A DNA stretch of 32,633 nt from Planctomycetota bacterium (lineage in GTDB: Bacteria; Planctomycetota; Brocadiia; Brocadiales; Subterrananammoxibiaceae). The stretch lies in assembly GCA_016198835.1 (NCBI GenBank), contig JACQHT010000087.1:1-32633 (forward strand), given 5' to 3'. Shown piece by piece: positions 1 through 32,633 of this stretch; within the stretch, counting starts at the first letter, position 1; every line of letters begins with the position of its first letter. A program made the translations under genes and the position numbers. Below the pieces are notes generated by a model, which did no database searches, was not told the origin of the DNA, and saw only the letters and a list, made by a program, of their open reading frames with translations.

Positions 1-201
1 CTTCTCCTTGCCTACCTCAGCAGGTGAAAAAGCCCTGCTGAATGTAAGTAACGCCGTCACGGAAAATAATAACACCACTGTACATACAAAGAAAAAGCAC
101 GCCAGTATTGTGGCAACCCAAAAGGCAAGGCCTCTCCGCTTCTTTACAGGGGGTTGATGCGTTTCGGCATTATTACTGGTAATAGGTGATTCTCCTTCCA
201 T
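1..201 (-). CDS. N-terminal part of a membrane-anchored protein (runs off the left edge)
   Basis: The first 67 codons are present and stay open to base 1. The start is ATG at 201, preceded by an AAAGGA ribosome binding site. The N-terminus is polar (about 20 residues) and followed by basic KKRR. A single long hydrophobic segment covers residues 25-52, and the chain then continues outside the membrane. This is the layout of an uncleaved signal anchor with the N-terminus in the cytoplasm. The start resembles that of SppA-type signal peptide peptidases, but no catalytic part is in view, so the identity is a guess. It lies 31 bases downstream of ubiX on the same strand and may be co-transcribed with it. 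Confidence 0.6.
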   Translation of the reverse strand, partial: MEGESPITSNNAETHQPPVKKRRGLAFWVATILACFFFVCTVVLLFSVTALLTFSRAFSPAEVGKEK

Positions 202-211
202 AATTCCTTTC

Positions 212-230
212 ACGACATGTCGTCATGACG
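212..230. repeat. Two overlapping perfect palindromes between ubiX and the downstream gene
   Basis: ACGACATGTCGT (212-223) is a perfect 12-base palindrome and CGTCATGACG (221-230) a perfect 10-base palindrome sharing three bases with it. They fill most of the 31-base gap between the two minus-strand genes, just upstream of a ribosome binding site. They could be an operator or mRNA structure. No matching regulator is recognised. Confidence 0.5.
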
Positions 231-232
231 TG

Positions 233-862
233 TCAAAAAACTGTGTCTTGCGCCCAGACCTCCGACTCCATACCCACTGTTGAAACATGAATCTGTAGAA
301 ATCCGAGAATCTTTGCAACTACAAAGTTAATTATATCATCTATTGTTTTAGGATTGTGATAAAATCCAGGCATGGCAGGAAGTATGCAAGCTCCAGTCCT
401 TGCAAGCTTCAACATATTTTCAATATGAATAGCCGTTAATGGCGACTCCCGTGGCACGAGCACCAGCTTACGTCCCTCTTTCATTGTAACACTTGCAGCA
501 CGCTCGATAAGGTTCGAGGCAATCCCATTTGCAATTGTAGAAAGAGTATTCATACTACAAGGTACAATAACCATTGCCTTTACAGGAAATTCTCCACTGG
601 CAATGGGTGACCCTATATCAGAAATGCGGTGATAACTTATACGGCTTGTTTCAATGCCCTGATTACGTTCCACGTGAAGAAAACGTCCAACATCAAAACT
701 ATCTTCACTTAGCCTTAAACCAAGCTCCTGTTCAATTACTTTTGTGGCAGCCTCAGAAACAATTAAATGAACGTTAAATGGCTGTTCGTTCAGAACCTTT
801 AAAAGCCTTTGTGCATAGACAACGCCGCTTGCCCCAGTAATAGCTACTATTATGTTTTCCAT
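233..862 (-). CDS. ubiX: UbiX-family flavin prenyltransferase
   Basis: The 209-residue protein belongs to the UbiX/Pad1 family, which prenylates FMN to make the cofactor of UbiD-type decarboxylases in ubiquinone or menaquinone synthesis. Family signatures visible in order are the N-terminal GASG nucleotide loop (residues 10-13), the PCSMNTL segment near residue 102, the ERAASV helix, the LVPRESP motif and the C-terminal PAMPGFYHNP segment. Length is close to the usual 190-210 residues. The ATG at 862 has no strong ribosome binding site. No UbiD partner is in the window. The cytoplasmic role is well supported by the family; whether it serves quinone synthesis here is inferred from the respiratory context. 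Confidence 0.93.
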   Translation of the reverse strand: MENIIVAITGASGVVYAQRLLKVLNEQPFNVHLIVSEAATKVIEQELGLRLSEDSFDVGRFLHVERNQGIETSRISYHRISDIGSPIASGEFPVKAMVIVPCSMNTLSTIANGIASNLIERAASVTMKEGRKLVLVPRESPLTAIHIENMLKLARTGACILPAMPGFYHNPKTIDDIINFVVAKILGFLQIHVSTVGMESEVWAQDTVF

Positions 863-1140
863 TTTGGAAAAAGCTTAAAAATATCTAAATAGAAAATTAA
901 AAAGTAAAATTTCAAACGTTTTAATTTTACATTTTTAGTTAAGATATTTCTATTGACATTTTTATAAGGTAATAGTGATAGCTGGATGATGTCAACTTTC
1001 CTCCATTATAAGAGAGACTAATTGATTATGTCAAGGTAAAACCAAATGAGTGAATTGTTCTTGACATACACACTCCTGAATGTATAATGCACACAAGAGA
1101 ATGTTTCTTTCTGTATTAAACCTTTGAATTCTGACAGAAA
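863..1140. other. Divergent intergenic region between ubiX and the metal-uptake operon
   Basis: This 278-base AT-rich stretch separates two divergent transcription units. It holds a consensus promoter at 1061-1088 facing right. A second TTGACA occurs at 953-958 but has only a poor -10 match. No coding sequence, tRNA or clear metal-regulator operator (Fur or Zur type) was recognised. Confidence 0.6.
1061..1088 (+). promoter_or_regulatory. Consensus sigma-70 promoter for the metal-uptake operon
   Basis: The -35 box TTGACA (1061-1066) and -10 box TATAAT (1083-1088) both match consensus at every base, with a 16-base spacer. Transcription should start near 1095, leaving a leader of about 45 bases before the ATG at 1141. 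The genes from 1141 to 5730 all follow on the same strand with short gaps. Confidence 0.8.
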
Positions 1141-1524
1141 ATGACAATTTTTCGCCCTTGTGGAAAAAAAGTAATAAGCCTTAAGGCAGTAAGTAACCTC
1201 ATTCTGGTTACTTATATACTCCTATGCTTAACTGCTGGAGGGCTTCATAGGAGTCTTGAGTCTGGAGTCCTGAGTCTTGAATCAAAAGAGTCAGGGCCCG
1301 AAGAAACTGGACTCACGACTCACGACTCACAACTCACGACTCATAATGCTGATACTTGCCTACTATGCCAATGGCTTAAGAACCCAACTGCAAAGGTTCA
1401 TACAATAATAGTTAATTGGCGATTATTGCCTATTATTTCTGATAATTTTCATTACAATAATACACTTTCTAACATCCTTCACGCTAACAATTTCCTCACA
1501 CGAGCGCCTCCTGCATACCTTTAA
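1141..1524 (+). CDS. Small secreted or membrane protein with a Cys pair, possibly DUF2946-like
   Basis: The 127-residue product has an N-terminal hydrophobic segment (about residues 17-34), a CLLC pair near residue 73 followed by QW, and the ending RAPPAYL. Small proteins of the DUF2946 group share the membrane-leader, CxxC and APP-tail layout and often sit near metal-transport genes, but this is a resemblance only. Residues 38-69 are low-complexity, coded by two facing arrays of seven-base repeats (1253-1347), so part of the reading frame may be repeat insertion. The ribosome binding site before ATG 1141 is weak. Position directly behind the promoter and before the outer-membrane gene suggests a role in metal handling. 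Confidence 0.5.
   Translation: MTIFRPCGKKVISLKAVSNLILVTYILLCLTAGGLHRSLESGVLSLESKESGPEETGLTTHDSQLTTHNADTCLLCQWLKNPTAKVHTIIVNWRLLPIISDNFHYNNTLSNILHANNFLTRAPPAYL
1253..1347. repeat. Facing arrays of GAGTC/GACTC seven-base repeats
   Basis: Bases 1253-1285 hold imperfect seven-base units such as GAGTCTT and GAGTCCT. Bases 1308-1347 hold the reverse-complement type GACTCAC, repeated about five times. The two arrays are inverted to each other and could fold back. They lie inside the small ORF at 1141-1524. Confidence 0.7.
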
Positions 1525-1590
1525 CCAATAGCCAATAGGGATTAGTAATATTCCCTGTTCCCATTCACTTAACCATTCAGGAGGCTCAAC

Positions 1591-3051
1591 ATGAGTAAAA
1601 TCACTATTTTACCACTATACCTCGTGGTAATTTTTATCATGGGTTCTGCGCATGCTCAAACCCCGAAACAAGTTCAGGGTAAAGATGACGAACTTACAAC
1701 ATTAAGAAGTCAGCTTGAGGAAATGAGGACGTCATTTGAAGAGATGAAAAAGGATTACGACGTCAGATTCAAGCAGATGCAAGATAAGATTTCAAAACTT
1801 GATGAGGAAAAAGAAAGGCTTGAGAAAATATCAAAGGAGGTTGTAGCACCTGTCCGAGGGGGAGAAATAAAACTGCCGTCATCCTTTCAACAACCACCGA
1901 TTCCCGAAAAGCAGCCATGGTCTCCATCGCATCCATTACAGATTTTCGGCGCTGGCAAGAGTTACATGAATATCTCCTTTGACGCCTTATTTGATTTTGG
2001 CACATCCACATCACCCAATGTTGAAGAATTAGAACGTGGAGACCATGACCCAAAACAGAGAGGTTTAACCCTGCCAAACGAAGAAATATTCCTTGAGGGC
2101 GCCGCCGACCCTTACTTTAAGGGCGCCGCAGACATCGTTTATAAACTTGATGAGGATAATGAAACGGAGATTGAGCTTGAGGAGGTCTACATGACCTCTC
2201 TTTCGTTTCCATTGAATCTTCAGCTCAAGGCAGGACAATATTTCACGGAGTTTGGCAGGCTCAATCCACAACACCCGCACCAATGGGATTTTGTTGACCA
2301 ACCGCTGGTAAATAACCGAATGTTTGGTCCTGATGGACTTCGCAGTCCTGGGGGAAGAATATCGTGGTTAATGCCAACTCCTTTTTATTCCGAGGTCTTC
2401 CTTGCGGTGTTAGACAGTCAGGGAGAGACGGCATTTAGTTTTCGTAATGAAGAAGAGGACGCACTTTATGGCCGTACGCCTGCTGACCGAGGCGTTAGAA
2501 GTCTCGGTGACATGTTATTTGTACCCAGATGGACATCTTCATTTGACCTGATGGATTCTCATACGGTGTTATTAGGCGCATCTGCCGCTTTCGGACCTAA
2601 TGCTACCGGAATGGATACAAATACACAGATTTACGGGCTCGACCTTTTCTGGAAATGGAAACCGCCAACTCAGTCTGGAGGCTGGCCCTTTGTTACCTGG
2701 CAAACCGAGGGCATGTATCGCCGTTTTGAGGCGGGGAGGGATAGTCTTGCAGGTTTACCCCGTGAAAATCTCGCTGACTGGGGGGCATATTCTCAAGTAA
2801 TATGGGGTTTCAAAAAACGCTGGACAGCGGGGCTAAGGGGCGAATTTGTAACAGGTGAAACTGGCAATTTTGGGGATGGTTTACGCCCAGACCGTACACG
2901 CCTTTCACCTGTGCTTACCTTCTATCCGAGTGAGTTCACAAAGTTACGGCTTCAATATAATCGTGATGAAATTCAGAGCCATGGTAGTGAAGATTCCGTC
3001 TTCTTGCAGCTTGAGTTTTCAATTGGCGCTCACCCAGCGCATAAATTTTGA
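1591..3051 (+). CDS. Outer-membrane beta-barrel protein with periplasmic coiled coil, metal-uptake associated
   Basis: The 486-residue protein begins with a signal peptide ending AHA-Q (residues 1-22). A charged coiled coil follows at about 25-85, then a proline-rich linker. From about 118 to the end runs a beta-barrel-like region of alternating aromatic and polar strands. It ends in a terminal Phe after the His-bearing motif GAHPAHKF. Trimeric porin-like proteins often combine an N-terminal coiled coil with a barrel. The His-rich ending and the place immediately before znuABC-type genes suggest passage of zinc or another divalent metal through the outer membrane. AGGAGG lies just before ATG 1591. 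No TonB box or plug domain was recognised, so a passive channel is more likely than an active receptor. Confidence 0.75.
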   Translation: MSKITILPLYLVVIFIMGSAHAQTPKQVQGKDDELTTLRSQLEEMRTSFEEMKKDYDVRFKQMQDKISKLDEEKERLEKISKEVVAPVRGGEIKLPSSFQQPPIPEKQPWSPSHPLQIFGAGKSYMNISFDALFDFGTSTSPNVEELERGDHDPKQRGLTLPNEEIFLEGAADPYFKGAADIVYKLDEDNETEIELEEVYMTSLSFPLNLQLKAGQYFTEFGRLNPQHPHQWDFVDQPLVNNRMFGPDGLRSPGGRISWLMPTPFYSEVFLAVLDSQGETAFSFRNEEEDALYGRTPADRGVRSLGDMLFVPRWTSSFDLMDSHTVLLGASAAFGPNATGMDTNTQIYGLDLFWKWKPPTQSGGWPFVTWQTEGMYRRFEAGRDSLAGLPRENLADWGAYSQVIWGFKKRWTAGLRGEFVTGETGNFGDGLRPDRTRLSPVLTFYPSEFTKLRLQYNRDEIQSHGSEDSVFLQLEFSIGAHPAHKF

Positions 3052-3068
3052 TAAGGAGGAAAATCTAT

Positions 3069-4052
3069 ATGAGATTGCTTCGCTTGGCTCGCAATGACAA
3101 AAAAGGCATAATTTCAGGGAAAAGTCTGTTTATCCAGCTCATGGTTTATTGCTCATTACTCATTGCTCATGGCTCATTGCTCTGTTCAGATTCAGCCCTT
3201 GCAAAACTTAATATTGTAGCAACGACCCCGGACCTTGGCGCAATCGCAAAGGAAATTGGGGGGGATAAGGTGGATGTTAAAAGTCTTGCCAGACCTACAG
3301 AAGACCCTCATTTTGTGGATGCAAGACCGAGTTTTATAACCATTCTAAACAAGGCAGATGTGCTAATAGAGGGAGGTGCAATGTTAGAAGCAGGCTGGCT
3401 GCCACCCCTTATAGAAGGTGCGCGGAATAAAAAGATACAAATCGGCTCTGCTGGTCGTGTTATAGGTTCGGATGGTATTACATTGATTCAGGTTCCAACT
3501 ACCCTTGATAGAGCCATGGGTGATATACATCCCATGGGTAATCCTCACTATTTGCTCGACCCGTTAAACGGGAAGGTTGTGGCTCAGCATATTTGCGATA
3601 CACTTTGTAAATTAGATGCCGCTTCCTGCCCGCATTTTCAAACCAATCTGGAGGGGTTTAGCAGAAAAATTGATGAAAAAATGGTAGAATGGAGAAAACT
3701 GACTGCATTATTCAAAGGGACTAAAGTCGTGACTTATCACAAGTCTTACGATTATTTTCTGGAACGCTTCGGTCTGGAACTCGTTGATACGCTTGAGCCG
3801 AAGCCCGGCATACCCCCTTCTCCGACCCACATCAATGCACTAATTCCACGCATGAATGAAGATGGGGTAAAAGCAATAATCATAGAACCAAATAAGGAGA
3901 AGAAGACCCCGGAATTCATCGCGGAGAAGACTGGCGCAAAGGTTCTTGTGCTACCTGGCACAGTAGGAGGGAACGAAGAAACAGAGGATTACATCTCACT
4001 TTTTGACTATAACCTGGCTCAGCTTGCTGCTGCCATCGGAGGAGGGCATTGA
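3069..4052 (+). CDS. znuA: Metal ABC transporter substrate-binding protein (ZnuA/TroA family)
   Basis: The 327-residue periplasmic protein should capture Zn2+ (or Mn2+) and deliver it to the permease. The ATG at 3069 is chosen because AAGGAGGA lies eight bases before it; an upstream in-frame TTG at 3048 overlaps the previous stop. The signal peptide ends about residue 45 (SALA-K). Likely metal ligands are His81 (EDPHFVDARPS), His160 (GNPHYLLDP) and His224 (TYHKSYDYF), the three-His pattern of zinc-type members. The Asp usually seen near the end as fourth ligand is not obvious in LPGTVGG, so the site may differ. There is no His-rich loop. The N-terminal 40 residues are coded by two kinds of repeat DNA. 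The ABC and permease genes follow. Confidence 0.88.
   Translation: MRLLRLARNDKKGIISGKSLFIQLMVYCSLLIAHGSLLCSDSALAKLNIVATTPDLGAIAKEIGGDKVDVKSLARPTEDPHFVDARPSFITILNKADVLIEGGAMLEAGWLPPLIEGARNKKIQIGSAGRVIGSDGITLIQVPTTLDRAMGDIHPMGNPHYLLDPLNGKVVAQHICDTLCKLDAASCPHFQTNLEGFSRKIDEKMVEWRKLTALFKGTKVVTYHKSYDYFLERFGLELVDTLEPKPGIPPSPTHINALIPRMNEDGVKAIIIEPNKEKKTPEFIAEKTGAKVLVLPGTVGGNEETEDYISLFDYNLAQLAAAIGGGH
3148..3182 (+). repeat. Five tandem seven-base repeats inside the znuA signal peptide
   Basis: The units are ATTGCTC, ATTACTC, ATTGCTC, ATGGCTC and ATTGCTC, with no gaps. They code for the CSLLIAHGSLLC part of the signal peptide. Seven bases is not a multiple of three, so changes in unit number would shift the frame unless three units change together. 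Confidence 0.85.
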
Positions 4053-4059
4053 AAGAATG

Positions 4060-4087
4060 GTAGGGGCGAACTGACATTCGCCCCTAC
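4060..4087. repeat. GTAGGGGC-type palindromic repeat between znuA and znuC
   Basis: GTAGGGGCGAA (4060-4070) and TTCGCCCCTAC (4077-4087) form a perfect 11-base-pair stem with a six-base loop. It fills most of the gap between the two genes. No T-run follows, so it is more likely a dispersed REP-like element or mRNA-processing hairpin than a terminator. The same GTAGGGGC ends recur at 12082-12154. Confidence 0.8.
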
Positions 4088-4109
4088 ATAGTTGTAAAAG
4101 GACATTACT

Positions 4110-4823
4110 ATGCAAAAGGAACAATCAGAGGCAATCATTACATTTGAAAAGGTTTCAATTGGATATGAACGGGACCCTATTCTTCAGGATGTCAACCTTT
4201 CAATAAAACGTGGTGGGTTCGTTGGTCTTTTGGGTCCTAACGGCTCAGGTAAAACTACCCTCTATAAGACGATTCTTCGAATTATCCCACCCCTGACAGG
4301 AAGGATTGTGTATCCGGGAGGTATTCCACCAAGGTTCGGTTATGTTCCACAGCGTGAAACATTAGATAGCATTTTCCCACTTAAAATAAAAGAAATTGTC
4401 CTTATGGGAACATATGGAAGCGGAAAGGCTTTTTCTCCTATATCACGTTCCGAGAGAGAATGGGCTATGTCTTGTCTTGAAAAGGTCGGACTTCAGGACC
4501 TGGCACGAAAACCTTACTCGGAGCTTTCAGGGGGACAGAAACAAAGGGTGCTGATTGCTCGTGCTTTAACCTCGCGTCCTGATTTCTTATTGCTCGATGA
4601 GCCTACGGCTGGTGTTGACGTAATGACAGAAAAAGCCATTCTCGACACAATTTCCAGGATTCGTCAGGAACTCAAGCTTACCATTATAATGGTAAGTCAT
4701 CATTTACGTAGTATGAGAGAATTTGCAAGTCATATTATCTGGATTCACGAAGGCAAAATCGTTTCCGGCGAGGTAAAAGAGATGCTTACATCAACTAAAA
4801 TCGAACAAATTTTTAGTGTATAG
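4110..4823 (+). CDS. znuC: Metal ABC transporter ATP-binding protein (ZnuC type)
   Basis: The 237-residue cytoplasmic ATPase powers the metal importer. The Walker A motif GPNGSGKT is at residues 42-49, followed by a Q-loop region (YVPQRE), the signature LSGGQKQR, Walker B with LLLDEPTAGVD, and the switch His in MVSHH. Length and motif order match the ZnuC/MntB-type subfamily. The ATG at 4110 follows AAAGGA. It lies between the substrate-binding and permease genes, and all motifs needed for ATP hydrolysis are present. The metal carried cannot be read from this subunit. Confidence 0.92.
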   Translation: MQKEQSEAIITFEKVSIGYERDPILQDVNLSIKRGGFVGLLGPNGSGKTTLYKTILRIIPPLTGRIVYPGGIPPRFGYVPQRETLDSIFPLKIKEIVLMGTYGSGKAFSPISRSEREWAMSCLEKVGLQDLARKPYSELSGGQKQRVLIARALTSRPDFLLLDEPTAGVDVMTEKAILDTISRIRQELKLTIIMVSHHLRSMREFASHIIWIHEGKIVSGEVKEMLTSTKIEQIFSV

Positions 4824-4860
4824 AGAGGCTTACCTTTTCAAAAGTTAAGCGTAGAAAATT

Positions 4861-5730
4861 ATGGACACCATGTTTGATATGTTAAACCCGGGGTTTCTTT
4901 TGCGCAACTCCTTTTACGCAAGCCTGATTGTGGGGTTTATATGTCCACTAGTTGGGGTTTATTTTGTTTTAAGGCGTATCATTTTCCTTGGTGTAGCGGT
5001 GCCCCAGATTTCCTCGGCTGGAATTGCCTTTGCCTTTCTTCTACACACCCTTGGACTACATCCTTTACCACATAGCGTTGAAGAACGAGGAACAGCACTA
5101 CTCGGTTCTTTTCTTTTCACCTTCTTTTCCATCCTTGTTCTGGCGATTCTTGAGCGCCGCCACAAAGGAATGGCAGAGGGGAGGATTGGCGTTGCCTATG
5201 CCCTGGGTGGCGCTGCAAGTATTCTATTTGTCGTCTGGAACCCCTCAGGAGAGTCGGAAATTCTCAGTATGTTGCGAGGCAATATTATTGCTATTAATAA
5301 TATAGACTTACTGCTCATCACGGGGGTTTACTTCTCCATTCTAATCGTTTTAATAGGGTTTCAAAGGGATTTTGTGTTAATTTCTTTTGACCCTGACTTG
5401 GCAGTTACAATAGGCAAGAATGTTCTTTTATGGGATATCTTGCTGTACCTGATAATTGGGTTAACCATTTCCCTCGGAGTCATGACAGTTGGTCCATTAG
5501 TCATATTTGGTTTCTTGGTAATTCCACCTGTAGCAGCGCGCATGTTAACATTTGGTATGAAGCCATTCTGTATAGTTTCCTCACTTATAGGAGGACTCTC
5601 AGCTTTTTTAGGCTTTTATCTCTCTTATAGGTTTGACCTCCCTACAGGCGCAACGGACGTTGCCTTATTATGCCTTGTTCTCTTTGCGAGTTCAATTTTT
5701 TGTATCGTAAAGAGACATTTTAAAAAATAA
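4861..5730 (+). CDS. znuB: Metal ABC transporter permease (ZnuB type)
   Basis: The 289-residue integral membrane protein belongs to the ABC-3 permease family (ZnuB/MntB/TroC). Hydrophobic segments run through nearly the whole chain, about eight to nine helices. Family segments visible include LVGVYFVLRRIIFLGVAVPQ at about residues 32-51, the helix LGVMTVGPLVIFGFLVIPP and the late segment SYRFDLPTGATDVALLCLV. It starts 37 bases after znuC and completes the three-part importer. A hairpin at 5736-5765 directly after its stop may end the operon. Confidence 0.92.
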   Translation: MDTMFDMLNPGFLLRNSFYASLIVGFICPLVGVYFVLRRIIFLGVAVPQISSAGIAFAFLLHTLGLHPLPHSVEERGTALLGSFLFTFFSILVLAILERRHKGMAEGRIGVAYALGGAASILFVVWNPSGESEILSMLRGNIIAINNIDLLLITGVYFSILIVLIGFQRDFVLISFDPDLAVTIGKNVLLWDILLYLIIGLTISLGVMTVGPLVIFGFLVIPPVAARMLTFGMKPFCIVSSLIGGLSAFLGFYLSYRFDLPTGATDVALLCLVLFASSIFCIVKRHFKK

Positions 5731-5735
5731 GGCAT

Positions 5736-5765
5736 TAAAAGCACGTTCTACGAACCTTGCTTTTA
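5736..5765 (+). terminator. Hairpin just after znuB, possible terminator
   Basis: TAAAAGCA (5736-5743) pairs perfectly with TGCTTTTA (5758-5765), and inside it GTTC pairs with GAAC around TAC. It begins five bases after the znuB stop. The run of T expected for a factor-independent terminator is only the TTTT within the stem and a later CTTTTC, so termination is possible but unproven. Confidence 0.45.
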
Positions 5766-5887
5766 ACGGTCTTTTCATGCCGCCTTTTCGACCTATAAAT
5801 TTTCTTGCACTGTCATCACAAATTTCATAATATATTAACCGCCAGTTGGGCGATGGGCAATGGGAAATAGGGAAGGAAATTTTCAGT

Positions 5888-6457
5888 ATGGAATTAGACA
5901 TCATAACTGTTAAAAACAGGATTACAAGCGGCGAAGACCTGTCTTTAAAGACAATAACGGATATCGTAGCATACAAAATTTACGAAAGCCCCGAAAACAA
6001 AGACCCCGCATCCAATTACCTCCTGGCAGAATCTATTGTGGCAGAGTACATAACTGCAAATTTCAGAGAGTTTAATGAGTTCCAAGAAAGGTTGAACGTG
6101 CAGGGTTCGGGATTGGAAGGGCTAAGGTCATTTGCTGATTTGGTGTATTGGGATTATTCTCACAAGAAAGAAATCAGGTTTGAAGCTATCAGGGATAGGA
6201 TATCACGCGGTAAGGATATTACCCTGAGAACGATTACTGATTTTGTGGCTTATAAGATAAAGGAAAGTCCTTATGACGAGGGGGTGGAAATAAATCTTAT
6301 CTCTGCACAAACATTTATAGCTCAATACATTTCCGAGAATTTCAGGGACATGGAAGAGTTTCAGGATTTTCTTTCACGTCTGGGGGTAGGCATGGGCAAG
6401 CTTCAAAAGTTCGCCGAGATAGTGTATAATGAGTATTGTCAGAAGAAATCCTCTTGA
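5888..6457 (+). CDS. Uncharacterised protein of two tandem ~90-residue repeats
   Basis: The 189-residue protein is not recognised. It consists of two clearly related halves, about residues 6-94 and 98-187. Matching landmarks are RITSGEDLSLKTITD / RISRGKDITLRTITD, VAYKIYESP / VAYKIKESP, YITANFREFNEFQ / YISENFRDMEEFQ and ADLVYWDY / AEIVYNEY. The pattern is mostly helical, acidic and soluble, with no signal peptide or membrane segment. ATG 5888 is preferred over an upstream in-frame ATG at 5846 because GGAAGGA lies about ten bases before it and the upstream part is repeat DNA. A weak promoter-like pair (TTGCAC at 5805, CATAAT at 5826) lies upstream. A role in protein-protein contact is only a guess. 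Confidence 0.75.
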   Translation: MELDIITVKNRITSGEDLSLKTITDIVAYKIYESPENKDPASNYLLAESIVAEYITANFREFNEFQERLNVQGSGLEGLRSFADLVYWDYSHKKEIRFEAIRDRISRGKDITLRTITDFVAYKIKESPYDEGVEINLISAQTFIAQYISENFRDMEEFQDFLSRLGVGMGKLQKFAEIVYNEYCQKKSS

Positions 6458-6458
6458 G

Positions 6459-6525
6459 AGTTCAAAGTTCGGAGTTCGGAGTTGAGAGTTAAAAGATAAT
6501 ACCTCCTAACTCCGAACGCCCAACG
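6459..6525. repeat. Seven-base repeat array with fold-back arm
   Basis: Units of the type AGTTCGG are repeated after the stop of the tandem-repeat protein. GTTCGGAGTT occurs at 6467-6476 and 6474-6483, and its exact reverse complement AACTCCGAAC at 6508-6517. The array fills the gap before the FHA-protease gene. It has the same build as the array at 1253-1347. Confidence 0.75.
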
Positions 6526-6542
6526 CTTAATTTGGTGAAGCT

Positions 6543-7949
6543 ATGAAGACAATATTTGTACATTTATCTGGAAGTAAACGGGGCAAGACAGAAGTCTTTG
6601 ACAATGAGAAGATTGTAATAGGGACCGATTCTCTGTGCGACCTTCGTTTTGACCCGGACAAAGACAGGTTTACTTCCCCACTCCATGCAGAGATAGAATT
6701 TAAGGATTGTAACTTCATACTGAGGGATAAAGGCAGCCAGAAGGGGACGTTCATAAACAAGGAATTAGTTAAAGAGGCGCTCTTACTTGACGGGGATCTG
6801 ATTGAATTTGGCGAAAAGGGACCTAAGATACGCTTCCGTGTAAGGACTGACGAAGCGGATGTGTGTAAACCCGTCGTTGAGATGCTGAAGGATGCTATAG
6901 ACCGTACTAAAGAACAACCTACTGGGAGATTAGCAACTGCCGCAACGTTTCTTAAAGAGCTGGCATGGGAAGCAATTACGCAGTCATCAATGTCATTGAG
7001 AATTACCATTGTTTCTATCTTAATCTTATTTATTTGTGGAATCGTAGCCATTCCTTACTTTTCGTTACAAAGATTTCAGCAGACGGCTGAAAGAATCCAG
7101 ATACTCGAAAAAGAACATGTTGCTATCGAAAAAGAACGCCTCTTTGTTGAAAATCTGATAAAAGAATACAGTCCAGGAGTCTGCTTGATTCAAGGCTCTT
7201 ATTACTTTATTGAGGAAACTTCAGGAGAACCCCTGACGTTTGAGGAAGAAGAAGAAGGAGGAGGCTTTAGCGCAAAACCTGTAGTCCACGAGTATACAGG
7301 AACTGGTTTTTTGATTAGCAAAGATGGGATACTTGTGACTAACCGCCATGTTGCGGAACCCTGGTGGGGGAAGCAAACTTTTTATCCGCCTTCTGAGTTC
7401 AAGCTTGCTCCCAAGTTCGAGGTATTAAGGGCATTCTTTCCAGGCATAGAAAAACCTTTCCCTCTCAAGGTCGAGAAGTTATCGGTAGAGGCTGATGTTG
7501 CACTGCTCAGCATTGAGATGGATAGCTATAACATCCCTGCCCTTGAATTAGACACAACAGGCAGAGATGCTATTGTAGGTGAACCAATCGTATTGTTAGG
7601 TTATCCTGCCGGATTGAGCGCAATCCTTGCCAAGCTTAGCCAAACCGCCCCGGATGGCATAGAAATGCTCAAAGAATTGCCTTTCTTGAACCTGGCTGAG
7701 GTGCTTTCCAACCGTGGGATGATAAGACCTTACGCTACTCAGGGTCACGTAACCGATGCTTTACTGGATAAGATTATTTTCGATGCACAAACAACACTTG
7801 GGGGTAGTGGAGGTCCTCTTTTCAACAGGACCGGAAAGGTAATCGGTATAAACTATGGGATATTTACAGGTTTCAAAGGTTCCAACTTTGCTTTGCCAAT
7901 AAAATACGCATTAAGGTTAATGAGCCAGGAACAGGAAGAGGAAGAGTAG
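6543..7949 (+). CDS. FHA domain - transmembrane - trypsin-like serine protease
   Basis: The 468-residue protein joins a phosphopeptide-binding FHA domain (about residues 20-98: GTD, SPLHAEI, DKGSQKGTFIN) to one membrane helix (about 153-173). A short coiled stretch (175-207) and a trypsin-like/DegP-type protease domain (about 208-460) follow. The catalytic triad is visible: His269 in TNRHV, Asp318 in ADVALL and Ser422 in GGSGGP. The FHA part should be cytoplasmic and the protease outside, so the protein could link kinase signalling to envelope proteolysis. No PDZ domain follows the protease, unlike DegP/HtrA. An acidic run EEEEEGGG (234-241) precedes the active-site His. Substrate unknown. 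Confidence 0.85.
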   Translation: MKTIFVHLSGSKRGKTEVFDNEKIVIGTDSLCDLRFDPDKDRFTSPLHAEIEFKDCNFILRDKGSQKGTFINKELVKEALLLDGDLIEFGEKGPKIRFRVRTDEADVCKPVVEMLKDAIDRTKEQPTGRLATAATFLKELAWEAITQSSMSLRITIVSILILFICGIVAIPYFSLQRFQQTAERIQILEKEHVAIEKERLFVENLIKEYSPGVCLIQGSYYFIEETSGEPLTFEEEEEGGGFSAKPVVHEYTGTGFLISKDGILVTNRHVAEPWWGKQTFYPPSEFKLAPKFEVLRAFFPGIEKPFPLKVEKLSVEADVALLSIEMDSYNIPALELDTTGRDAIVGEPIVLLGYPAGLSAILAKLSQTAPDGIEMLKELPFLNLAEVLSNRGMIRPYATQGHVTDALLDKIIFDAQTTLGGSGGPLFNRTGKVIGINYGIFTGFKGSNFALPIKYALRLMSQEQEEEE

Positions 7950-7969
7950 TTGAGTCCTCATTCTGTTCG

Positions 7970-7984
7970 TCCACCTAAGGTGGA
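7970..7984. repeat. 15-base palindrome in the leader of the PilZ gene
   Basis: TCCACC-TAA-GGTGGA is a perfect six-base-pair hairpin with a three-base loop, about 25 bases before the ribosome binding site of the PilZ gene. Related copies lie at 25880-25894 and 30590-30604, also just upstream of ribosome binding sites. Confidence 0.7.
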
Positions 7985-8021
7985 TATTATCAATTTGCAT
8001 CCTTTAAAAAGGAGAAGTCAC

Positions 8022-8522
8022 GTGAGAAACGAACAAAGAGAATCGCGGTTGTCTGCCTATGGCGAACGCAAGCCAGCCGAAGGTACGGAATCAGACAAGA
8101 GGAAGCACCCAAGATTTGAAGTTCAATACCAATTAAAGTACAAGCAAATTGAAAGCAAGAACTTCCGCATTGGAAAAGAATATGCCATGACGTTTGATAT
8201 ATGCTCCAGGGGTGTAAGCATACTTGTCGAGGAAAAGGTGAACATTTCATCTATACTAATAATAGAACTGATTATACCCGGGGGAGGTTCTCCTCAATCC
8301 GCTGTGGGCTTCGGAAAGGTGCGATGGTGTCAAAAAAGCGGTGAGAAATATCGTGTCGGATTAGAACTCATGTGGGTTAGCTTTGGTACCAGTGGTATTG
8401 ACGAGGTATCTATAGACGATGAATTTGTCAGTAAATTGAAACACGAATTAGAGAGTGGAACGCTTCATGTAGTAAAAGATATTGGAACTCAAGAGATAAA
8501 GAGTTTTCTAAAACTGCCTTAA
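8022..8522 (+). CDS. PilZ-domain protein (probable c-di-GMP receptor)
   Basis: The 166-residue protein has a variable N-terminal tail followed by a PilZ domain starting at about residue 27. The arginine motif RKHPR is present. The second motif reads DICSRG, so the usual Ser of (D/N)xSxxG is Cys while Asp and Gly are kept. Both motifs bind cyclic di-GMP in known PilZ domains, so binding is likely but the substitution leaves some doubt. GTG at 8022 is chosen because AAAAAGGAG lies about eight bases before it; an in-frame TTG at 7950 directly after the previous stop has no ribosome binding site and reads through a palindromic repeat. It follows the FHA-protease gene, so both may serve envelope signalling. 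Confidence 0.82.
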   Translation: MRNEQRESRLSAYGERKPAEGTESDKRKHPRFEVQYQLKYKQIESKNFRIGKEYAMTFDICSRGVSILVEEKVNISSILIIELIIPGGGSPQSAVGFGKVRWCQKSGEKYRVGLELMWVSFGTSGIDEVSIDDEFVSKLKHELESGTLHVVKDIGTQEIKSFLKLP

Positions 8523-8579
8523 GCTACAATAGAGTTAAAAGAATAGCCAGTGAAAAGGCAAATCCCTTACTCTTTTCAA

Positions 8580-8597
8580 AAAGGTGAGCTTACCTTT
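8580..8597. terminator. Palindrome between convergent genes, possible shared terminator
   Basis: AAAGGT-G-AGCT-T-ACCTTT is an 18-base palindrome with one mismatched pair, in the 101-base gap between the PilZ gene and the minus-strand coiled-coil gene that end facing each other. A second short inverted repeat, TTACAG/CTGTAA, lies just right of it. Neither is followed by a strong T-run. Confidence 0.35.
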
Positions 8598-8623
8598 CAT
8601 CTTACAGGGTACAGGACTGTAAA

Positions 8624-9448
8624 CTATTTTGATGACTCTTGATGTTTTTCTTCCGCTACGGAAGGGGCGGGTTGGTCTTTTTCTTTGGTTTCGACAGAAG
8701 CTAACCCAGCCTCAAGCCCTTTTATTTTTGCCAATAACTCATGTATTGAAGCTTCAGTATCTCCCCTTTGCTCTTCCATTTCTTCTATCTCATCTTGTAA
8801 TACCTGGATTTGGTCTTCAATATCTTCCAGCGATGCAATTTCTGATTCGAGGACTTCCTGAGCCGAACGAAGTTGTTCCTGAAGCGCTTCTTTCGTTGGT
8901 TTTGGTTCTTCTGCAGAAGTAGTAGATAACTTGGAAGTGCTGACGGGTGTTTGTTGTGGGGGCTCCTTCGGATGCTCGCTTTGCGGGCGTGGAGTTGTGG
9001 CTGACTCGGTTTTTTGAGTCTGAACAGTTAGCTCGGCGATACGGTCTTCTGTTTCCTTCTTCAGTTCTTTTAAAGCATCTATTTCATCCTTTATTTCTTC
9101 CAGCGCCAACATTTCAGCGTCCAATTCTTCCTTTGCAGAATTCAACTCCTCTTGCTTGTCTTTCCCAAACTCATCTCCTTTTTGTGATTTATCCTGCAGG
9201 TCTTTTATTGTTGTCTTTAAGAAATTTATCCTCTCTTGGGATTCTGTTTCTTGTTCTACTATATACTCAAGCTCGTCACTAAGTTCCACTAATGACTCTT
9301 TTTCCTCTTCGAGCTCTTTCTTAATAGAGATTATATCTGCATCGGTTTTCTCCACTGCGTAGCTCTGTACGGAGGCTACAATTGGAAAGAAAGCGGCGAA
9401 GAGTGGAAAAATGGACATTACTAAAGCTCCCCTAAGGATTTTCTTCAT
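8624..9448 (-). CDS. Secreted coiled-coil protein of unknown function
   Basis: The 274-residue protein has a signal peptide (residues 1-31, ending SYA-V). The rest is almost wholly charged helix with heptad spacing, broken by a proline/threonine-rich linker at about 148-183. The helical parts before and after the linker look like repeats of each other: LDAEMLALEEIKDEIDAL and LESEIASLEDIEDQIQVL share spacing and residues, suggesting internal duplication. AGGAGAA precedes ATG 9448. It is probably periplasmic. It follows the NfnAB-like gene by 72 bases on the same strand. No enzyme motif is seen and no family is recognised; a structural or tethering role is inference. Confidence 0.75.
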   Translation of the reverse strand: MKKILRGALVMSIFPLFAAFFPIVASVQSYAVEKTDADIISIKKELEEEKESLVELSDELEYIVEQETESQERINFLKTTIKDLQDKSQKGDEFGKDKQEELNSAKEELDAEMLALEEIKDEIDALKELKKETEDRIAELTVQTQKTESATTPRPQSEHPKEPPQQTPVSTSKLSTTSAEEPKPTKEALQEQLRSAQEVLESEIASLEDIEDQIQVLQDEIEEMEEQRGDTEASIHELLAKIKGLEAGLASVETKEKDQPAPSVAEEKHQESSK

Positions 9449-9520
9449 TTGTAAGTTCTCCTAAAAATACCAATACCCTTTTTTACCTGAAGGAAATAAA
9501 GATAATAGGCCTAACATCTA

Positions 9521-11836
9521 TTAAACATTTGAAGGGGTTAAAGACATGTTCTCGGGGCTTGCCTCTAACGAACCCTTTCGACTTCTTAAATACTGGTCAA
9601 TTGCTGCAGCAGCCTTTTTCCCTGCTCCCATTGCAAGGATTACGGTTGCAGCACCGGTCACAATGTCTCCACCTGCAAAAACACCTTCTTTGCTCGTTTT
9701 CCCAGTTGCTTCGTCAGCTACTATATTACCCCTTTTATTAACCTCAAGACCGGGTGTTGTGGCAGGTACAAGTGGATGAGGGCCGTTTCCAATTGCCACT
9801 ACGACAGTTTCGACATCTAAGATGGTTTCTGAACCCTTTATAGGTAAAGGACGCCTTCTACCCGACTCATCAGGCTCACCCAGTTCCATCCTTACACACT
9901 CAATACCCTTGACCCAGCCATTTTCGTCCCCGATAATTCTTACAGGGTTCATAAGAAGCTTAAATTGCAAACCTTCTTCCTCCCCATGATGAATTTCATC
10001 AATCCTGGCTGGCATCTCTGCCCTTGAACGCCTGTATATAACATAGACATCCTCAGCACCCAAGCGTAATGCCGTACGGGCAGCATCCATTGCAACATTG
10101 CCACCGCCAATAACTGCCACTTTTTTCTTCATGGCAATAGGCGTTGCATATTTAGGGTCGTACGCCTTCATCAAGTTTGTTCTTGTTAGATACTCGTTGG
10201 CTGAATAAACGCCATTTAGATTCTCGCCAGGTATGCCCATAAAGAGAGGAAGTCCAGCACCTGTCCCTATAAAGACGGCGTCAAAACCCCTTTCGAGAAG
10301 TTCATCTACCGTTTCGAGCTTGCCGATTACGGAATTGAGTTCAATCTTTACTCCAAGCTTTCTTAAGTAATTTACTTCAGATTCGACAATCGCCTTTGGC
10401 AACCTGAATTCGGGTATTCCATAAACAAGCACACCGCCAGCCTTGTGTAGCGCTTCGAAGATTGTAACATCATGCCCTTTCTTAGCCAATTCTCCAGCAG
10501 CGCTAAGCCCAGCAGGACCGGAACCTACTATTGCAATCTTGTAACCAGTAGGAGGGGGTATATCAGGTATGACTGTATCACCATGTTCTCGTTCCCAATC
10601 AGCAGCAAAGCCTTCGAGATTCCCAATAGCCACTGATTTAAATTTCTTAGCCACAACACATACTTTTTCACACTGGTCTTCCTGCGGGCAAACACGGCCA
10701 CAGACAGCAGGTAAGCTATTTGATTCCTTTATTTTTCGCGCGCTACCTACAAAATCTCCTTCAGAGATAAGCTTGATGAAGGCTGGAATATCTATTCCTA
10801 CGGGGCATCCCGCAACGCATAAAGGCTTTTTGCACTGCAAACATCGGCTTGCTTCCTTTTGTGCAAGTTCCGGGGTGTAACCAAATGGAACTTCAGCGAA
10901 ATTCTTTACCCTTACCTTTGGGTCCTGCGCGGGCATTTTCTGGCGTGGGACGCCTTTTGCTTTCCCCGTTCCGCTTAAAACGGATTCTTCAGGTGGTTGC
11001 CAGCAACTTCTTTCAGGAGGGACAAATTGGACTGTCGGGTCTTTTCCGTTGAAAGAATATGTTTTAAGACGCTTCATTAATGTGGAATAATCAACCTTAT
11101 GTCCGTCAAATTCAGGACCATCAACACATGCAAACTTACTTTCTCCACCAATTGTAACACGACAGCCGCCGCACATCCCCGTTCCATCCACCATGATTGG
11201 ATTGAGGCTTACTACGGTCTTAATGCCATAAGGCTCTGTAACCTTGCTGACAGCGGCCATTAATGGAACAGGTCCAACGGCAAATACTATATCTATTTTG
11301 TCTTCTTTGTTAATCATATCCTGAAGAATTTGCGTGGGGAAGCCGTGATGTCCTTTAGAACCATCATCCGTAGCAATCTTCAATTCACTGCTTAAACCTC
11401 TCATTTCATCTTCAAGAATGAGCAAATCCTTGTTTCTTGCGCTTATAATAGAAATGACTTGGTTGCCCGCATCATGTAAAGCCTCTGCTATTGGTTGGAC
11501 AAGGGCTATGCCAAGACCACCGCCGATACAAACAGCGGTACCAAAGTTTTCAATATGGGTAGGGTGTCCTAATGGACCTACAACATCGAGGATTGAATCG
11601 CCCACATTAAATGTAGATAGTAGTTTAGTTGTGTCGCCTACAACCTGGAAAACTATCGTAATTGTCCCCACAACAGGGTCAGAATCTGCAATAGTAAGCG
11701 GTATCCTTTCTCCCTCCTCAACGATTCTCAGCACCACAAATTGTCCTGCTTTTCGCTTTTTGGCAATCTGAGGTGCGATAATTTTCATCTTATAAATGGC
11801 TTCAGCTATCTTCTGTTTTTCAACAATTTTATACAT
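9521..11836 (-). CDS. Single-chain NfnA-NfnB (SudB-SudA)-type NAD(P)H:ferredoxin oxidoreductase
   Basis: The 771-residue protein fuses two subunits usually separate. Residues 1-275 match the NfnA/SudB flavoprotein: an FAD-binding front (RIPLTIAD), a nucleotide-binding GGGLG near 105, and a [2Fe-2S] site with Asp217, Cys222, Cys225 and Cys237, the Asp(Cys)3 pattern reported for Pyrococcus sulfide dehydrogenase. Residues 310-750 match NfnB/GltD: two [4Fe-4S] groups (Cys332/335/340/344 and Cys379/383/389/393), FAD-binding GSGPAG (438-443) and NADPH-binding GGGNVAMDAA. Such proteins shuttle electrons between NADH, NADPH and ferredoxin or act on polysulfide; it could also pair with a glutamate synthase large subunit, none of which is seen. 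A promoter lies at 11885-11913. Confidence 0.88.
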   Translation of the reverse strand: MYKIVEKQKIAEAIYKMKIIAPQIAKKRKAGQFVVLRIVEEGERIPLTIADSDPVVGTITIVFQVVGDTTKLLSTFNVGDSILDVVGPLGHPTHIENFGTAVCIGGGLGIALVQPIAEALHDAGNQVISIISARNKDLLILEDEMRGLSSELKIATDDGSKGHHGFPTQILQDMINKEDKIDIVFAVGPVPLMAAVSKVTEPYGIKTVVSLNPIMVDGTGMCGGCRVTIGGESKFACVDGPEFDGHKVDYSTLMKRLKTYSFNGKDPTVQFVPPERSCWQPPEESVLSGTGKAKGVPRQKMPAQDPKVRVKNFAEVPFGYTPELAQKEASRCLQCKKPLCVAGCPVGIDIPAFIKLISEGDFVGSARKIKESNSLPAVCGRVCPQEDQCEKVCVVAKKFKSVAIGNLEGFAADWEREHGDTVIPDIPPPTGYKIAIVGSGPAGLSAAGELAKKGHDVTIFEALHKAGGVLVYGIPEFRLPKAIVESEVNYLRKLGVKIELNSVIGKLETVDELLERGFDAVFIGTGAGLPLFMGIPGENLNGVYSANEYLTRTNLMKAYDPKYATPIAMKKKVAVIGGGNVAMDAARTALRLGAEDVYVIYRRSRAEMPARIDEIHHGEEEGLQFKLLMNPVRIIGDENGWVKGIECVRMELGEPDESGRRRPLPIKGSETILDVETVVVAIGNGPHPLVPATTPGLEVNKRGNIVADEATGKTSKEGVFAGGDIVTGAATVILAMGAGKKAAAAIDQYLRSRKGSLEASPENMSLTPSNV

Positions 11837-11884
11837 TAACTTTTTCTTTTAAAAAACATTGCTAATTTACATCTTAACAAATTT

Positions 11885-11913
11885 ATAATACCAGCACATT
11901 ATCTAAAAATCAA
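11885..11913 (-). promoter_or_regulatory. Sigma-70-type promoter for the NfnAB-like gene
   Basis: On the minus strand TTGATT (11908-11913) and TATTAT (11885-11890) are separated by exactly 17 bases, with four and five matches to consensus. Transcription would start near 11878, about 40 bases before ATG 11836. It suggests the NfnAB-like gene can be expressed apart from the long cytochrome gene run upstream. Confidence 0.6.
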
Positions 11914-11923
11914 CGAAAAAAGG

Positions 11924-13189
11924 TTATCTACGGAGGATTTTTTCTTTGATTTCTTCTAAAACGTTGGGTGTGATTAACTGGCAGTTTATTTTCCTGGCAT
12001 ATTGTTCGATTGCATTTTTTATCTTACTGCGAATGAAGAATGGGATTTTCTTTATCCTTTCTTCGGCTTCTTTTGTCCACAGTAGGGGCAACCCTTGTGG
12101 TTGCCCTTCCTGCGGTTGGCTGTAAGATAGGGCAGGCACAAGGCCTGCCCCTACACTCGGCTCATAGAGGCACCAGTCGTCTTCATCCATATAATCACCA
12201 GAAGAGGCGTATGCCCTTGCCCTGCATCCTCCGCATATAAGACGGAATTCACAAATACCGCATTTCCCCTTTAGTAAAGGATTTCTAAACATTTTAAAAT
12301 GTTCTGATTTCTCCCAAATATCTACAAAACTGCATTTTTTAACATTTCCTATGCTTACCGGCATGTAAGGACACGGCGTGACATCGCCTTGGGGGGTAAT
12401 TCTACAATAATGGGTACCAGCTAAGCAGCTACTTGCATCGGTTTTTAGTAAGGGGGTTTCTGGATTGTTTTGATAAAGGATTCTTCTGTAGATAGGTGCG
12501 CACCTTGCCCTTATTATCATCCTGTCGAAAGGGTTTGATGCTAATCCGTGCTGAATTTTTGTAAGATAAAGAAGTGTTTCTTCATATTGGTTTTCTGTAA
12601 TATCAGTAATGTTCTGTCCCCTGCCTGTACAAACCAGAAAAAACAGGTTAAATACCCTTGCACCAAGTGATTTTGCATATTCAATAATTTGTGGAATTTC
12701 GGTATAATTGCTTCTTGTCACAGTCGTTTGTATCTGGAAGTCTAAACCATATTTTTTGCACGCCTCTATTCCCTTAATTGTTTCATTCCATGCTCCTCTT
12801 ACTCCACGAAAAGAGTCGTGAATATCCGGATTTATAGAATCAAGACTAATGCCTACACCGGAGACTCCGCACTTTTTAAGCTTCTGCACAACATCCTCAT
12901 TAACGAGATTGCCATTTGTGCCAAGGACAACCATCATCCCCTGGCTGGAAGCATGTGCTGATAGTTCAAAGATATCGCTTCTAAGAAGTGGTTCTCCACC
13001 TGTCAGGATTAGCATTGTTTCTGAATTTACACAGGCAATCTCATCAATAAGTCTAAATCCCTCTTTTGTAGTAAGTTCGCCTATCGATTGCTCGCCACTA
13101 TCAGCATCGAGATAGCAATGGGCACAGCGGAGATTACAGCGCCACGTGGTATTCCAGGAGATTATATATGGGAGGAAATTTGTTAACAA
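11924..13189 (-). CDS. Radical SAM/SPASM protein with C-terminal PCP_red-like domain (NirJ/AhbC/AhbD-like)
   Basis: The 421-residue enzyme has the radical SAM motif Cys18-x3-Cys22-x2-Cys25 and the GGEP loop (64-67). Its SPASM-type cysteines are 255, 262, 273, 310, 313, 319, 322 and 340. Residues 371-420 (WTKEAEERIKKIP... ARKINCQLITPNV) resemble the PCP_red domain of protochlorophyllide reductase. Relatives with this layout act in siroheme-dependent haem or haem d1 synthesis, which fits the many cytochromes encoded directly upstream; other peptide-modifying SPASM roles cannot be excluded. Between the SPASM and C-terminal domains, residues 346-370 are coded by a palindromic repeat element. The start is TTG at 13189 with no clear ribosome binding site, three bases after the CBS gene, so it may depend on translational coupling. 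Confidence 0.8.
   Translation of the reverse strand: MLTNFLPYIISWNTTWRCNLRCAHCYLDADSGEQSIGELTTKEGFRLIDEIACVNSETMLILTGGEPLLRSDIFELSAHASSQGMMVVLGTNGNLVNEDVVQKLKKCGVSGVGISLDSINPDIHDSFRGVRGAWNETIKGIEACKKYGLDFQIQTTVTRSNYTEIPQIIEYAKSLGARVFNLFFLVCTGRGQNITDITENQYEETLLYLTKIQHGLASNPFDRMIIRARCAPIYRRILYQNNPETPLLKTDASSCLAGTHYCRITPQGDVTPCPYMPVSIGNVKKCSFVDIWEKSEHFKMFRNPLLKGKCGICEFRLICGGCRARAYASSGDYMDEDDWCLYEPSVGAGLVPALSYSQPQEGQPQGLPLLWTKEAEERIKKIPFFIRSKIKNAIEQYARKINCQLITPNVLEEIKEKILRR
12082..12154. repeat. Composite GTAGGGGC-ended palindromic element inside the radical SAM gene
   Basis: The ends GTAGGGGC (12082-12089) and GCCCCTAC (12147-12154) are inverted. Inside are two hairpins: GGGCAACC/GGTTGCCC (12086-12093 and 12099-12106) and GGGCAGGC/GCCTGCCC (12130-12137 and 12143-12150), each with a five-base loop. 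On the minus strand it keeps the reading frame open and codes for VGAGLVPAL and EGQPQGLPLL. It resembles the intergenic hairpin at 4060-4087. Confidence 0.85.
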
Positions 13190-13192
13190 GGT

Positions 13193-13636
13193 TTAAGGCG
13201 TACCGGGTGGTTTTTCGACAGCTTTGAGGTAAGCTAAAAGAATATCTCGTCTTGCAACAATACCTACTAATTTGCCATCTCTAACAACAGGCAGGCGAAT
13301 TAGGTGTTTTGTTTCAAGAATATTAATTATCTCTACTGCATGTGTTTCCTCGGTAACACAGACAACGTCCTTGGTCATTATATCCTTAGCAGTAGTGTTA
13401 TTGATGTCTTTGCGTTCCATCAATGCCTTAAGAAGGTCGTATTCAGTAACAATTCCCACGAGTTTTTTGTTGGCATCAATAATTGGAACGTCACCGAAGC
13501 CACGCTCAGTCATTGTGCGAGCCATGTCGTGCCATGTGGTGTTCGGTTGGGCGGTGACGACGTTTGTTTCCATCATTCGAGAGGCATTTAAATCCTTAAA
13601 GTCAAGTCCACCAATCATGAATTCTGACTGTCTCAT
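13193..13636 (-). CDS. Protein of two CBS domains
   Basis: The 147-residue cytoplasmic protein is a Bateman pair. The first CBS motif runs at about residues 20-75 (VPIIDANKKLVGIVTEYDLL) and the second at about 85-140 (LPVVRDGKLVGIVARRDILLAYL). Such pairs bind adenine nucleotides and tune partner proteins to energy state. Its ATG overlaps the stop of the universal stress gene by four bases (ATGA), so the two are translated together. No catalytic domain is attached. Partner unknown; the position at the end of a respiratory operon suggests sensing of energy or redox state. Confidence 0.9.
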   Translation of the reverse strand: MRQSEFMIGGLDFKDLNASRMMETNVVTAQPNTTWHDMARTMTERGFGDVPIIDANKKLVGIVTEYDLLKALMERKDINNTTAKDIMTKDVVCVTEETHAVEIINILETKHLIRLPVVRDGKLVGIVARRDILLAYLKAVEKPPGTP

Positions 13637-14655
13637 GATTTTTTCTCCAATTCTAAATTAGCCTTTTTATTTCCACTCGTTATTAAAACATGACATGGCG
13701 CCAAGCGTAGCAAATTTTCGGTTGCACTTCCAATATCCAAGCTATCAGCGTTATGAAGCCCAGTCCGTCCAATAACCAAAAGTGAAGGGTCTTCTTCTTC
13801 AATACGTTTTAATATTTCGTTGTATGGTTTACCTTCCATTAGGGTGGTATTAATCTTAAGCCCAATATTTCTTTCGATGATTTGACGAGAATCGTCTAAA
13901 TAGTCTTGATATACCTTTGCAAGGCCTTTATCTATAACATCTCCGTGGAGTTTTTCCTGCTCCTTAAATTTGAATATCTGACCCGCTTCTTGAGTAAGTA
14001 CATTAGTAATATTTTCAAAGGCAATGCGATGGAAGTCAGGGTCGAAAACAGAGACTGCTTCTATAGCCGTGCCAAAGGTTCTGGCAAGGTTCCCAGCAGC
14101 AAAGATAGCGGCGTTGGATGGAGCGCTTCCATCAACTGCCACCATAATTTTAGACTCAAGAGGTCTATCATTCTTAATAACTAAGACATCCGTTTTAACC
14201 CTTCTTACAACCCTCTCACAAACACTCCCAATCAAATTGCCATTTACAGCACCAAGACCTAATACGCCCATTACAACCAAATCATAATTAGAGTCGTCAA
14301 TATCCTTAACCAATTCAAGGTAATTTTTTCCTTCAAGTATCTTACAATCAAAAGAGACTTTTGCTTCTATACACCTTTTCTTCAATACTTCAAGGTATGA
14401 GAATGAAATAGCTTTGAGTCCACGTTCTATCAAGGAACCATGTAAGGCTCTGAGTCCATGAAGCACTTTTTCTTGTTGGTATTGTGGAGGGAGTCCACTC
14501 TCCATGTCCTTTAATCTGCGATTGTGGAGTCTGGCAGCATAAACATGACTTCCCACCACCTTTGCATCAAATTTTTTGGCAATGGTTACACCAATATCAA
14601 TGGCGTAATTAGAGTATCTCGAATTGTCAACAGGGATGTATATACTTTTGTACAT
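13633..14655 (-). CDS. Tandem two-domain universal stress protein (UspA family)
   Basis: The 340-residue protein contains two USP folds, about residues 1-150 and 168-330. The first ends in an ATP-binding-type loop (VVMGVLGLGAVNGNLIGSV) and the second has the related segment VIGRTGLHNADSLDIGS, where the spacing also fits nucleotide binding. Each domain begins with the usual strand followed by VDxS-type residues (PVDNSRYS and AVDGSAPS). It starts three bases after the membrane cytochrome gene and overlaps the CBS gene, so it belongs to the cytochrome operon. A stress- or energy-linked regulatory role is inferred from the family. Confidence 0.92.
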   Translation of the reverse strand: MYKSIYIPVDNSRYSNYAIDIGVTIAKKFDAKVVGSHVYAARLHNRRLKDMESGLPPQYQQEKVLHGLRALHGSLIERGLKAISFSYLEVLKKRCIEAKVSFDCKILEGKNYLELVKDIDDSNYDLVVMGVLGLGAVNGNLIGSVCERVVRRVKTDVLVIKNDRPLESKIMVAVDGSAPSNAAIFAAGNLARTFGTAIEAVSVFDPDFHRIAFENITNVLTQEAGQIFKFKEQEKLHGDVIDKGLAKVYQDYLDDSRQIIERNIGLKINTTLMEGKPYNEILKRIEEEDPSLLVIGRTGLHNADSLDIGSATENLLRLAPCHVLITSGNKKANLELEKKS

Positions 14656-14658
14656 AAT

Positions 14659-15270
14659 CTAAGACTGTTCTTTTAGGACTCGTTCTCGCAACCACTCTGT
14701 GAGGGCTCTCCAGATAAGGAATGCGGTTATTAAACCGACTATAGGCCATACTATAAAGGGTTTCTTACTTGTAGGCTTTCCTTCGTTATGCGTTTCCTCA
14801 ATAGGAGAGTTCGGGGCACCTTCCACGGGTTCCTTCACAATGGCTGAAGAGACTGAAAATGCTCTTATGTATGCAACCAGTTTTTTAATCATTTCATCAT
14901 CAAAGGTGTCACCCCACGCAGGGCACAAGTTCGACTTCTTTACAGCCACAGAGCCGCCGATTATAACCTTTTTAATGTCCGCGTCTTCTAATTTAGACAT
15001 ATACTCTGTATCAGTAAAGTCCCTGGGTCCTGGCTTCACTTCATAAGGGAATGACTTACCGTCGCCCTTCCCTTCTTCTCCATGGCAATGTACACAATGA
15101 TGCCGATACACATGTTTGGCATCAAAACGGATTAATTTTAGCTTATTCGCACGTGGATGTTCCCCATCTTTGACAGCACCAAATAAACCCTGTGAAACAT
15201 TTAGACTGACAGAAAGAATACTAATTCCAATTATCATAGTTCGTTTTAAAAGTGTATATTGTCCTAACAT
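14659..15270 (-). CDS. Membrane-anchored monohaem cytochrome c with Cys at the Met-ligand position
   Basis: The 203-residue protein has a hydrophobic N-terminus (about residues 10-30), one haem motif CVHCH (59-63) followed by GEEGKGDG, and a C-terminal membrane helix (about 172-190). In related domains of this window the distal ligand sits in a MP-W/Y motif. Here the matching place reads NLCPAWGD, with Cys116 instead of Met (codon TGC), which suggests His/Cys ligation as in SoxA, TsdA or DsrJ, or loss of the sixth ligand. AAGGGAA precedes ATG 15270. It lies 24 bases after the tetrahaem gene and probably passes electrons on the outer face of the membrane. Confidence 0.87.
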   Translation of the reverse strand: MLGQYTLLKRTMIIGISILSVSLNVSQGLFGAVKDGEHPRANKLKLIRFDAKHVYRHHCVHCHGEEGKGDGKSFPYEVKPGPRDFTDTEYMSKLEDADIKKVIIGGSVAVKKSNLCPAWGDTFDDEMIKKLVAYIRAFSVSSAIVKEPVEGAPNSPIEETHNEGKPTSKKPFIVWPIVGLITAFLIWRALTEWLRERVLKEQS

Positions 15271-15294
15271 TTAGTTCCCTTCGTATTTGACAAA

Positions 15295-16719
15295 TTAACT
15301 GGTTCCTTTATCTGTACAAGACATCAGAAAATGTACTAAATTGGCGATCTCTTCCTCAGTAAGCTTATAACGTGGCTCCGCGGTATCAAGGGCTGCATGC
15401 TGCGGATTTTTTAAGTGCCAATAAACATAATTTGGTTCTAACCTATCGCCCGCTTTAGCAAGATTTGGCCCTATTACACCACCCTCTGGACCTATTGCGT
15501 GGCAGGTATTGCAGCCATAGTCATAAAAAAATGTTTTGCCCGCAGCGGCTTTTTCTTCGTTTACCGCTTCTTCTTTAAAAAGGTCGGTTGGAATTTCTCC
15601 GCTAATAAAATTCTTTTTTATGTAGTCCGTTGCAATCCTTGCCTCTTCATCGGTAAGGCTAAACTTGGGCATTTGTTGAAGTATTGGACGGATGATGTCA
15701 GGGGTCTTCAAGAAATCAACAAGCCAGCTATCCTTAAGCTTGCTACCTATATTAGTTAATTCTGGAGCAAATGTTCCGCCATTCCCACTGATGTTATGGC
15801 ATGTTAAACATCTTATTTCATACACAAGTTTAGGAAAATCCTCTGTGGGTACAGGGTCTCTTACGATTGGAGGAAGAACTTCCTTGATGCCTTCGATATC
15901 ATGACATACCACACATCGGCTCACGGTAATTACTCTTTTTCCATTTTCTATAATTGTAGGGTCGTTAGAATAAGTTATTTCAACTGCAGGGGCTGCCTCT
16001 TCGCCTCCTTCACTCTCTTCTTCCTCTTCTTCATATTCAGGCATAAAATCCTCACTTCTGAGGATGTATTCGATAAGAGCCCTTAACTCTTCATCAGTCA
16101 GCCTGAATTGAGACATCATGGTATCAATAAAATGTTCTCTCGGGTTTTTTATCCAGTAATAAAGCCAATCTCGGTTACTAATCTTTAATTGAACTTTACC
16201 CAAATCAGGAGCAACTGGAACAAATCCCCCAACGCCTTTTTGTGCATGACAGAGACCGCATCGTGCTACTGACCAAACGCCCTTTCCTTTTGTAATAAGT
16301 TTATCCACTACTTCAAACTCTTCATCTGTCAGTTCTGATTCTGGCTTAAGAAGGTCGTCATCCCATTGTAGTTTTGGATATGGTGGATTTTTATCTGCAA
16401 TACTCGCCAAATATGCTATTATGGCTTTTACTTCATCGTCTTCTAACATCAAAAATGGCATTCTGGCGCCTGGGTCATAAACCTTGGTATTCTTAATCCA
16501 ACCAGAAATCCACGAGGCATTCACTTTATGCGTTACGTTTTTGAGGGGTGGGCCATGTTTAACCCGTCTAAACGGATTGTAAAACTTTTCCGTAACTACG
16601 GAAGGGTTGGTTTTTGTTTCTGCATAAGATAGAGTTATGCTGAAACAAACAAATCCTGAGATTATTGCAGTAAATGCAAGAACCAATTTTTTATTCACTT
16701 TAATTGACTTTTTATCCAT
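15295..16719 (-). CDS. Periplasmic tetrahaem cytochrome c with irregular domain build
   Basis: The 474-residue secreted protein (signal peptide about 1-33) has four haem motifs: CGLCH (154-158), CVVCH (269-273), CLTCH (303-307) and CNTCH (403-407). Residues 55-105 look like the second half of a cytochrome c domain (WISGW, GARMP, DDEV) with no haem motif before them. The site at 269 has a first half but no second half before the next motif. Met ligands are likely in domain 1 (MMSQF) and the domain at 303 (QQMPKF). In the last domain the place is Glu448 (TAEPRY) instead of Met. A strongly acidic linker lies at 228-242. GGAAG precedes ATG 16719. It probably carries electrons for the upstream module. 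Confidence 0.87.
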   Translation of the reverse strand: MDKKSIKVNKKLVLAFTAIISGFVCFSITLSYAETKTNPSVVTEKFYNPFRRVKHGPPLKNVTHKVNASWISGWIKNTKVYDPGARMPFLMLEDDEVKAIIAYLASIADKNPPYPKLQWDDDLLKPESELTDEEFEVVDKLITKGKGVWSVARCGLCHAQKGVGGFVPVAPDLGKVQLKISNRDWLYYWIKNPREHFIDTMMSQFRLTDEELRALIEYILRSEDFMPEYEEEEEESEGGEEAAPAVEITYSNDPTIIENGKRVITVSRCVVCHDIEGIKEVLPPIVRDPVPTEDFPKLVYEIRCLTCHNISGNGGTFAPELTNIGSKLKDSWLVDFLKTPDIIRPILQQMPKFSLTDEEARIATDYIKKNFISGEIPTDLFKEEAVNEEKAAAGKTFFYDYGCNTCHAIGPEGGVIGPNLAKAGDRLEPNYVYWHLKNPQHAALDTAEPRYKLTEEEIANLVHFLMSCTDKGTS

Positions 16720-16842
16720 TTTGTCTTCCTCTGCAAACCTCCGCCCATTCTTTGCAAACCAGCATTGACAAAATTAACCCTTCCCTTGTAAAAGGGTGAG
16801 CACTTGCCTCCAAAAATCCTTACGCGAGTTAATCAATCAATA
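16720..16842. other. Intergenic gap within the cytochrome operon
   Basis: This is a 123-base gap, the largest within the left part of the cytochrome run. CCCTT/AAGGG (16783-16796) makes a small hairpin with alternative pairings. No convincing promoter was seen on the minus strand. Confidence 0.4.
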
Positions 16843-19107
16843 CTAAGCCGATGGCTTACGTCTGATCCACCCAACAAGCCACATTTCAGCGGCAGCAGCC
16901 ATTATTATAGAAACTAAAGCATAAAAGTATACACCGCCCCGTGCTGGCGCCTCCGGAAATAAATAATACCAAACAGTAATTGATTTTTTTGAGCCTATAT
17001 CCCCGTTTGAACCATCCCAAATACCAAGTGAAAATAGAGTAAATTTCCCTTGTTCAAATTTAACATCATTGGAATCACCCGTGTTTAATTTCCTCTTCAT
17101 CACAACCTGCCACAAACCTCTCTTGCCATTCCAATATCCACGCCCACTGACATGCTGATTTTCAGGAGGCTGCAGGGTCAAAGGTGCAACAAAGCCTCTC
17201 TCCACGTTCAATTCCTTCACAGCAGCTTCAACATAAGGCTCTTCAACGTTTAGAAGTTCTTGTCTAACACCGGCTTTCCAGAAAGACTTCCAATGCCAAA
17301 TATTTACATTTACCTTTTCTTGACCATGGGCAAGGGTTGGCTTCGGGATGTCACCACCAAGAGCTTTCGTAGGAAATTGTATTGCCACAGCATCTTTGAA
17401 TGTCTCATCTTGCATATTTGTGGAATCATTCCACTCTATATGAAATGCAATCTCATTTCCGTTATGAACAGACCTCACCCTTGCATGATTTATTGATGGG
17501 GTAAATTGCCTTGGAACTGCTATCAACTGACCTGCAAGCTCTAATCCTAAAGGCTCTATTCCTTGCCAGAGAGGGTTATCTGCGTCCATCGGTATTTCTC
17601 CGGTAATAAGCTTTGAGTCGAGCACAACTTGAACACCAGGTTCTACTGGTCTGGATATGGATTTTACAAATGCAGCAAGACTCCACCGTTCATCATCTGT
17701 AAGAATCTCTGCGTAAGGACCCATTGGTGTACCATTAAGCCCCGTTGTGATAGCACGGAATATATCTTTCAGCTCATTTCCGCCTCTATAAGTCCAGCCG
17801 GCTGTTAGGTCCCTTGCCACAAACGGCATGTCCCACTGATTCTTTAATTCAACGGTTATGGGACCATTAGCCCCGCCCTCTTCACCATGACAAAGGAAAC
17901 ATTTCGTACTCTTAAAAAGTTCTCTCCCTTTTTCTTTCATGGCTTCCGTTACAGAAGGCTCTGACGCTGCTATAGTTACAATAGGTTTAGGAACTTCTTC
18001 GGTTTTGAATCTATCGTTGAAACCTTTTATATAGTCCATGACCTTACGACGCTCTTCTTCTGTCAGGACTTCTTCCCAGGAAGGCATTACAGAACCAGGA
18101 AGACCTTTACTTATCGCCCTAAACAGGTCATCATCAGAAGGAAGTGAACCATGAGGTGTAGTACGAATCTTAAACTGACCGGAAGTAAAATCACGCGGTG
18201 TAGGGAACATAATATTATCACCATCCCATCGCACCCCTGGACCATTTCCATCACCATTCAAGCCATGACAGAACCAACACTTTCGTTCATAAATGTCTTT
18301 TCCATCACCTAAAGGCGGTTCTGGATAATGGTCTTTTTCAAGTACATCTGCAGGTCTTTGGGCTGCATTTACGTATGCAAATTGGATAACCTTCCATACA
18401 GTATCATTGTCTAAAGCATCCTTCCACCTCGGCATTACCGAACGATAACCGATTGTACCTTGTGGGAGACCGATACCGCCTTCTGTAATTCTCCAAAAGA
18501 GGTAACGTTCAGCCAATTGGGCAATTGTGCCAGATTCACGAAAATCTATAGGTTTCGGTATCCATGCACGAGCCATCCAACCTTTCCCATCGCCTAAGAA
18601 ACCGTGACAGGGTTGACAAAGCCCTGTGAAAATTTCACCACCCTTGCTAATATTTTCTGGTGTCCACTTAAATGGTTGCTGTAAATCCTTGAAACTGCCA
18701 GGGAGGTCAAAATGAATGCCAGGAGGGTCGCCCGGAGGTACAGTTTTTACAAGAAGCCTTTGATATGTGTAGTAGCCTATTACTAAAGGGAATGCTACTA
18801 CGCTTGCTATCCATATCACATTTTTCCCCGCAGAGGGATTGCCTTCACTGCTGTAAAGATATACAATGGGGTTGAAAACCAATAGCATCCTATCAGTATC
18901 AATCGTAAGGTAAAGGGCTATTGCTATTATTACTATACCCATATACATGAAAATGATACTCGATGGGATAGGTATCGAACCTTTGCCTGTACCGAGGCCT
19001 GTAAAGAAACCTATTCCGAACTTAAAAAGGACGTATGAAATGACCAATATTATTGCAATCCATGCAAGGTCAGCTAAACCTAGGAACGAGTGTTTTCCTT
19101 TTTTCAT
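16843..19107 (-). CDS. Module A: trihaem cytochrome c fused to an EB_dh-type haem-b domain, membrane bound
   Basis: The 754-residue protein has about three N-terminal membrane helices (12-34, 48-69, 96-116). Three cytochrome c domains follow with CQPCH (164-168), CWFCH (277-281) and CFLCH (403-407). Next is an ethylbenzene-dehydrogenase gamma-like domain (about 500-715: VRSVHNGNEIAFHIEW, NIWHWK, GIWDGSNG), and one C-terminal helix (725-745) closes the chain. EB_dh domains normally bind one haem b as gamma subunits of molybdenum enzymes such as nitrite oxidoreductase or selenate reductase, but no molybdenum subunit is present here. The Met ligands appear as VMPRW, VMPSW and PMGPY. It closes the four-gene module A and is a full-length paralogue of the protein at 22545-24842. 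Confidence 0.85.
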   Translation of the reverse strand: MKKGKHSFLGLADLAWIAIILVISYVLFKFGIGFFTGLGTGKGSIPIPSSIIFMYMGIVIIAIALYLTIDTDRMLLVFNPIVYLYSSEGNPSAGKNVIWIASVVAFPLVIGYYTYQRLLVKTVPPGDPPGIHFDLPGSFKDLQQPFKWTPENISKGGEIFTGLCQPCHGFLGDGKGWMARAWIPKPIDFRESGTIAQLAERYLFWRITEGGIGLPQGTIGYRSVMPRWKDALDNDTVWKVIQFAYVNAAQRPADVLEKDHYPEPPLGDGKDIYERKCWFCHGLNGDGNGPGVRWDGDNIMFPTPRDFTSGQFKIRTTPHGSLPSDDDLFRAISKGLPGSVMPSWEEVLTEEERRKVMDYIKGFNDRFKTEEVPKPIVTIAASEPSVTEAMKEKGRELFKSTKCFLCHGEEGGANGPITVELKNQWDMPFVARDLTAGWTYRGGNELKDIFRAITTGLNGTPMGPYAEILTDDERWSLAAFVKSISRPVEPGVQVVLDSKLITGEIPMDADNPLWQGIEPLGLELAGQLIAVPRQFTPSINHARVRSVHNGNEIAFHIEWNDSTNMQDETFKDAVAIQFPTKALGGDIPKPTLAHGQEKVNVNIWHWKSFWKAGVRQELLNVEEPYVEAAVKELNVERGFVAPLTLQPPENQHVSGRGYWNGKRGLWQVVMKRKLNTGDSNDVKFEQGKFTLFSLGIWDGSNGDIGSKKSITVWYYLFPEAPARGGVYFYALVSIIMAAAAEMWLVGWIRRKPSA

Positions 19108-19160
19108 AATTTAAAACCTGCGATAATATCCTCCAAAGTAATATTCGTGAAATTTACATT

Positions 19161-19988
19161 CTATTTAAGTGTCTGCAAGAAGGCGATGAGGCTATAGAGC
19201 TGCCTGAGCGTCAGTGAGTCATGAAATTCAGGCATAATGGACCTACCATCCTCTCCTACATAGCCTTCGCCTTTTACAATAACCTTATTCGGAAATACAA
19301 TGGAATCATAGAAGTATTCTGCATCCTGCATTGCTGCAACTCCGTGAAGGTCCGGCGCACTTTTCTCTGGTTCTTTGTCCTCAAACCCTGGCGCTTTGTG
19401 ACATTGCCAGCATTTCATCTCATTAAAGACGTCAAACCCATCCTCAGGATAGGCTTCCGGCATTAGAAATTCTGCCTCTGCCACTTCGATTGTGGGAACA
19501 AATTTTTTATACTTCTCCTGTGCAGTTGCAAGCTTTTGAATCGCATCCTGGTCAAAATTTCCACCTAAACTGTACAGGTAAGCGGTTACCGCCACAATTT
19601 CATCATCATTTAATGAAGCAGGAGGCCTATTGACAGGCTTCATCTGACCTTTTGGATAGCCCTCAACAACGAATGCATCAGGACTATAAACAGATTCCAT
19701 AAAATACTCTGCAGCCGACATCCCTGGTTTTCGTTGTGAGGCTCTTTCCCCAACACCTATCATATTTGGACAACGTGCCTTTGGGTCCTCTCCCAATGAA
19801 TGACATGTAAGGCACGAATTTTCTCTTTCAAAGATTGACTTACCGGCCTCTGTCAGTCCCTCAACAGTGAGGGTGATGGTTACTGGGCCAGTAGCTCCTT
19901 GTTTTATTTGAGGAATACTGTTTCCGAGATACACAAACCCACCTGCGACAGCAAAGATAAAGATACATAAGCTAAGAAAGTTTTTCAT
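19161..19988 (-). CDS. Module A: membrane-anchored dihaem cytochrome c
   Basis: The 275-residue protein has an N-terminal anchor (residues 3-22) and two haem motifs, CLTCH (59-63) and CWQCH (193-197). Candidate distal ligands are Met115 (GQMKP) and the Met in SIMPEF near residue 252. Its ATG overlaps the CydA-like gene stop by four bases, so the pair is translationally coupled, which suggests a fixed stoichiometry or complex. The paralogue at 24910-25860 has the same plan with an added domain. A role as the electron carrier touching the CydA-like subunit is inferred. Confidence 0.87.
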   Translation of the reverse strand: MKNFLSLCIFIFAVAGGFVYLGNSIPQIKQGATGPVTITLTVEGLTEAGKSIFERENSCLTCHSLGEDPKARCPNMIGVGERASQRKPGMSAAEYFMESVYSPDAFVVEGYPKGQMKPVNRPPASLNDDEIVAVTAYLYSLGGNFDQDAIQKLATAQEKYKKFVPTIEVAEAEFLMPEAYPEDGFDVFNEMKCWQCHKAPGFEDKEPEKSAPDLHGVAAMQDAEYFYDSIVFPNKVIVKGEGYVGEDGRSIMPEFHDSLTLRQLYSLIAFLQTLK

Positions 19989-21724
19989 TCTTTGCGAGTC
20001 CCTCCAAACTGGCTAAGCCAAAATACAAAGGCAATAAATCCAAAAAATATTACCGTGACTATAGATATCACCGTTGTGGCAAAGCCAAGAGTTGGTGTAA
20101 AGGCAGCCTCTGAAGCGTCTTTCATGACTCCGTAAACATGCCATGGTCCCCTGATACCAGAGCGTACAAACCCCATTAGTCCCATTAACAGGGTGAATGT
20201 TATTGCAATTAGAAACAAAATATATTGTGACCTTACAGGCATTTCTCCCCATCTAATACCTCCGAGGGGTTTAGATTTTTTAAACAAAGGTATGTCAATT
20301 CCCATTACACCAATAATACAGCCTATCACTGGAAGTACCTGATAAATGGAGTAGCGAATTGCTATATCCTTTGGTGTTGGTGGAAATGAACTTATGCCAA
20401 AGTAAAGAACTGTAATTGCGGCTCCTGCAAACATAAATATCTGTAGAGCGCCTCCAACGTGTCTCCAGGTTGCGGTAGCAACCTTATTTGCTCTACGATA
20501 TAATACGAAGCTTAGAAACGTTGTAAGAATCACGAGATTTACAGCGGTATTCTTTGCAGGCATTTGCCCAAAGAAATCAAGAAGAGGATGATGTGCTGCG
20601 CCCATTTTACGTGCTTCTTCAATGCTTGCAACCATTGTATGGGGTGTCATCCAGACCGCGATTCCTATAAACACCATGGTAAGCATAAAAATGATAAATT
20701 TCTTATACCTTTCTGCTCCAGGAATCTTGTTCATGCCAGTCCAGAGATAATAGTTTGTACTTATAAAAAGCACGCCGATAAGCACTGCCTGAATTATAAA
20801 TAGCCATGCGAATGAACCGCCCATAAGGATTGTAATAAGGGCAAAGTCATACTTTCGAATCTCAAAAGCAAGGTAATAACCAGCAAATGGCAGTGGAATC
20901 AGTGCAAACGTGGCAATAAAGTTTCCTATATAAGCCATCCAATCATAATGTGCCTTTTCATCAGGTCCCTTTGACCCAAGAAATTTAAAAGCAGAATAAG
21001 CAGCCGCGATTGCGCCACCAAATGCAACATTTGCGATTATACGGTGGACGTTAATAGGCCACCAGAGTGGGTTATGGACAGCGCCCCATAGGCTTGTCAG
21101 CGCATAGGTGTTTTCATCAATACCCCCAGGGCTCATCATGAAGCATACCCATGCGTTTGCAAGAAACATCAGGGCTGTGCCAAAGAGGTTTAAAAATACA
21201 CCTATCGTCACATGACCCCACTTAGTAACCCGAGAATCTTTCATCCTATCCCAGGTGTAATAATAAGCATACAATGTGAAAGATTCACCAAAGAAAAGAA
21301 AGACGTAGACATACATTGTGCCTGAAAATATCTCCATGAGATAGCCTGTAAACTTTGGATACAGCCCTATGAGCATGACTATCAGTATAGCGCCAAAGAT
21401 AGCAGTTATTGAAAAGGCAACCGGAAGTAACTTCGTAAATTCTTTAGAGAGCCTGTCAAATTTTTCATCTCCAGTGCATACGCCAATAATTTCCGTTATA
21501 AGTACAAACATCGGGACCGCTAATACAAATGCCGCAAACATCAGATGTAATTCAGCTATAACCCATATTGCGATACGAGAGCTGATTAACGGAAAATGTC
21601 TATAATCCTTGACCACATCTTTAATGTCCTGGGCAAGTGCTGGACATGCCACATAGAACAATAAAAAAAGCGGTATAATGATAATGAGAAACGATAATTT
21701 TCTTTGAAAACAATCTGGTCTCAT
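19985..21724 (-). CDS. Module A: CydA-like membrane haem protein without CydB
   Basis: The 579-residue protein has about a dozen membrane helices and resembles subunit I of cytochrome bd quinol oxidases. Likely haem ligands are His60 (AELHLMF, matching the b595 His near the start of CydA), His227 (INVHRIIANVAFGG, matching the b558 His) and Met495 (WGEMPVRS). Glu147 in FFGESFTLYAYYY matches the conserved helix-3 acid. The CydA motif GRQPW is degraded to RGPW (525-528), but the following VYGV...A is kept. An extra N-terminal hydrophobic leader ends ALA-Q near 31. No CydB gene is near; the gene is coupled on both sides (ATGA overlaps) to a cupredoxin and a dihaem cytochrome. It may oxidise quinol for these carriers or reduce O2 or NO with them. 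Confidence 0.82.
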   Translation of the reverse strand: MRPDCFQRKLSFLIIIIPLFLLFYVACPALAQDIKDVVKDYRHFPLISSRIAIWVIAELHLMFAAFVLAVPMFVLITEIIGVCTGDEKFDRLSKEFTKLLPVAFSITAIFGAILIVMLIGLYPKFTGYLMEIFSGTMYVYVFLFFGESFTLYAYYYTWDRMKDSRVTKWGHVTIGVFLNLFGTALMFLANAWVCFMMSPGGIDENTYALTSLWGAVHNPLWWPINVHRIIANVAFGGAIAAAYSAFKFLGSKGPDEKAHYDWMAYIGNFIATFALIPLPFAGYYLAFEIRKYDFALITILMGGSFAWLFIIQAVLIGVLFISTNYYLWTGMNKIPGAERYKKFIIFMLTMVFIGIAVWMTPHTMVASIEEARKMGAAHHPLLDFFGQMPAKNTAVNLVILTTFLSFVLYRRANKVATATWRHVGGALQIFMFAGAAITVLYFGISSFPPTPKDIAIRYSIYQVLPVIGCIIGVMGIDIPLFKKSKPLGGIRWGEMPVRSQYILFLIAITFTLLMGLMGFVRSGIRGPWHVYGVMKDASEAAFTPTLGFATTVISIVTVIFFGFIAFVFWLSQFGGTRKE

Positions 21725-22524
21725 TTGTCTGAAATCTCCAATTCAACGGTTAGAACGGCATTTTCTGTTACCTTGACTTCCTTTTCAATAATAACAGGGT
21801 CAGAGAACATAATCTTGTCAATCTTGCCTTCCTTCTCCTTCTTTTCTTTCTCCTTCCAGCCCTCATGCCATGCGGTTAATTTATATGTGCCCGGGGGAAC
21901 ATTCTCAAGCTTGAACTTACCGTCTTTATCGGTTACTGTATAGTATGGATGTTCGACAACATGAACTTCGGCGCTCATCCAGTAATGACCTGCATCGCAT
22001 ACCACATCAACCACCCCGGCTTTTCTCAGTTTTTTTGCTATTTTCTGTCCCTTAACAGGAAAGGCAAGATTATAGTTAGCAGCCCCATACATATGTATAT
22101 TGTGTAGGGTATCATCGCTTGTTGTCATGACGAATTCGGCTCCAACTGGAACTATATAAATATGTGGCTCATATTGGCATTCTACCTGATCCAATGTAAG
22201 AGTGGAAGGTAATTCTGCCATTTTCTTCCCTTCCTGAATATTTGCCAGATATAGGACCGTATTTTTCACACCACCATCGTTTGAGATAATCAATCTCGGC
22301 GATAGTTTCGGTTCCTTACCACAAACTTCTATGTCTTTTTGAATAGGGAAAAAGCTTACTTCAGGGATTGCACCTGCCCATTTAACCGTCCCTTCGATTG
22401 TACCACCACCAGTAACATCTTTTTCTGTGTAAGCCCTTGCAGTAGAATTATAAAACAAAAGACCAAAGACTCCCAAGCAAAGAAATAAGAACGCCCTTAA
22501 TGACAATCTTTCATGGATAAACAT
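21721..22524 (-). CDS. Module A: cupredoxin-like protein with carboxypeptidase-regulatory-like domain (cupredoxin 1)
   Basis: The 267-residue protein has a signal peptide or anchor (about 8-31). A cupredoxin-like part (about 40-190) and a small beta-sandwich (about 193-220 onward: YTVTDKDGKFKLENVPPGTYKL) follow. Candidate type 1 copper ligands are His141 (LHNIH), Cys176, His180 and Met183; the loop is Cys-x3-His-x2-Met, one residue longer than in the other two copies. A lysine/glutamate-rich insertion (224-235) is also unique to this copy. AGGAGGAAAG precedes ATG 22524, and the stop overlaps the CydA-like start. It would be a periplasmic electron carrier or docking protein. Copper binding is inferred from ligand spacing. 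Confidence 0.78.
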   Translation of the reverse strand: MFIHERLSLRAFLFLCLGVFGLLFYNSTARAYTEKDVTGGGTIEGTVKWAGAIPEVSFFPIQKDIEVCGKEPKLSPRLIISNDGGVKNTVLYLANIQEGKKMAELPSTLTLDQVECQYEPHIYIVPVGAEFVMTTSDDTLHNIHMYGAANYNLAFPVKGQKIAKKLRKAGVVDVVCDAGHYWMSAEVHVVEHPYYTVTDKDGKFKLENVPPGTYKLTAWHEGWKEKEKKEKEGKIDKIMFSDPVIIEKEVKVTENAVLTVELEISDK

Positions 22525-22544
22525 AACACTTCTTTCCTCCTATT

Positions 22545-24842
22545 CTAATCATTTACCTTTCCAAAAACATTCTTAACAATAAACAGCCATTCAAGACCAC
22601 CAACCATTCCTACAGCAACAATGCTGTACATATATACAAGAATGTTTGCTGGTGTACTCAGAATTAAATAATACCATGATGAAATAGACATTCTATTCCC
22701 CACCTCTCCATTTGAGCCATCCCATACACTGAATGCAATCGGTATCAACTTCCCTTGCATGAATTGCACGTCCTTATTGTCGGTGGTTACAAGGGGTCTT
22801 TTTATAACAACCCTCCATCTGCCATCATCATAAAAACCGAAACCATGGGTTGCCTGGCTGGCGCCATCCTGAGCTGCAGGTGGTTTGGTAAGACCCTTTG
22901 CGTTAAGCTCCTCTACAGGGGATGCCTTTCCCTCTTCCTGCCAGTCAGCCTTCCATTGCCAGAGGTTTATGGATTTTGAAGCATCTCCCATTATAAAATG
23001 TGGTCTCTCAGGTCCTTCAGAAATTTTCACCGGGAATTTAATAGCAACCGCATCCCGGAGTTTTAGCGCATTTAGTTTATTAAAATCCACCTTGATGAAT
23101 GAATCCGTCTCGCTGTCCCAGGCGGTAGCGTCAGATTCACGATGAGTAACACTTTTTGTTCTATCACCCCACTCAAGAAGAAAAGCTATTTCTTTATCAT
23201 TATAAATAGATTTAACAAAGACATTTGAAACAGAAAAATTTTGCCAACGCGGTCTTATAATAGCCTGCGGAATCAAAGGGACTGCTATGGGGGTAACACT
23301 TTCCCATTGAGGGTCGTCTGGTTTGTCGGGAAGTTCCGACTTTGCAAATTCAGATTCTATAACAACAGAATCAATTGCACTGTTGACAGACAAGCTTGAG
23401 ACATAATGTGCAAGCGCCCACCTTTCTTCCGTTGTAAGTGTATCTATATAGGACGGCATCGGTGTACCGTTCAATCCGGTACTAAAGGTTGCATAAACAT
23501 CCTTTATGTTATTCCCTCTTATGAATTTCCACCCATCAGTAAGATTTGTTGGAAGAATAGATTGTCCCCAATCATCAATATGTGTCCCAGCGGCAGGTCC
23601 ATTTCCCCTTCCATTTTCCCCATGGCATTCGATACATTTCATCTTTACATATAATTCTCTACCTTTTGGTAGGGACTCGGTACCCAATTGTGGTGGAGTT
23701 CCAATCTCTACCTTAACAAGCTCTTCCTCTTTTATAAGTGCAAAATCTTCTGCAAAGGTCTTTACATAAGAGACTAATGATGAACGTTCCTGTTCTCTAA
23801 GCATATCCCAGGCAGCCATAGATGTACCTGGCATACCCCAAGTAATTACTTGAAAGATGTTTTCACCAAGCGGAAGTTCACCTGTACCTGTAGTTCTCAA
23901 CTTGAATAGACCTTTTGTAAAATCCCTTGGCCTGGGATGTAGATAGTCCGCAACCGGTCCATTGCCATCACCCTCAAAGCCATGACAGAAAGCACATCTA
24001 TGTTCATAAATCCCTTTCCCGTCGGTTGGACTGAAGGATGGTGTCAACCTTTCAAATTTTTTCGCCTCTTCACCTGAATGAGCTTCAGGCATTCGGGGGG
24101 ATATACCTGTAATTTCATACAAAGCCGTTATTATCTTCCAGATTTCATCATCAGATAGGTCATCTTTCCATACCGGCATAGCAGAATCCCACGGGGTTGA
24201 TGCAGAGGGTAGCGCTGCATAGCCTTCTTTTACACGCCAAAATACAAAGGCTTCTACAACAGTGGCAATAGTGCCCGGATCAGTAAAGTCAATTGGCTTC
24301 AGGCGTAATCCTCTTGCCAGGGGTCCGTCACCCCTTCCAGCGTCACCATGACACGGTTGGCAATTCTTGTAATAAAGGGTTTTACCTTCCATTAGCGCCT
24401 GTTTTTGCGTCTCTGCGTCTGCTTTCCTGTAAGGGTTTTCTAAATGTTCAAATGCTCCTGGCAATGTAGGGTGCTGAATCCTCAACTCTACAGGGGATGT
24501 TGAACCCGGAGCTACAGCCCCGTATGTTATATACCCTACTATCAAAGGTACGATGACTAAAATTCCTATGAAAAGCCCGTTTCTGATGCTTGATTCGGTT
24601 CCTTGATAAAGGAAACTTAAGAAGTCCTTAAATCTAACACCACTTGATGTTGCATAAAGCAAGCCCGCAAGGACAGCCATAATCATGTACCAGGTGAAGA
24701 GGGTCCTCGGCGTAATCATTAAACCTGGTTTACCAAGCAAAAGCATAAATATTAAGGGAAAGATTACCTTTAACAGGAGCACTACTGCTGCAATTGCTGA
24801 AACAACCCAGATGAACAAATAAGAAATACCTTTTCCCCCCAT
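22545..24842 (-). CDS. Module B: trihaem cytochrome c fused to an EB_dh-type haem-b domain, membrane bound
   Basis: The 765-residue paralogue of the module A protein has the same order: N-terminal helices (about 6-36, 48-64, 88-110), haem motifs CQPCH (161-165), CAFCH (283-287) and CIECH (403-407), an EB_dh-type domain (about 495-730, with NLWQWKADW and SVWDGSNG) and a final helix. It carries an insertion in the EB_dh part (THRESDATAWDSETDSFIK) not seen in copy A. The domain 2 ligand motif is SMAAW rather than MPxW. AAAGGAA precedes ATG 24842. It sits 20 bases before cupredoxin 1 of module A, so the two modules form one continuous gene run. No molybdenum enzyme subunit is nearby. Confidence 0.85.
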   Translation of the reverse strand: MGGKGISYLFIWVVSAIAAVVLLLKVIFPLIFMLLLGKPGLMITPRTLFTWYMIMAVLAGLLYATSSGVRFKDFLSFLYQGTESSIRNGLFIGILVIVPLIVGYITYGAVAPGSTSPVELRIQHPTLPGAFEHLENPYRKADAETQKQALMEGKTLYYKNCQPCHGDAGRGDGPLARGLRLKPIDFTDPGTIATVVEAFVFWRVKEGYAALPSASTPWDSAMPVWKDDLSDDEIWKIITALYEITGISPRMPEAHSGEEAKKFERLTPSFSPTDGKGIYEHRCAFCHGFEGDGNGPVADYLHPRPRDFTKGLFKLRTTGTGELPLGENIFQVITWGMPGTSMAAWDMLREQERSSLVSYVKTFAEDFALIKEEELVKVEIGTPPQLGTESLPKGRELYVKMKCIECHGENGRGNGPAAGTHIDDWGQSILPTNLTDGWKFIRGNNIKDVYATFSTGLNGTPMPSYIDTLTTEERWALAHYVSSLSVNSAIDSVVIESEFAKSELPDKPDDPQWESVTPIAVPLIPQAIIRPRWQNFSVSNVFVKSIYNDKEIAFLLEWGDRTKSVTHRESDATAWDSETDSFIKVDFNKLNALKLRDAVAIKFPVKISEGPERPHFIMGDASKSINLWQWKADWQEEGKASPVEELNAKGLTKPPAAQDGASQATHGFGFYDDGRWRVVIKRPLVTTDNKDVQFMQGKLIPIAFSVWDGSNGEVGNRMSISSWYYLILSTPANILVYMYSIVAVGMVGGLEWLFIVKNVFGKVND

Positions 24843-24861
24843 TACAAAATTCCTTTTACTT

Positions 24862-24910
24862 AACCTCCCCTCAATCCCCTCCTTGCGAAGGAGGGGATAA
24901 AGGGGTGGTT
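24862..24910. repeat. C-rich/G-rich palindromic repeat at a gene junction
   Basis: ATCCCCTCCTT (24874-24884) and AAGGAGGGGAT (24888-24898) pair perfectly around GCG. Outer arms AACCTCCCCT and AGGGGTGGTT pair with one mismatch. The element fills the gap between the dihaem and trihaem genes of module B and touches the stop codon of the dihaem gene. It looks like a dispersed repeat; it could also weaken read-through and set expression ratios. Confidence 0.8.
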
Positions 24911-25860
24911 TACTTAAGGGTTAAGAGATAATTTACGACCCCGTAAAAATCTTTTACACTTAATAATTCGTTGAGGTTGCCCGGCATCATCGAAATCTCT
25001 TGTTGTTTCATATCTTCTATTTCATCCCTGTGAATCGTCACATCCTCAATCACACCACCCTCATCCACTGCCAAAACAATTTCGGACTCATTCTGGTTCT
25101 TTATGATGCCACTGTATGGAATACCATCCGTTGTAATTATATAAACAGTTTCATATCCTTTAACAATTTGAACGCTTGGATTAAGGATAGCTTCCATCAA
25201 ATATTCTGGAGTTTGTATTGCACCAATACTATCAAGGTCGGGTCCAATCTTTGCACCTTTACCTTTTACTACGTGACACTTGGAACAACTTGCCGCGTGA
25301 GTCTCACTGAAAAAGATGTCTTCTCCAACCTTTGCATCTACAACTACCGGGGGTACCCAGGGTTTAACCTTTTTCCTGGAGGCTGTAGGTATTTTGTCTT
25401 TATATTTCGAAACTTCTGCAATATTCGGCTCACCTCCCAAACTCTGTAGATACAGAAGAATTGCGAGGATTTGGTCTTTTTCAAGTATAATAGGTGGCTC
25501 ATAGGCCTTAGGCATGATGTCACCGTAACCCTCGACTATATACGCACTGGGGTCCACCATTGATTCAACAAGGTATTCTGTAGCAGAGGATAACCCTCGC
25601 GCTTTTGCCCTTTCTTCTGCCCTTACGTAAAGGTTTTCCTGGTCAGGGCCTCTTGTTGAACTCCCCTGGTTTCCTATTTTATGACATGTACTGCACTGCC
25701 CATCGCCCCAATAAAGTTTTTCACCGGTTTCAGGGTCTATACCGCCACCAACTTCACCCCCGTCAGTGCCAGATAGTCCACTAACATAAATTGATATATA
25801 AGTGAAAAGCCCAATAATAGCTATGGTAAACCCCACAGCTTTTAAAAAGCTTCCTCTCAT
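24910..25860 (-). CDS. Module B: dihaem cytochrome c with Pirellula/Verrucomicrobium-type haem-binding domain
   Basis: The 316-residue protein has an N-terminal membrane anchor (about 7-27) and haem motifs CSTCH (56-60) and CSKCH (192-196), with Met ligands likely at DIMPKAY and SMMPGNL. Residues about 185-316 match the plan of the small haem-binding domain of Pirellula/Verrucomicrobium type: haem motif, then TPEYLMEAILNPS, a beta region (TTDGIPYSGIIKN) and SMMPGNLNELLS. The module A paralogue lacks the beta insertion. ATG 25860 is chosen because GGAG lies nine bases before it; an in-frame GTG at 25884 reads through a repeat. It sits after the CydA-like 2 gene as in module A. Confidence 0.86.
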   Translation of the reverse strand: MRGSFLKAVGFTIAIIGLFTYISIYVSGLSGTDGGEVGGGIDPETGEKLYWGDGQCSTCHKIGNQGSSTRGPDQENLYVRAEERAKARGLSSATEYLVESMVDPSAYIVEGYGDIMPKAYEPPIILEKDQILAILLYLQSLGGEPNIAEVSKYKDKIPTASRKKVKPWVPPVVVDAKVGEDIFFSETHAASCSKCHVVKGKGAKIGPDLDSIGAIQTPEYLMEAILNPSVQIVKGYETVYIITTDGIPYSGIIKNQNESEIVLAVDEGGVIEDVTIHRDEIEDMKQQEISMMPGNLNELLSVKDFYGVVNYLLTLK

Positions 25861-25879
25861 GTTACGATTCTCCAACTGC

Positions 25880-25894
25880 CCCACCTAAGGCGGG
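25880..25894. repeat. 15-base palindrome copy (imperfect) in the leader of the module B dihaem gene
   Basis: CCCACCTAAGGCGGG resembles the perfect copies at 7970-7984 and 30590-30604, with the same TAA centre as the first. It lies about 12 bases before the ribosome binding site of the dihaem gene. Confidence 0.5.
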
Positions 25895-25946
25895 TAAAAT
25901 TTCATCGGGTAGTTCAAGAACAGTCTCTGCTTTCGCTTTTATTAAC

Positions 25947-27908
25947 TTAAGCAATCACTTCTTCGATCAGTTCTGCTTTTTCAACGGCTTTCTTCTCTCC
26001 TAAACTGGCTAACCAGAAAACAAAGGTAACAAGCCCGAGGAAAAGAAGTACAGTTATTCCTACAACCTCTCCCATATACGCATAACTTGGCGTAAAAGCC
26101 CCGTCCGAGGTATCACGCAAGACACCGTAAATGTGCCAGTCCAGGCGCAGTCCTGAACGAACGAATCCCATTAAGCCCATCATTGTTACAATTGTGACGC
26201 ATAGTAAAATTAATGCGTATTGCGACCTTACAGACATCCTACCCCATGCAACGCCCCCAACACTCTGTGCCCTCGAAAAGACTGCCACATCAATCATCGT
26301 ATTTGTTATGAGGCAGGCAATAACTATCAATACCTGTGATACGGAGAGATACCTGAGCAGGAGGTTAGCTTTCCCCATAAGTTCAAAACCATAAATACCC
26401 ATATAAATTACGGATATAGCTATGGTAAAGCCAAAAAGGAGGTACTGAGCAAATACGCCCCTGTTGAAAAATGTTAAAATAGTTGATGCTATAACAATGC
26501 CTCCCTGGATTCCTAAAAGAATTACCAACGGCCAAACATATGGACGGATAGCATCTTCCAGCACCTTTACATTGGGCAAGCCTATTGCATACCACGCCAA
26601 CAAGGCAACAGAGGCAGCAGCGCCTATAATAAGTGCAATCTTTACTCCTTTACCCTGTTTGGAAAATAGGACCGTTTGTCCCTTGTTCGCACGCCTGTAA
26701 AGAATGAAGGAAAAGAACGTAACTAAAATAGTTAAATTTACAGCAGCATTCTTTGCAGCCATTACCCCAAAGAATTTTGAAAAGGGATGATACTGTTCAC
26801 CAATGACAGACCGTTCCTCACCGCTAAGTGGAAGGTTGTGCGGCGTCAACCAAACTGCTATGGAAAAGAATAGCATAACAATTAAATATTTTATCCACCA
26901 GGCATATCGCTCTGCACCTTTAATCCTATCCATACCAGCCCACAAGTAATAATTAGCGCCTATAAACAGCATACCAATAAGCACTGCTTGAATAATGAAT
27001 GCCCACGAGAATGCCCCGCCCATCGAAATGTTACCCATTACGGCGCTTGAACTGTAAATCTCTCTTCCAAGCCAGTACCCTGCAAATGGTAGTGGAATAA
27101 GCGCTGCTAAACCTATAAAATTTCCTGTATAACCCATCCAGTCGTAATGAGCCTTTTCCTCATCTACTGTTGCACCAAGGAATTTAATGGCTGCGTAGGC
27201 TCCTACCACAAATCCTCCAAAGGCAACGTTTGCAATCAAACGATGAATATTTATAGGATTCCAAAGAGGATTAGCAATAGCGTCCCACAAACTTAGAAGC
27301 TGTCCTGTTTCCTTTTCTATTCCTGCGGGGCTCATCATGAATGTTGTCCATGAATTAGCAATAATCATAAGCGCAGTACCAAAGAGGTTCAGTGATAATC
27401 CTAATAGTAGATGCGCCCATTTTTTGTGCAATAACCTGTCCCAGGAATAATAGTAAGCATAAAGGCTAAATGCCTCACCGAAGAAAAGAAAGGCATAAAT
27501 ATAGAAGGTGGTGTGAAAAATATTTGCCATGTAGTGGGTAAATCCGGGGTAAAGGCCAATTAGAAAGAAGGCTAAAACCCCGCCAAGGGCTGCTGTTGTA
27601 GCAAAGGATGCAGAAAGTAGCTTTGTAAGTTCATGGGCAAGTTTGTTATAGCGCTCATCCTTGGTTCTTACCCCCACCAACTCGATAATTACCGCAAACA
27701 TAGGGACGCCAAGAACGAATGCGGCAAACATTAAATGAAGTTCGGCAACAATCCATACCGCAACACGAGCACTGCCTCCAAAAAGGAACGGCCTGTATTG
27801 AACTACTGCCTCTTCGACTTCTTCCTGAGCAAAGGCTGTAAAAGGCAATACAATCGCAAGTATGGCAGAAAAAATCAAAACTGCCAATATTACTCTTTGT
27901 CTGGTCAT
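25947..27908 (-). CDS. Module B: CydA-like membrane haem protein without CydB, long form
   Basis: The 653-residue paralogue of the module A CydA-like protein has an N-terminal leader ending AFA-Q near 28, His58 (AELHLMF), Glu145 (FFGEAFSLYAYYY), His222 (INIHRLIANVAFGG) and Met558 (WGRMSVRS), all matching the positions seen in copy A. The GRQPW motif is RLDW here (588-591). It is about 70 residues longer because of extra hydrophobic segments between about 430 and 550 and a charged C-terminal tail (EKAELIEEV). AAGGGGC precedes ATG 27908. No CydB is present. Conservation of the haem ligands but loss of GRQPW in both copies points to a shared non-standard function. Confidence 0.83.
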   Translation of the reverse strand: MTRQRVILAVLIFSAILAIVLPFTAFAQEEVEEAVVQYRPFLFGGSARVAVWIVAELHLMFAAFVLGVPMFAVIIELVGVRTKDERYNKLAHELTKLLSASFATTAALGGVLAFFLIGLYPGFTHYMANIFHTTFYIYAFLFFGEAFSLYAYYYSWDRLLHKKWAHLLLGLSLNLFGTALMIIANSWTTFMMSPAGIEKETGQLLSLWDAIANPLWNPINIHRLIANVAFGGFVVGAYAAIKFLGATVDEEKAHYDWMGYTGNFIGLAALIPLPFAGYWLGREIYSSSAVMGNISMGGAFSWAFIIQAVLIGMLFIGANYYLWAGMDRIKGAERYAWWIKYLIVMLFFSIAVWLTPHNLPLSGEERSVIGEQYHPFSKFFGVMAAKNAAVNLTILVTFFSFILYRRANKGQTVLFSKQGKGVKIALIIGAAASVALLAWYAIGLPNVKVLEDAIRPYVWPLVILLGIQGGIVIASTILTFFNRGVFAQYLLFGFTIAISVIYMGIYGFELMGKANLLLRYLSVSQVLIVIACLITNTMIDVAVFSRAQSVGGVAWGRMSVRSQYALILLCVTIVTMMGLMGFVRSGLRLDWHIYGVLRDTSDGAFTPSYAYMGEVVGITVLLFLGLVTFVFWLASLGEKKAVEKAELIEEVIA

Positions 27909-28021
27909 TAATAGCCCCTTATTTCACGAACTATTTACTCAGATATTTTTTATGGTACGCTATTAGCTGAAAGCTTAAAGAGAAGAGGTACTCCGTCCAA
28001 TGGTACGACCGTTTGTAATTG
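27909..28021. other. Gap between cupredoxin 2 and the module B CydA-like gene
   Basis: This is a 113-base gap with no coding sequence. On the minus strand a TTGGAC is followed 17 bases later by TAAGCT, a poor promoter match. GGTAC-type short repeats occur, but no clear element was recognised. Confidence 0.4.
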
Positions 28022-28768
28022 TTACTTTCCCTTTGGTTTTAATTGAAAATCTACTTTTACTTCCTTACCTGCTTCTATAGTAACATCCTGCACCTGTTTT
28101 CCAAGTTTCTCCTGCCAAGCCTGAAGTTTATATGTACCCGCAGGCACGTTATCTATTTTGAAACTCCCATTATCGTCTGTCATTACAAAGTAAGGATTAT
28201 CTTTGATAACTATAAATGCGCTCATCCATTTATGGAGGTCGCATTTTATTGGCACAAGTTCTGGAAATTCAAATTTCTTAGGTAGCTTTCCACCTGTTGA
28301 AACACCTTCATTAAAGGGTGAATTCTTAATTGCATAAGAATGGACATTATGCAGGACTTTGTCGCTATTGAGTATGTCCACCGTGGTTCCAGCCGAGATG
28401 GCAAGTACGTGTGGTATATATGTGCATTCTTTTTGGTCAAGCGCAGGATTAGAGCTCGGCGGGATAAATTTTTTCCCCTTCTCAATACCTTCAATGGATA
28501 CAATAACGTTTTTTATTCCCTTAGTATCTTTTGAAATAATTAATTCTTCAGAAAACATTTCATGATGTCCACATGTCTCCAAATCCTTGTCTACTTTTAA
28601 CAACTTCGGTGCAGGCATATCCCCCTCGAACGTAACAGTTCCAGTTATAGTGCCACCTTGGGCAACATCCATTTCTGTGTAGCCATAAGATTTTACCAGT
28701 GTGCCTGAACTGCCAATAACACCCAATGTCAATCCCATTCCTAACGCAATACCATACAGCCCTTTCAT
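28022..28768 (-). CDS. Module B: cupredoxin-like protein with carboxypeptidase-regulatory-like domain (cupredoxin 2)
   Basis: The 248-residue protein has a hydrophobic leader (about 4-28), a cupredoxin-like part (about 38-188) and a C-terminal beta-sandwich (about 192-245, with VMTDDNGSFKIDNVPAGTYKL). Candidate copper ligands are His140 (VLHNVH), Cys176, His179 and Met182; the loop CDLHKWM is the amicyanin-like Cys-x2-His-x2-Met type. ATG 28768 is chosen because AGGAGG lies directly before it; an in-frame TTG at 28783 falls just before that site. It stands between the octahaem gene and the CydA-like 2 gene, so it could carry electrons between them. It is closest in sequence to cupredoxin 3. 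Confidence 0.8.
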   Translation of the reverse strand: MKGLYGIALGMGLTLGVIGSSGTLVKSYGYTEMDVAQGGTITGTVTFEGDMPAPKLLKVDKDLETCGHHEMFSEELIISKDTKGIKNVIVSIEGIEKGKKFIPPSSNPALDQKECTYIPHVLAISAGTTVDILNSDKVLHNVHSYAIKNSPFNEGVSTGGKLPKKFEFPELVPIKCDLHKWMSAFIVIKDNPYFVMTDDNGSFKIDNVPAGTYKLQAWQEKLGKQVQDVTIEAGKEVKVDFQLKPKGK

Positions 28769-28799
28769 TCTAATCCTCCTCAAACTTGCAAAAAAACGA

Positions 28800-28828
28800 G
28801 TAGGTGGGGCATAGAATACCCCACCTAC
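28800..28828. repeat. Perfect 10-bp hairpin between the octahaem gene and cupredoxin 2
   Basis: GTAGGTGGGG (28800-28809) pairs with CCCCACCTAC (28819-28828) around a nine-base loop. It lies 13 bases after the stop of the octahaem gene and about 32 bases before the cupredoxin 2 start. No T-run follows on the minus strand. It may be a dispersed repeat, an mRNA stabiliser, or a partial terminator separating HAO from module B. Confidence 0.8.
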
Positions 28829-28841
28829 CCATTAAAACTCT

Positions 28842-30575
28842 TTATTTGCCTTTCTTCAAAGCCTTTACTTCAGCAGATAGCTGTTCTATCTTAGTTTTAA
28901 GGAATTGCACATCTTCCGGGGTTAAACCGCCGGGAACTTGCACTCCACCAACTTCAGCAAGCGTCTTTTCGAGCGCCGCTTCTCTGCGAAGTCTTGCTGC
29001 CTCCGATTGGACTACCCCCAGCTCATGAAGCATCGGAGCCTGACCCCACCACCAGGAGAGGTCTTGTTGGGCGTGGGCGGTGCCTTTGTATCCTTGCAGT
29101 TTATAAAAGAACCACATCTTTGCATACGCATTCTCGATGGGTAACGGGTTGCCTTTGCCTTGATAGAATAGTCCATAAACACCAAGGATTGGACCTATAA
29201 TTGGCAGCTTACCCCTTGTTGTCTTAAGCGCATTAAAGACTGGCTCACCAAGGAAATCTGGACCAAGAATGTCTGTAATCTTATCGCCCAACGGGAAGAT
29301 GTCCCTATCAGCAATAGATGGATAATACATACCATCTGCGGCAAGGTCGTCAAGAATCTTTTGTGCCTGGTCTGTAAGCTTAAATGCCTGCAACATAAAA
29401 TCATCTATGCATTCACGATAGGCTTCGACAAATCGTGGACCATGGCATTTTGAACAAAGTTCATTCCACTTTGCCCTCTTTTCATTATTTGCATCGGAAT
29501 AAATATCTATCTTGTTTGCGATGATTTTTATGCCGTAGGGATAATCCTTTAGAGAGGACTCATACTCAATATTTGATGGTGGAACAGTACCCATCCTCCA
29601 GATTCCCTTTGAGACAAAATTGTGTGTGAATCTTCCGCCACCCTGATACATGTGGCACAGCTGGCAGGTAGGGGCACGATAATCCTTGCCAACCTCAACC
29701 TGAGCCAGCGGTTTTGTGAAGTCAAAGTGTTCTTCCTGCATTTCATAGATTTTGCCATGTTTTGACTCAAAATACGACTCTGAATCTGGATGGTCAGGAC
29801 CCATGTGACAGGAAACACATGCTTCTGATTTCCTTGCCTCTACTGAAGAAAACGTATGTCTTGTGTGACAACCATCACACTTTTCCGCAACAGCATGACA
29901 CATGTCACAACCAACCATACCTGCTATGTGTCCCTTCTGTGCCATATCAGCGTACCATGGTACTATCACGTTTGCTTCCCATGATTGGACGTGGTTAGGA
30001 CGACCGTGTTTGCTTTCCTGCATGAACTCTTCAACCTGCTGGGTATGACATTCGCCACAGACGTTTGCAGACGGCATCCTGATGCTTTTTTTCTCTTTGT
30101 CCACATGGCAGTCAAAGCAATGTACCTGATTAATTTCTCTGCCAAGAGACTTTTCTATCAGTCTCGTCCTGCTGGCAAAGAATGGAGACTTCTTTGGATT
30201 GTAATGCGCGGATTCCTGCCAATCAACAACTGTACCTACATTTATCCCTTCGTGGCACAGGACACACAAATCCTTTCTTTCCTTCTCAATAAATATTGTG
30301 TGGTCCAATTTATCGGAAGGTACGTAGTGTCTGTCTGGACTCCAATACATGTGGAGCTTCGTTGGCTTAAAAAAGTCCTTAAAAGGTCCTGAGCCTTCAT
30401 TTAACCCAACGTGTTTTTCAAAAACTGCCCTATACCAATCGGGCTTTCCATCGTAGATATTAAGCGCTTTTTGCTCTGCTGGAGCTTCCTGCGCACGAAC
30501 AGGTAATGCCAGGCATGCCGCAGTCAGAAAGACAAAAGCGCTGAAGATGAGTTTCGTTCCTTTAATCCGATTCAT
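28842..30575 (-). CDS. Octahaem cytochrome c of the hydroxylamine oxidoreductase (HAO) family
   Basis: The 577-residue secreted protein (signal peptide ending VRA-Q, residue 28) has eight haem motifs at residues 104, 153, 173, 223, 233, 253, 304 and 374. The spacing, CDGCHTRHTF, CVSCHMGPDHP and the following SKHG are typical of HAO-family proteins. The fourth motif (223-227) should be the catalytic haem. Tyr496 in the YKG segment is a candidate for the cross-linking Tyr that makes P460, which would favour oxidation of hydroxylamine or hydrazine over reduction; I cannot verify the alignment. The C-terminus lacks a membrane anchor and ends in a short coiled coil (551-575). ATG 30575 follows AGGAGG; an upstream in-frame start reads through a repeat. 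Confidence 0.9.
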   Translation of the reverse strand: MNRIKGTKLIFSAFVFLTAACLALPVRAQEAPAEQKALNIYDGKPDWYRAVFEKHVGLNEGSGPFKDFFKPTKLHMYWSPDRHYVPSDKLDHTIFIEKERKDLCVLCHEGINVGTVVDWQESAHYNPKKSPFFASRTRLIEKSLGREINQVHCFDCHVDKEKKSIRMPSANVCGECHTQQVEEFMQESKHGRPNHVQSWEANVIVPWYADMAQKGHIAGMVGCDMCHAVAEKCDGCHTRHTFSSVEARKSEACVSCHMGPDHPDSESYFESKHGKIYEMQEEHFDFTKPLAQVEVGKDYRAPTCQLCHMYQGGGRFTHNFVSKGIWRMGTVPPSNIEYESSLKDYPYGIKIIANKIDIYSDANNEKRAKWNELCSKCHGPRFVEAYRECIDDFMLQAFKLTDQAQKILDDLAADGMYYPSIADRDIFPLGDKITDILGPDFLGEPVFNALKTTRGKLPIIGPILGVYGLFYQGKGNPLPIENAYAKMWFFYKLQGYKGTAHAQQDLSWWWGQAPMLHELGVVQSEAARLRREAALEKTLAEVGGVQVPGGLTPEDVQFLKTKIEQLSAEVKALKKGK

Positions 30576-30589
30576 TTTATGCCTCCTGG

Positions 30590-30604
30590 TCCGCCTCGGG
30601 CGGA
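30590..30604. repeat. 15-base palindrome in the leader of the octahaem gene
   Basis: TCCGCC-TCG-GGCGGA is a perfect six-base-pair hairpin directly upstream of the AGGAGG site used by the octahaem gene. It belongs with the copies at 7970-7984 and 25880-25894. Confidence 0.75.
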
Positions 30605-30627
30605 TTAAAAAGTGTTCACGTAAAGGA

Positions 30628-31398
30628 TTACTCTGCCCCTTTGGCAACTAAAGCTGGCTTCATGAGCGACCTCACGTAGTGAACGAGATACCATCTCTGT
30701 TCGTTACTGAGCTCTGCTGCAAAAGAGGGCATCGGGGTTCCTGTCATGCCGGTGGTAAATCTGAGATAGACGTCTCTATCTGAGTTACCGCCTCTAAGGT
30801 TTGTGCCCTTTGTAAAATCGAAAGGCAGAATTGGATTACCCCAATCGTCTTCTAATTCACTCGCGCTTGGTCCATCGCCTTTTCCTTCCTCACCGTGACA
30901 CTTCCAGCACTCCTTTTCCTCGTAAATCTTTTTACCCAAAGCTATGGTTTCTGCTGTAGCCCTAATTTCAAGTCCTATTTCTACGGGAGGTTCGGGTTTT
31001 CTATATTGAAAAGCCTCTGAAAACCCTTTTAGAACGGGAACTAATGCCTCGCGTTGCTCTTGTGTAAGCACATCCCATGGAATCATGCTTGTTCCTGGTA
31101 TGCCATAGTAAAGAGTGCGAAGAATATCCTCATCTGTGGGAAGCGAACCGCTTGGGGTTGAACGAATTTTATACGCCCCGGTTGTGAAATCTCTCGGTTT
31201 TGGAAAAATTGACTGAGCAACAGGCCCATCTCCTTTGCCTTCTTCCCCATGGCAGGGAGCGCAATACTCCTTGTAAACTTCCTTTCCATCTGTGGCAGCC
31301 CCTTCTGTAGCATAGGCCCTTGTTATGGCCAAAGAAAAGGCTACCGTGAAAGCAACAGCTACTGCTCCGATACAACCTTTCTTATTAAAGTACTTCAT
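30628..31398 (-). CDS. Periplasmic dihaem cytochrome c next to the octahaem gene
   Basis: The 256-residue protein has a signal peptide ending AYA-T (residue 30) and two haem motifs, CAPCH (46-50) and CWKCH (164-168), each followed by GEEGKGDG. Met ligands are likely in GTSMIPW and GTPMPSF. Its two domains correspond in order and motif detail (KPRDFTTG..KIRSTP; DW...P.DFT.G..LRGGN) to cytochrome domains 2 and 3 of the trihaem/EB_dh proteins, without helices or the EB_dh part. ATG 31398 is preferred over an in-frame GTG at 31410 because AGGAGG lies about ten bases before it. It lies 52 bases before the octahaem gene and is the likely direct redox partner. Confidence 0.88.
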   Translation of the reverse strand: MKYFNKKGCIGAVAVAFTVAFSLAITRAYATEGAATDGKEVYKEYCAPCHGEEGKGDGPVAQSIFPKPRDFTTGAYKIRSTPSGSLPTDEDILRTLYYGIPGTSMIPWDVLTQEQREALVPVLKGFSEAFQYRKPEPPVEIGLEIRATAETIALGKKIYEEKECWKCHGEEGKGDGPSASELEDDWGNPILPFDFTKGTNLRGGNSDRDVYLRFTTGMTGTPMPSFAAELSNEQRWYLVHYVRSLMKPALVAKGAE

Positions 31399-31410
31399 AA
31401 TACCCGCCAC

Positions 31411-31582
31411 CTCCTTTCACCAAAGTTCAAAATACACTTTTCCCCTTACGGTAACAATGAATTAACAATTAAGAATTTTAAAGGATTAATCCTTTGGTTC
31501 TTAATTATTTTTCAACCGCCCCCGTCACCCCCTTTCTTAAAAGTATAATTATTAATATAATATTTGCTGCATTATAAAGATT
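31411..31582. other. Gap between cupredoxin 3 and the dihaem gene
   Basis: This 172-base AT-rich gap holds the nested palindrome at 31467-31506 and the ribosome binding site of the dihaem gene. It is the longest gap in the right-hand gene run and the likeliest place for a further promoter or terminator, but no good -35/-10 pair was found. Confidence 0.45.
31467..31506. terminator. Nested palindrome, possible terminator or regulatory hairpin
   Basis: The outer arms AATTAAGAA (31467-31475) and TTCTTAATT (31498-31506) are perfect. Between them AAAGGATTAATCCTTT (31480-31495) is a perfect 16-base palindrome. A T-rich run follows on the plus strand only, so for the minus-strand genes a terminator is uncertain. 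Confidence 0.45.
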
Positions 31583-32347
31583 TTATTTCTGGTTGCAAGA
31601 GAAATTTACCTTTAATTCTTCGTTTGGTCCAAGATTGATTTCTTTGGTATTTATCCCTAAAGATTCGTGCCATGCCTGAAGTTTATAGGTGCCAGGAGGC
31701 ACATCTTCGATAGTAAAGCGTCCTTTCTCATCTGTCAGGGCAAAATATGGATTCTCCTTTACAACAATCCAGGCGCTCATCCATTTATGAACATCGCAGG
31801 AGATTTTTACCGTCTCTTCAAAATCAAACCTCTTTGAAAGCCTCTGCTTGTATGTCGTACCTTCATTAAATGGTGAATTTTTTGTACAATGTGAATGAAC
31901 ATTGTGCATAAGATTATCTCCATTTAAGATGTCCACGGTAGTACCTGCAGTAATGACAAGGACATGCGGTATAAACGTGCATCTCTGCTGGTCAAGAAGT
32001 GGACGAATGCCCGACATATCAAAATGTTTTCCCTCAAAAATATCTTCGATTGATACTATCACGTTTTTAATTCCCTTATTAACTTGATGTATCTCAAGTA
32101 CAGGTGAAGGTCTTGGTTCTTTCCCGCAAAATTCGTGGTCCTTATTTATTGGTAGTAGCTTTGTTGGTGGAATATCGCCATCAAAACTCACCGTTCCAGT
32201 TATACATCCTCCATTTGCTACTATAATTTCTTTGTACCTTTTTTCATCCGCTTTTGAGTAAGCGGTAAGTGTAAATGTTAAACTTAATATGCTGATTAAT
32301 AGTGTAGCCTTGTTACTAATTTTATTTTTGTTAACATTGAAAATCAA
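31583..32347 (-). CDS. Cupredoxin-like protein with carboxypeptidase-regulatory-like domain (cupredoxin 3)
   Basis: The 254-residue protein has a leader (about 13-33), a cupredoxin-like part (about 45-197) and a C-terminal beta-sandwich (about 200-250, ALTDEKGRFTIEDVPPGTYKL). Candidate copper ligands are His148 (MHNVH), Cys184, His187 and Met190 in the loop CDVHKWM. Pairs of cysteines at 74 and 123 recur at the same places in the other copies and could form a disulfide. The start is uncertain: the frame opens with TTG at 32347 directly beside a hairpin repeat, with no good ribosome binding site and no nearby ATG. It precedes the dihaem and octahaem genes and may serve them. Confidence 0.75.
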   Translation of the reverse strand: MIFNVNKNKISNKATLLISILSLTFTLTAYSKADEKRYKEIIVANGGCITGTVSFDGDIPPTKLLPINKDHEFCGKEPRPSPVLEIHQVNKGIKNVIVSIEDIFEGKHFDMSGIRPLLDQQRCTFIPHVLVITAGTTVDILNGDNLMHNVHSHCTKNSPFNEGTTYKQRLSKRFDFEETVKISCDVHKWMSAWIVVKENPYFALTDEKGRFTIEDVPPGTYKLQAWHESLGINTKEINLGPNEELKVNFSCNQK

Positions 32348-32354
32348 GTTTTTT

Positions 32355-32404
32355 CCACACCCTCACCCTACCCTCTCCCTCAAGGGGGAGGGAAAGGGGT
32401 GTGG
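32355..32404. repeat. C-rich/G-rich hairpin repeat upstream of cupredoxin 3
   Basis: CCACACCC (32355-32362) pairs with GGGTGTGG (32397-32404), and the inner CCCTCTCCCT with AGGGGGAGGG with one mismatch. It fills the gap between the last partial gene and cupredoxin 3 and may have replaced the normal leader of cupredoxin 3. Confidence 0.8.
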
Positions 32405-32405
32405 G

Positions 32406-32633
32406 TTAAAAGCCTGTCTTAGCCAGTTCTCCTGGAGAAGACATCACCGAAAAATTCATAAGAAGGTCTTTTATAGCCATAGCTTGTTCCTCCGGGGTGC
32501 CTGGAAAATAGTCTTGCAGTTCTCCTGGACGAAAGAATCTCGGCATTTTGGTGCCAGGCTCAATAGCTTGTGGGTCAAGAAGCCATTTTGTAATCCAGGT
32601 TGGCCTCAGGCGTACTCTTGCAAGCGATAAGTC
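32406..32633 (-). CDS. C-terminal 75 residues of a cytochrome c-like protein (runs off the right edge)
   Basis: The frame is open from base 32633 to the TAA at 32406-32408. It reads as the second half of a cytochrome c domain: TWITKWLLDP, then EPGTKMPRFF with the likely Met ligand, and a final helix (EEQAMAIKDLL). The spacing WxxxWLxxP...MP is the same as in the tetrahaem protein. The haem motif and everything before it lie outside the window. It is the first gene of the visible minus-strand run and indicates that the cytochrome cluster continues to the right. Confidence 0.75.
   Translation of the reverse strand, partial: DLSLARVRLRPTWITKWLLDPQAIEPGTKMPRFFRPGELQDYFPGTPEEQAMAIKDLLMNFSVMSSPGELAKTGF

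Follow-up and report, generated by a model that had tools for sequence, protein, structure and literature searches.

What the electron acceptor of NXR-C is, and where the NO-forming nitrite reductase obtains its electrons, are open questions in anammox bacteria; electrons of NXR-C must reach a binding partner that has yet to be identified, and coupling to NO-generating enzymes has been speculated (PMC8387239). The window analysed here, 32,633 nucleotides of contig JACQHT010000087.1 from a Planctomycetota bacterium of the Subterrananammoxibiaceae, holds an array of membrane and haem protein genes next to genes of a putatively NO-making HAOr, and thus bears on how electrons move in these globally important organisms. 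It raises the question of what kind of module the array represents, how its two copies are related and what they may do.

Two sets of four genes were found on the minus strand at 16843-28783, each encoding a cupredoxin, a CydA-like protein, a dihaem cytochrome c and a trihaem cytochrome c-EB_dh fusion (Table 1). All eight ORFs were present without interruption and the counterparts matched pairwise; the identical order and strand of the two sets described in an earlier note on this DNA therefore hold, as do the lengths given there for the CydA-like proteins (579 and 653 residues) and the EB_dh fusions (754 and 765 residues). Matches to the Pfam families Cyt_bd_oxida_I, cytochrome c and EB_dh were obtained for the module proteins, with two haem motifs in each dihaem c and three in each fusion. 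The end of the block, placed by the note at 28768, may lie further out at the alternative TTG start of cupredoxin 1, and the operon does not stop at module 2 but runs on downstream through tetrahaem c, monohaem c, Usp, CBS and radical-SAM genes, which accompany the module in other genomes as well. The 4-nt ATGA overlaps that had been pointed out occur in the downstream set only (cupredoxin 2-CydA2 and CydA2-dihaem c 2); the genes of the upstream set are separated by 113, 62 and 67 nt.

Table 1. Features of the array and its neighbourhood, in window coordinates
Feature	Position	Strand	Remarks
Cupredoxin 3	31583..32347	-	opens the HAOr unit; 56% identity to cupredoxin 1
Dihaem cytochrome c, Kustc0457 orthologue	30628..31410	-	PDB 6h5l_B, 356 bits, E 1e-105; probable start ATG 31398, after AGGAGG
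Octahaem HAO-like protein, Kustc0458 orthologue	28842..30647	-	PDB 6h5l_A, 802 bits; 8 CXXCH; probable start ATG 30575, after AGGAGG
Intrinsic-terminator-like hairpin	28795..28833	-	18 bp stem, U tract, -29.1 kcal/mol, z -7.6
Module 1 cupredoxin	28022..28783	-	start ATG 28768 or TTG 28783
Module 1 CydA-like (CydA1), 653 aa	25947..27908	-	clade I, two-helix insert; Pfam PF01654, tree, AF2/Foldseek
Module 1 dihaem c, membrane-anchored	24910..25884	-	
Module 1 trihaem c-EB_dh fusion	22545..24842	-	
Module 2 cupredoxin	21721..22524	-	
Module 2 CydA-like (CydA2), 579 aa	19985..21724	-	without insert; Pfam, tree
Module 2 dihaem c, membrane-anchored	19161..19988	-	
Module 2 trihaem c-EB_dh fusion	16843..19107	-	6h5l_B 167 bits, 7b04_C 75 bits
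Tetrahaem cytochrome c	15295..16719	-	accompanies module in Brocadiales; counterparts score 419-478 bits in Brocadiaceae, Scalinduaceae and f2 loci
Monohaem cytochrome c, two TM helices	14659..15270	-	accompanies module
Double Usp-domain protein	13633..14655	-	accompanies module across phyla
CBS-pair protein	13193..13636	-	
Radical SAM/SPASM protein, C-terminal PCP_red domain	11924..13189	-	conserved beside module

Pairwise comparison of the two sets gave identities of 52% for CydA1 and CydA2, 41% for the cupredoxins (E 2e-51), 35% over their length for the EB_dh fusions (E 2e-146) and 30% for the dihaem cytochromes (E 1e-24). In the tree, CydA1 and CydA2 were members of different deep clades; CydA2 grouped inside clade II or on the branch leading to it, both placements being compatible with the test (p = 0.43). 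An insert of 62-67 residues was present in all 25 clade I rows and in no clade II row. A plain and recent duplication in tandem, arising in this lineage from one module and leaving the copies functionally undivided, would account for the shared gene order and strand, and in the f2 genomes (L126, L127) two clade I modules do stand in tandem. It is, however, at odds with the 30-53% identities between counterparts, with the distribution of the insert and with the AU test, which rejected both a sister relation of CydA1 and CydA2 (p = 5e-7) and a common group of CydA2 and the second f2/G061 copies (p = 4e-5) and disfavoured the EB_dh fusions as sisters (p = 0.028); we regard it as highly improbable. 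By these comparisons the modules appear to be old, well-separated versions. The earlier note was thus right about the age and integrity of the copies, but its term "tandem duplication" is misleading, as the CydA-like pair comes from different deep clades. Both clades were found in one locus in 13 of 80 loci of one genome scan, and also in Nitrospinota; one protein per clade shared a locus in Alphaproteobacteria, TA06, Myxococcota and Nitrospinota. CydA1 was 64-68% identical to nxr-cluster and Scalinduaceae proteins.

Genome loci in which at least 4 kb followed the CydA gene numbered 58; all of them contained the dihaem-EB_dh gene and 57 the dihaem c gene, so the gene order is not due to chance. 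The order cupredoxin-CydA-dihaem-EB_dh was kept across phyla, and each set is evidently a conserved unit, as had been supposed. In Brocadiaceae a single copy of the module, with the same gene order as in the window modules and a split EB_dh gene, lies directly before nxrC-nxrB-torD-nxrA. From the conserved order and this position, we conclude that the window sets are of the reported bd-like/alternative-NxrC kind. A bd-like protein, an alternative NxrC, c-type cytochromes and cupredoxins were described together in 2013 from the nxr clusters of Kuenenia, Nitrospira and Nitrospina (PMC3578206), and the doubling of the module in Nitrospira in 2019 (PMC6606698). The composition was therefore already published when the earlier note knew no named complex for it, although the function is indeed uncharacterised; the same literature makes it likely that, as the note thought possible, the window proteins are related to CydA-like proteins encoded in Nitrospira nxr clusters. 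The nearest named sets, Kuenenia kustd1699-1713, that of Nitrospina gracilis and Nitrospira alt_NxrC_2 with bd-like_3/bd-like_4 (PMC3578206, PMC6606698), have in common with the window a bd-like protein without Q-loop, an alternative NxrC, mono- and dihaem cytochromes c and cupredoxins; for the Nitrospira set, also doubled, the likeness rests on the published description. The window differs from them in that two modules, with one CydA-like protein per deep clade, stand in one operon, that the monohaem and dihaem-EB_dh genes are fused, and that the neighbour is HAOr and not NXR.

No nxr genes were found on the window contig; in the window genome, cupredoxin-nxrC-nxrB-torD lie on another contig (C230), and with nxrB and nxrC located there the window was ruled out as the NXR operon. 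Linkage of the module to nxr was also absent at the nxr loci examined in Scalinduaceae (L165, L169, L170) and f2 (L164), so it is no constant feature of the module. In family f3, none of nine relatives had a CydA-like match and seven had NxrA at E<=1e-60, indicating that NXR does not require the module. The host genome has anammox-type HDH and NXR and a cbb3-like CcoN homologue. Hydrazine synthase alpha was not found in this MAG (77% complete); each of the other four families in the order includes genomes in which it was found.

The AF2 model of CydA1 (pLDDT 86) had the cytochrome bd fold by Foldseek (E 1.5e-7 to CydA). The equivalents of the bd haem ligands His19, His186 and Glu107 (H58, H222 and E145) were practically invariant in 137 relatives; E. 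coli His186 was assigned to His222 by HMMER and hhalign, MAFFT having aligned another, less conserved His. Met383 was invariant and lies, by eye, at the place expected for Met393. The CydA fold and the three equivalents are common to canonical cytochrome bd (CydAB; 5doq, 6rko, 7oy2), from which the window proteins differ by extra helices and by several losses. Lys252 and Glu257 of the E. coli CydA Q-loop fell into alignment gaps in all 137 relatives, both window copies included; of the other haem-ligand and proton-path residues, the Glu99 position was Tyr in every one of them and no Glu was aligned at Glu445, and no member of the CydB family was found among the operon proteins scanned. A canonical bd quinol oxidase was thus rejected on both ligands and Q-loop. 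With the canonical quinol site missing, the link to the quinone pool drawn by the earlier note has no support from sequence, and a quinone role would need a non-canonical site.

The fusion of module 1 consists of N-terminal TM helices with a monohaem part, a dihaem part, an NxrC-like domain and a C-terminal TM helix. The middle dihaem part of the EB_dh fusion is a homologue of Kustc0457, the partner of HAOr (47% identical to the orthologue in the window), and the C-terminal domain is related to NxrC. The axial ligands of haem b in EbdC are a Met...Lys pair, and this arrangement was kept in the NxrC proteins compared (8 rows) and absent in both fusions, where Lys...Met (EBdh1) and Gln...Lys (EBdh2) were found; the EB_dh domain may therefore not carry haem b. 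For the cupredoxins no copper-protein Pfam domain was matched. Their fold was supported by AF2 (pLDDT 90) and by Foldseek matches to NirK, amicyanin and plastocyanin, and the type 1 copper ligands His/Cys/His/Met were invariant in a 28-row alignment, the corresponding residues of cupredoxin 3 being aligned too.

Upstream of the modules and on the same strand, 28842-31410 encodes by sequence both subunits of the nitrite-reducing KsHAOr (Kustc0457/0458, PDB 6H5L), an identity missed by the earlier note. As in KsHAOr, a dihaem partner gene accompanies an octahaem subunit without the cross-linking Tyr; a Trp (LSWWWGQ) is aligned to Tyr467 of N. europaea HAO (1fgj). Judged by this homology, the pair putatively reduces nitrite to NO, as known for KsHAOr. 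A single transcript of HAOr and modules is made less likely by the terminator-like hairpin between them.

Tentatively, we prefer to read the array as encoding a pair of paralogous complexes for electron transfer, bound to the membrane and of the bd-like/alternative-NxrC type, which may well exchange electrons with periplasmic carriers. In each, the CydA-like protein would form a bd-type membrane subunit carrying two or three b-type haems, served on the periplasmic/anammoxosome side by the cupredoxin, the anchored dihaem c and the trihaem-c/NxrC-like fusion. Electrons would pass between soluble carriers, e.g. those of NXR and HAOr, and the CydA-like subunit, most likely for exchanging nitrite-derived electrons with the membrane, perhaps by reverse transport that reaches the quinone pool at a non-canonical site. 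The N. moscoviensis equivalents are among the 40 most strongly transcribed genes, and reverse electron flow has been proposed for them (PMC6606698). Weighing against this reading are the missing canonical quinol site, the f3 relatives that have NxrA but no CydA-like match, and the lack of the Met...Lys pair in both fusions.

The main alternative, which we consider somewhat unlikely, is a bd-type O2 (or NO) reductase oxidising cytochrome c or cupredoxin, in which CydA1 and CydA2 would form one CydAA' (OR-N)-like hetero-oligomer and scavenge oxygen or NO in anammox. It would be in keeping with a quinol loop lost while periplasmic c-haem and copper donors were acquired, with the retained His19, His186 and Glu107, and with the loci shared by one protein per clade. 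Outside anammox, the module occurs mostly in lineages that are not known to oxidise nitrite and of which many are aerobic, so O2 reduction fits at least as well. The OR-N type putative O2 reductases (PMC10839748, PMC12342949) likewise combine two CydA-like paralogues, no quinol site and periplasmic c-type donors, and such pairs have been proposed to make up CydAA' with electrons donated by cytochrome c (PMC10839748, citing Murali 2021). Replacement of Glu99 by Tyr and the lack of a Glu aligned with Glu445 nevertheless argue against O2 or NO reduction. Furthermore, the CydAA' candidates of Nitrospira, OR-N1 and a NIDE0901-like OR-N2, are apparently not the bd-like_3/4 proteins beside alternative NxrC (PMC6606698, PMC12342949); the window organism also has the cbb3-like CcoN homologue, and in Scalindua cbb3 and flavodiiron proteins have been held responsible for removing O2 (PMC13253579). 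Unlike in OR-N, each CydA-like gene of the window has its own full partner set; together with the pairing of two clade I modules in f2 genomes, this fits separate complexes better.

The modules could instead be a dedicated electron supply of HAOr, running from the membrane through the trihaem-EB_dh fusion and allowing HAOr to reduce nitrite to NO, with the dihaem part of the fusion mimicking Kustc0457. The adjacent HAOr pair on the same strand, the identity of that dihaem part to the Kustc0457 orthologue and the resemblance of cupredoxins 3 and 1 point in this direction, but the strong hairpin separates HAOr from module 1, the 80 loci scanned and the other Brocadiales loci examined had no HAO-like gene close to the module, and the Kustc0457-like domain occurs in modules of genomes without HAOr nearby. 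Such a dedicated supply is therefore improbable. Returning to the two electron-transfer complexes, a doubtful extension is that the array serves a deep anammox family as a hub for electrons on the nitrite side: two ancient bd-like types, uncoupled from NXR genes and placed beside HAOr, might conceivably pass electrons among nitrite oxidation, the nitrite reduction that forms NO, and the membrane. If true, this would be the missing membrane partner sought by structural work on NXR and HAOr.

The locus presents a widespread and conserved module, strongly transcribed in Nitrospira yet uncharacterised, as two ancient types not tied to nxr, with a domain homologous to the electron partner of HAOr and accompanied by a radical-SAM/Usp pair, and each of these features offers an experimental handle. 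The radical SAM/SPASM protein was nearest to NirJ2/AhbD, yet below their cut-offs. The Usp-domain protein was found fused to PCP_red repeats in other genomes.

The gene layout of the window is given in the table. The repeated four-gene set reported in the earlier note is real, conserved and present twice, with 20 nt separating module 1 from module 2. Pairwise identities between the modules are 52% for the CydA-like proteins, 41% for the cupredoxins, 35% for the EB_dh fusions and 30% for the dihaem cytochromes. The ATGA overlaps mentioned there were found in module 2 but not in module 1, whose genes stand 62-113 nt apart.

Genes and features of the window, listed in the order of minus-strand reading
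Feature	Position (nt)	Strand
Cupredoxin 3	31583-32347	minus
Dihaem c	30628-31410	minus
Octahaem HAO-like protein	28842-30647	minus
Terminator-like hairpin	28795-28833	
Module 1, after the HAO-like gene: cupredoxin 1, CydA1 (653 aa), dihaem c, trihaem c-EB_dh (EBdh1, 765 aa)		minus
Module 2, after module 1: cupredoxin 2, CydA2 (579 aa), dihaem c, trihaem c-EB_dh (EBdh2, 754 aa)		minus
After module 2: tetrahaem c, monohaem c, double-Usp, CBS and radical-SAM proteins, NfnAB-like oxidoreductase (three of these are listed by position below)		minus
Usp protein	13633-14655	
Radical-SAM/SPASM protein with PCP_red domain, NirJ2/AhbD-like	11924-13189	
NfnA/NfnB-like fusion (ferredoxin-NADP reductase + glutamate-synthase-like), single 771-aa ORF	9521-11836	
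Apparent fusion of FHA and membrane-anchored trypsin-like protease domains (read from translation)	6543-7949	
Porin-like coiled-coil protein, then substrate-binding, ATPase and permease genes (read from translations)	1591-5730	

Genomic comparison found that in Brocadiaceae (loci L137 and L146) the orthologous module precedes a series consisting of tetrahaem c, monohaem c, Usp, nxrC, nxrB, torD, one further gene and nxrA. This locus is the nxr cluster listed for Kuenenia, Nitrospira and Nitrospina, in which a bd-like protein, an alternative NxrC, c-type cytochromes and cupredoxins are conserved (PMC3578206); the alt_NxrC/bd-like set is present twice in every Nitrospira genome (PMC6606698). Therefore, we conclude that the module is of a known but uncharacterised kind, here as an unusual variant whose interest lies in an ancient pairing of two types, nxr located elsewhere and HAOr as neighbour. 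The nxr genes lie apart from the module in Scalinduaceae (L165, L169 and L170), in the sibling family f2 (L164) and in the source genome, and most Bathyanammoxibiaceae genomes encode NXR while none has the module. Thus module and NXR are separable. We ourselves assigned the name Brocadiaceae to family f4, Scalinduaceae to f5 and Bathyanammoxibiaceae to f3, partly on the basis of gene content.

The source MAG comprises 1,610,718 bases in 249 contigs and is 77% complete; among the genomes compared it is the sole representative of its family. Its gene content indicates an anammox-like genome, because it encodes hydrazine dehydrogenase (1239 bits versus a curated cut-off of 900) and, on a separate contig, cupredoxin-nxrC-nxrB-torD, whose NxrB shares 80% identity with a protein from Brocadiaceae. 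No match to hydrazine synthase alpha or NxrA was found in the MAG, absences expected occasionally at this completeness. Five more HAO-family octahaem genes are present (contigs C117 (locus L159), C224, C66, C115 and C223), one being a clear hydrazine dehydrogenase.

The window octahaem and dihaem genes matched the two chains of PDB 6H5L with 802 and 356 bits, respectively, an entry which we take to be the HAOr complex Kustc0458/0457. This complex reduces nitrite to NO (PMC12485887). Alignment revealed that the octahaem protein has Trp where the enzyme of ammonia oxidisers has its cross-linking Tyr467, in agreement with the missing Tyr expected of a reductive HAO (PMC12758564). The EB_dh fusion contains, in its middle, a dihaem part with homology to the partner subunit of HAOr (47% identical to the copy in the window, 167 bits against 6h5l_B). 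A strong hairpin (-29.1 kcal/mol, z -7.6) stands at the HAOr/cupredoxin 1 junction, and co-transcription of HAOr with the modules is therefore doubtful. Elsewhere, among the loci examined, the module has no HAO-like gene beside it. HAOr's upstream place is occupied in six f2 and Scalinduaceae loci (L126, L127, L130, L132, L142 and L145) by an octahaem c of ~940-970 aa that is not HAO-like.

The tree of 77 CydA-like proteins is deeply split. CydA2 grouped with clade II (52 rows, SH-aLRT 100), and an insert of 62-67 residues is carried by all remaining family rows (clade I), including CydA1, and by no clade II row. Constraining CydA1 and CydA2 together was 97 log units worse (AU p 5e-7). The split, the insert and the AU test rule against a recent duplication as origin of the two modules. 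The CydA2 branch is long, and its placement in the interior of clade II versus on the branch leading there gave p 0.43. A clade I and a clade II gene share a single locus in 13 of 80 loci, from Alphaproteobacteria, Nitrospinota, TA06 and Myxococcota, and further Nitrospinota-related genomes also pair both clades. The f2 tandem (L126, L127), an independent one, holds two clade I proteins, and constraining CydA2 with its second copies was 104 log units worse (p 4e-5).

Brocadiaceae and most Scalinduaceae loci examined have a single module, with monohaem and dihaem-EB_dh as separate genes. The monohaem part is closer to EBdh1 (303 versus 120 bits) and the dihaem-EB_dh part to EBdh2 (472 versus 418 bits; tree support 100), and in the tandems of f2 and genome G061 EBdh1 is matched by the first EB_dh and EBdh2 by the second. 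The simplest reading of these similarity scores and one quick tree would be a tandem array ancestral in the taxonomic order, with the single module derived by deletion of the block between the two EB_dh genes; insertion within the window lineage is the alternative. Scalinduaceae and f2 loci L134, L136, L140 and L141 carry an extra clade II CydA fused to its own dihaem cytochrome (844-880 aa), sited away from nxr.

The AF2 model of CydA1 (pLDDT 86) matches cytochrome bd CydA (Foldseek E 1.5e-7). Among 137 relatives, the counterparts of E. coli His19, His186 and Glu107 (H58, H222 and E145) are retained in practically all, the Glu99 position is Tyr in every one, the Glu445 position is not Glu, and the quinol-loop residues have no counterpart. 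Met383 is invariant in the family and, by eye, may stand in for Met393. A diverged CydA-like protein of genome G060 (L133:8993-), adjoined by FixO-like cytochrome and EB_dh genes, has Gln at the Glu107 position. The module cupredoxins have the cupredoxin fold and all four copper ligands. The Met...Lys arrangement retained by NxrC proteins is missing from the NxrC-like domain of both window copies and nearly all module relatives, so a haem b in this domain should not be assumed.

These data fit a membrane haem protein, the CydA-like subunit, that would give electrons to, or take them from, copper and haem carriers in the periplasm. The other end of the path may be quinone (at a non-canonical site), O2 or NO, among which the sequence does not discriminate. 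Nitrite-linked membrane electron transfer is tentatively favoured over an O2 or NO reductase, the less likely reading, because in Brocadiaceae the module belongs to an nxr operon found in anaerobic organisms and because every CydA-like gene has retained a complete partner set of its own.

The module is accompanied by the radical-SAM/SPASM protein and by the Usp protein, which elsewhere is fused to 3-4 PCP_red domains. Of 47 loci whose downstream sequence extends for at least 8.5 kb, 30, from various phyla, have both near the module, and the pair may serve the CydA-like complex in haem modification or maturation, a hypothesis open to testing. At the far end of the window, the genes for substrate-binding, ATPase and permease proteins resemble those of an ABC importer for Zn/Mn.
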